A stretch of DNA of 64,000 nt from Erodium maritimum (taxonomy: Eukaryota > Streptophyta > Magnoliopsida > Geraniales > Geraniaceae): the NCBI GenBank assembly GCA_963921825.1, contig OY997594.1, positions 191,001 through 255,000 on the forward strand, written 5' to 3'. Each line of letters starts with the position of its first letter. Position 1 is the first letter of the stretch. Of the stretch, positions 1 through 64,000 are shown piece after piece. The notes beneath the pieces are model-generated. The model was not told where the DNA came from. It did not search any database and saw only the letters and a list, made by a program, of their open reading frames with translations. Both the position numbers and the translations under genes were made by a program.

Positions 1-2070
1 CTATATACACACTAAATCAATCGGCCTAACTCTGATTTAAATATAAATATTTATTTCGATTTTGATTTGACTTTACCCTCCTATGGCTATGGTCCTCGTT
101 TCTAATGGGCTTCCTCTGGTCTAGTCCGGGCCCGGGCCCATCTATTTGAGTGGGCCAGGGGTGTGTAAATTAGGCTCCGTACTCCGTAGACAGTAGAAGA
201 TCTTCATGTCATTTTGATCCCCTCTTCAAGCTCAACGAGAAGTGCATCACTGTGGTCGACCCAACATCGATATTAGGCGCTCCTCTGCTTTTCCAGGTTA
301 AATTTCTAGTCCTTTTCAATCTTCTTATGAACTTGATTTCGAAATCAACAGAAGAAAAACTTAAAATGTAATCAATTGTAAATCGAAGAGCATGTGATAG
401 TTTGAGATTGAATATTCGTGGGCCGCTTGAGCTTGAGCTCGAGCTCAAGCTTCCCAAACCAAACAAGTCGAGCATTGGGTATGTATCTGTAGAAAATTGT
501 TAAAATAGACAAGCAGACAATGTTAGCTAATATGTATAAATTAGATGCAAATTGTGCTTAAACTAATCTGTAACCAGATACATTATGTCTTGTCTGATGT
601 CTTACAGGTCCCATGTTTTGTTTTATTTTATTCGATTGTATGAATTTTTATTAGCAAGCTGCATCGGTGTATACAACATTAAATGCGAGATTGGGTGGCA
701 TCTGTGTATACAATATTACATGTGGAATGGGTGAAGGTTATTATAAATCTGTGCTTTTGTTTATATGGTTTAGGCATCAATAATTTGTATAAGCACCGCA
801 ACCAACTATAGTTTCTTTAACATCATTCTATTGCTAGAATGCCGTGGTTATAGAAATTTGTGATAACCCATTTGAATATGTTACTACAAAGTAACACGAG
901 GCACATGTGTGATAGACATTTTTTTAATATTGGACAGACTTCATCCTCTACACAAACAATATGCAATGATTTCTTATTGAATATTTGTGGGTAGCTTGAG
1001 CTTCTCCAAATAAGTTAACCATTGGCTCATTGGTTTGCGTATAGCCATTGTTGTTTTGTTGGTTGTCTATATTAATCTGGAAATATGTGTGTGAGTTAGT
1101 GGACGTAGCCAATAACTCTACATAAGATAATCTGTATTACATGAAAACTGTGCTTAAACTACTTACTTATGTGCAAATTGTGCTTAAACTACTACTTGTA
1201 TGAAAGTTGTGCTTGAACTACTTAGTTCCTGTCTTGTCTGATGTCGCACTCTACTTAGGGTTTTCTTTTCTTTTATAGGATAGTATATGTACTATTGGGT
1301 ATTGCTTCATATATAGCATACGATTCGTATGATAGGAGTGAGAATATGCTGTTTTGGACATGAATGGATATTCATATTTAATTGGTTTGGGCATCAAATG
1401 TTTGTATAAAAGCACAACAACAAACTTTGGTTTCTTTTTATAGCATTTTATTACAAGAATTGGCATATACTAACCAATAGATTCCGGGTCCTGGTGATAA
1501 GTGATATTTATGGTCACTGCCCCTTGTGCAGTGTGCAGTAACATTTTAGTCTTTCAGATACTATGTCGAAAAGGATGTAAGGTTTCCTCAGGTATGCGTA
1601 AAATCTTATCTAAATTAAGATCCTTACGAATGATGTTTTTCCTGATCGGCAGAAAATGGCGTAATGTGGGATAAATAAAATTCTTATGTTGTTTTGAGAG
1701 AGCTAGGATCTCCGCTTCATTGGATAAAGGCGGAGGTCACTGCCCTATACTATGCACGAAAATCATGTCACTAACTACCTTCCAACATCAAAAGTGATAA
1801 TGTCAAACGACCAAACTACCCCTTGTATTAAAATACTATAAAACGGGAAAAATTATGACATGCACACTGCATCAAAGTTGATCGGTCTACCACAGAAAAT
1901 CGAAAGACGCCAACCTCTGTGGAAGACCTATAGACTTCAATGTAGTGATCATTTTGTAAAAAGGTTTAATGCAAGGGGCAATGCGGATATGATCCTTTTG
2001 GAGTTGAGGCCCTTGAGGGTAGCGGCTTGATTTACTTGCATAGTTTAAGGTAGTATCACGTAGTTTCCCC
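1..2070. other. Upstream region of KS-like copy 1, no gene seen
   Basis: No convincing coding exon is visible. Parts recur upstream of copy 3 (about 20685-21870): the stretch rich in 'gggccc' and 'gggccagggg' near 125-165, the 'cttcatgtcattttgat' stretch near 205, the 'gcttgagctcaagcttcc' stretches, and the last 100 bases before the TATA box. The block is therefore the left part of the duplicated unit. Short open frames here are AT-rich and match nothing I know. Confidence 0.6.
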
Positions 2071-2082
2071 TACTATATATAT
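2071..2082 (+). promoter_or_regulatory. Probable TATA box of KS-like copy 1
   Basis: The run 'tactatatatat' lies about 70 bases before the ATG at 2146 and is conserved at the same distance before copy 3 ('ctatataaat', 21801-21810). The transcription start is inferred, not seen. Confidence 0.5.
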
Positions 2083-2145
2083 TATGCATTTCAGCCTTTT
2101 TCTTCACGAACACCTAAGCTTATTTGCTTGCTCTTGGATGCAACC

Positions 2146-5100
2146 ATGTCTCCCTCTCTTTCCATCCCTACCAATCTTTTCTATACCTGTCAACCCAATA
2201 GGTGCTCTACATTTATATCAGGTTGCTATTTAATCTCCATTATGAAAACAAGTATATGAAGAATCCTACATACCACTGATACCAGTAATATTAGTATATC
2301 AGTCACATTAATGTTTTGCTTCACACACGGAGTTCCAACATAGAAGAGAAAATCATCGTTTTTAAATTGGTGTGTTATTTCCTCACTACTAAGTCGTATC
2401 TTTCCGAGTGAGTAAGTTTGGCTTTCTTGTTTTTTAGATATTAAAACATCTGGGGCAATTTGTTCTCTACAGCTGTTTCTTCTCCCATTGAAAGATTTCC
2501 AGTTACCGAAGCAAGAAATGGAGATACTGTATGATCTCCTTTACATTCATTCTCTCTTTGTCAAATGAGTTTTGCACTGAAGGCAAAGTTGATGGCTCGA
2601 AATGTTAATGATGATTTTATGCAGAGTTTTGAAGGTACTAAGGAAAGAATCAAGAAGTTGTTTGATAAGGTGGAGCTTTCTGTGTCTTCCTACGACACTG
2701 CATGGGCAGCAATGGTCCCTTCTCCAAGTTCACCGGAGGTTCCATGTTTCCCAGAGTGTATTAAATGGTTGCTAGCCAATCAACAACAGAATGGGTCGTG
2801 GGGCCTTCCTCATCAGCGCCATCCAGCGCTGACTAAAGACACACTCTCATCAACCTTGGCATGTGTTCTTGCACTAAAACGATGGGGTGTTGGTGAACAA
2901 AGCGTCAACAATGGTACTTGTACCGTTCTTCTTGCTGATTTTCTTAATGTGTGCATACACATACATATGTGAATTTGTGTATGGAGTCTATATCTAAACA
3001 ATCCTGTTTGTTGTAGGCCTTCAATTTATTGAAACAAATTTTGCTTCAATTACTGACAAGAACCAACAAGAACCAGTTGGATTTGATATAACTTTCCCTG
3101 GTATGATCGAGCGTGCCAAAGATTTGAATCTGAATCTCCCCCTGAGGCCAACAGATATGGATGCAGTGCTTCACTGCAGAGATTTGGAGCTTAAAAGGTA
3201 AAATTTTGTTCACTTTTCTTTTTGTTTCCATCTTGGCAAGGTTCACCTTATCTGTTTTCCATTTTTGATCCAATTGTTGCTCGTTGTTAAGTGTTGGAGT
3301 CTGATCCAACCCAAAACTCCACTAAATCCACATTCCTTCTATGTGTAGAGGCAATGGAAGCGACTCGGAGGGAAGGAAAGCTTACTTAGCCTATGTGTCA
3401 GAGGGACTTGGAAAATCGCAGGACTGGGTGATGGTTCTGAAATATCAGCGGAGGAATGGGTCACTCTTCAATTCACCATCCACAACAGCAGCTGCGCTTA
3501 CTCACCTTCCCAATGATGGTTGCCTTGACTATATCCAATCACTTGTGAATATGTCTAGGGATGGCGGTCTCTCTCTCTCTATCTCCCCCTCTCATTTGAT
3601 GTTTGTGTATTAGTTTCACTATCATGACATATATCTGGTTCTTCTGAATTGATCTCTTCAGTTCCCGCAATTTACCCTCTCCACCTATATTCTCGGATTC
3701 ATATGGTTGACACTCTTGAGAGTTTGGGAATCAAGCATCATTTCAGGAATGAGATCGCTAGTGTATTGGATGAAACATACAGGTAAATTTTACATATGCT
3801 CATAAGAAACCCATTACAGTGATGTGATTGGATACACAAGCTTGAACACCACCGTAGTTATTGTTTCTTTACTTTCCTTATCCATAGGTGTGCACATGTG
3901 AGTCTTGCTCCATATCTAATAGTTATGGATGTTGGACCACGGCCCATTAGGCTCATCTTTTGGTCGTATTAGTACTCAATATGTATATCACGGGCTTCGT
4001 TGCTCCTTCCGCGAAGCCCAGGCTTCACAACAACGGCTTGTTTTGGTGGACTAGAATTATGAAGTTAAGTGTGTGTTGATATACATGATGGGTCCATGAC
4101 TTATTAGGCTTTGCCTTGCATCATCAATTCCTGCATTGAAATTTCGTATAAATATGTTCTACAAAGCTTTTTTGTGCCTTACTAGAACGCACTGCGTTTT
4201 CCATGGCGCAGATGCTGGCTACAGGGAGAAGAAGAGATATTTCTTGACACAGCCACCTGTGCAATGGCATTTCGTATATTGCGTGACAACGGATACGAGG
4301 TTTCCTCAGGTATTTGTTCATTATATATAGTAGTGAAACCACTGAGGTTGGCCTGGTGGTCAAGTGAGTTCTCTCACCTTCTGGAGGTCAGAGGTTAACT
4401 GAGGCTAGGTTAGATCAGGATCTCCCACTTTATTGCTGATCAAAAAAGGAAAAGAAATATATAGTTGTTAGATCTGTTAATTTATTTTACTGAAGGAAAT
4501 TGTTCTGACAAATATGCAGAGCCATTAGCTAAGTTTGCTGAAGAAAATTACTTCTTCAGTACCCTTGAAGGGTATGTGAAGGACACTCGCACTGTCTTGG
4601 AGTTGTACAAGGCGTCGCATATGATTATACATCCAGATGAGTCATATCTGGATCAGATACAATCATGGACAAGTTGCTTCCTGAAACAAGAATCATCCAG
4701 TGGTTCAATTCAAGCTAATAATAAGCTCCATAAATACATTTCCCAAGAGGTAGTTTCTTGTTCTGTATATATGCAGCTAATCACAAGCTTATTCCATCTG
4801 AAAAGTTTAGTGACTGAAAAGTTTCATTGTTGTAGGTGGATTATGCTCTAATGTTTCCATCCTACACGAATATGGAAAGATTAGCAACTAGAAAAAATAT
4901 TGAGCGTTACAATGCTAATGGCATAAGAGTTCTGAAAACTTCGTACTGGTACGCATTGTCAATGCTCTAATGTAGTATATGTATTTTGAAAATCTCCGCT
5001 AACCAGTCTCATTAATGGATTCTTAATGGTCTTAACAGTTCTCCAAATACCGGTAACGAGGATTTTCTAAAGTTGGCAGTAGAAGACTTTAATGTCAACC

Positions 5101-8100
5101 AATCTTTATATCTGAAGGAATTTAAAGAATTTGAAAGGTATGAATCTGGATCCGAGTGTCGTAGGAAATGCTACCGTGTGAATAATCACTGAATATTGCA
5201 GCATTACATTTGCTATAATGCAGGTGGGTTGTAGATCAGAGATTAGACAAGGTGAGGTTCATGAAACATAAGATAGGCATTTCCTACTACACTGCTGCTG
5301 CAAACCTTCCCTCTCCTGAACTATCTGAGGCACGCCTTGCATGGGCCAAGCATGCTCTCTTGGCAGGTGCAATTGATGAATGGTTTGACAAAGTAGGCCA
5401 TGAAGAGGACAAAGTAAAGTTTGTTGAGCTGGCCGAGAAGTATGTTCATTTAACCATTTTTTTTTTCATTTTCACTTAGGACCCTCCATTTCTATATTGT
5501 ATATGAAAAAACCACGTCTGATACAAGGTGAGCCGTAGGTGGGATGTGAATGCTGGTACCGGTGGTTGTTCAGAGAATGTTGAGATCATTTTTTCGGTTC
5601 TGCATAGTGCAGTTTGTGAGAGCGTGATCACAGCATATGAAGCCCATGGATGGGACGTGACAAACCCTGTTAAGAATATTGTGAGCTTAAATTCTTGGGG
5701 GAATTGCCAAAATGTGTCCTTTTGTATTGGTCACGTGCGGAAAACTACCATTTTATCTAACAAAAAATAGCGCACGATAAGTTGCCTTATCTTTTGTGCA
5801 CGTCTGTAAGAGCATCTTCAGTGGTAAACCACTAGCTAGTGATAGCAACTAGTGGTAAGCATCAATTTTGGTCTCCAACCACCCCCTTACCACTGGCTAG
5901 TGGTAGCTCAAGAACAATTTAAGCATTTTCTCTTTCTAATTCTCAAACCACCTATCCCTACCACCACCTACTTCGTTGCAGGATTTAACTACTATCACTA
6001 GCTATACTCTCTCTCCTCATCACCTATCATTTTATTATTTTCTCTCTTCAAACTCCCTACCACCCCTCTTTCTTATTAACAAACCACCCCCACTATAGAT
6101 GCTCTTAAGTTCGGTTAGTTTTCAGATAAAAATACGAAATTGCCATCAATGTATAAAATGACCAAAATACCGTGATATCACATTTAAGATTTCAAAATCA
6201 TACCCTCATACATTGTTGTAAAAATCCACGCCTGGGGCCTAGGCGCTGGAATGGGCTATGCCGACCCGATTTATTCTCCTAGGGCGCTACAGGCCATTTG
6301 GGCGGAATATGACCGATTAATCCCCGATTCGGCAGATTAATCACCGCCTGACCGATTAATTGAGTGGGTTGATCAGGCGTCGGGTCGGATTTGTAGTTAA
6401 AAAAATAGTTTCTAACCTTCTACAAGCCAAGTGAAACCATAAAATTATGCTAGTTGATAATTATACTTATTGATATTCTTTTAAGAATTGTATGATACGT
6501 TTAGTTTAGTAGAATATTTATGTTTTTTAATATATTTAATGTTCGATATTATTAATATTTTTTATGTAGTATAATATAAATTTTGATAATATATAATAAA
6601 AAATAATAAAATAATAATCCGGTTAATCCCCGATTAATCCCCGCTTAGCGCCTAGGACCCCTTCCCGCCCGACTAGTGCCTAACGTTTTTTACAACCTTG
6701 CCCTCATACCTTTGAATAAAGATTTACAAAATTAATAAAAATCAGATTTGAAAAATTAAATTATTGAATAAAATAGTAAATGTTATCTTTTTTATTTGTT
6801 GTAAAATCTGATATATTTTTTTAAATTAAAAAGGCAGTCTATCGCACCTTTTTAAAAGGGCAGTTTTCCGCACGTGACTAATTCAAAAAGGTACATTTTG
6901 GTGATTCCCCCTAAATTCTTTGAACTAAGTTATCGTTTCTTTTCTAGTCTCTATTGCTTCCTGCCAAAAAGAAAAGTTATCGCTTCTTCACCTACTGAGC
7001 CGCTGTTGCTTGGTAACATGAGCTTATTAGTTTTTGGTTTTATGGCAGTGGTTGGATGTAGTGACAAGCATGCTAAAGGAAGCAGAATGGGTAAGGAGCG
7101 GACATGTGCCAACAATGGATGAATACCTTGCAATTGGGGAAAAGTCTATTGCAATAGCACCATTTGTTGCTCCTTCTCTACTCTTTGTGGGGGCCAAGAT
7201 TTCCCAAGAAACCTTGGAAATTCCTGAATTCCATCATCTTAATCATCTTATGAGCATTACTGGGCGTCTTCTCAACGACATTCAGACCTATCAGGTACGC
7301 GCTCTGGTCATCTTCACACACTCTGATCCTGAAAACTTTTGATTTAGGAGGTGAATTATGTCCTCTTATGAGTTATCAAGTGGAGAGTGAGTGCATGGAA
7401 TCTGTGGCAAAAGAAAAAAAATGAATACCACCCTTGTTTTTAAATTGTATGAATATATTGTAGGGATAATTGCCAAAAAGTACCCTGACATAAAAAAAAT
7501 TTAGTAACTTGTAGCCTTCTCCTTTAATAATTGCAAAAAAGTACCTTGGACTTGTCTTTTTGTTGCACTTTATATTAAAATGACATTTTACCCTTACAAT
7601 TTAGATTTAAAAAATAATAACTAAGAAACAAGAAATTTAAATTCCGTATCTCTTCATTTAGCAAGAAATTTAAGGGATATGAAAATTTGGACTATCTGTT
7701 TTTTAATTTAAAATTTCAACGATAGAATCGTCATTCTGAAACAAATTTATACAAAATGCAGCAAAAAGACAAGTTCAAGGTATTTTTTTGCAATTATCAA
7801 AGAAGAGGCCTACAAGTTGCAAAAGGTGAATACCTCAGCGTACTTTCTTACAATTGTCCCTATATTGTACTTGTGCAGAGAGAAGCCAAGGAAGGAAAAC
7901 AAGCGAATGCGGTGACATTGTGTGTAATCAATAGCAATGGTGCGGTCAAAGAAGAGGAGGCCATAGAAGAGATAAACTGTGTCATTACCGAAAAGAGGAG
8001 AGAATTGCTGAGATTGGTGTTGCAGAAGAGAGGGAGTTTGATTCCTAGAGCCTGCAAGGATGTCTTTTGGAATATGAACAAGGTGATGCAGCTTGTGTAC

Positions 8101-8190
8101 AAAGAGACCGATGGATTCAACACAACGTGTCTGATGAAGGAACTGAGTGCAATCGTTCATGAACCCATCGTTCTCCATCAACACCTTTAA
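2146..8190 (+). CDS. ent-kaurene-synthase-like diterpene synthase, copy 1 (14 exons, 798 aa)
   Basis: Exons read as 2146-2221, 2473-2528, 2625-2913, 3017-3197, 3349-3566, 3662-3782, 4212-4309, 4520-4749, 4836-4948, 5039-5137, 5224-5439, 5539-5680, 7049-7294, 7879-8190. All introns are GT..AG and phases match, giving 798 residues, the usual length for plant kaurene synthases. Residues 1-44 look like a plastid transit peptide (Ser/Thr rich, few acids). The family hallmarks SYDTAW, the NGSW..P region and [12 protein letters not shown] follow. The class I metal motif is D545-EWF-D549 instead of DDFFD. The second motif N689-DIQT-x3-E697 is intact. The isoleucine that steers kaurene versus pimaradiene formation in rice and Arabidopsis enzymes aligns with Phe652. 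The class II DxDD motif is absent, as expected. It should ionise a copalyl diphosphate isomer in plastids; the product is unknown. The ATG at 2565 was rejected because it lies in intron 2. Confidence 0.9.
4344..4455 (+). repeat. tRNA-derived SINE-like repeat in intron 7 of copy 1
   Basis: The stretch from 'gaggttggcctggtggtc' to 'tgctgatcaaaaaagg' has a Box A-like start, a Box B-like 'gaggttaactgag' and an A-rich end, as in plant tRNA-derived SINEs. The same piece sits in intron 7 of copy 3 (26050-26160) and, truncated, of copy 2 (14653-14701), so it predates the duplications. Confidence 0.5.
5810..6105. mobile_element. MITE (Tourist/Harbinger-like) in intron 12 of copy 1
   Basis: The ends form an imperfect inverted repeat: 'gagcatcttcagtgg' at the left and the reverse complement of 'ccactatagatgctct' at the right. 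Both sides are flanked by TAA, the usual 3-bp target of PIF/Harbinger-type MITEs. It has no coding capacity and is absent from intron 12 of copies 2 and 3, so it inserted after copy 1 separated. Confidence 0.6.
6212..6700. mobile_element. Non-autonomous Mutator-like element (489 bp) with 9-bp target duplication
   Basis: The direct repeat CCCTCATAC occurs at 6203-6211 and 6701-6709. Between them the ends are inverted: the left side reads 'gttgtaaaaa' then 'cctaggcgct', and the reverse complement of the right side reads 'gttgtaaaaa' then 'cctaggcgct'. Nine-base target duplications are typical of the Mutator superfamily. There is no transposase; the interior has 'ccgattaatccccg' repeats. It sits in intron 12 of copy 1 only. 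Confidence 0.75.
7461..7865. mobile_element. Foldback MITE in intron 13 of copy 1
   Basis: Arms of about 120 bases are inverted copies: the left arm starts 'tagggataattgcc' and holds 'ttgcaaaaaagtacctt'; the right arm is its complement and ends 'caattgtccctata'. The right tip lies 14 bases before exon 14, so the last part of the intron, including pyrimidines near the splice acceptor, touches the element. A related element with a second one nested in it is in intron 13 of copy 2 (17127-17692). Confidence 0.65.
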
Positions 8191-8239
8191 CGATCTCAGT
8201 ACTCATCAGCTCTCGGTCAAAAGTGGTTCCGAAAATGTA

Positions 8240-8450
8240 TCTCCATGGGTCTGGTTTCATTAGTCTCATCCCTACCTTGGCCGGAGAAGTTTGTACGTCC
8301 CATTTCAGGATCTCTACTCCTTCATGATATTTTAGGATCTTGAGATATTCATTTTTAGCAGCTTGCAACCCTCTTCTTTGATTATTGCATAAAAGTGCCT
8401 CGATAAAAATGACGGTTCTACCCTTACAATTTATAATCTTAAATAAAGTA
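8240..8450. repeat. Partial second copy of the intron 13 MITE arm
   Basis: The stretch near 8335-8430 ('ttttagcagcttgcaaccc' and what follows) repeats the outer arm sequence of the foldback element at 7461-7865, just behind the KS-like stop codon. Only one arm is visible. Confidence 0.45.
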
Positions 8451-8574
8451 ACGACTCCGCAAGAACTAGTCAAACAGTGAAAGTAGAGACGATGCAATAA
8501 TTACTACATCCATACAGCTTATTCGATTATTCTACAAGGACAAGTCAATGCAAGTTGTGTAGTTTCTACAAGTC

Positions 8575-8692
8575 AAGGAGTTTGTACATTTAATGAGAAA
8601 AGGCATACCTATTCAAGCGGTTGTTGATGACAGTCAGGTCTTTTGACGGGCTCTGATAAGGACTCATACTTTCTTCAAGACAAGTGTAATGT
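8575..8692 (-). pseudogene. Fragment of RBR exon 17 behind KS-like copy 1
   Basis: Bases 8600-8692 match part of RBR exon 17 and its following intron (30041-30159) almost base for base; read on the - strand they encode the end of the SPSKDLT..NNRLN segment. The preceding 90 bases match 29690-29780 beyond the RBR stop. Compared with the real locus, about 260 bases holding the terminal RBR exon are missing, with 'caagt' at both sides of the deletion. The piece is a passenger of the KS duplication and cannot encode RBR. Confidence 0.8.
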
Positions 8693-8699
8693 TGTAGAT

Positions 8700-9900
8700 T
8701 TAGTTGCTTGAATTGTAATGTACTAGGTAAGGAATCAACTTAGGTGATACTATATTGAGCTCTTTAATTGACAGGAGGTATCCATCGTAGAAGCAAAGCC
8801 AACAGGTTGTAGATTCAACTCAGGTGAGTTGTTTTCCTGTATCTTGAAGTGAATTTGCGAGCTTAATGAGCATTGGAAGTTGAGAAACTATATCTAATCT
8901 TTGTTTGCTCCTTCAATCAGGGCATTGCACTGATGATTACAGTTTTTCAAACTGTCCGCACACCAAATTTTAAGGCGCCTATCCAAATTTATTTTGCTTC
9001 TTTGGTTACCGATTGGACAAACATGTATCTGCTGTTGCACGGACCTCATTTTTAGATTTTTCATTTGGTTTTCAGATTTTAGTATATTTTATGTTTTTAA
9101 TTAGTATTCCTTCGCATTTTCTTTGTATTATTTGCCTATCAAATCCCAGTGCTGTTGCCTCTTTAATTGGTTCTGCTCTACCTTTTTTTTGAACCGTCCA
9201 TATGATGTTCTATGCTCTCATTGTCTCCCATACACGTTACATTCAAACGAAGGCATGTGCATTTCATTTCATATTTTTATTTTGGTGTTGTTTCCGATTA
9301 GTATGGTTGTCGATTTTGTTGTTCCTGAATCTATCCCTGGCCTGTTTGTATGATCGTTTTGATTCCAATTTTGTGGTGATTTTGCTGTGAGTTAGGTTTT
9401 TCGTTATGTTGGATTACAGAAAAGTTATTATTTGATTCTTGCAGGTATATGTGTCTTCATCCAGGAACTTCAGGTGAACTTTATTCGTTTAGTTTTCTGG
9501 CCAATAGTATTGTTTGATGAATTCAAGTAACCATCTCCTTTCTACCATAAAACAATAGTTTAGGTAGAGTTCAATTGTTAATTATCACCTGCACCTAATG
9601 AAGCCAATTTGTGATTAAACCAATTCTTCTGTCAAATCGGAGACAATGCACTGTAGCTTCATATTTGTAATTGTAATATGTTTACCTGATTCAGTTATGG
9701 CTTATCTTCATTTTCAGGAAATTGAAGAAAGTCCTGAGTTCTTCAAGTCAACCTAGAAAATTTTATGGGTAAGGGAGAGCATTCGACACACCTGCTATGC
9801 ATAGGTATTTTCGTCAGGTATTATAACCAAAAGGACTCTCCCTCTTCTAATTTATATTTGTGTGCCCATGTGAAATGATGCAGTCATAACTGAGAACAGA
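8700..9900. other. Intergenic, no gene recognised
   Basis: AT-rich DNA with several short open frames, none with similarity or codon pattern that I recognise. Possible splice-like sites around 8930 and 9440 do not connect open frames into a credible protein. Confidence 0.5.
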
Positions 9901-9909
9901 AAAGGTATC

Positions 9910-10301
9910 GGTGTCCGAATTCGACAAAGTCCTAGTCTATTTTGGGTCAAAACGGGCTTCCAAGAAAAACACATGGCTTTGCCATGATCCCCGATGGTTT
10001 TCGGCCTTTCGAGTTCATCTGGAGGGTTAAATTCGTGTTTTTAGAAATCCAGATATTATTTCCCGTTTTTCATAATTCCTTTATTTTCGAATTAGGGTTT
10101 TGGGTAATAATTTCCTTATTGTATTAGGACTTTGGGTACTAGTTTCTCTATTTAAGCACTTGTTATTCTCCATTGTAATTCAGATTTGATGAAATAAACC
10201 AAAAAACGAGTTCTACTCAATTTCTATCTTATTCGGTATTCACTTTGAATCAACGAATTCGATAAAGAATTCGTCCTTTCCGCTCCGCACTCTGCATCAC
10301 C
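9910..10301 (+). mobile_element. Possible solo LTR, copia-like (fossil)
   Basis: The segment starts 'tgtccgaattcg', contains a 'tatttaag' TATA-like stretch and a 'gaaataaacc' poly(A)-like stretch, and ends 'ctctgcatca'. This TG..CA order with promoter and poly(A) signals looks like a copia-type LTR. I see no matching target duplication, no second LTR and no internal coding region. Confidence 0.4.
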
Positions 10302-12290
10302 ATGTTAGAATTGTTGTTAGTAGTCTTTACATAGGGAATGCTCAGTGTGCTGTTGACACCAGAGAAAGACAAAAATGGATGAAAAGAACCATCTGCAATA
10401 TTTACAAGTTTAGTACTTTTAAGTAATTAACTGATGTTTAGAATTTTAAGTTTATAATCAAGAATTTTCAGTTTTGAGTTTAGAATGTTTAGGACATATG
10501 CAATTTTCAGTTTTGAGAGTAAAGTTTTGTGGGTGTTTACATTTTAGAAGCATTGTTCTGTTGGGCGCTCAAATTGTTGTCTCCATCCCAGTAATTTACA
10601 GGAGTCAGTCTCTGCTGATATGCTATATTCTGAACAAATGATTAATGTTTCCAATTAATCTGCAACAAGTTGCAATATCAGAGAACCAAAAAAGAAAATA
10701 ATAAGTTACCTGCTGCAATAGTGTATGTTTTTTTACTCTTACTGATTTGTTGAAGAAAGTGGTATTGTGCATTGTATAATAAAACATGGAATAATGAATA
10801 GCTTCCTCTATTGATGCAACAAGTATTATTAGTGTAGTTACTAGAAGATTTTACTTCATCAAAGTGATAGGAAATTAATTCATTGTGTTACTTTCAGAAT
10901 CCCCTTACTATTAAATTTTCATAGAGATAGATATAGGATTTATTAAGCAACTACTTCTAATTTTTTTGAGCACTTATGGTCAGACTACTTACATGTGACT
11001 TGAACTTTACCATTATATCAATGTTTAGTAGATAGATTTTGGTAAAGAGGTCGTTTTTACTTCTTCTTTTTATTGGTTTCGGGTGGGATGGGGGAAATGA
11101 TAATATGATTAGCTGCTCCCTTTTGGTGTTTCTTTACTGCCTTTGTAATGAGCCAACGTATAGAAAGCTGGAAATGAGTGTTTGGTATTTACCATTATCT
11201 CACTTTTAGTAGCTAACATTCAACCCCTGGAACCAGATTTTTTTATTTTTATATGGTCACAAGAATGTGAATTGATTCTTATGGGTTATATAATACTGGG
11301 ACTAACATTGCAACCATTCAATCCGCCCTCTTATGTCCTTACCTGGATTGTTTTTGTTGTCAATTTTACACAGCGGTGTCTATTCATATGGGCTCAGTTT
11401 GCAATGATTATATGTTCATCTTTGCTGCCAAGTACATCATCTTATGATTGTTGCATGTCATTGTTAGGGTACATGATGTAAATCTTGGGGAGAATTTAAA
11501 AAGCAAATTTTGGGGTCGCTCGATTCAACTTGATCCGGTTGGGGATTTGACTTTGCAATTTCATGATAGCCTAATTCTACAATGGAGTAAGGTAATGGCT
11601 TAATCAAGTTTAAATGCACTCTTTCGTGTTTGAGGATGATCTTCTACAAACAAAACCAATGTTCAGGTTACAACATTCATATATAATTTTGTTTTGGAAA
11701 AGTTGTAGTGTGGTCATTATGGTTCAATGCACATACAAGGAAGGCATGAGTACTCATGTAGGCTGTATAAGATATTAGAATTGCAAAAAAAAAAAAAAAC
11801 TAAATACAACAAAAAACATGGAGGCGTACAACAAGAATTTGGTGATTACTCTTTCTCTATTATATTTAAGAAAAAAAGTGGGAAAATCAAATTTCCTTTT
11901 TATTGGGGAAGTTTGCTATACAATGCATGCCAAATCTGTTGCAATGACAGGTTGAGGGAACAAACAAAGCTGATGAAAGTCTGAGGTGCATGATGATGAT
12001 GAAGATGGTGGTGATTGAGGTGAAGAAGTTTGTTGCTAAAAATTGAAATGAAATAGTATAAAATGGAAATTTGATTTTATTTGATGATGAGTAAATGTTG
12101 TTGTAAGGGAGGAATAGCAAGGGGATTGTTTTTAATTGTGTTGCATTAGAGTGTGAAATGAAGATTGAGTAACATGTTTTTTTTATTATTATTTTACCAT
12201 TACTTGGATCAATGTTTGTCATTTTAAATTGAATGGAGAAGATGGAATGACACTAATTCATAACAGATGCTGGGCAAGTATATTTAGAAG
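10302..12290. other. Intergenic, no gene recognised
   Basis: About 2 kb of AT-rich sequence with no family hallmark in any frame. The open frame on the + strand at 11182-11481 is hydrophobic but has no recognisable motif, and I do not call it a gene. Confidence 0.5.
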
Positions 12291-12298
12291 GGAAAATT

Positions 12299-12547
12299 TT
12301 ATTTTAACACCCTACTAAACATTTAATTTCAAAATGATACTCTGACATAATTTTTTTGCACTTTCATAACTAAACCAAACATTTAATAACACTTTCATAC
12401 CCAGCTGTCAGATTCTGTTAACTTTCCATCCAAAATAGAATCTGACGGCTGGGTATGAAAGTGTTATTAAATGTTTGGTTTAGATATGAAAGTGTAAAAA
12501 TTTATGCCAGGGTATCATTTTGAAATTAAATGTCTGATAGGTGTAAA
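12299..12547. mobile_element. Foldback (snap-back) MITE at the broken 5' end of copy 2
   Basis: Two arms of about 110 bases are near-perfect inverted copies around a short loop (about 12412-12432): the left has 'aacactttcatacccagc', the right 'gctgggtatgaaagtgtt'. Outer tips are 'acaccctact' and its imperfect complement 'gatagggtgt'. Similar 13-base stretches lie outside both tips ('atgctgggcaagt' and 'atgctggccaagt'), possibly a degenerate target duplication. Homology of copy 2 to the other KS-like genes starts just behind this element. Confidence 0.7.
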
Positions 12548-13537
12548 TGCTGGCCAAGTTCACCGGAGGTTCCATGTTTCCCAGAGTGCATCAAATGGTT
12601 GCTAGCCAATCAACAACAGAATGGGTCGTGGGGCCTTCCTCATCAGCGCCATCCAGCGCTGACTAAAGACACACTCTCATCAACTTTGGCATGTGTTCTT
12701 GCTCTAAAACGATGGGGTGTTGGTGAACAAAACATCATCAATGGTACTTGTACCGTTCTTCTTGCTGATTTTCTCAATGTGCACATACCGTTCTTAATTT
12801 GTGTGTGGAGTCTATATCTAAAAAGTTCTGTTTGCTGTAGGCCTTCAATTTATTGAAACAAATTTTGCTTCAATTACTGACAAGAATCAACAAGAACCTA
12901 TTGGATTTGATATAACCTTCCCTGGCATGATCAAGCATGCTAGAGATTTGAATCTGAATCTCCCCTTGAGACCAACAGATGTGGATGCAATGCTTCACCG
13001 CAGGGATCTGGAGCTTTCAAGGTAAACTTTTGTTTGCTTTTTTTGTGTTAGTCAGTTCAGCTGATCTGTTTTCCATTTTTTATCCAATTGTTGCTCGTTA
13101 TTAAGTGATGGAGCCTGATCCAACCCAAAACTCCACTAAACCCACATTCTTTCTATGTGTAGAGGCAATGGAAGCGACTCGGAGGGAAGGAAAGCTTTTA
13201 CTTAGCCTATGTGTCAGAGGGACTAGGAAAATTTCAGGACTGGGCAATGGTTCTGAAATATCAGCGGAGGAATGGGTCGCTCTTCAATTCACCATCCGCA
13301 ACAGCTATTGCGCTTACTCACCTTCCCAATGATGGTTGCCTTGACTATATCCGATCACTCGTAAATATATCTGGGGATGCAGGTCTCTTTCTCTCTCTCA
13401 TTTGATGTTTGTGTTTTAGTTTCACTATCATGACATACATCTGGTTCTTCTGAATTGATCTCTTCAGTTCCCGCAATTTACCCTCTACACCTATACTCTC
13501 GGCTTCATATGGTTGACACTCTTGGGAGGTTGGGAAT

Positions 13538-14066
13538 TGTAATTAGTATTGAGGAGTGGAAAAAGTCACCATTAATGATCCCTTCATTAATGGAGTAGTT
13601 GAAGAGTCCCAATACTTGTGTATATATATTAGTCACTTGTGTATTATCAAAACAAGTTGAATGAGAACATATTTTCTCATTTCTACATGGTATCAGAGCT
13701 GTGGTTATCAGCTCTGTGGGGTTGGGAAATTTAGGAGTGAGCCTCCATTGTGCCGGGTGTGCACGTTCGGTGTCTTTCTTTTTCGTTCGTTTTCTGTTCT
13801 CACCTCCTATCCCATAAGATAGAGGATATTTTGGGTTTCCTACGTCTGAAATCGCAGAGCCATCTGACCGCAACCGGAGTTGCACTTGCCGGGACAAGTT
13901 ATTGTTGTTTGGGAACTGTTTTAGCTTATTTACGAAGTTCCAGACGCTTTTTTTCACTCACCTCCGGCGAGTGAGGTCTCTACAAGGCATAACCGGCCAT
14001 TCTGGAGTTTCTGGAAATTTTCGCCGCCGCGCACAGCCGCGCGTGAGCCACACGCGCCGCCACCTG
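13538..14066 (+). mobile_element. Truncated copia-type LTR element in exon 6 of copy 2 (fossil)
   Basis: A 150-bp LTR (13538-13687, TG..CA) is followed directly by 'tggtatcagagct', the methionine-initiator tRNA primer site typical of plant Ty1/copia elements, then about 370 bases of leader. No second LTR and no coding genes remain, so the element is broken. It splits the KS exon. It is younger than the duplication that produced copy 2, because copies 1 and 3 lack it. Confidence 0.8.
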
Positions 14067-15669
14067 CATCATTTCAGGAACGAGATAGCTAGTGTATTGG
14101 ATGAAAAATACAGGTAAGTTCTACCTACGGTCATAAGAAACCCATTACCGTGATGTGATTGGGTACACAAACTTTCCTTATCCATAGGCGTGCACATGTG
14201 AGTCTTGCTTCATATCTAATAGTTATGAATGTTGAACCATGGCCTATTAGGCTAATCTTTTGGTCATATTAGTGCTCAGTATGTATATCACGGGATTCAT
14301 TGCTCCTTCCTCGAAGCCCAGGCTTCACAACAACGGGTGCCAGGCTTGTTTTTGTGGACTAGAATTATGAAGTTAATATGTGTGTTGATATACATGTTAA
14401 ATCCCTGACCTAATAGGCTGGGCCTCTTCCCATCAGTTCCTGCACTGAAATTTCCTATAAATATGTTCTACAAAGTTTGGTTGTGCCTTACTAGAAAGCA
14501 CTGCATTTTCCATGGCGCAGATGCTGGCTACAGGGAGAAGAAGAGATATTTCTTGACACAGCCACCTGTGCAATGACATTTCGGGTATTGTGTGACAACG
14601 GATATGAGGTTTCCTCAGGTATTTGTTCGTTATATATAGTAGTTAAACCACTGAGGTTGGCCTGGTGGTCAAGTGAGTTCTCTCACCTTCTGGAGGTCAG
14701 AAATATATAGTCTTTAGATTTGTTAATTTAATCTATTGAAGTAGATTTTCTGACAATTATGCAGATCCGTTAGCTAAGTTTGCTGAAGAAGATTACTTCT
14801 TCAATACCCTTGAAGGGTATGTGAAGGACACTCGCACTGTATTGGAGTTGTACAAGGCTTCCCATATGATTATACATCCAGATGAGTCATATTTGGATCA
14901 GATACAATCATGGACAAGTTGCTTCCTGAAACAAGAATCATCCAGTGGTTCAATTCAAGCTAATGTTTTATGTATATGCAGCTAAGCACAAACTTATTCC
15001 GTTTGATTAGTTTAGCACTGAAAAGTTTCACTGTTCTAGGTGGATTATGCTCTAATGTTCCCGTCCTACGCAAATATAGAAAGATTAATAACCACAAAAA
15101 GTATTGAGCATTACGATGTCAATGGCATAAGAGTTCTGAAAACTTCGTACTGGTAGGCATTCTTTCAGTATATATATTCTGAAAATCTCGGCCTAACCAC
15201 AGTCTCATTAATAGATTCTTAATGGTCGTAACAGTTCTCCAAATATTGGTAACAAGGATTTTCTGAAGTTGGCAGTGAAAGACTTCAATGTCCACCAAAC
15301 TTTATATCTGAAGGAATTTAAAGAATGTGAAAGGTATGGATCTTGGTCTGAGTGTCATAGGCAGTGCTATCATGTGAATATTGCAGCATTACATTTGCTA
15401 TAATGCAGGTGGGTTGTAGAGCAGAGATTAGACAAGGTGAGGTTCGTGAAACATAAGATAGGCTATTGCTACTACACTGCTGCTGCAATCCTTCCCTCTC
15501 CTGAATTATCTGAGGCTCGCCTTGCATGGGCCAAGCATGGTATCTTGCTAAGTGCGGTCGATGAATGGTTTGACAGAGCAGTAGGCTATGAAGAGGACAA
15601 AGTAATGTTGGTTGATCTGGTCGAGAAGTATGTTCATTTAACCTATCCTTTTTTTTCATTTTCATTGTG

Positions 15670-16025
15670 GGCATCTCTAATGCATAAACCTTTACCGGGC
15701 TTATAAAGCTTGGCTTATTGCAAATTTTCAGTTTCTCTCTCCTCAATGAGCCAAGCTATTAGACAGTGGTCTCCAATGCACTTGTAACTGTTAGGCTAAA
15801 TTGCTTGGCTAATGCTGAAATTTCAAAGCCTCAAAGCTATTATTTGTTGTTTCTCTCTCCTCAAAGCCTTGTTTGGGCCAAGCATTTGGCTACTATTTTA
15901 GCACCAAGCTCAAATAGTCAAACTTTTTTAAGTCATGCTTTAGCCAAGCACTTGACTTAATTTCTTGGCTTAACCAAATAGTCAAGCTCTTTAAGCCAAG
16001 CTTTTATCCCCCCCATTGGAGATGC
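15670..16025. mobile_element. MITE in intron 11 of copy 2
   Basis: Ends are 'gcatctctaatg' and 'cattggagatgc', complementary with two differences. The interior is rich in 'aagccaagc'-type words. Copy 3 keeps only the right end (27163-27193) at the same place, and copy 1 has no insertion. Confidence 0.65.
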
Positions 16026-17254
16026 TTCTAGGATCCTTCATTGCTATATATGAAAAAACCAAGTCTGATAGAAGATGAGCTTCAGGTGGGATGTGAATGC
16101 TGGTACCGTTGGTTGCTCTGAGATTGTTAAGATCTTGTTTTCGGCTCTCCTTAGTACAGTTTGTGAGAATGGCATCACAGCATATGAAGCACATGGATGC
16201 GACGTGACAACCCACATTAAGAAGACGGTGAGACTAAATTCTTTGGTGAATTACTAAAATGTGCCTTTTTGAATTGGTCATGTGCGGAAAACTCCCTTTT
16301 GACAATAATAAGATACATTAGGCTAGGTTCGGGTTTAAGGTTATTTTCGGCTTTTCCTACTGTCAGACAAACAGACCTGTTTTTTAGGTTTTGGTTAAGG
16401 TAAGGTTGGGGAATCGTTAGGGTAGTGGTGGTTTAGGATTATTTTCGGGTTTTGGAAAATAATAAGATACACGTGCCTTGCACATCATATAAATGGAATA
16501 TCCAGTCCATTTTAACGGAATGGAAAAGTTTTTGACATTTTCGCACATGACCCATTCACAAGAGCATATTTTAGTAATTCTTTGAACTAAGTTATTGTTT
16601 GTCTTCTAATCGCTATTGCCTCCTGGCAAAAAGAAACGTTATTGTTTCATTACCTACTGAGCCGCTGTTGCTTGGTGACACGAGCTTTGTTTCTGGTTTT
16701 ATGGCAGTGGTTGGATACACTGAAAACCATGCTAAAGGAAGCAGAATGGATAAGGAGTGGATTTGTGCCAACAATGGATGAGTACTTTGTAATTGCGAAT
16801 ACGTCTATTGCATTAACACCAATGGTTGTTCCTTGTCTACTCTTTGTGGGAGCCAAGGTTTCCCAAGAAACCTTAGAAAGTCCTGAATTCCATCATCTTG
16901 GTCATCTTATGAGCATCACTGGACGTCTTCTCAATGACGTTCAGACCTATCAGGTACACACTCTTCTCATTTTCACAAAACTATAATACTCTATCCTGAA
17001 AACTTTTGATTTAGGAGGTGAATTATGTCCTTGTGGGAGTTAGCTGGTGGAGTGTGAGTGCATAGAATTTGAAGCGAAAGAAAAAAAAATGAATGACACT
17101 TGTTTTGAAACTGTAAGAATATATTGTAGGGATAATTGAAAAATATTATCCCAGAGGTATTCATTTTTAGCAACTTGTAACACTCTTCTTTGATAATTGC
17201 AAAAAAGTACCTTGAACTTGTCTTTTTGTTGCAATTTGTATTTTTTAAATTTAA

Positions 17255-17530
17255 GGGTTAATTACCTTTAGTACCCATTATGTATTGGCAACGTACTGGA
17301 CAAAATTTTGATCAAGTTTACGCCATTTTAATAATATGTGACCAATTCATAAGGTATGTAATTGTTCTGTTACCAATACATAAGGGGTATTATATGATCT
17401 GTGGCCATTTCATAGGGGGTACTAAATGTGTGTTACCAAAACGTATGGACTCTTATTGAACATTATAAAACTTTTAGGTACTAAAGGCGTGTTACCAATT
17501 CAAAAGGGGCACAAAAGGTAATTAATCCTT
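17255..17530. mobile_element. MITE nested within the foldback element of copy 2 intron 13
   Basis: Inverted ends 'gggttaattacctt' and 'aaggtaattaatcc' enclose about 250 bases with 'gtaccc' and 'gtgttacc' words. It interrupts the outer foldback element (17127-17692). Copy 3 keeps only a piece (27944-28066). Confidence 0.55.
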
Positions 17531-18357
17531 ACTTTAAATTTTCAAGGGTAAAATTGTCATTTTAAAAGAACTTTATATAAAGTGTAACAAAAAGACATGT
17601 TCGGGTTTCTTTTTTGCAATTATCGAAGAGGGCTACCGTAGAAGTTGCAAAAAGTGAATTACTCAGGGTACTGTTTTGCAATTATCCCTATATTGTACTT
17701 GTGCAGAGAGAAGCCGAGGAAGGGAAACAAGGGAATGCTGTGATGTTGCGAGTAATCCATAGCAATGGTGTGGTCAAAGAAGAGGAGGCCATTGGAGAGA
17801 TAAACCGTGTGATTACTGAAAAGAGGAGAGAGTTGCTGAGGTTGGTGTTGCAGAAGAGAGGGAGCTTGGTTCCTAGAGCCTGCAAGGATGTGTTTTGGTA
17901 TATGAACAAGGTGATGTAGCTTTTTTACATGGAGGCTGATGGACTCTACAAAACTGATTTGATGAAGGAACTGAGTGCAATCGTTCATGAACCCATTGTT
18001 CTCCTTCAACACCTTCAATGATCCAGGTGCTCCTCTTTGGCCCCCTTGATATTCTGGTGTTGGCCACCGTTGCTCAGGCGTGCATTTTGGCTGTGTGGGT
18101 TGTATTGTTGAGCTAGGCCGAATAACGTGCAAATTGCTGAATAACTTGTATTACTGAATAACGTGCAAATTGCTTGATCTGCAAGTAATAAATATCATCA
18201 TTCCTGGATCGAGAACTTAGAAAGTGGCAACAATGTAATAGTTACTATGTTTATACAGCTTATTCGGCTTTAAGACGGTGTGCTCCCTTGTTGGAGACTT
18301 ACATCTTATTGCGGATGCTGGGATTCGGAAAGGTGTGTGGCAAAGGGGTGGTAGGTC

Positions 18358-18552
18358 CGGGAGGTGGAATCAGATGTCTTAAATGTGGTTTTGATCGTCC
18401 TTGATTGGTCGTTAAATGCTTTAAAATATCTTATTATTAAGGATATTTGGACCTCTAGAGAGTTTTTAGGAGAAATGATGGTTCATTTTATTTGTTTATA
18501 GTAGTAATAAGATTGCCAATAGTCTTGTCCAATTAGCTTTCGTTAAAGTGTG
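18358..18552 (+). pseudogene. RNase H-like domain remnant, probably from a LINE
   Basis: In two + frames the stretch reads EVESDVLNVVL and, 100 bases on, SSNKIANSLVQLAF. These are the acid-bearing strand and the C-terminal helix of plant RNase H-like domains found in LINEs and their relatives. At least one frame change lies between them. A diverged second piece of the first half is at 28640-28830. There is no reverse transcriptase nearby. Confidence 0.5.
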
Positions 18553-18559
18553 ATTATGT

Positions 18560-20680
18560 TGTTCTTCACTCGATTGGTTTTGTTACAAGGCACAATAGCA
18601 TCGAAACGGTGCGTCGTTTGGGCGTCGAATCTGAGTGGCTGCGTCTAGTCTGCGTCGAATCTGCGAAAACAGAGATTCGACGACGAGGATCTTGTAGACT
18701 CAGCGACCCGTCGAATCGACGGATATGGGGCCCAGTCGTATCGTGGCTAGCATACCAGCGTGTGCCGCGGCACATGAATCTGTGTTAGATACATCGCCCG
18801 CTTCGTCTTCAAACCCTACTTCTCTCAACCCGTTTCTTCGACTTTCGATAATCATCACCGAAATTACACACCCGTCATCCTCTTCCTAACCTAACGACGC
18901 CACCGTCGTTTCTCCACCGGCCTTACTTCGCCACTGCCTCCTTTCCTTTTTCCGTGTATCTGTCGCCCGAATCACCTCCCATGACCGATGACAGTCCTCT
19001 CCGAGGCTCTTCCCCGATGTTGGGGTGGAGCTCGAGCCGCCCATACCACCGCCAGTCGGAACCGGGAACTCCAATCCCCTCCATGGTCTTGTACGCAGGG
19101 ATGAATGTCATCTCGCTGGCAATGATACATTACACATGTATCGGAAATGGAGTTGGCCCGAGAAATCCGCCTTGGTGTGTGCATAGCTCAGACAGACGGG
19201 TGAAGGTGGTGACGAATCTGTAAGCAAAGATAGCAAGTGAACCGCCAAAGGGTTGGAAAGAATAAGCTCGTCCTTTGGAAATAAAGGATGGCCACCCTTT
19301 TGCAATAGAGGAAAGAGGACCCGGGGATGGCGGAGGAACTGAAATTGTGGTTGCAAATGTGGTAAGAATAGCCATCCCAAGCAATAGCCGAAGGTCGTCA
19401 TCCCACGATACAAGACGGTCAATCTTTGGCAAACAGGACGGCGGAGGAAGGAACGGTGGAGGACCTGTAATTCTTTTTGAAGGTGTAATGTGCTGGACAA
19501 CTTTAAATTGTCTCTTAGTTGTCGATAATAAAAAATGACGAGTGACGTTGGTTACCTCACGACATTGCTTCAACACACAACAATTTAAAGTAATGGCATA
19601 AGGAAATCCCGGTCACTTGCCATCTTTGATTAAGAAATACCGAGAAAATAATTTGAAGTTGTTCGTCATATTACGCCCCCAAACCGATTACTCGAGTCTG
19701 GGAAGGTGGTTTGCGATAGGCCCTAGTAGTCAGTTTGCACGTGCAATGTGATGATATCGATTTGAACATATAAATAAATGTATTTTGATCGGATCGGGTC
19801 TTCTTGCATTTTGATAAACACATCGATTTGGACATGTTTTTTATTTTAATTCTAAACAATAGACTCGGATTAGACCGAATCGATCTATTCCCATTGTGAC
19901 ACGATTTCAACGACCCACGAATCGGGTCTAATTCATTCGTGGAGTCCACTAATTTTCCAAAAATTTAGCCTCAATAGACCAGAATTAGACCGAATCGGTC
20001 TATTTTCATTGTAGATAGTCTAAGGCTCAATCTTTTTTTCTTAATACTAGTCTCCTAATATCGGTTCTAACATAAATTGGTCGGATCGAATCTAAATTTA
20101 TCAGGAATCGACCTCGACAAAAAAATGTTTAGCTTGAGTTGACACTAGATTGTTTACTGAAAGAGACTAATTTGGACTAACTCGATTACAACGAGTTCAG
20201 ACGACTTGTTAAAGGCATTACTCAGTTACTCGTCATCAATTGTCTTAGGTAGAAGTCCTTAACTGTTTGAGTTTGATTCTCGAAATATTCAGGTCGACCT
20301 CAACTCAACCTATTCCAAAACGAAATCGATCTCAATGTTGGATTCATTTAATATAACCAAGCTGTTAAGACTTGTTCCCCCAAGCCAACTGAATAATCTA
20401 TTTGAACGTAGGATAACATGTCGGAGATGTTTAAGGACATCGTTCCCGGAGGACCACAAAGTAAATACCCACCGTTAACGTAGGGAAATTTTGTTAATTA
20501 GTGCTTACTATCCAAATAACAATGAAAATGTAGTAGAAATAAGAATTCTAGTGGATAAGGATTGGAAAAGATTAAAAACTAATGGAACACTTTTTTTTGA
20601 AACGATTAAATGAACAGACTTAACTCTTCGGATTGAATTGAAGTATTTATCTTTAAGTTTGAATCGACTCGTTAAATCCT
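18560..20680. other. Intergenic, partly GC-rich, no gene recognised
   Basis: Bases 18600-19500 are richer in GC than the surroundings and have overlapping open frames on both strands (for instance 19130-19576 -), but none shows a domain I know, and they contradict one another. The remainder (19600-20680) is AT-rich with no signal. It could hold a decayed gene fragment. Confidence 0.4.
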
Positions 20681-20684
20681 TTTA

Positions 20685-21800
20685 TTCTAATGGGCTTTTG
20701 GTTTTGGTCCAGGTCCGGGCCCATCCATTTGAATGGGCCAGGGGTGGGTAAACTAGGCTGTAGAGCTCACAGAAGATCTTCATGTCATTTTGATCCCTCT
20801 CTCTGCAAGCTCAACGAGAATCGCATCGCCGACGTCGACCCAACTTCAATCTCAGGCGGTTCTCTGCTTTTCTAGGTTAAAGTTCTAGTCCTTTTCAGTT
20901 TTCTTATGAACTTGATCTCGAAATCGGCTGAAGAAAAAAAAATCAATTGTAAATCGAAGACCATGTGATCGTTTGATATTGACTGTTTGTGGGGCGTTTG
21001 AGCTTGAGCTCAATCTTCCACAAACAATTCAAACAGTTTTTCATCGATGTCCCCACATCCATTGTCGTTTTGTTGGTTGATTCTTCTCAGTAGGTATATA
21101 TCCCTAGCAAATGATCGCTCTATATTTGTTATGATTTATGTTGAAAATTCTTCAAGTAGACAAGCAGGAAATATAATCTTAATCTGTATTTATTACATGA
21201 AAATTGTGCTTAAACTAATCTGTACACACAATAACTTTCCTAGAATGACATGAAATGGGTGGAGGTTATTGTTATATGTTTGTGCTTTTGTTTAATTGGG
21301 TTAGGCGTCAATAGTTTGTATAAGCACTCTATCATACTAGAATGAAGTTGTTATAGAAATTAGTCATAACCCGTATGAATATGTCATTGCCTATCAAAAA
21401 AAACAAAACAAAGTAAGACGGGGAACATGCGAGAGCCACATAATCAATTCCAAGTAAAAGAGCATGTGATTGTTTTATGTTGAATATTTGTGGGCAGCTT
21501 GAGCTTGAGTTCAAGCTTCCCCAAACAATTCAAACATGGGTTCATCAGTGTCCCCACAGCGATTGTTGTTTCGTTGGTTGTTTATTCTCTACAGCTATCA
21601 CGTCCACATAAAATCAACCATGCTATGTTAGTTGAGGTTAAAAGCTGCAAATATATATATTATACCATCCAAATGACATCATCCAAGGGAAGGGCTAGGA
21701 TGCAAGGGTACTTCGGTCATTCAATATGATCATTTTGATGTTCAGGGTAGTGGCATTATTCACGTGCATGGTGTAAGGCAGTGTCATGGAGTTTCCCCTA
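20685..21800. repeat. Left part of the duplicated KS block (upstream of copy 3)
   Basis: Recognisable again are the words seen upstream of copy 1: 'gggcccatccatttga', 'cttcatgtcattttgatcc', 'gttgtttcgttggttg', and the last 80 bases before the TATA box. Divergence is clearly higher than in exons, with many indels. Confidence 0.65.
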
Positions 21801-21810
21801 CTATATAAAT
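21801..21810 (+). promoter_or_regulatory. Probable TATA box of KS-like copy 3
   Basis: 'ctatataaat', 64 bases before the ATG at 21874 and at the position equivalent to the TATA stretch of copy 1. Confidence 0.5.
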
Positions 21811-21873
21811 ATTATGCCTTTAGGCATTTTCTTCACAAACATATAAGTTATTTGCTTGCACCTGAATGCAACA

Positions 21874-24800
21874 ATGTCTCCCTCTCTTTCCATCCCTACC
21901 AATCTTTTATATACCTATCAACCCAACAGGCGCTCCACATTTATATCAGGTTGCTATTTAAACTCCATTCTGAAAATAAATATGAAGAATCCTACATACC
22001 AGTAATGTCAATGTATTAATGTTTTGCTTCACACTTGGATAAGAGAGAAACTAATCGTTTTCAATTTGTTGTGTTATTTGCTTACTATTAACTTGCATCT
22101 TTCCAAGTGAGTATCTTGTTTTTTAGTTATTAAAACATCTGGTTCAATTTGTTCTCTACAGCCGTTTCTTCTCCCACAGGAGGATTTCCAGCAAGAAATG
22201 GAGATACTGTATGATCTCCTTTACATTCATTCTCTCTTTGTCAAAGTTGATGGCTCGAAATGATAATGATGATTTTATGCAGAGTTGTGAAGGTACTAAG
22301 GAAAGGATCAAGAAGTTGTTTGATAAGGTGGAGCTTTCTGTGTCTTCCTATGACACTGCATGGGCAGCAATGGTCCCTTCCCCAAGTTCACCGGAGGTTC
22401 CATGTTTCCCAGAGTGCATTAAATGGTTGCTAACCAATCAACAACTTAATGGGTCGTGGGGCCTTCCTCATCAGCGCCATCCTGCGCTGATTAAAGACAC
22501 ACTCTCATCGACCTTGGCATGTGTTCTTGCTCTAAAACGATGGGGTGTTGGTGAACAAAACATCATCAATGGTACTTGTACTTGCTGATTTTCTCAATGT
22601 GTACATACACATACCGTTCATAATTTGTTAAACAATCCTGTTTGCTGTAGGCCTTCAATTTATTGAAACAAATTTTGCTTCAATTACTGACAAGAACCAA
22701 CAAGAACCGATTGGATTTGATATAACTTTCCCTGGCATGATCGAGCAAGCCAGAGATTTGAATCTGAATCTCCCCCTGAGGCCAACTGATATGGATGCAA
22801 TGCTTCACCACAGAAATTTGGAGCTTAAAAGGTAAAAGTTTGTTCACTTTTCTTTTTGTTTCTATTTTTTATGCGCTTGTTGCTCATTATTGCCTGATCC
22901 AAACCAAAACTCCACTGAACCCACATTCCTTCTATGTTTAGAGGCAATGGAAGCGACTCGGTGGGAAGGAAAGCTTACTTAGCCTATGTGTCAGAGGGTC
23001 TTGGAAAATCGCAGGACTGGGCAATGGTTCTGAAGTATCAGCGGAGGAATGGGTCACTCTTCAATTCACCATCCACAACAGCAGCTGTGCTAACTCACCT
23101 TCCCAATGCTGGTTGCCTTGACTATATCCGATCACTCGTAAATATGTCTGGGGATGCAGGTCTCTCTCTCTCTATCTCTCTCTCTCTCTCATTTGATGTT
23201 TGTGTATTAGTTTCACTATCATGACATATATCTGGTTCTTCTGAATTGATCTCTTCAGTTCCCGCAATTTACCCTCTCCACCTATATTCTCGGATTCATA
23301 TGGTTGACACTCTTGAGAGTTTGGGAATCAAGCATCATTTCAGGAATGAGATCGCTAGTGTATTGGATGAAACATACAGGTAAATTTTACATATGCTCAT
23401 AAGAAACCCATTACAGTGATGTGGTTGGGTACACAAGCTTGAACACCACCATAGTTATTGTTTCTTTACTTCCATTATCCATAGGTGTACACATGCGAGT
23501 TTGGGTCCATATCTAATAGTTATGGATGTTGGACCATGACCTATTAGGCTAATCTTTTGCTCATATCAGTCCGCAGTATGTATATAACAGGCTTCGTTGC
23601 TCCTTCTGCGAAATCTAGGCTTCACAACAACAACGGCTTGTTTTGGTGGACTAAAATTATGAAGTTAAAATAATTAATTTTGTGAGGATCTTAATATCAT
23701 ATACTAAATTGCATCGACCACGTTTATAAATAATATGGTTTTTTTTATCACAAGACAAGTCAAAAGGTTTAGAAGGAAGAAGGGACCTTCTAGGAATATC
23801 CAGTCTCTGAAATATCTTCAAGACCTTTGTTGTCAATGTTTGACCCGTTTTTAAAAGAAACATATATGTTTTGTCCTGCTTGATGGCTTTTTGACCATGA
23901 ATGATGAACTGTTGACAAAATCCAAAGTATTAACATATTTTATATCTAATATTTGATATCTTGATCTGAATCTAATCAATTAATATTTTGAGATCTATGA
24001 ACGTTTAATTTTACATGGTAATTCACAGCTAATGCTAAATTTATTTAGTTCTGGACTTAATTATTACTTACGGACAATTTGAAATCATCTTTATTCGATA
24101 TGCCTCGAACTTAAGAACTTATTCACCAATTAAATAACGCGTCTATGTTTGACTAGTCGAATTGCCAACCTAACCATATTCTTTGATGAATTATATTATA
24201 ATTTTCGTATTTTCCATCTATAAATACAAATACAACAAGTACATTGTTAGAGAACTATTAATATAAGGGATACTATCATAAAGTTATCCTCAACTTTCAG
24301 CTATTTTCAAAAAGTTACACTTAACTTTAAAAAGTAACAAAACGATATCTTAACTTACAATTTTTCCAAATTAATCAAAGACATTAAAATTTTAAGAGAA
24401 AATGGTCATGTGCAGTGACCATCATTTAAATAAAAATACCCAAAATACTATTTAGACTTTCAAACCCTAAATACCCATTAAAACCTTTCCTTCTCACTAA
24501 AACATGTATTCTCACACACATATCATTCCCGAACCCACCAAACCTTTAGACCACAAGGCGGCGGCGCTGTTCCGGGAACCCCTCACCACAAGCCCTCGCC
24601 GTTTCATCTCCTCTGCTCTTTCCTCAGGGTCTCACTTAGTACTATTCTTCGCTCAAGCAAAAACAGGAGGCAAAGCTCGGCGATGGATGTGGAGTTGGTG
24701 GCTGAGGAGCTCGACGATGGCGATGTCAGTGGAGGAGCTCGACTTCAGCCTTTTTCTTCAGCTCCTGTGATGACGATGGAATTTTAGCCCACCGTGGGAG

Positions 24801-27800
24801 TCCCAAGCAGATCTGGAATGGAATGTTATCAATTTGATGGAATTTTCAATTTTTTAAAATTGATGGAATGTGCTCTGTTGAGTTTCTACTTCATCTTTTT
24901 TTGCTCCGTCCTCTGTGCTGAGATTTTGTTTTAATTTTTATTTTGGGGCTTTGTCTCAAATTTTAGGGATTGAATTTGTGAGTCTATTGTGAATAAAAAA
25001 AACGAGAAGTAGACATATTTTGCTTGTGGTTTGCAAGAAATTTTTATGGCTGGTGATTTGGATTGTTGAGTTTTGGAAGAGTTGTTCCTGATTTGGTGCA
25101 TTTGGTTCGTGAAGATAATTGTTGCTGCAAAGACCAATTTGAACTAGGAATTAACGAAAATAGGCTTTAATGAAATTAAAAAATAATGAAGTTCAAAATC
25201 TAAGAAAGATAAACTAAAGAAAATAATAAAAACGAAAAAAAAAATATTTAAAATCTGGTATTTATATTTAAAAAATAAAATCCATTTTTTATATATTTTT
25301 AGAAACTAAAATCAGATTTATTTAAAAACTAAAAAAATGGAAAATGATTTTTTAATGAAAATGAATAAAAAAAAATTAAAAATTGAAATAGAAAAAATAA
25401 TAAAGATTATAAATTTAAATTTTAAAACAGTGGCATAGATTTGAAAATTAGATTGTAAATGAGGGGTATTTTAGACTTTTTATGTTTTTTGGATGGAAAA
25501 TTAACGCTGTTGACTAATTTGAGCAAAACTGTAAGTTAAGGTATTGTTTTTTTACTTTTTAAAGTTAGGTGTAACTTTTTGAAAATAGCTGAGAAAGTTG
25601 ATGATAACTTAATATAATTGTTTTCGTGTATATAGTTATTCTCTCTTACAAAACCGCTATAATAAGTATAAAATGAAATATTTATGTGGTGACCCTTATA
25701 ATCAAATATTAGATTTTCAAAAATATGCCTTCACCATCTATTCTTATTTTATTAGATAGAAAGAAATGCATTCATGTGTGTATTGATATACATGTTAAAT
25801 CCATGACTCATTTGGCTTGGCCTCTCTCCATCAATTCCTGCATCGAAATTTTGTATAAATATGTTCTACAAAGTTTCATTGTGCCTTACTAGAAAGCACT
25901 GCATTTCCATGGTGCAGATGCTGGCTACAGGGAGAAGAAGAGATATTTCTTGACACAGCCACCTGTGCAATGGCATTTCGGATATTGCGTGACAACGGAT
26001 ACGAGGTTTCCTCAGGTATTTGTTCGTTATATATAGTAGTTAAACCACTGAGGTTGGCCTGGTGGTCAAGTGAGTTCTCTCACCTTCTGGAGGTCAGAGG
26101 TTAACTGAGGCTAGGCTAGATTAGGATCGCCCGCTTTATTTCTGATCAAAAAAGGAAAAGAAATATATATTCTTTAGATCTGTTAATTTAATCTACTGAA
26201 GGAGATTTTCTGACAATTATGCAGATCCGTTAGCTAAGTTTGCTGAAGAAGATTACTTCTTCAATACCCTTGAAGGGTATGTGAAGGACACTCGCACTGT
26301 CTTGGAGCTGTACAAGGCTTCCCATATGATTATACATCCAGATGAGTCATATTTGGATCAGATACAATCATGGACAAGTTGCTTCCTGAAACAAGAATCA
26401 TCCAGTGGTTTGATTCAAGCTAATAATAAGCTCGATAAATACATTTCCCAAGAGGTAGTTTTATGTATATGCAGCTAATCACAAGCTCATTCCGTTTGAA
26501 AAGTTTAGCACTGAAAAGTTTCACTGTTCTAGGTGGATTATGCTCTAATGTTTCCGTCCTACGCAAATATGGAAAGATTAGTAACCACAAAAAGTATTGA
26601 GCATTACGATGTCAATGGCATAAGAGTTCTGAAAACTTCGTACTGGTACGCATTCTTCTAGTATGTATGTTCTGAAAATCCTGGCCTAACCAGTCTCATT
26701 AATAGATTCTTAATGGTGGTAACAGTTCTCCAAATATTGGTAACAAGGATTTTCTGAAGTTGGCAGTGGAAGACTTCAATGTCAACCAATCTTTATATCT
26801 GAAGGAATTTAAAGAATTGGAAAGGTATGGATCTGGATCTGAGTGTCCTAGGTAGTGTGCTATCATGTGAATATTGCAGCATTACATTTGCTATAATGCA
26901 GGTGGGTTGTAGAGCAGAGATTAGACAAGGCGAGGTTCATGAAACATAAGATAGGCTATTGCTACTACACTGCGGCTGCAATCCTTGCCTCTCCTGAATT
27001 ATCTGAGGCTCGCCTTGCATGGGCCAAGCATGGTATCTTGCTAAGTGCGGTCGATGAATGGTTTGACAGAGCAGTAGGCTATGAAGAGGACAAAGAAAAG
27101 TTGGTTGATCTGGTTGAGAAGTATGTTCATTTAACCTATCCTCTCTTTTTTTCATTTTCATTTTCACGGCTTTTATCCCCCCATTGGAGATGCTTCTAGG
27201 ATCCTTCATTGCTATGTATGAAAAAACCAAGTCTGATACAAGATGAGCCACAGGTGGGATGTGAATGCTGGTACCGTTGGTTGCTCTGAGATTGTTAAGA
27301 TCTTTTTTTCGGCTCTCCTTAGTACAGTTTGTGAGAATGGCATCACAGCATATGAAGCGCATGGATGCGACGCGACAACCCACATTAAGAAGATGGTGAG
27401 ACTAAATTCTTTGGCGAATTACCAAAATGTGCCTTTTTGAATTGGTCATGTGCGGAAAACTCCCTTTTTTACAATAATAAGATACGTTAGGGGTAGTTTT
27501 TGACATTTTCGCACATGACCAATTCAAAAGAGCGTAATTCTTTGAACTAAATTATTGTTTGTTTTCTAATCGCTATTGCCTCCTGGCAAAAAGAACAGTT
27601 ACTGTTTCTTTAGCTACTGAGCCGCTGTTGCTTGGTGACACGAGCTTTGTTTCTGGTTTTATGGCAGTGGTTGGATACACTGAAAACCATGCTAAAGGAA
27701 GCAGAATGGATAAGGAGTGGATTTGTGCCAACAATGGATGAGTACTTTGTAATTGCGAATACGTCTATTGCATTAACACCAATGGTTGTTCCTTGTCTAC

Positions 27801-28495
27801 TCTTTGTGGGAGCCAAGATTTCCCAAGAAACCTTAGAAAGTCCTGAATTCCATCGTCTTGGTCATCTTATGAGCATCACTGGACGTCTTCTCAATGACGT
27901 TCAGACCTATAAGGTACACACTCTTCTCATTTTCACAAAACTATATGATCTGTGCCCATTTCATAAGGGGTACTAAATGTGTGTTACCAAAACGTACGGA
28001 CTCTTATTGAACATTATAAAACTTTGAGGTACTAAAGGTGTGTTACCAATTCAAAAGGTGTACAATAATTTAAATTTTCAAGGGTAAAATTGTCATTTTA
28101 AAAGAAGTTTATACAAAGTGTAACAAAAACACATGTTCGGGTTTCTTTTTTGCAATTATCCCTATATTGTACTTGTGCAGAGAGAAGCCGAGGAAGGGAA
28201 ACAAGGGAATGCTGTGACGTTGCGAGTAATCCATAGCAACGGTGCAGTCAAAGAAGAGGAAGCCATAGGAGAGATAAACCGTGTGATTACTGAAAAGAGG
28301 AGAGAGTTGCTGAGGTTGGTGTTGCAGAAGAGAGGGAGCTTGGTTCCTAGAGCCTGCAAGGATGTGTTTTGGTATATGAACAAGGTGATGCAGCTTTTTT
28401 ACATGGAGGCTGATGGACTCTACAAAACTGATCTGATGAAGGAACTGAGTGCAATCGTTAATGAACCCATTGTTCTCCATCAACACCTTCAATGA
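21874..28495 (+). CDS. ent-kaurene-synthase-like diterpene synthase, copy 3 (14 exons, 797 aa)
   Basis: Exons: 21874-21949, 22162-22208, 22283-22571, 22651-22831, 22942-23159, 23259-23379, 25918-26015, 26225-26454, 26533-26645, 26726-26824, 26902-27120, 27254-27395, 27668-27913, 28181-28495. All junctions are GT..AG with matching phases; no stop occurs in 797 codons. Intron 6 is swollen to 2.5 kb by inserted elements. Residues 1-41 resemble a plastid transit peptide. SYDTAW and [12 protein letters not shown] are present. The first metal motif is D542-EWF-D546, the second N687-DVQT-x3-E695. The kaurene/pimaradiene switch position is Met650 (Phe in copy 1, Ile in true kaurene synthases). Exon 11 has one more codon than copy 1 (FDRAVGY against FDKVGH). 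It is closer to pseudogene copy 2 than to copy 1. It presumably acts on a copalyl diphosphate isomer in plastids. Confidence 0.9.
23669..25772. mobile_element. 2.1-kb insertion in intron 6 of copy 3
   Basis: Copies 1 and 3 align up to 'attatgaagttaa' and again from 'gtgtgtattgatatacatg'; everything between is extra. It contains a large foldback element (24271-25620) and flanking AT-rich DNA that I cannot assign. Splice sites of exons 6 and 7 are unaffected. Confidence 0.75.
24271..25620. mobile_element. Large foldback element with GC-rich core
   Basis: Left arm (24281-24385) and right arm (25505-25610) are about 105-base inverted copies at roughly 90% identity; both hold 'agctattttcaaaaagtta' or its complement. 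Between them is 1.1 kb, mostly very AT-rich, but 24530-24790 is GC-rich and coding-like in texture, with 'ggaggagctcgac' repeats. This resembles a gene piece captured by a non-autonomous DNA element. No transposase is seen. Confidence 0.7.
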
Positions 28496-29430
28496 TCCAG
28501 CTGCTCCTCTTTGGCCTCCTTGATATTCGGTCGGGTTCTTTTGTTGGCCACCGTTGCTCAGGCCTGCATTTTGGCTGTGAATAACTTGCAAAATGCTGAA
28601 TAACTTGTATTACTGAATAACTTGCAAATTGCTTGATCATGGAGGTAGAATTAGATGTCTTAAATGTGGTGTGTGGCAAAGGGGTAATAGGTCATGGAGG
28701 TAGAATTAGATGTCTTAAATGTGGTTTTGGTCGTCCTTGATTGGTCGTTAAATGCTTTAGAATGTCCTACTATTGAAGATAATCGGACCTCTTTAGAGTT
28801 TTTAGGAGATACGATAGTGTTGGGTCTTGATGGAAGGTATGAACACATACTCGCAGAAGAAACAAATAACACTCGAGACAAGCATGATGTAAAATAGGAC
28901 AAGTATGATGCTAAGTATGACTAAACAAGGTGGTGTTAGGTGGTGAATTACCAACACTTTAATCTTTGTCTTGCTTACTTAGTACTAATTGATCAAGACT
29001 TGATTAATTAGTTACATGGGTCCTGGTTGCATGTGCCTCTTGGAACATGCCTCAAGGTCATTCCCAACGAGGTCCCGTGACACGCTCATCGCCTTCAAGC
29101 CTTCCATACCGGAAATGCCCAACATTATCCGACGTGATCAATACAAGACTCCAACACTTGTCTCGATCCGTAGTCCTATTCACTTACGGGCACATGACTC
29201 AAAACCCAGTTTTGGTCATGTCCCGACACAACTCTCTTTTGGTCATTCTCCATAAATGTGTAAAGGAGTTTCATCCTTTAGTGTGACCCTTATGTTTATG
29301 CACATCAATAGATCAACGTAAAGTGGTCTTTTTTGTTAGAGAGTCTGTAGCTAGACTCTCTTCGTTGTATTCCTCTTCCTTCTTGAGAGAGGTCTAATTT
29401 AAATTTGCTTTGCTGATAAAAAAAAAATTG
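28496..29430. other. Extra DNA between copy 3 and its old downstream flank
   Basis: No gene is supported. It holds a 55-base tandem duplication (28637-28725), a diverged RNase H-like scrap, and unassigned sequence. It separates copy 3 from a second, orphan KS exon 14 tail at 29431. Confidence 0.55.
28637..28725. repeat. Imperfect 55-bp tandem duplication
   Basis: 'tcatggaggtagaattag' and the following bases to 'ttaaatgtgg' occur at 28637 and again at 28692, with about 20 unrelated bases between. Confidence 0.7.
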
Positions 29431-29490
29431 TTCATGAACCCATCGTTCTCCATCGACACCTTTAAGGATCTGAGTGCTGGTCTTCTCTCT
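29431..29490 (+). pseudogene. Orphan 3' end of a KS-like exon 14
   Basis: The stretch beginning 'gttcatgaacccatcgttc' encodes the last ten residues of KS exon 14 (HEPIVLH) plus about 25 bases behind the stop. It is nearer to copy 1 (HEPIVLH) than to adjacent copy 3 (NEPIVLH), lies 940 bases behind copy 3 and is followed by the same flank as copy 1. It is the footprint of another KS copy or of an unequal exchange. Confidence 0.75.
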
Positions 29491-29868
29491 TTGGCCCCTC
29501 TATGGTCAAAGTCAGAATCATATCTCCTCTTTACATTTCTTATGTTACTAAATAATCTGCAAATTGCTTGATGTGCAAGCTATAAATGTTATCATCTTAT
29601 AGAAAGCGGCAATGATGCAATAATACCACATTTATACAACTTATTTGATGACTCCGCAATAACAAGTCAAGCAATGAAAGTAGCGATGATGAAATAATAA
29701 TTCTACATTTATACAGCTTATTCGATTATTCTACAAGGGCAAGTCAAGCAAATAAGTTATGCAAGTTGTGTGGTTTCTACAAGTTGTCATCACTTTAATT
29801 TGTACAATATATCTCAGTCGTCGTCTCCATTATGCAGTGTTACAGAGGGCAGGGGCGAAGCTGCCATG

Positions 29869-30441
29869 CTATGCCTCAGGTTGCTCGGATTTCGATGATG
29901 CCCACTTTCCATATTCAATGCACAGACTCTTTGCCACCACAGAATCACTGATCAAGCCTACTTTCGCCTCACTGAAATTAAGCGCGCCTCTCAGCTTCCG
30001 CTCACTAGAGAAAAAATTGGACTTCGTTACATTTCAAGTCCAGGAGTTTGTACATGTAAGAAGGAGAAGAGGCATACCTATTCAAGCGGTTGTTGATGAC
30101 AGTCAGGTCTTTTGATGGGCTCTGATAAGGACGAGTACTTTCTCCAAGACAAGCGTAATAGCTTTTAGCGCTATGCGAGACTAGCACATCCTTCTGCAGA
30201 AGCAATTTCAAGAATCAAGCACATAAATTGTTTGTATGACTATTAGAAGTTGTTCCATCAAGGGAGAGAGACCAGTTTTAAGTGAATATGGCTGAACTTT
30301 TGGAGCTAAATATGGAAGTTCCTCATCAACCGGTTTTCGGTTTGGAAATTTCTAGACTTAGATCACCTTCATGATGCTGTTAGGATTCGAACATGTGACC
30401 TCTTGGTCTATATAGTTGAAGACTCTTGTGACCCACTAAAT

Positions 30442-30513
<72 letters not shown>

Positions 30514-33500
30514 ATGTACCTTAGATGATCGCAATGGTGAGACATAAACATTGTGGGCAGAAGATACTTTCCTTGGTGACATATCGGGAAGATTTGGAAA
30601 TGAAGATATTTTGGGTGATGCAGGACATTGAGCTAAGGTACCCAAAAAAATACAAGAAGCATGTTAGCGGTACTGTAACCTGAAATAAGATACATCAGAA
30701 TTACAAATATGTATTGAGATGAAAGCATACCATCCATGTTTTTGTTCACTTCAGGAACCTCGCTAGGCTCTCTAAGTTCCTCCAGCAGAGGCTTTACCGT
30801 GGGAAGAAATATTCTATTGTAAAACGTAGTAATAATAACATGATGTCCTGTTCTCTGTTTCCAAGGCATTCAAAAGGGTTAGACAAAAATGTGCACAAAA
30901 CCAAGGGGAAATTATGCTTTATTGCCCTGGTTATATGCGATTTATGGTTTACTACCCTGAAGTCTGTCAAGTTAACTTTCTAAAAAGTCGGTTTACTACC
31001 CTGAACTTTTAAGTGTGCAAGTTTACCACTCTATACTTTGAACTTGTTGCGTTGTCTTTCAAATTGTACATAATCCGTTAAAATTTAGGATTTGGGGAAT
31101 ATGCGATGCTGAAATTACCCTCTTACATGAGGTGGCTGAGCACGGGAAGACATTTTAGCATTGCATATTCTCTAAAGCCTAAATTTAACGGATTCTTCAA
31201 CTTAACCAACAATGCAACAAATTCAAAGTATAGGGTTACTAGCATGCTTTAAAGTTCAGGGTAGTAAACTGCAAATCGTGAATAACACAGGCTACACAGC
31301 GTAGTAAAATGTGATTTCCCCTAGAATTAACCAAGATAGTGGAGATAAAGCAAATGTATACCCCATTTTGGCTCGCTGATGATGAGTCGATAAATACACT
31401 CTGGAAAACTTGTGATTTACAGTGGGGTTGCTTTCTATAGTTGAAAACAATTTCCTTAAAGGTAAGGTTCAGTTTGTAAACCTGTAGGTAAATGCAGACA
31501 GATTAAAGGTACACAGAACAATGCAGCAACAGCCCGAAATCTCACGAGTTTCTGAAAGCAAACCTTTATAACTCCATAAAAACAACAAAGGATGATCTGG
31601 TCAATGTGGCGATTGAAAAAGAGAGATGTATGATGACTAAGAACTTGTTGAAAAAGCCAATAGACATCCTCTCGTATCTTCTGAGATTGCTTTAGCCTAT
31701 CAATCATTCCATTAACTCGGACAGCAGCTAACTTTATAATCTAGGGAGGATCAAGACACAAACATATAGTATTTAAGTCAGAGATAATAACATGTTGAAT
31801 AAGCAAAAGTAAAAGACCGAAAAAAAGTTGGGAGTTTTATCATGAGATTCACAAAATGAGGCCAGTTAGCAAATTTGGCAGAAAACTCCAATTCATGCTG
31901 GAATACCTTGGCTGCTGGATATTTCTTCAGCCAGCATGAGCAATATAGGGCACTTCTCATATAATCTTAATACCCTCTATGAAACGGCTTACTTTAATGG
32001 TTCTTAATTCTTCTAATAAGATTTACCAATCTTCTAAATCAACAAGTAACAACCAAACATAAGAAAGCCACAAGATGAGAAATCTTAACTCGGATAGACA
32101 AGTGTGGATGAGGCCGTACTTCACAATGGGATTTAGTTAAATTTCCTTTTTTGGCTCAATCGCGTATATAGTTTTACAAATTCCCCCTATTGTCTAGAAT
32201 AACCTCCAATTTTATCACTAGCACTATGATAGATGCCTCCACCTTAGTGTCATGCGATTGTTACCAACACCACCATTGTCATTTTTACAACATCACATAC
32301 TCATTACAAATACTAAGGAAAGCAGAAATCGTGCTTTTTTTATATAGAAAAGTTGTAAATTTTAGATTTTCCAAATCTTACTGCTCTAAGACTATGAAGT
32401 TGATGAAGCAGTGGCAATTTTCATTTAAAAGAAATATGGAATACCTTGCTAAAGAAAATCTTGATTCCAGTGTCCGCGCATGTTTCCCCTTTAGCTCTTG
32501 GATTTGGTTGGGCGGGACTGTAGAACATCTTGTTAGAAACAGAACAAGGCCACAGAGTAGTGTGCAAATAAACTGAATCTGGGATCCTGCCCCTTGCCGT
32601 GTTAAATAGTACCTGGCAAATGCAGATTGTAAAGGAGCTGGTGATATCTTTGCTTTGAGGCTACCAGAGGTCATTAGGCGATTCTTCACTGGTGATATAA
32701 GCACATTTCGCTCTACAAGGGCACTTCGATAGTCTGTGCAGACCCTCTTTGGAGATCTTATATCCCCCTTCTGACCTGAGAAATAATAGCAAAAATACAT
32801 AGTAGTCAAATTGATGTCATTCCGCATTCTACTAGAATCAATTAATTATCACCACGCATCTGCAACTACGCCAGGAGCAATTATTGGATAACATTACTAA
32901 TGAGTTATAAAAACCTATCCGTATCTTCTGGGTTCACAAACTTACATTTATAATTATGTACAGAGTAGTGGCAAAGATTACAAAAATACCTGTTGAAGCC
33001 TCATGCTTCTGCAAATAAGAAACAGGGGGCAGACCTCCATAAGAAAAGTTAACCTGTGCAGATATTGCATCCAAGGAAGGCATTGGTTCTGCTAACAACG
33101 CAAGACGATTTATTTCTGGAGAGAGGGCTGGTCTTGCAACAATCAAGGAATTGTACATTGAGGAACCTTTTTGCCACACCATGCTCTCCAATAGTAGCTC
33201 CTCTAATGAATTCAGATGACGCTTCAATTCTCTAGGAAGAGAATCCTCATGCCGAATGAAACTCTCTATCACCTTGCTAAGATCAAAAGCTGTAATTCCC
33301 GTTTTCTCTAACACCGCAGGAAACAACATTGTAACAGTCTTATATGTTGCCAAAACTAACTCTGCAGAACAGGCAAGCATACATCTATGAAACCTCTCAT
33401 TAGTTAATAAAGAGGTCAGATTCTTTTCACGCAAGACTAGGGTCTCTGCCCTGCACATTGCTTCCAAAACCCTATAATATAACTTCAGGGCTTCCAGTTT

Positions 33501-36224
33501 CCGTTGTTCTGCCCATATGTTTTCCAGTTTTGCATTCCGCAAGCTACCAGAAGCACAACTCTCTTCAAGAGCACTGCTTGGGAAAATAGAGTTCAATATT
33601 ATGTGAGCCCTGCGTATCACATCATTAGAGACATTTTTGTCACATGATGCCAGGAACTGCTCCAATTCCACAGAAGGTTTTGATGGAAGTGGAGAAATGA
33701 CAGTGTGAAGCCACTTTGCAGTAGTCATAGTTGTGCTTACAGGTGTAGCCACTATACTAGTACTATCAATGGTGCTGTTTGATGGGGATGAAGGAGAGGG
33801 TGGACTAGTACAAGTTTTCGTTGGGGAAGCTATTGAATCAAATTTCCTCTACAAAGCAGAAACAATAATATATATATATATAAACAACTTGATTTGGATA
33901 AATGTTACAAATTTTGTGTCTTCTTCATTTAAGAGACATACCTTAGAGCCACTCATATTCCATGCACCTCCGGACAAGCTCCCTGAACCAAGTAAGGTAT
34001 CATCCTCATTAACAAATACTCTCTCATCAACTTCACACCTGTTTTTAATTGCATCAGCGTAATCCTTTTCCAATGTGTTCAAGGTAGACGACAAGGATGT
34101 TTCTTCCAATAGATCTTCAAAGTAACTCAAATCATCTGCATTATCAGGGAGTGCGATATTAGAACAACTGGATGAACTAAAAGAGGAAACGTTGACTTTA
34201 GAAAATTATAAATTGACCTGTGTCAATATTCTCCAGGTTTTTGGTTTTACATTCGGATGCCAAACAGGGTTTTTTCTTCAAAACACTTTCTATTAAATTG
34301 TTTGTTTTCTCCATCATGTTCCTGAGCTCTACATCTGACGTATGATAGATGTTGCAAAGTGATGCAATCAAGTCCACACTTTTGTCATTTTTCTTAACTG
34401 AAAGGATCAGTGGGAACGGATAAATATGTATTTATACAGAGAGAGACACACCCACACACTTGTGATATATATAAATGGCAGTAAAGGTGATGAGTACAAA
34501 GAACAGAAGAATTACCAAAGCGTGGAGAGTCATGGAAATTGAAATTTCTGAAGCAAACAGGAACATGGATGATTAAAATAGCCTGTAACATTGTTCACCA
34601 GACAGGAATTTGTTAAGCATCATGAGTAGCCGAAGTCAATAAACAGCCATTCTATTTTTACTGAGGAAAGTGATGCAGAAATGTTACTGACCAAAACAGA
34701 AACCAGACCATTAGTGCAGGTCACTAGGTCTGTGAAATGGCTAAACACATGAACACGGAGAGCCAGAAACAGCAACCATCCAAATCGATAATGCTCCGAC
34801 GGAGAGCCCATGGCAGTTCCAACTACTGAATGCTTCTCACTATTTGTGTCACTTGTCATGAAAAATTCCAGGTATGCACGTTTGTAGTACCTTAAATCAT
34901 TACAATAGTGAGATATAAGTTGTTTCCGAAGACATGAGAAGAATTCCAAGAAAGCAAATGTAATGCAGTATATTGAAGCCCAACAAAATTTGTGGATTTT
35001 TTTTATAAATCATTTAACGAAGCAAGTGGAGCTACTTTATTTTAGCAATATCGTGGTCGTGGTAGAGAGATATATAGATGAAAACCAACTGATTGGTTAG
35101 GGGGTTAAAGTGGATCATTTTAGTACATAGTCTTCACTAAAACTTTGCTTCAGAAACAATACTGGCTGCTTCATAACTTCTTCCACAGAAAACAAGACAT
35201 GCTTAATTCATAGTTTAGCAGATAGAAATGACGGGAACTGATAAAGATTGAGGAAAAACATGTTACAGAGTAGCACATTAAGTAGTTTCATTTTCACTTT
35301 GAACAGGAGAGGCAGTAACAAAGTTACTTACTTGCTTAGATGGCTCAAGAGCACAAAATTGGCTTGCATTTCCTTAGCCTGGTTGGATAGAATTGAAAGA
35401 AACGCTTGAGTGAAGGTTCAAACAGAGTACACAACATTAGGCAGAAGAAAACATTTTCACACAAAATACTCCTAGAAGAATATTGTTGTTGCTCCAATAC
35501 CTGGAGTCGATTCTCCCAATCTGCACCATACAGATTACCTAATATTGGGCCAGCCTTCACAATACATTGAGGAAGATCTTTTAAAAAGTCAACAAGGCTG
35601 TAAAATGGAAATAAGAGCTGTAAATTTAAGAGAGTAATCCATTCAAAATCAACACATGAACAAAAGTTACATACTTCAGCTTTGAGATTCTCAATATCTG
35701 GCATAGAGTGAGAGGATTATCTCTGGACTCCTTTTGCACAGTCCCACCATCCTTCTCACTTAATCTCCTCACAGAGTACAATACAAAGGTAAACCAAAAT
35801 AGTTCTACTTCTTCTGGCTGATTCAAGGCAAAAAAACAAATTTGGTTGACATCCAGTTTTCAGTTTTTACATTAATAATTGGTAAAGAGAAAGCACACAA
35901 TACCGTCCCACTTCCAATAGCTGACATGTTTGTTGATATAAGGTGCTTGGTTTCTTTGAAAATCTTCATAGCTTGTGTATTAGTATTCTCATCCAAGGAA
36001 AACACATCCTGTGCCAGCAGATTTCAATTTTCAATTGCAAGACAATTTTTTCAAAAATAAAGTTACTCGGATAAAATGGACTATACACAACAGGGAAAAG
36101 CAAGGGGGGCAAGAAGATAAAAAACCTTGCAAAATTTAATGAACTTAGTGTCAAGTGCATCAATATCACCACCCTGTGTGGGCCAACTGTTGCACCTTGC
36201 AACTGAAGATTGAGTATCCTCCAT
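29869..36224 (-). CDS. RBR1: Retinoblastoma-related protein (18 coding exons, 1003 aa)
   Basis: Exons: 36126-36224, 35904-36008, 35675-35817, 35501-35597, 35332-35378, 34692-34890, 34516-34582, 34218-34397, 33942-34135, 32990-33848, 32613-32775, 32445-32517, 31564-31740, 31362-31481, 30731-30854, 30520-30632, 30078-30193, 29869-30004. Phases agree throughout; the total is 1003 residues, normal for plant RBR. The N-terminal domain is residues 1-290. Pocket A (exon 10, about 405-610) holds [14 protein letters not shown] and [16 protein letters not shown]. Pocket B (exons 12-15) holds INKLAAVR-like IIKLAAVR and [13 protein letters not shown]. Many CDK-type SP/TP sites surround them (RSPKR, SPKISSF, MSPRK, SPLRSSK, QSPSKD). 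RBR represses E2F and controls the G1/S transition and stem cells in the nucleus. A spliced 5' leader (donor at 36808) is likely. The C-terminus ends KSEQPEA. Confidence 0.97.
30440..30511. repeat. (TG)n(AG)n microsatellite in RBR intron 16
   Basis: About 13 TG and 22 AG repeats without interruption. On the RBR sense strand the CT tract starts nine bases behind the splice donor of exon 16 (intron begins at 30519). Confidence 0.95.
30901..31322. mobile_element. Foldback MITE in RBR intron 14
   Basis: The ends are inverted copies: 'ggggaaatta' with 'gtttactaccctgaa' at left, and the complement 'ttcagggtagtaaac' with 'gatttcccct' at right. Arms are imperfect and run more than 100 bases. It is non-coding. 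It lies between exons 15 and 14 and leaves both splice sites free. Confidence 0.65.
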
Positions 36225-36997
36225 AGAGTATTCAATGAAGATCGGGTACAGAACTCTGAATCCAAGCTGATCTGATGCACCACAACAACTTTTCAAGTTA
36301 ACATAAAGGACAACCCCGCATACAACCAACCCTATGATTCATAAATTTGGATCCATAATTCAAATTTGTTCGAATCTGCACCAACCCAAAACCTTCAAGT
36401 TGATCCTTAACCATTCAGATCATCCTACTCAAATTAAATAAAATCACAGGCATGACCACAACCACCAGAACCCAAATTTCTAAATAAGCATTCAATTGAG
36501 TTCAGACACCAGAACCAAAACAAATTTTCTTCAAATTTGCATCAAAAGTAAACAACTCAGCATTAAAGAGCAAGAACTAAGCTTTGATCTTCCTGGGATT
36601 GTTGGGGACATGTAAGAAGAAACACACAAACCTCACGACTTCGGACAAGTACCGAAATTGGATCATAGACATACCATACACTCACCAAACTGAAGGGAGT
36701 GCTACACGTTTCAGCACCAATCGTTCGATTCCAAATCTAATTCGATTCCAAAGACACTGAGAACAACAAAACAAAAAGGGAAAGTGGCGATATTTGAGTA
36801 AAAGAACCTGATATCTCCGCTTTGAAGTCAATGATCTGCAGACTCGACGAACAAACCCTAGAACCTCAACTCCGATTCAACGAAGGTGACGATGACGAAG
36901 AAGACGAAGCAGCTACAGTTGCATCCGCTGATAACCCTAACTTTCTTCCCTCTCTTTTCTTTTCTATCTTTTTTTCTGCTGTGCTTGTGTCTGTTGG

Positions 36998-37006
36998 GCG
37001 GGAAAA
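36998..37006 (-). promoter_or_regulatory. E2F-type site upstream of RBR
   Basis: GCGGGAAAA on the + strand is TTTTCCCGC on the RBR sense strand, a perfect plant E2F/DP consensus (TTTSSCGC). It lies about 190 bases upstream of the probable 5' leader exon. E2F control of RBR transcription is known in other plants; here it is inferred from position and motif. Confidence 0.7.
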
Positions 37007-38237
37007 TAAGGTACATGATGACAAGACGCACCACCCACCGGTGCATCACCGCCCAATGAAATCGAGCCACGTCATGTGGGTCAGGTGTGTTTGCCACCGC
37101 CAACCATGTATTCGTGCGTTACGAGAATAGTTTGAGTTTAACAGACATAATCCCATCATCATTACAGATTAAATTTCTGATTTACTTATTTTCTCAATTT
37201 GTTTTTGTGTAAACTTAAATAAAGATACATTTAAGAATGATAATTATATCTAGATTTCGGAAATCTCAACGGTCCCTTTATCCATCATGTTTTTTACCTC
37301 GTTTATGTTATATAATTCACTTTTGTTGTATATAAAGAACAATGTTTATCAATTCCATTTTATTATGATATATTTGGTAAGAACACCTGCATTGTCGGGC
37401 GATTTGACACGTAGTAAGAGGACAATTCGTTTTTAGCGAACTTGGGACCGTATGGTGGTAATTTTATCACCTGCGAATTAAGTTTGCTTACCTACATGTC
37501 ATTGTTATACAATACGTGACTACTCATCCAGATTCACTTAGAATATCTCGAGTCCTTAATTAATAAAGTTGATGGTTGATGAAACACTTAATATGTTAAA
37601 ATAATCCTATCAAACAAAAATTCTAATCACAAGGATGAAAGGAAATGGCTGAAAACAGCACGACAAGCTTTTCTTCTTCATAATATTGTATCAGTCGGCG
37701 GATAGTTTCATTAATGAGCTTACTACCAACACCCATCCGCTTGCGTTTTGCTCCTTATGTTTCATCTCCGCCAACACGAAACGTCCACGACTGGAGATGC
37801 TCTTAGCTAATCCCCGGATGAATTAGGACTAATCACCCCGTGCATTATAGACGCTTTGACCGAGTTACTTTTCTGGATTGAGTACAAATTTATTATGCAG
37901 TGCAGTCCATTTAGTAAACAAGGGTGAACTTGAATTAAGACCGCTCAGATTCCGATCTATCTATAAAGGAAAAAAACGGAATTCAATTTTAAGCTTAAAT
38001 ATCATCTCAATTATAATTAACGTAAATCAAAAACTTCTCGAATCTAGCTTAACTAACTCATTGAAGATCTAACAGGAAGACTCTTAACACGTTACAGTCC
38101 TAACTATTCCTAGTTCAGAAGAGTGAAGTTCTGGGAACTTGAAAGTATTTAAAGCCAAGTCTCCAAACACAGTGAAGTATTGCAAACCATCCCGTGAGGT
38201 GAGCAGCTTCATGGCTTTGTTTTGTTGTTTTGTTGAA
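37007..38237. other. Spacer between RBR promoter and IMPDH 3' end
   Basis: No gene recognised. 37381-37805 looks like a MITE: 'gaacacctgcattg' at the left is an imperfect complement of the right end 'cgactggagatgctc', and both are flanked by TAA or TAG. The remainder is AT-rich; it holds the RBR promoter on one side and the IMPDH 3' untranslated region on the other. Confidence 0.5.
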
Positions 38238-41200
38238 TCAAAATGATTTCTTCTCGTAAGAAACTAGCCCGTGAACTCCGCCCTCAACCTGTGCCGCGCC
38301 TGTCCTCACCTGAAAACGAGGAAAAGAAAAGTCCAAGATCAACAAATTGAATGTCCAATGACAGCAGAGGTGTACAGGCTGAACCAGTAAGGTTAGCAAC
38401 TAAGAGCATCTCCAACCTGAGGCGATAAACCCATTCACCCGTTGAATTAGCCCCCGATTTGCCCTGCATTGGAGGTGCTCTAACCCATCTCAAAATTAAT
38501 ATGTCAACCAATACCAGTGCTAATGATCGAAGCAAGCAATTACCCTCAATGTTTCTGACTCTATATCCATGACCACTATTTTGCAGTAATGGGTAGAAGA
38601 TAATCGAAAAAGAAGCATATGTTGTTGAACGTGTTATCATTTGAAAAATGAAACACAGTGGAAGAGGGAGACATGTACAACAACAACAGTGCCTTAACAA
38701 AAGAGATATCATTCACTTTCACGTATATGGCAGTAACACGGTATATTTGTGAAAATCACAGTAGCAGAATGAGAAACAAAGAGCCTTACCTCCAGCCTTA
38801 AAACACTAGACCTTAACAGGTCATGAGCAGATGGTAGAGACTTGGCGCCAAGATCCTGAAACCCTTGCTTAACTGCTTGCATAGTGTAAGGTATAAATTT
38901 CAGAACAGAACCTTTATCTGCAACTGATCCAACCACACCCTGAGCAATCTTTAACTTTGCTGTATCACCCAAATATCGGTTATCACTCCCTTTAGTCATT
39001 GCTTCTAGGGAACCCATGCCTCGATACTTTTTTATCCGTCGACCATTCTGATGCAGCCAATTGTTAGAATTTATAAAAAGTTTGCCTATATGCCATGCCT
39101 ACGTACAGTCGTAACTGAGGAAATAATGAAGAAAACAGATGCAATGATATAGGATAGTAATCAATGTATATATTTACATATTTGTGAGTCTAAACTAAGT
39201 AAAGCATATAACTTAACTGGGTATCAAAAAAGGGAAAGCAAAAGGTTTGCCGAGATTCAAGCCTGACATGCGACATCCAAAACCATCCCGGTGTTGTGCA
39301 CGGGATCGCTTTACCATATCCAGTGTTTTGGAGATTACTATATTACAATTAAAATTTGTTGTAATTAGTGCCTAGGAGATTACAAAGGTATGAATGTGTA
39401 CAAAAATTGTTCTTTTAATAGTAAGAACTAAGAAGGGTGAAGAATAAGGATAATGCAAGATAAAGATTCGGTACCATTCAATATATACATAACTGGTTTG
39501 GTATGTGTATAGAGTGTCAGTGAGTATGAAACATACATTATTGCCGTGAAAAGCATTTCAGAATGGTGGCCTAGATCTATGTACCTGAAACTCATAAACA
39601 CCAGGAGCCTCAGTGCTTCCAGCTAGGAAGCTGCCCATCATTACGGTGGAAGCCCCCAAGACCAGAGCCTTAACAATATGCCCAGAGTTAGATATGCCGC
39701 CATCTGCAATGACTGGCACACCGCATTGCGAAGCAATAGAAGAGACCTTATATACAGCAGTAGCCTGATAAGTGAACAAAAACAAAATGTGAGTACTTGA
39801 TGGAGCAACTAACCAAAAAAAACAACAAGGGCATATCTTCAAAAAGAATGTTGTGTATTAGACAATAACTTATCGGCCAACAGTATTTCATTAGTCTGGC
39901 TTCAATGTTGCATACCAGACACTCTAAACAACAGGACATCATGTATATGCTACCCATTTGTCGACATATAAATCAGTAAACAGTAAACACAACCTAGTCT
40001 TGCAAAAAACTATGTAGCATGACACCAAAACCACTAACTGGCACAAAAAATAAAGCTTAAAATTTAGAAAATGGTCTATTTCAATAAAGAAATCTTTCAA
40101 ATTGAGACAGTGTCACATTCATGTCACAGGTACTTAAGTAACACAATCCAATCTTCAAAACTAGTTTCATTAGTGAATTTCAATGTGATCACTGCTTAAT
40201 CATGAATGCTAAATAGTAATTACCACCAAACTGTAAGACAAGCTAAGACCAAGAAATATAAACGAAAGTGATGTACCTGCCCTCGCCCAGCTGCACAAAC
40301 CTCTTGGGTGGTACATATAGACCCAGAACCCATTCCAACTCGGAGCCCATCTACACCAGCCTGAATCAAATTATGTGCCTGGTACATGGTCACTACATTC
40401 CCTCCAATCACATCCAGCTCCGGGAACGTCCTCTTGATGTATTTGATCATCTCAATCTGATAAATGGAGTTCCCCTGAGAGCTGTCCAGTACCACCACAT
40501 TCGCTCCTGCCTTCACTACATGCTCCAGCCTCTCCTTATCAGCCTCCCTAGTTCCCATTGCTGCTCCAACCATCCACTCTCCATTAGGCCCCATAGTCCC
40601 CTTCCTCAATCTAGGGTACCCTTTAAGTCTCTCCACCTCCTCCTTGCTCACCAAATCAACCACCACACCGTCCCTCTCTAGGGCCACAAATTCACTCTTC
40701 TTCTCCGACAAGTACTCATCAATCTGCCCCAAATCATGACTCCACGGCACCAAATCCTTCGAATTGCACATGTAGTCGTAGATTTTGACCTCCTTCTTCT
40801 CCGACCTCGCCCAATCGGACTTCGAGACATAGCCCAAGAGCTTCGATTGGGCGGTCCCGGACTCGGTGACGAGAATGTAAGGCGAGGAACCGAAATCGTC
40901 GAGCGATTCGATGCGGTCCTCGGAGGATTTGAAAGCCGGATTCGACAATACCGGGACGCGACGCGACTTCACCGAGCGGATGTGAGCGGCTTGGGCGGAG
41001 GGAGAGGAGTTGGCGTGGACGATCCCGATGGCGCCGAGGGACGCCATCGCCGCGGCCATGTGAGCTTCGGTGACGGTGTCCATCGGAGAAGATACGCACG
41101 GGATGTCGAGGCTGATGTTCCGGCTGAGCTTGGTGGAGAGAGAGACGTCGTCGGTGGGGAAGTCGATGTAGTGGGGGAGGAAGATGACGTCATCGTAGGT

Positions 41201-41272
41201 GTAGGAGTAGCCTTGGCTGAAGAGCCTCTCCGACGAGAAACCGTCGTCGAATAGAGGTGTTCCGGCGGCCAT
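38238..41272 (-). CDS. Inosine-5'-monophosphate dehydrogenase (4 exons, 501 aa)
   Basis: Exons 40277-41272, 39585-39764, 38790-39047 and 38238-38309, all in phase with GT..AG borders; 501 residues, as in other plant IMPDHs. It oxidises IMP to XMP with NAD+, the committed step of guanine nucleotide synthesis, in the cytosol. Seen directly: the N-terminal barrel start [19 protein letters not shown], the CBS-pair region at about residues 110-230, [16 protein letters not shown], the catalytic loop [12 protein letters not shown] with Cys320, and on later exons VIADGGI, the flap ending [12 protein letters not shown] and the C-terminal [11 protein letters not shown]. The ATG at 41272 is the family's normal start. 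Intron 3 contains a short MITE. It looks intact and ordinary. Confidence 0.97.
38401..38483. mobile_element. Very short MITE in IMPDH intron 3
   Basis: 'taagagcatctccaacc' at the left and 'gcattggaggtgctcta' at the right are imperfect inverted copies, 83 bases end to end. The tips are of the same 'gagcatctcca' type seen at 5810 and 37381. Confidence 0.5.
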
Positions 41273-42291
41273 GACGGAGGAGAGTACGGTGGTTGTGAGG
41301 GTTGCGCCGCCTGGATGTGAGGTTCTGATGTAGGGTTTTAGAGAGGGATAGCAGAAACTGAAGTGGCAGTAAAATTAGAAAACAAAATGGAGGGAAGAGT
41401 CCATAACTGTTTTCAATTAAGCGCAGCATATAGCTATTGGGCTGGTTATCTTCGCGCCGTACGCTATAATGGGCCATTTTGAATGATGGATATGTCATCG
41501 GCCCGTTTGTGTGTGAAGTTCTTTGGCCCATTGGGCTCTCATATCCAAAAAGAAACGATAAAAATACATTCCTCCATGTAAAATGCTAAAAATTAATTTT
41601 GATGTGAGCTTCTTTTTTAGTTAAAAACGCAGTGGCCGTCATAAATATTATATTGGTTGGAGCGCATAAAAAAAACAATAATATTATAGACTTCATATTC
41701 ATCTGACAATACAATACGCACAAACAGCACAACAAAAGTACACACTACACTTGTCACATACACAATTATTTACCCGTATTTGAACTTAAGACCTTATCTT
41801 TATTTTAATTTGATGGAATAGCTAATTTGATTAGTGACACTCTCTCTACATTTTTCAATTAGATTGGATTTTCAATGTATTTTTAAAGTGATAGATGTGA
41901 ATGCATCAATGGGATGAATAATCCAGAAGTGGGTTGTAAAGTAAATCCAAGTAAATTATACACGGTTAACCACTTGGAATGCAATACACGGACGAATTGT
42001 TTGTATTTGATTGTGCTGAACATTTTTACCTTATAAAAAACTAAACAAATAAATTATAATAAAAAATAAAATTTATATGAACTAGCCACCTCGGATGTTA
42101 ATATGTTTTGATTGAAAAACTGTCAAAACATCATGGTACCATCTCAAACACGACTGTAGGAGAAACATAGATTCAGTTCGGACAAAGGAAGGTCTACTTA
42201 TTTGATTGTGATATAATAATGGAAATTGGAGGATGATTATTGTCTTGTGGTCTTGTATTGATCCCTCCAAATCCCAGTCGCTCGGTCGTAA
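41273..42291. other. IMPDH 5' region and spacer
   Basis: The first 150 bases are probably the IMPDH 5' untranslated region and promoter. The remainder is AT-rich with no gene. Bases 42250-42291 would be the 3' untranslated region of the X8 gene. Confidence 0.5.
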
Positions 42292-43510
42292 TTAGTTGTA
42301 CATGAAATGGCACTCACTGTAACCTGCCCAAAAAATAATGATAATAAATATTACTGTCTCAATCTCTAAATTAGACTCTTCGGACAAGAACACAACTAAT
42401 GATTATGTAAGAAACTCACTCGGGTCAATAGCCACAAGCATGGCTGTTCCTCCGAACTCGCACGTGCCACCTGTCGCCTTGCTCCTCTGCCAATAATCGT
42501 TAAAAGCATACGAAGCATGTGCGTATAGTGTATCGGGTTGAAAGCACGACCCGGAAGTCTGGATCGGACCGCAATCCGCTCCTGACCCGCAAGCATAGTT
42601 CAAGGCTTCTTGGATTATCGGATCGGGTACCGATGGCTTAGCCACGCACCAGAGGCCCGTGCCCTGATTCCCGTTGGCCGGCGATGGAACCGTCGGTGCC
42701 GGTGGATCAAAAACCGGTGCGCTCATTATGGGCCCATTTGGTCCAGGAATTAGTGGAGTGGGCCCAAAGTCCAAACCACTAGGGGGGCCTGAGAAGGTGT
42801 ATGAGGGTATCGGAATGTTGCCTGTTGGGCTCGGGAAAGTGTCCGGTGGGAATGGTATGTTGCCGGGTGGGCTCGGGAAAGTTTCCGGTGGGATTGGTAT
42901 GTTTCCAAGCGGACTCGGGGAAGTGTCCGGTGGGATTGGTATGATGCCAAGTGGGCTTCGAAAAGAGTCTGTTTGGCTCGAAATGTTGCCTTCCGGGCTC
43001 GGGAAAGTGTCCGATGGGATCGGTATGTTGCCAAGTGGGCTTGGGAAAGAATTTGTTGGGTTCGAAATGTTGCCTTCCGGGCTAGGGAAAGTGTCCGGTG
43101 GCATTGGTATATTGCCAAGTGGGCTTGAGAAAGCGTCAATTGGGCTCGGAATGTTGCCTTCCAGGCTCGAGAAAGTGTCCCGAGGGATTGGTATGTTGCC
43201 AAGTGGGGTCGGAATGTTGACTTCCGGGCTCGGGACAAGTGGGCTCGGAGAAGTGATGGTTGGGCTTGGAGAAGCACCCGGTGGGCTCGGATAGGTTTCT
43301 GCTGGTGGGCTTGGAGTTGGGATTGTTGGGTCAGAACAACCAGGAGGCAATGAATCAAAAAAGGTGGCAAAGGAAATGGAGAGCTCACAAATGGTGGTGG
43401 GTTCAGATTTTGAAGATGATCCAAGTTTTGCTTCACAACTTTCACGGAATTGCGTGACCTTGAGCGTGCCCCAACATGTTGTGATAACAACAGCACTGAC
43501 TTCCTAGCCT
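42292..43510 (-). pseudogene. Proline-repeat X8 (CBM43) domain protein, 5' incomplete, apparent frameshift
   Basis: Two exons are clear: 42420-43510 and 42292-42323 (last residues YSECHFMYN). The X8 domain starts at GLWCVAKPS and has the six-cysteine pattern, ALNYACG, GADCGPI, FGGTAML and DPSYSEC; it binds callose (beta-1,3-glucan) at plasmodesmata or walls. Before it lies a proline-rich region of about 180 residues built from SPLGNIPIPPDTFP-type units. Upstream of a run of six T (about 43357-43362) the natural continuation LNPPPFVSSPFPLPPF is in another frame, so one T too few or two too many breaks the reading frame. The acceptor at 43511 implies an earlier signal-peptide exon, which I could not find up to 44500. 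It may be a young pseudogene or a base-calling error. A GPI tail is not seen. Confidence 0.75.
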
Positions 43511-44550
43511 CTGCATGACAACAGGTAGGACAGTTAGAATCTACTATGTACTAGAAAATGGATCTTTACCGATTGTCGCAGTGTGTCGTATCGAATTTCA
43601 CGGGTTATAATGTCTGACAGAAAAAATAAATAATTTTAAAATAATATTCGGTTGACTACTGGTTGTAGAAATCAATAATCGTTCATTAATTGATGAAATT
43701 GACATCAACACTCACTTCCGGTTGTAAGAGCACGCACAACAGGTTGGCCCGGATCGCGTAATAAATCGACCGTTGTCCGACCCTTACAATGAAAATTGTT
43801 GGAATATATATGCAGAACTGATGAAATAATAGAACATAATTAAACAATGCAAACAATTGAAAACTGGAAAGAACCAACCGGTTGGACGTGTAGAACTCGC
43901 AGCAGAACTGTAGCAAACTATCAGCACTTTGCAGCATAAACTGTTAGCACTTCGCAGCAGTATCTTTTAGCACTTTGCAGCAGAAACTTTCAGCAGCTGG
44001 TTGCACAAAGTATCAAAGGTTGGTTGGTAAGCAAGCCGTTGTGGCGTGTCAGAAGACCACTGACTTGAAAGCAATATTTCCGAGTGACCGAGGTGGCGAT
44101 CAGCAGCGGTTGCCTCCAAGGTTACACAGCTCTACCCAGTAGCGCGCCCACTCGCTCTACTGGATGTGGAGACAGCAGAACAATGACCATAACAGAGGTG
44201 TGGTAAGGTGGAAAGGAAGGATGTAAAACTGAGTATAGTTTGGTTCTGATTTGTTGTGAAAAATGTAAGTTGGAAAAGAGAACCAAAGTTGAGTTCTATA
44301 TAGGCTCAAATCAGATTTCGGTTTCAAGTCTCTTTAAAACCCAATAATAATGAAATAAAAACTGATTTTCGTGAATCAAAACGTTTTCAGCTATTAAATC
44401 ATAATCAAAAGTGAAAAAACGCTATAACTTATTTAAATTCAAAAAAAATATTTGAATTTCAGAAAAGCTTTTCCCAAAAAATTAATTCTTATTCTATTTT
44501 CGAACGCCCCGCAGGGGCTCCACTCGAACGGACGGCGGCGGAGGCGGTGC
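43511..44550. other. Region upstream of the X8 gene, no gene recognised
   Basis: Includes a short tandem stretch (about 43905-44000) in which 'agcactttgcagcag' recurs four times with variation, and a GC-rich end (44500-44550). The expected first exon of the X8 gene is not found here. Confidence 0.5.
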
Positions 44551-44556
44551 GCGCGT

Positions 44557-46625
44557 AGTGGCGGAACTAGGAATTTATTTCAGGGGTAACCATTGATAAT
44601 TAATGAATATATAAAATAAAATAAACATTACCAAAATAGATTACTATTATAATACAAAAAACACTAACATTTTGAATTACAATTCAAATGTAATTTTAAA
44701 CTCAAACACTTTTCTCGAAAGGTACTTTCATTCTCCTATTACCTATACCTTGAAAACGTTTAATGATATCTAAGTCATCGATTGTACTAAACACTTCTTT
44801 CTCTACAAAAGTCACTAAACAATCATTAAGCCATGGGTTGGACATTTTGTTTCTCAACTCATTCTTCACAAATTTCATACCAGAAAACACCTGTTCAACA
44901 CTTGCAGTAGACACCGGTAATGTCAAAGCTAGCTTCACAAGCTTGTACACAAATCTAAAGGTCTTGTGCTTCTTTGTCCGAACAAGAGTCTTTGAAAGAT
45001 CAGAAATCCCATTCAAATTGGAAAAGTTATTGTCCATCCTGACACTCTCAATATAATTCTGAAACTGATTAGATAACTCATCATCAGTGACGTCTTTGAA
45101 GTCTTTCGGATATAATCTCGCTAACCTTACAAGTGATTGAGTGTCAAAAGCTTCAAATGAAGAGCAAGGACTCAAGGATGCAACACAACGCAGTAACTCA
45201 GTATTATCAGGAGTAAAGCGATCATTCAATTCCTTTAATACCAAATCTATGACATGAAAAAAACAGTCATTCTTGAAATAATGCAAATTTGTCACAATTG
45301 GACCAATGCGTTTGGATTTATTACCTTTCACATACCTTGCATCCATGTCGGGCACATCAATCTCAAGATTACCACAAGATGATGTAACTTTTTTTATAAA
45401 ACTCTTCCCATCCATCATCTCTCATTTCTTGAAACCTTTTTTTGTTGTCGAACAAGCTACATAGCATTCACAATATCTTGATCACCCATTTGTAATGCTT
45501 GAGACAAATCATTTGTCACTCATAATACATGAACCATTAAGTGCAACATAAAAACAAAACCAAAAGTTTCCATGACAAGTAACAAACTTTCTGGTTCTCC
45601 ACCTCCATATTTATCATCTTCCAAATCTTCAAGCACTTGAGTAATAAGAGTAAACAAATCAATCAACCTTAAAAGAGTCCGATAGTGAGATCCCCAACGT
45701 GTATCACCCGCTCTTGCGATAGACAATTCTTGATTCAACCCTCTACCGGTTTCCACCAAATCTTGTTCAATTAGATTTCCAAAATGAGCAACTTGTTTCT
45801 GTTGAAGCAAAGATTGTCGCTTGTTAGATGAACGTAAGAAATTGACAATCCGAGATACTTCACAAAAAAACCAATTAACACTTTTATGATTTCTCGCCAT
45901 TGAAACAAGGGTCAATTGAAGTTGGTGAGCAAAACAGTGCACATGATAGGCTTGAGGATTTTCCTTTAGAATCAAAGTTTTCAAACCTCCAAATTGACCT
46001 CGCATATTACTTGCTCCATCATATCCTTGACCTCGAATTTTGGGTATGCACAACCCAAATCCAAACAACAAAGTTTCAAGAGATCCTTTAAGTGAAATTG
46101 CACTTGTATCTCTTACATAAACAACGCCAATAAATCTTTCTACAACAAAACCTCTATCATCAACAAAACCTCTATCATCAACAAAACGCACAACAATAGC
46201 CATTTGTTCTTTTCCCGAACAATCACTCGATTCATCAACAAGTACACAAAAAACGTCATCATCAATTTCCTTGGCAATTTTTTTAACAGTTTCGACAACA
46301 CATGCATTCACAAGCTCTTTTTGAATAAGAGGAGAGGTCATTTTACAATTTCCTCCCCCATTTCTAATGGCCTCCCCCACTTTGTCACTATTTTCCCCCA
46401 AAAGTTCTATGAGCTCCAGAAAATGACCCTTATAAACAGAAATTTTTCCTTCATCGTGTGTCCTAAAAGTCATCCCACCTTTAACAAGATATTTGACTGC
46501 TTCAAGTGATGTTTTCAAACGAACAAGATAATCTTCTTCCGCTTTTGCACAATGTTTTGTATATAAAGATATGATACCTTGTTTTTTCTTCAAAAGATCA
46601 TCACAACTTTGTACACATCATATAT
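44557..46625 (-). pseudogene. Decayed hAT transposase (TTF/DUF4371 type)
   Basis: Two long frames, 45520-46625 and 44702-45418, together show the plant hAT family with TTF-type N-terminus. Seen: FCVLVDESSD (first catalytic acid), GQGYDGASNMRG, HCFAHQLQL, RWGSHY and the C-terminal hAT dimerisation segment LPVSTASVEQVFSGMK..LRNKM. Between the frames there are two in-frame stops and a frame change, and a 15-base direct duplication repeats FVDDRG. The N-terminal zinc finger is lost at about 46625, where other DNA begins. The 3' end 'tagtggcggaactagg' at 44556 resembles the family's terminal repeat; the other terminus is not found. It is not functional. Confidence 0.85.
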
Positions 46626-48008
46626 TCGTTTCTAGACTTTACCGGTTATTAACGTCCTATATGCATACCAGTAACTTTCCGCAATTAAACCGGTATTCGC
46701 TACATTTCCCTACCTCGATCGCTATCCAAACGCTTAGTCAATTCGAGACGCCTAGTAGCCTCCTCCGTCGAGCTCGGGTCTAACGTCTAAGATCATAAAG
46801 CAATCCGAGAATTAATGTTAATTCAAAAGCGGTTTAACGATAAAGCAAACAAATTATTTTCGAAAAATCAAAACATGGACCGAATGAAATTTAGGCCGGA
46901 ACAAGGCCCATTTTGGGCGGCCCATATGCCTGGTACCCGGCCTGGCCCGTGCGGCACACCGGCCCAGCTCGTGCGGCACACCGGCCTGACACCCGGCCCG
47001 TGCGACACACCGACCCGATACCTGGCACGGTCCGTGCGGCACCCCGACTCGGTACCTGGCATGGTCCGTGCGGTACTTCGGTCCGACTTCGGGCCCGGTC
47101 CGTGTGGCGTTCCGTGCCGTTCTGGGCAGACACCTTCTTCTTCCTCCCTCAACTCTGTTTACACGAATTTTCCACCTCCAAACTCCATTGCTGACCTCTC
47201 AAACCTCTAAAACAGATCCAAAACCTCCATGAATCAATACCCAACTTTGGGTTTCACCAAAAACAACAAAATCCAAGTGATTTCTCATCAACACTTCCAT
47301 TTCTCTTCACAATACAATCATCTAAACCATAATAACCTTACACCCAACCTACTTCAAGCTTTTCTTTACCATACTCAAAATTCAACATCATGGAAATGAG
47401 AATCAAGAGAGTGCTTACGTAAGGAAATGGAGAAAGGAAGAAAAAGATGATATTTTTTGGAAGATTTGAGGTAAGACTAAGCTAAAGTCTCCATTTTTTC
47501 TCTTTCTTCTTCTTCAAGCTTCTATGGCTTATCTATCTCTTCTTGCTCTCTAAATTTCGGCCAACACTATAGAAATGGACTGAAATGCTTTCATTTGATG
47601 CTTTAACCCTAAGTGATAAATATCTAATTTGCCATTTAGTTTCCTTTACTCCAAATTGGCCCAATAAGGGTAAATGGGTCTTTCTAGACCCATTTCTTCT
47701 CCTCCAAGCCACCATGGACAAGTGTCCTTGTGGGGTCCACTTCCATCCTTAATAAAATCCAGCACATTAAATTAATTCGTTTTAGCCTATAATTAGACCT
47801 CATTTGACTCACAGTTGACTTTTTCTCAAAAGTAGTCATTAGAAAAGAAGCGACCCAACTAAGCTAACCGTAACGAAGACTAAGCTTTTTGGGTCCCGGA
47901 AAGGTCCCGAATGACTCCCGGAGTCATCGGTTTACTTTTCCAGCGGAAAGTCAACTTTCGCCAGATTTCACCGATTCGACTGGGATCGACCGGGGGAGGT
48001 TCTTACAC
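46610..48008 (-). mobile_element. LTR fragment, probably Ty3-type (fossil)
   Basis: On the - strand the segment starts TGTAAGAACCTCCCCCGG at 48008 and runs towards the broken hAT gene, where it ends near 46610-46640. It has promoter-like and GC-rich parts with short tandem repeats (46915-47120, 'cgtgcggcacaccgg'). This looks like a long LTR of a plant Ty3-type element. No target duplication, primer site or coding region is seen next to it, so it is broken or solo, and its left end is uncertain. Confidence 0.5.
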
Positions 48009-48434
48009 TCATTAGTTAACAAAAGACCAGATTTTGAAAACGCTTAAATAACAAAAGCGAGCACCCAACTCGCTTAGCTCTAATCGAGCACCGTATGCAG
48101 ATCACCGTGTTGACCCGCTTCAACACTTCGTGAATTATGAGATGGGTGTTTCTTGGTCGAGAGGAAGAAGAAGTCCCGACCTCTCCATCTGTTACGTCTC
48201 TATCGAAGGAGTAGACCTAACGAGTCGAAGGCGCTCATGGAAAACCAGAGCTTGTTGATGGCTCTGGTTCCTCTACTATGCAGAGCACCCATCCTATACA
48301 ATGCAATTGGGTACAGAGACGCCGCCTTTAACCCACATATACTCTCCTCGTCACGCCTCTCTCCTTCATTTTCTCTGAGCTCGCATCGTGGATAGATCAT
48401 GAAGCCCGCAATTAGGGCGAGTATTTGCAATGTC
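48009..48434. other. Unique DNA to the left of the tandem array
   Basis: No gene assigned. Open frames exist on both strands (48153-48395 + and 48200-48436 -) without recognisable domains. The array begins at 48435. Confidence 0.5.
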
Positions 48435-48780
48435 ACACTACGACCACTAAAGTTGTGGTTTCGTCAGGTCTAAAATAAAATTCAAAGAAGCAAATGATCG
48501 GCATCATGGAAGAGAAGGAAGTAGAAGGGCACGAAGATATTATTAGTATTTAAAAAGTAAGTCATGTGTTAATCACATGACGATTGTCCGAGAATGTAGT
48601 AAAATAATATAAGTGAAACTTTAGTGTAAAAAGACAAAAATCATAATAGTTTATTACAATGGACTAAAACCGTAGCGGTAATTATTCGTACTTGCAATAA
48701 AGTCACAACAGCTTATACAACTAAACCCTGATTTGAAGAAGATTAAAAGAAAATCATAGCGGGATCAAAAGAAACAGTGG

Positions 48781-48790
48781 CTATAAATAG
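48781..48790 (+). promoter_or_regulatory. TATA box in array unit 1 (repeated in every unit)
   Basis: 'ctataaatag' is a near-perfect plant TATA box, 78 bases before the first ATG (48859). Copies lie at +2498, +4997, +7496, +9994 and +12494. Nothing else of the promoter is recognised. Confidence 0.6.
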
Positions 48791-48858
48791 AGAATCAACA
48801 CTCTCAGAGTACTTTGACTTCATTTGTTTGTGAGTGTGTTGGTCTCGTAGAGAAATAC

Positions 48859-49417
48859 ATGACTAAGGTACATCCCAACCCGTAGCGTTGTATTCCGTTG
48901 GTGTAGACGTAACGATGTTCTTGATATAGCAGGCTCAGAGTCAGAAGCACGAGGAGGCTGGCCGCATTCTCGGCCGAGGTGGGCTGAGGATGAAGAGGAG
49001 GACGGAGCGGAGGCGACCTCGTTGGAGTGTGGTGCCAGCGCCGCCACCACGGGAACGCTCCATCTTCCCTGACCCGGTTCGCCGTTTGGGTGTCGCAGGG
49101 AGCGCGAACGAGAACGCCACCGAAGCCGTCAAAACGGCAACGTGCCTGGCCTGTTATCGCATGATCGACCGATTGGCTAAGTCCGCTCTGACAGTACTAA
49201 TTAACAACGCTGTGATTCAGTTCTTTAACAAGTAGTGCTCTGTTTTTACGTTTGTTTATACGTTCAGATCGAGTGCATAGATGAGGAACACCGTGAACAA
49301 GACTATGACGAGGACTACAACTTGATAGACACGCAGAGCACCGTCGAATTGGCCGTGGACAACATGACAGGAGTCGATCTGAGTAGCCTCATGTATGTTT
49401 ACTCTGCCGCTGAATGA
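48859..49417 (+). CDS. Unrecognised short gene in array unit 1
   Basis: I do not recognise this protein. A spliced reading that keeps phase is 48859-48867, 48933-49193 and 49268-49417 (introns of 65 and 74 bases, GT..AG), giving 139 residues that start at the first ATG behind the TATA box. The N-terminal half is Arg-rich (RMKRRTERRRPRW), then comes PAPPPRER, an Ala/Thr-rich stretch with CLACYRM, and an acidic end (DEEHREQDYDEDYNLID ... SLMYVYSAAE). The alternative is an unspliced 81-residue frame at 48990-49235. GC content rises sharply over the middle exon, as in coding DNA. Splicing is inferred. 'gaataaatg' behind the stop may serve as a poly(A) signal. It may also be a gene fragment. Confidence 0.4.
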
Positions 49418-50932
49418 TAAGAATGGTTAGTTTAACTTTGCTAATAAATGAGTCAATCTTTGTGTATTTTTTCTCATTTTTTTTTATTAGTTATATTTCT
49501 GTAGGTGGAGGCTTGTCATGTAGGGTCATTTTCTTCTTCTGTTGAATAAATGTATATTATATCTTTTGAGAACGAATAAACATGTAATTATATTGAGCAA
49601 ATAAATAAAAAAATTTCCTTTTTCTCTCCTTCGTCAGAGAAAGATTCCATTTCTTTACTCTCATATAAATCTTGCTATCAGGGTCGGCCCACTGATTACA
49701 GGGGCTTAAAGCGAGAATTGATCGATATCTTTTTTTTATGAAATAATATAATTAAAAAAAAAAAAGCAAACGTGTTTGTGTGGAAAGATTATACTAGATG
49801 ATACTGAACGAATGAGCTTGTACATCTACTTATAACACTCAAAATCTAAAATGAATGGTGAAGATTAATTTCTAACAAGACAACCTTCATGGATAAGATG
49901 TACCATCTAGAATTCTATACAAAAATCTAAAATTTTAAGGATTCACATTTATTTATAGACACGATACATTCATGTCAAGATAAAATATGATAGGTTCAAG
50001 ATAATTCTAGACAGTTACACCAAATTCTACTAGCTTATATGTGACGTCGTATATGAATAGCTATTATCATCAACTTCTAGAAATTTCCATACTTCAAATT
50101 TTTTCTAGACAATTTTAGTGTATATTAGTAACCCCAATTTTTAATACTGTCAAACACAATGAGACTCATGCTTTTAATCCTTGAATTCCATGGATTATTC
50201 TTCGATAAATGATTTTTTTACTACACATATTCGTACAAAAATCATACATTCTAGCACCGATTGTTAATATATACACATGTTTTGTTTCCTTTTCAATAAA
50301 AAAATATTGATATTATTTAATATGTTTAGATGCATAGTTTCATTATTTGAATGACTTAGAAATTGGTTTATAAAATATTAAGGGAAGTATGAGAAATCAA
50401 ATCAAACATTCAGCGGATTTCTCATATGTTTGTTTTGCATTCTTTTTGTTATGAACAGATATTTATATCCAATATTAGATTGTTTTTCCTATTTTGATAG
50501 CTTACTTTTCTAGGTTATTTTGGTTTTATCATTTCCGTAATGAAGTTGATAAATTGATTATCATTCCTCGAACAAGTACTATAGTGTATTATATATAAAT
50601 ATTCATGCTTCTTTTTTGATGTGTTATATTGTTTTTTATCCCTATTTTTAATTCACTGATCATTGATAAATGGAATATGCATGTTTTATTTCGTTAACGA
50701 TAGTTTTTCACTGCGAAATTAACATCCATAAAGTTGTTAGAATGTTCAACCATCATAAAAAATTATCTTCTATTTGGATGAAAAATGCTTTTCTGATTTT
50801 TTTTAATATATATCAAAATTAGACTTAACTAGTATTAAGTTTTCATTTCAAGATTAGAAGTGTAATATTTTTTGCTTGATTAAGTTTGATCAAATAATAA
50901 CAGATCTTTTAAGTTTGAGCTCAATTGGTGAT

Positions 50933-53431
50933 ACACTACGACCACTAAAGTTGTGGTTTCGTCAGGTCTAAAATAAAATTCAAAGAAGCAAATGATCGGC
51001 ATCATGGAAGAGAAGGAAGTAGAAGGGCACGAAGATATTATTAGTATTTAAAAAGTAAGTCATGTGTTAATCACATGACGATTGTCCGAGAATGTAGTAA
51101 AATAATATAAGTGAAACTTTAGTGTAAAAAGACAAAAATCATAATAGTTTATTACAATGGACTAAAACCGTAGCGGTAATTATTCGTACTTGCAATAAAG
51201 TCACAACAGCTTATACAACTAAACCCTGATTTGAAGAAGATTAAAAGAAAATCATAGCGGGATCAAAAGAAACAGTGGCTATAAATAGAGAATCAACACT
51301 CTCAGAGTACTTTGACTTCATTTGTTTGTGAGTGTGTTGGTCTCGTAGAGAAATACATGACTAAGGTACATCCCAACCCGTAGCGTTGTATTCCGTTGGT
51401 GTAGACGTAACGATGTTCTTGATATAGCAGGCTCAGAGTCAGAAGCACGAGGAGGCTGGCCGCATTCTCGGCCGAGGTGGGCTGAGGATGAAGAGGAGGA
51501 CGGAGCGGAGGCGACCTCGTTGGAGTGTGGTGCCAGCGCCGCCACCACGGGAACGCTCCATCTTCCCTGACCCGGTTCGCCGTTTGGGTGTCGCAGGGAG
51601 CGCGAACGAGAACGCCACCGAAGCCGTCAAAACGGCAACGTGCCTGGCCTGTTATCGCATGATCGACCGATTGGCTAAGTCCGCTCTGACAGTACTAATT
51701 AACAACGCTGTGATTCAGTTCTTTAACAAGTAGTGCTCTGTTTTTACGTTTGTTTATACGTTCAGATCGAGTGCATAGATGAGGAACACCGTGAACAAGA
51801 CTATGACGAGGACTACAACTTGATAGACACGCAGAGCACCGTCGAATTGGCCGTGGACAACATGACAGGAGTCGATCTGAGTAGCCTCATGTATGTTTAC
51901 TCTGCCGCTGAATGATAAGAATGGTTAGTTTAACTTTGCTAATAAATGAGTCAATCTTTGTGTATTTTTTCTCATTTTTTTTTATTAGTTATATTTCTGT
52001 AGGTGGAGGCTTGTCATGTAGGGTCATTTTCTTCTTCTGTTGAATAAATGTATATTATATCTTTTGAGAACGAATAAACATGTAATTATATTGAGCAAAT
52101 AAATAAAAAAATTTCCTTTTTCTCTCCTTCGTCAGAGAAAGATTCCATTTCTTTACTCTCATATAAATCTTGCTATCAGGGTCGGCCCACTGATTACAGG
52201 GGCTTAAAGCGAGAATTGATCGATATCTTTTTTTTATGAAATAATATAATTAAAAAAAAAAAAAGCAAACGTGTTTGTGTGGAAAGATTATACTAGATGA
52301 TACTGAACGAATGAGCTTGTACATCTACTTATAACACTCAAAATCTAAAATGAATGGTGAAGATTAATTTCTAACAAGACAACCTTCATGGATAAGATGT
52401 ACCATCTAGAATTCTATACAAAAATCTAAAATTTTAAGGATTCACATTTATTTATAGACACGATACATTCATGTCAAGATAAAATATGATAGGTTCAAGA
52501 TAATTCTAGACAGTTACACCAAATTCTACTAGCTTATATGTGACGTCGTATATGAATAGCTATTATCATCAACTTCTAGAAATTTCCATACTTCAAATTT
52601 TTTCTAGACAATTTTAGTGTATATTAGTAACCCCAATTTTTAATACTGTCAAACACAATGAGACTCATGCTTTTAATCCTTGAATTCCATGGATTATTCT
52701 TCGATAAATGATTTTTTTACTACACATATTCGTACAAAAATCATACATTCTAGCACCGATTGTTAATATATACACATGTTTTGTTTCCTTTTCAATAAAA
52801 AAATATTGATATTATTTAATATGTTTAGATGCATAGTTTCATTATTTGAATGACTTAGAAATTGGTTTATAAAATATTAAGGGAAGTATGAGAAATCAAA
52901 TCAAACATTCAGCGGATTTCTCATATGTTTGTTTTGCATTCTTTTTGTTATGAACAGATATTTATATCCAATATTAGATTGTTTTTCCTATTTTGATAGC
53001 TTACTTTTCTAGGTTATTTTGGTTTTATCATTTCCGTAATGAAGTTGATAAATTGATTATCATTCCTCGAACAAGTACTATAGTGTATTATATATAAATA
53101 TTCATGCTTCTTTTTTGATGTGTTATATTGTTTTTTATCCCTATTTTTAATTCACTGATCATTGATAAATGGAATATGCATGTTTTATTTCGTTAACGAT
53201 AGTTTTTCACTGCGAAATTAACATCCATAAAGTTGTTAGAATGTTCAACCATCATAAAAAATTATCTTCTATTTGGATGAAAAATGCTTTTCTGATTTTT
53301 TTTAATATATATCAAAATTAGACTTAACTAGTATTAAGTTTTCATTTCAAGATTAGAAGTGTAATATTTTTTGCTTGATTAAGTTTGATCAAATAATAAC
53401 AGATCTTTTAAGTTTGAGCTCAATTGGTGAT
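50933..53431 (+). repeat. Tandem unit 2 (2499 bp)
   Basis: Same content as unit 1; A run of 13. The left junction 'ggtgat' to 'acactacg' joins hAT interior to promoter. Confidence 0.97.
51357..51915 (+). CDS. Unrecognised short gene, array unit 2
   Basis: Apparently identical to the gene at 48859-49417 in every coding base, with the same possible introns. Confidence 0.4.
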
Positions 53432-55930
53432 ACACTACGACCACTAAAGTTGTGGTTTCGTCAGGTCTAAAATAAAATTCAAAGAAGCAAATGATCGGCA
53501 TCATGGAAGAGAAGGAAGTAGAAGGGCACGAAGATATTATTAGTATTTAAAAAGTAAGTCATGTGTTAATCACATGACGATTGTCCGAGAATGTAGTAAA
53601 ATAATATAAGTGAAACTTTAGTGTAAAAAGACAAAAATCATAATAGTTTATTACAATGGACTAAAACCGTAGCGGTAATTATTCGTACTTGCAATAAAGT
53701 CACAACAGCTTATACAACTAAACCCTGATTTGAAGAAGATTAAAAGAAAATCATAGCGGGATCAAAAGAAACAGTGGCTATAAATAGAGAATCAACACTC
53801 TCAGAGTACTTTGACTTCATTTGTTTGTGAGTGTGTTGGTCTCGTAGAGAAATACATGACTAAGGTACATCCCAACCCGTAGCGTTGTATTCCGTTGGTG
53901 TAGACGTAACGATGTTCTTGATATAGCAGGCTCAGAGTCAGAAGCACGAGGAGGCTGGCCGCATTCTCGGCCGAGGTGGGCTGAGGATGAAGAGGAGGAC
54001 GGAGCGGAGGCGACCTCGTTGGAGTGTGGTGCCAGCGCCGCCACCACGGGAACGCTCCATCTTCCCTGACCCGGTTCGCCGTTTGGGTGTCGCAGGGAGC
54101 GCGAACGAGAACGCCACCGAAGCCGTCAAAACGGCAACGTGCCTGGCCTGTTATCGCATGATCGACCGATTGGCTAAGTCCGCTCTGACAGTACTAATTA
54201 ACAACGCTGTGATTCAGTTCTTTAACAAGTAGTGCTCTGTTTTTACGTTTGTTTATACGTTCAGATCGAGTGCATAGATGAGGAACACCGTGAACAAGAC
54301 TATGACGAGGACTACAACTTGATAGACACGCAGAGCACCGTCGAATTGGCCGTGGACAACATGACAGGAGTCGATCTGAGTAGCCTCATGTATGTTTACT
54401 CTGCCGCTGAATGATAAGAATGGTTAGTTTAACTTTGCTAATAAATGAGTCAATCTTTGTGTATTTTTTCTCATTTTTTTTTATTAGTTATATTTCTGTA
54501 GGTGGAGGCTTGTCATGTAGGGTCATTTTCTTCTTCTGTTGAATAAATGTATATTATATCTTTTGAGAACGAATAAACATGTAATTATATTGAGCAAATA
54601 AATAAAAAAATTTCCTTTTTCTCTCCTTCGTCAGAGAAAGATTCCATTTCTTTACTCTCATATAAATCTTGCTATCAGGGTCGGCCCACTGATTACAGGG
54701 GCTTAAAGCGAGAATTGATCGATATCTTTTTTTTATGAAATAATATAATTAAAAAAAAAAAAAGCAAACGTGTTTGTGTGGAAAGATTATACTAGATGAT
54801 ACTGAACGAATGAGCTTGTACATCTACTTATAACACTCAAAATCTAAAATGAATGGTGAAGATTAATTTCTAACAAGACAACCTTCATGGATAAGATGTA
54901 CCATCTAGAATTCTATACAAAAATCTAAAATTTTAAGGATTCACATTTATTTATAGACACGATACATTCATGTCAAGATAAAATATGATAGGTTCAAGAT
55001 AATTCTAGACAGTTACACCAAATTCTACTAGCTTATATGTGACGTCGTATATGAATAGCTATTATCATCAACTTCTAGAAATTTCCATACTTCAAATTTT
55101 TTCTAGACAATTTTAGTGTATATTAGTAACCCCAATTTTTAATACTGTCAAACACAATGAGACTCATGCTTTTAATCCTTGAATTCCATGGATTATTCTT
55201 CGATAAATGATTTTTTTACTACACATATTCGTACAAAAATCATACATTCTAGCACCGATTGTTAATATATACACATGTTTTGTTTCCTTTTCAATAAAAA
55301 AATATTGATATTATTTAATATGTTTAGATGCATAGTTTCATTATTTGAATGACTTAGAAATTGGTTTATAAAATATTAAGGGAAGTATGAGAAATCAAAT
55401 CAAACATTCAGCGGATTTCTCATATGTTTGTTTTGCATTCTTTTTGTTATGAACAGATATTTATATCCAATATTAGATTGTTTTTCCTATTTTGATAGCT
55501 TACTTTTCTAGGTTATTTTGGTTTTATCATTTCCGTAATGAAGTTGATAAATTGATTATCATTCCTCGAACAAGTACTATAGTGTATTATATATAAATAT
55601 TCATGCTTCTTTTTTGATGTGTTATATTGTTTTTTATCCCTATTTTTAATTCACTGATCATTGATAAATGGAATATGCATGTTTTATTTCGTTAACGATA
55701 GTTTTTCACTGCGAAATTAACATCCATAAAGTTGTTAGAATGTTCAACCATCATAAAAAATTATCTTCTATTTGGATGAAAAATGCTTTTCTGATTTTTT
55801 TTAATATATATCAAAATTAGACTTAACTAGTATTAAGTTTTCATTTCAAGATTAGAAGTGTAATATTTTTTGCTTGATTAAGTTTGATCAAATAATAACA
55901 GATCTTTTAAGTTTGAGCTCAATTGGTGAT
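53432..55930 (+). repeat. Tandem unit 3 (2499 bp)
   Basis: Same content; A run of 13. No base difference from unit 2 noticed. Confidence 0.97.
53856..54414 (+). CDS. Unrecognised short gene, array unit 3
   Basis: Apparently identical to the unit 1 gene; no coding difference noticed. Confidence 0.4.
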
Positions 55931-58428
55931 ACACTACGACCACTAAAGTTGTGGTTTCGTCAGGTCTAAAATAAAATTCAAAGAAGCAAATGATCGGCAT
56001 CATGGAAGAGAAGGAAGTAGAAGGGCACGAAGATATTATTAGTATTTAAAAAGTAAGTCATGTGTTAATCACATGACGATTGTCCGAGAATGTAGTAAAA
56101 TAATATAAGTGAAACTTTAGTGTAAAAAGACAAAAATCATAATAGTTTATTACAATGGACTAAAACCGTAGCGGTAATTATTCGTACTTGCAATAAAGTC
56201 ACAACAGCTTATACAACTAAACCCTGATTTGAAGAAGATTAAAAGAAAATCATAGCGGGATCAAAAGAAACAGTGGCTATAAATAGAGAATCAACACTCT
56301 CAGAGTACTTTGACTTCATTTGTTTGTGAGTGTGTTGGTCTCGTAGAGAAATACATGACTAAGGTACATCCCAACCCGTAGCGTTGTATTCCGTTGGTGT
56401 AGACGTAACGATGTTCTTGATATAGCAGGCTCAGAGTCAGAAGCACGAGGAGGCTGGCCGCATTCTCGGCCGAGGTGGGCTGAGGATGAAGAGGAGGACG
56501 GAGCGGAGGCGACCTCGTTGGAGTGTGGTGCCAGCGCCGCCACCACGGGAACGCTCCATCTTCCCTGACCCGGTTCGCCGTTTGGGTGTCGCAGGGAGCG
56601 CGAACGAGAACGCCACCGAAGCCGTCAAAACGGCAACGTGCCTGGCCTGTTATCGCATGATCGACCGATTGGCTAAGTCCGCTCTGACAGTACTAATTAA
56701 CAACGCTGTGATTCAGTTCTTTAACAAGTAGTGCTCTGTTTTTACGTTTGTTTATACGTTCAGATCGAGTGCATAGATGAGGAACACCGTGAACAAGACT
56801 ATGACGAGGACTACAACTTGATAGACACGCAGAGCACCGTCGAATTGGCCGTGGACAACATGACAGGAGTCGATCTGAGTAGCCTCATGTATGTTTACTC
56901 TGCCGCTGAATGATAAGAATGGTTAGTTTAACTTTGCTAATAAATGAGTCAATCTTTGTGTATTTTTTCTCATTTTTTTTTATTAGTTATATTTCTGTAG
57001 GTGGAGGCTTGTCATGTAGGGTCATTTTCTTCTTCTGTTGAATAAATGTATATTATATCTTTTGAGAACGAATAAACATGTAATTATATTGAGCAAATAA
57101 ATAAAAAAATTTCCTTTTTCTCTCCTTCGTCAGAGAAAGATTCCATTTCTTTACTCTCATATAAATCTTGCTATCAGGGTCGGCCCACTGATTACAGGGG
57201 CTTAAAGCGAGAATTGATCGATATCTTTTTTTTATGAAATAATATAATTAAAAAAAAAAAAGCAAACGTGTTTGTGTGGAAAGATTATACTAGATGATAC
57301 TGAACGAATGAGCTTGTACATCTACTTATAACACTCAAAATCTAAAATGAATGGTGAAGATTAATTTCTAACAAGACAACCTTCATGGATAAGATGTACC
57401 ATCTAGAATTCTATACAAAAATCTAAAATTTTAAGGATTCACATTTATTTATAGACACGATACATTCATGTCAAGATAAAATATGATAGGTTCAAGATAA
57501 TTCTAGACAGTTACACCAAATTCTACTAGCTTATATGTGACGTCGTATATGAATAGCTATTATCATCAACTTCTAGAAATTTCCATACTTCAAATTTTTT
57601 CTAGACAATTTTAGTGTATATTAGTAACCCCAATTTTTAATACTGTCAAACACAATGAGACTCATGCTTTTAATCCTTGAATTCCATGGATTATTCTTCG
57701 ATAAATGATTTTTTTACTACACATATTCGTACAAAAATCATACATTCTAGCACCGATTGTTAATATATACACATGTTTTGTTTCCTTTTCAATAAAAAAA
57801 TATTGATATTATTTAATATGTTTAGATGCATAGTTTCATTATTTGAATGACTTAGAAATTGGTTTATAAAATATTAAGGGAAGTATGAGAAATCAAATCA
57901 AACATTCAGCGGATTTCTCATATGTTTGTTTTGCATTCTTTTTGTTATGAACAGATATTTATATCCAATATTAGATTGTTTTTCCTATTTTGATAGCTTA
58001 CTTTTCTAGGTTATTTTGGTTTTATCATTTCCGTAATGAAGTTGATAAATTGATTATCATTCCTCGAACAAGTACTATAGTGTATTATATATAAATATTC
58101 ATGCTTCTTTTTTGATGTGTTATATTGTTTTTTATCCCTATTTTTAATTCACTGATCATTGATAAATGGAATATGCATGTTTTATTTCGTTAACGATAGT
58201 TTTTCACTGCGAAATTAACATCCATAAAGTTGTTAGAATGTTCAACCATCATAAAAAATTATCTTCTATTTGGATGAAAAATGCTTTTCTGATTTTTTTT
58301 AATATATATCAAAATTAGACTTAACTAGTATTAAGTTTTCATTTCAAGATTAGAAGTGTAATATTTTTTGCTTGATTAAGTTTGATCAAATAATAACAGA
58401 TCTTTTAAGTTTGAGCTCAATTGGTGAT
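55931..58428 (+). repeat. Tandem unit 4 (2498 bp)
   Basis: Same content; A run of 12. Confidence 0.97.
56355..56913 (+). CDS. Unrecognised short gene, array unit 4
   Basis: Apparently identical to the unit 1 gene; no coding difference noticed. Confidence 0.4.
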
Positions 58429-60928
58429 ACACTACGACCACTAAAGTTGTGGTTTCGTCAGGTCTAAAATAAAATTCAAAGAAGCAAATGATCGGCATCA
58501 TGGAAGAGAAGGAAGTAGAAGGGCACGAAGATATTATTAGTATTTAAAAAGTAAGTCATGTGTTAATCACATGACGATTGTCCGAGAATGTAGTAAAATA
58601 ATATAAGTGAAACTTTAGTGTAAAAAGACAAAAATCATAATAGTTTATTACAATGGACTAAAACCGTAGCGGTAATTATTCGTACTTGCAATAAAGTCAC
58701 AACAGCTTATACAACTAAACCCTGATTTGAAGAAGATTAAAAGAAAATCATAGCGGGATCAAAAGAAACAGTGGCTATAAATAGAGAATCAACACTCTCA
58801 GAGTACTTTGACTTCATTTGTTTGTGAGTGTGTTGGTCTCGTAGAGAAATACATGACTAAGGTACATCCCAACCCGTAGCGTTGTATTCCGTTGGTGTAG
58901 ACGTAACGATGTTCTTGATATAGCAGGCTCAGAGTCAGAAGCACGAGGAGGCTGGCCGCATTCTCGGCCGAGGTGGGCTGAGGATGAAGAGGAGGACGGA
59001 GCGGAGGCGACCTCGTTGGAGTGTGGTGCCAGCGCCGCCACCACGGGAACGCTCCATCTTCCCTGACCCGGTTCGCCGTTTGGGTGTCGCAGGGAGCGCG
59101 AACGAGAACGCCACCGAAGCCGTCAAAACGGCAACGTGCCTGGCCTGTTATCGCATGATCGACCGATTGGCTAAGTCCGCTCTGACAGTACTAATTAACA
59201 ACGCTGTGATTCAGTTCTTTAACAAGTAGTGCTCTGTTTTTACGTTTGTTTATACGTTCAGATCGAGTGCATAGATGAGGAACACCGTGAACAAGACTAT
59301 GACGAGGACTACAACTTGATAGACACGCAGAGCACCGTCGAATTGGCCGTGGACAACATGACAGGAGTCGATCTGAGTAGCCTCATGTATGTTTACTCTG
59401 CCGCTGAATGATAAGAATGGTTAGTTTAACTTTGCTAATAAATGAGTCAATCTTTGTGTATTTTTTCTCATTTTTTTTTATTAGTTATATTTCTGTAGGT
59501 GGAGGCTTGTCATGTAGGGTCATTTTCTTCTTCTGTTGAATAAATGTATATTATATCTTTTGAGAACGAATAAACATGTAATTATATTGAGCAAATAAAT
59601 AAAAAAATTTCCTTTTTCTCTCCTTCGTCAGAGAAAGATTCCATTTCTTTACTCTCATATAAATCTTGCTATCAGGGTCGGCCCACTGATTACAGGGGCT
59701 TAAAGCGAGAATTGATCGATATCTTTTTTTTATGAAATAATATAATTAAAAAAAAAAAAAAGCAAACGTGTTTGTGTGGAAAGATTATACTAGATGATAC
59801 TGAACGAATGAGCTTGTACATCTACTTATAACACTCAAAATCTAAAATGAATGGTGAAGATTAATTTCTAACAAGACAACCTTCATGGATAAGATGTACC
59901 ATCTAGAATTCTATACAAAAATCTAAAATTTTAAGGATTCACATTTATTTATAGACACAATACATTCATGTCAAGATAAAATATGATAGGTTCAAGATAA
60001 TTCTAGACAGTTACACCAAATTCTACTAGCTTATATGTGACGTCGTATATGAATAGCTATTATCATCAACTTCTAGAAATTTCCATACTTCAAATTTTTT
60101 CTAGACAATTTTAGTGTATATTAGTAACCCCAATTTTTAATACTGTCAAACACAATGAGACTCATGCTTTTAATCCTTGAATTCCATGGATTATTCTTCG
60201 ATAAATGATTTTTTTACTACACATATTCGTACAAAAATCATACATTCTAGCACCGATTGTTAATATATACACATGTTTTGTTTCCTTTTCAATAAAAAAA
60301 TATTGATATTATTTAATATGTTTAGATGCATAGTTTCATTATTTGAATGACTTAGAAATTGGTTTATAAAATATTAAGGGAAGTATGAGAAATCAAATCA
60401 AACATTCAGCGGATTTCTCATATGTTTGTTTTGCATTCTTTTTGTTATGAACAGATATTTATATCCAATATTAGATTGTTTTTCCTATTTTGATAGCTTA
60501 CTTTTCTAGGTTATTTTGGTTTTATCATTTCCGTAATGAAGTTGATAAATTGATTATCATTCCTCGAACAAGTACTATAGTGTATTATATATAAATATTC
60601 ATGCTTCTTTTTTGATGTGTTATATTGTTTTTTATCCCTATTTTTAATTCACTGATCATTGATAAATGGAATATGCATGTTTTATTTCGTTAACGATAGT
60701 TTTTCACTGCGAAATTAACATCCATAAAGTTGTTAGAATGTTCAACCATCATAAAAAATTATCTTCTATTTGGATGAAAAATGCTTTTCTGATTTTTTTT
60801 AATATATATCAAAATTAGACTTAACTAGTATTAAGTTTTCATTTCAAGATTAGAAGTGTAATATTTTTTGCTTGATTAAGTTTGATCAAATAATAACAGA
60901 TCTTTTAAGTTTGAGCTCAATTGGTGAT
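58429..60928 (+). repeat. Tandem unit 5 (2500 bp)
   Basis: Same content; A run of 14. It carries the only substitution I noticed in the array: 'gacacaatac' near 59955 where the others have 'gacacgatac'. Confidence 0.97.
58853..59411 (+). CDS. Unrecognised short gene, array unit 5
   Basis: Apparently identical to the unit 1 gene; the single substitution of unit 5 lies outside it, in the hAT part. Confidence 0.4.
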
Positions 60929-63426
60929 ACACTACGACCACTAAAGTTGTGGTTTCGTCAGGTCTAAAATAAAATTCAAAGAAGCAAATGATCGGCATCA
61001 TGGAAGAGAAGGAAGTAGAAGGGCACGAAGATATTATTAGTATTTAAAAAGTAAGTCATGTGTTAATCACATGACGATTGTCCGAGAATGTAGTAAAATA
61101 ATATAAGTGAAACTTTAGTGTAAAAAGACAAAAATCATAATAGTTTATTACAATGGACTAAAACCGTAGCGGTAATTATTCGTACTTGCAATAAAGTCAC
61201 AACAGCTTATACAACTAAACCCTGATTTGAAGAAGATTAAAAGAAAATCATAGCGGGATCAAAAGAAACAGTGGCTATAAATAGAGAATCAACACTCTCA
61301 GAGTACTTTGACTTCATTTGTTTGTGAGTGTGTTGGTCTCGTAGAGAAATACATGACTAAGGTACATCCCAACCCGTAGCGTTGTATTCCGTTGGTGTAG
61401 ACGTAACGATGTTCTTGATATAGCAGGCTCAGAGTCAGAAGCACGAGGAGGCTGGCCGCATTCTCGGCCGAGGTGGGCTGAGGATGAAGAGGAGGACGGA
61501 GCGGAGGCGACCTCGTTGGAGTGTGGTGCCAGCGCCGCCACCACGGGAACGCTCCATCTTCCCTGACCCGGTTCGCCGTTTGGGTGTCGCAGGGAGCGCG
61601 AACGAGAACGCCACCGAAGCCGTCAAAACGGCAACGTGCCTGGCCTGTTATCGCATGATCGACCGATTGGCTAAGTCCGCTCTGACAGTACTAATTAACA
61701 ACGCTGTGATTCAGTTCTTTAACAAGTAGTGCTCTGTTTTTACGTTTGTTTATACGTTCAGATCGAGTGCATAGATGAGGAACACCGTGAACAAGACTAT
61801 GACGAGGACTACAACTTGATAGACACGCAGAGCACCGTCGAATTGGCCGTGGACAACATGACAGGAGTCGATCTGAGTAGCCTCATGTATGTTTACTCTG
61901 CCGCTGAATGATAAGAATGGTTAGTTTAACTTTGCTAATAAATGAGTCAATCTTTGTGTATTTTTTCTCATTTTTTTTTATTAGTTATATTTCTGTAGGT
62001 GGAGGCTTGTCATGTAGGGTCATTTTCTTCTTCTGTTGAATAAATGTATATTATATCTTTTGAGAACGAATAAACATGTAATTATATTGAGCAAATAAAT
62101 AAAAAAATTTCCTTTTTCTCTCCTTCGTCAGAGAAAGATTCCATTTCTTTACTCTCATATAAATCTTGCTATCAGGGTCGGCCCACTGATTACAGGGGCT
62201 TAAAGCGAGAATTGATCGATATCTTTTTTTTATGAAATAATATAATTAAAAAAAAAAAAGCAAACGTGTTTGTGTGGAAAGATTATACTAGATGATACTG
62301 AACGAATGAGCTTGTACATCTACTTATAACACTCAAAATCTAAAATGAATGGTGAAGATTAATTTCTAACAAGACAACCTTCATGGATAAGATGTACCAT
62401 CTAGAATTCTATACAAAAATCTAAAATTTTAAGGATTCACATTTATTTATAGACACGATACATTCATGTCAAGATAAAATATGATAGGTTCAAGATAATT
62501 CTAGACAGTTACACCAAATTCTACTAGCTTATATGTGACGTCGTATATGAATAGCTATTATCATCAACTTCTAGAAATTTCCATACTTCAAATTTTTTCT
62601 AGACAATTTTAGTGTATATTAGTAACCCCAATTTTTAATACTGTCAAACACAATGAGACTCATGCTTTTAATCCTTGAATTCCATGGATTATTCTTCGAT
62701 AAATGATTTTTTTACTACACATATTCGTACAAAAATCATACATTCTAGCACCGATTGTTAATATATACACATGTTTTGTTTCCTTTTCAATAAAAAAATA
62801 TTGATATTATTTAATATGTTTAGATGCATAGTTTCATTATTTGAATGACTTAGAAATTGGTTTATAAAATATTAAGGGAAGTATGAGAAATCAAATCAAA
62901 CATTCAGCGGATTTCTCATATGTTTGTTTTGCATTCTTTTTGTTATGAACAGATATTTATATCCAATATTAGATTGTTTTTCCTATTTTGATAGCTTACT
63001 TTTCTAGGTTATTTTGGTTTTATCATTTCCGTAATGAAGTTGATAAATTGATTATCATTCCTCGAACAAGTACTATAGTGTATTATATATAAATATTCAT
63101 GCTTCTTTTTTGATGTGTTATATTGTTTTTTATCCCTATTTTTAATTCACTGATCATTGATAAATGGAATATGCATGTTTTATTTCGTTAACGATAGTTT
63201 TTCACTGCGAAATTAACATCCATAAAGTTGTTAGAATGTTCAACCATCATAAAAAATTATCTTCTATTTGGATGAAAAATGCTTTTCTGATTTTTTTTAA
63301 TATATATCAAAATTAGACTTAACTAGTATTAAGTTTTCATTTCAAGATTAGAAGTGTAATATTTTTTGCTTGATTAAGTTTGATCAAATAATAACAGATC
63401 TTTTAAGTTTGAGCTCAATTGGTGAT
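60929..63426 (+). repeat. Tandem unit 6 (2498 bp)
   Basis: Last unit; A run of 12. At 63427 the hAT sequence continues into its unduplicated right part instead of jumping back to the promoter. Confidence 0.97.
61353..61911 (+). CDS. Unrecognised short gene, array unit 6
   Basis: Apparently identical to the unit 1 gene. It is the copy next to the complete hAT element and the 63848 gene, and so probably marks the ancestral position. Confidence 0.4.
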
Positions 63427-63490
63427 AACATCACTCAAGGAAATGCTATAAAGGGTAAAGTCTTGAGTTCAAGTCTCCCCAACAACCTAG
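63405..63490 (+). repeat. tRNA-derived SINE-like sequence inside the hAT
   Basis: 'tgagctcaattggtgataac' resembles RNA polymerase III Box A and 'gagttcaagtctc' Box B, about 45 bases apart. The array breakpoint (63426) falls just behind Box A, so units 1-5 contain Box A only. Confidence 0.5.
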
Positions 63491-63704
63491 GTTGGTATTT
63501 GTTTGTGGACAATACACCAGAGGGGTTTGTAACACCTCGCCGTCCCACACAGGGCCCCACGCGCGGCGATGTTAGGTCTGCAGCCTAATACACCTTTTGT
63601 AACACCCCGCCGTCCCACACAAGGCCCCATGCGCGACGATGTTACGTCTGCAGCCCAATACACCCCAACCCCTCTGGTGTATTGTACACAGACAAATACC
63701 AACC
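63490..63704. repeat. Inverted and direct repeats, LTR-derived in appearance
   Basis: Arms 63490-63526 and 63668-63704 are inverted copies ('gttggtatttgtttgt' against 'acagacaaataccaac'). Between and behind them 'taacacc.cgccgtcccac' recurs directly twice and once inverted. 'tgtaacaccccgccg' resembles LTR starts. Probably rearranged fossil pieces; no coding. Confidence 0.55.
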
Positions 63705-63847
63705 GTGGGACCCTGTGTGGGACGGCGGGGTGTTACAAAAACTTATTTTCTTATTTATTTTAGTTATTTTAGGAGGCTTTTTCTAATAGGTGATCTTAAG
63801 CAATTGCTTAATTAGCTTTAAAGCTTAAGCCGGCCCTGCTTGCTATT

Positions 63848-64000
63848 ATGTCCAAATCGAGGGAAGGAGATCGGCGACTTGGCGGTGATGGGAGCGACCT
63901 GGAGAGCGGTAGCGGCAGCGGCGTCGATTCCTGGTGCAGCAGCGACAGCGAGTCGGGTTTCTCCGATCTCGCCCTCGCCGACAAAGATTTGCAGTATTGG
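63848..64000 (+). CDS. Start of an unrecognised gene, cut by the window end
   Basis: An open frame starts ATG at 63848 and is still open at 64000 (51 residues). It is rich in Ser, Gly and Asp (LESGSGSGVDSWCSSDSESGFSDL) and high in GC, as in the first exon of many plant nuclear proteins. I cannot name the family. The ATG follows the hAT target duplication by one base, so the element separates the gene from its former promoter, which probably is the DNA just left of 62165. Confidence 0.6.
   Translation, partial: MSKSREGDRRLGGDGSDLESGSGSGVDSWCSSDSESGFSDLALADKDLQYW

Follow-up and report, generated by a model that had tools for sequence, protein, structure and literature searches.

The first-pass annotation of a stretch of Erodium maritimum DNA raised the question of how a block of about 15 kb, in which six pieces are nearly letter-for-letter the same, came to lie at one locus, and whether it multiplies a gene. 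The window, by which we mean the whole 64,000 nucleotides analyzed (C7:191001-255000), was compared with a single genome assembly of 763 Mb in 40 contigs. The interval 48435-63426 was filled exactly, in the assembly, by six head-to-tail units of about 2.5 kb each, and the unit starts proposed by that annotation were all exact to the base:

48435-50932, plus strand, unit 1 (2498 bases; run of 12 A, G at the variable site)
50933-53431, plus strand, unit 2 (2499 bases; 13 A, G)
53432-55930, plus strand, unit 3 (2499 bases; 13 A, G)
55931-58428, plus strand, unit 4 (2498 bases; 12 A, G)
58429-60928, plus strand, unit 5 (2500 bases; 14 A, G>A at 59959)
60929-63426, plus strand, unit 6 (2498 bases; 12 A, G)

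Alignment of the units bore out the claim, originally made by eye, that they differ at two places only, the A run and the one base in unit 5. Since the A-run differences can be sequencing noise, a single substitution (1 in 6 x 2489 bases) is left as firm variation among the six. Each unit consists of about 1.24 kb of unique DNA on the left, followed by the left approximately 1.24 kb of a non-autonomous transposon, apparently of hAT type. The unique part, searched against the whole 763-Mb assembly, had 6 matches, all six in the array and all 100% identical. The surroundings to the left were as follows:

48435-49650, no strand, unique part of unit 1 as used in the whole-genome search (1,216 bases; the unique DNA continues to the target duplication at 49671)
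48015-48434, no strand, left flank, with no other match among the matches listed (best 40 of 4821 candidates)
~47405-48014, no strand, dispersed repeat left of that flank, with at least 40 other matches (within positions 6-615 of the query 47400-48460)

A MIR529 match near the array (47417-47527) was below threshold (23.2 bits vs 75, E 0.052) and was dismissed. The left flank diverges from the unit at 48434 and the right flank after one common A at 63427; because these ends are the two breakpoints of the duplicated segment, no partial unit is left over on either side. With units arranged head to tail at one locus and nearly identical against an older background, this has the marks of a recent tandem copy-number array.

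Units so nearly indistinguishable, in an array about as long (15 kb) as many long reads, are also what might be expected if the plant's true unit count were different, perhaps two or far higher, and the six had come from the assembler. The array is, however, cleanly bounded, its variants are nonperiodic along the units (12, 13, 13, 12, 14 and 12 A, with the one substitution in unit 5), and the 40-contig assembly contains no further units of the sort that collapsed repeats may leave. The lack of extra units elsewhere and of any repeating pattern of variants mildly favors a real array, and we regard an assembly artefact as unlikely.

The part of a transposon that had been noted in each unit corresponded to the left part of a hAT-type element, whose ends were placed as follows:

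49671-49678, no strand, left 8-bp target duplication CTTGCTAT in unit 1, found again at 52169, 54668, 57167, 59665 and 62165
49679-50917, plus strand, left part of the hAT element in unit 1, with terminus CAGGGTCGGCC, cut at the unit end (right limit approximate)
62173-63838, plus strand, the sole hAT copy of the array that reaches a right end (terminus GGCCCTG), made up of a left part from 62173 to ~63411, a nested insert and a right part at ~63760-63838
63839-63846, no strand, right target duplication CTTGCTAT, present once and adjoining the right hAT end

CAGGGTCGGCC starts the element directly after CTTGCTAT, and the mirror end GGCCCTG is directly followed by CTTGCTAT; the element is thus flanked on both sides by the 8-bp target duplication and ends in short terminal inverted repeats, CAGGG...CCCTG, which we take to be a mark of hAT elements. 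Judged by its termini and its target duplication, on which the family name rests, we call the transposon in the units a non-autonomous, hAT-type element. Outside the window, the hAT half had at least 42 matches (39 of 1365 candidates scored), 41 at 85-92% identity and one a 47-bp piece; some of these matches are pieces of one copy, and the array itself is absent from the list. Its relatives measured 1345-1356 bp between the ends found by script. An exact 8-bp target duplication was found at three of eight relative loci (at L001 and L003 only with the end shifted by about 1 base off CAGG), L002 had a target duplication with 3 mismatches, and at four of the eight no pair of ends was found by the script's pattern. 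The window copy diverged by 8-15% from the long matches elsewhere, among the matches listed, which makes the transposon family far older than the array and leaves the insertion itself undated. Set against this divergence, one substitution in about 15 kb supports the original suggestion of either very recent amplification or active homogenization. On the minus strand at 44702-46617, about 1.8 kb left of the array, is a gene resembling hAT-type transposases, with DUF4371 and Dimer_Tnp_hAT.

The left hAT end and left target duplication occur six times, whereas its right end and the second copy of the target duplication each appear a single time, immediately past unit 6, where the element is interrupted by a further repeat that also holds the right breakpoint:

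63412-63740, no strand, nested dispersed repeat inside the hAT element (limits approximate, from alignment to relatives)
63426-63427, no strand, right breakpoint of the duplication, falling about 15 bp into the nested repeat, with 1 bp (A) common to the junction and the right flank

Compared with five relatives, the window hAT copy has about 310-350 extra bases from ~63412, and the insert was absent in all five relatives aligned (5 of the 8 loci). The nested repeat had at least 193 matches, itself among them (from the 40 scored of 662 candidates), and it contains inverted repeats of 35-38 nt with 94-95% complementarity and two 70-bp tandem units. Its left end carries what looks, by eye only, like a tRNA-derived, SINE-like head with its boxes; ARAGORN called no tRNA in the nested repeat. 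At many places elsewhere, matches to this repeat stand side by side on opposite strands.

Every unit ends in the first approximately 15 bp of the nested repeat, the left breakpoint (48434/48435) falls in DNA with no other match among the matches listed, the five internal junctions are all identical, and the flanks share 1 bp at the breakpoints. That a junction shares only one base with the flanks makes the first duplication look unlike recombination between repeats; together with the identity of the internal junctions, it points to what was probably one event of the end-joining type, followed by unequal exchange. The single occurrence of the right hAT end and the second CTTGCTAT, after unit 6, argues for one hAT insertion, a nested repeat within it, and a later duplication that cut through both.

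We therefore consider it probable that the array is a very young, local copy-number amplification that arose stepwise at a site of nested insertions. A single insertion of a non-autonomous hAT element would have produced the duplication CTTGCTAT; a second dispersed repeat would then have inserted near the right end of that element. The next step would have been the tandem duplication of a 2.5-kb segment that starts in the unrepeated left-hand DNA and stops about 15 bp into the nested repeat, by end joining or by template switching with 1 bp of shared sequence. Finally, unequal crossing-over or gene conversion, acting on 2.5 kb of tandem homology, may have raised the number to six units and kept the copies alike. 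The parts and breakpoints that underlie the first three of these steps are seen in the sequence; we infer the order of those three, the type of repair in the third, the whole of the fourth, and the presence of six units in the plant itself. With an assumed mutation rate of 7e-9 per site per generation, one substitution gives an array age of about 1e4 generations on a star tree, with an upper limit of about 5e4. If the copies are being homogenized, the star-tree age would be the time since the last exchange, and the array would be older than it looks.

The most likely effect of the array is to multiply a possible small orphan gene along with the piece of transposon. The first-pass annotation had given each unit a TATA box, a possible small spliced gene and a poly(A) signal, and a TATA-like site, exons consistent with splicing and an AATAAA were indeed present:

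48781-48790, plus strand, TATA-like site CTATAAATAG in unit 1
48859-49417, plus strand, candidate three-exon gene of 139 codons (exons 48859-48867, 48933-49193 and 49268-49417)

The reading frame of the candidate runs from an ATG at 48859 to a stop at 49417, with an AATAAA at 49443, and its introns of 65 and 74 nt, placed by eye, are GT-AG and all in phase 0. CTATAAATAG was absent from both strands of the 49,008 bases that make up the rest of the window, and AATAAA is common there (0.86 per kb and strand). A bacterial promoter scan, the model of which is inapplicable to a plant, found no more than it did in shuffles.

Codon use was scored with a small training set of 1,319 codons, taken from the region and a single locus on C9, of which 534 belong to a transposase-like gene; control chunks of 50 codons scored highest in their true frame in 17 of 22 cases, and those of 87 codons in 12 of 13. 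In both larger exons the named frame outscored the other five, by a narrow margin in exon 2. Exon 3 scored 0.288 (next frame, -0.010; 95% point of false frames, 0.03), and exon 2 scored -0.015 (next frame, -0.083; 95% point of false frames, -0.05). An earlier test of codon use was faulty, with a control exon out of frame and several controls scoring better out of frame; it gave a z of 2.1 for the whole CDS and 2.8 for exon 3, and in exon 2 the named frame, at a z of 0.65, fell behind others that reached as much as 1.29. Shuffling leaves each exon frame free of stops about 6% of the time, and a minus-strand frame is likewise stop-free in both larger exons.

No family could be attached to this candidate. 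Pfam searches of six ORFs and the spliced peptide, and an NCBIfam search of the spliced peptide, returned nothing above the cut-off, as did a PDB sequence search with exon 2. Weak Pfam rows (PurT_C, 0.12; DUF3678, 0.068; DUF7780, 0.029; TRAPPC10, 0.34) were below their own cut-offs and were dropped. Protein searches of the plant's own genome returned only the 6 self-matches for exon 3; for exon 2 they returned the 6 self-matches and 4 weak matches (E 0.5-4.4), and the minus-strand reading added 5 weak matches (E 0.075-6.9) to its 6 self-matches; the weak matches were dropped in both cases. The suggestion that the array amplifies a gene belonging to no recognizable family is plausible: the named frame scored highest, and neither a Pfam or NCBIfam family nor a paralogue in the genome was found for this candidate of three exons and 139 codons in the unique half of the unit.

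That the units carry a real protein gene, the extra copies of which have been kept for dosage, would fit the TATA-like site, the phase-0 introns and the poly(A) signal, as well as the codon use, in which the 95% point of false frames is clearly exceeded by exon 3 and barely by exon 2. It fits less well with a peptide for which neither Pfam, NCBIfam nor the plant's own genome yielded a relative, with frames that chance alone leaves open in some shuffles, with the competing stop-free frame on the minus strand, and with exon 2, where the lead over that minus-strand frame is small (-0.015 vs -0.083) and the named frame was not the best in the earlier, faulty test. We hold dosage selection to be unlikely, and retain a young amplification across nested insertions as the preferred account.

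The proposal that the array adjoins the start of another gene was not borne out on closer comparison. The ORF at 63848 had protein matches at loci on C9, C1 and C5 (E 1e-4, 0.003 and 0.007, respectively), which at the DNA level reduced to one short segment:

63875-63985, plus strand, probable scrap of a PDDEXK_6-type first exon beside the hAT insertion (DNA alignment to three loci)

Its 111 bases align over 118 columns, with 87% identity to the C9 locus, 82% to the C1 locus and 80% to the C5 locus. At the C9 locus, a PDDEXK_6 domain is found in a later ORF (E 4.4e-13); the first-exon ORF of C9 alone had no Pfam match. Relative to C9, the window segment shows a one-base gap, which shifts the frame, along with three-base gaps, and a search with the later PDDEXK_6 exon (a single exon, C9 query) returned nothing better than E 1.1 in the window and the next 10 kb. 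Neither an intact first exon nor following exons were thus found at 63848. Because of the one-base gap and the failure to find the later exon, a scrap is favored over a gene start, and the ORF is more likely a 111-bp remnant of a PDDEXK_6-type first exon than a diverged gene. The next recognized gene encodes a DUF2358 protein (E 2.1e-30) and starts about 4.9 kb after the window ends, which places it about 5.5 kb to the right of the array.

Tandem arrays of similar build have been described in maize. The Pl1-Rhoades haplotype carries five tandem copies of a 2,092-bp unit that consists mostly of transposable element (TE) fragments around a 390-bp unique part, and haplotypes with five, three or two copies, with reported effects on pl1, are described in PMC11166354. 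This penta-repeat is the nearest structural parallel found: both arrays have few tandem units of about 2 kb that combine TE pieces with a unique part, whereas the unit here includes what may be a coding gene, together with a truncated hAT element ending in a nested repeat, and the likeness is one of anatomy. At b1, according to PMC3798267, seven copies of an 853-bp unit that is unique in its genome lie about 100 kb upstream of their gene, and paramutation dependent on unit number has been shown. The Erodium array likewise repeats sequence unique to one genomic place. Its resemblance to the two maize arrays is anatomical, and we do not class it with them.

By analogy, the array might be regulatory, an epigenetically switchable element that would influence a neighbor, for example the DUF2358 gene. 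The pl1-like anatomy, with copy-number differences among pl1 haplotypes, and the uniqueness of the b1 unit would speak for this, but arrays of this sort may be widespread and for the most part inert, and we consider it improbable. Equally a long shot is the fuller version of this idea, in which a young, copy-number-variable and switchable element of the pl1/b1 kind has been caught at birth, with a unit that may carry a newborn orphan gene.

Growth by exchange has been proposed for the Kochia EPSPS array, for which PMC6808082 puts forward mobile-element-linked tandem growth through unequal crossing-over and a microhomology step. Both are tandem copy-number arrays tied to a mobile element; the Kochia units are tens of kilobases long, carry a known gene and are under herbicide selection, and two copies of the element are proposed as the recombining repeats, whereas the first breakpoints here share 1 bp only. 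A literature search for arrays of this kind brought up general papers besides PMC6808082, and we make no claim that this array is absent from print. The Erodium array, which we continue to read as a stepwise amplification, looks like an ordinary kind of copy-number amplification, but a very young one. If the unit number is real, it offers a clean snapshot of the birth of a multi-copy tandem array, maybe about 1e4 generations old, in which each layer of the history is legible. It would also serve as a natural test of two ideas: that small-RNA silencing is drawn to otherwise unique sequence once a few copies exist, as at b1 and pl1 in maize, and that an orphan gene benefits from increased dosage.

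Across the whole window there was no Rfam match at the gathering score and no tRNA by ARAGORN, and a reading of the array as one of RNA genes was dropped on that basis. Bases 1-2000 of contig C7 (L049) read as N. Pfam rows were obtained for 6 of the 10 window ORFs scanned, among them a retinoblastoma A domain, IMPDH, X8 and a weak terpene synthase match. The ORF for the X8-domain protein contains an 84-bp (2 x 42) repeat in about 4.7 copies (42810-43207). Three diverged direct copies of a gene-sized segment lie at 100-8690, 12554-18473 and 20685-30159, with aligned direct pieces that are 80-97% identical; one of their ORFs gave the weak match to a terpene synthase C-terminal domain (E 0.003, below the cut-off), and these copies are perhaps a broken terpene synthase cluster.
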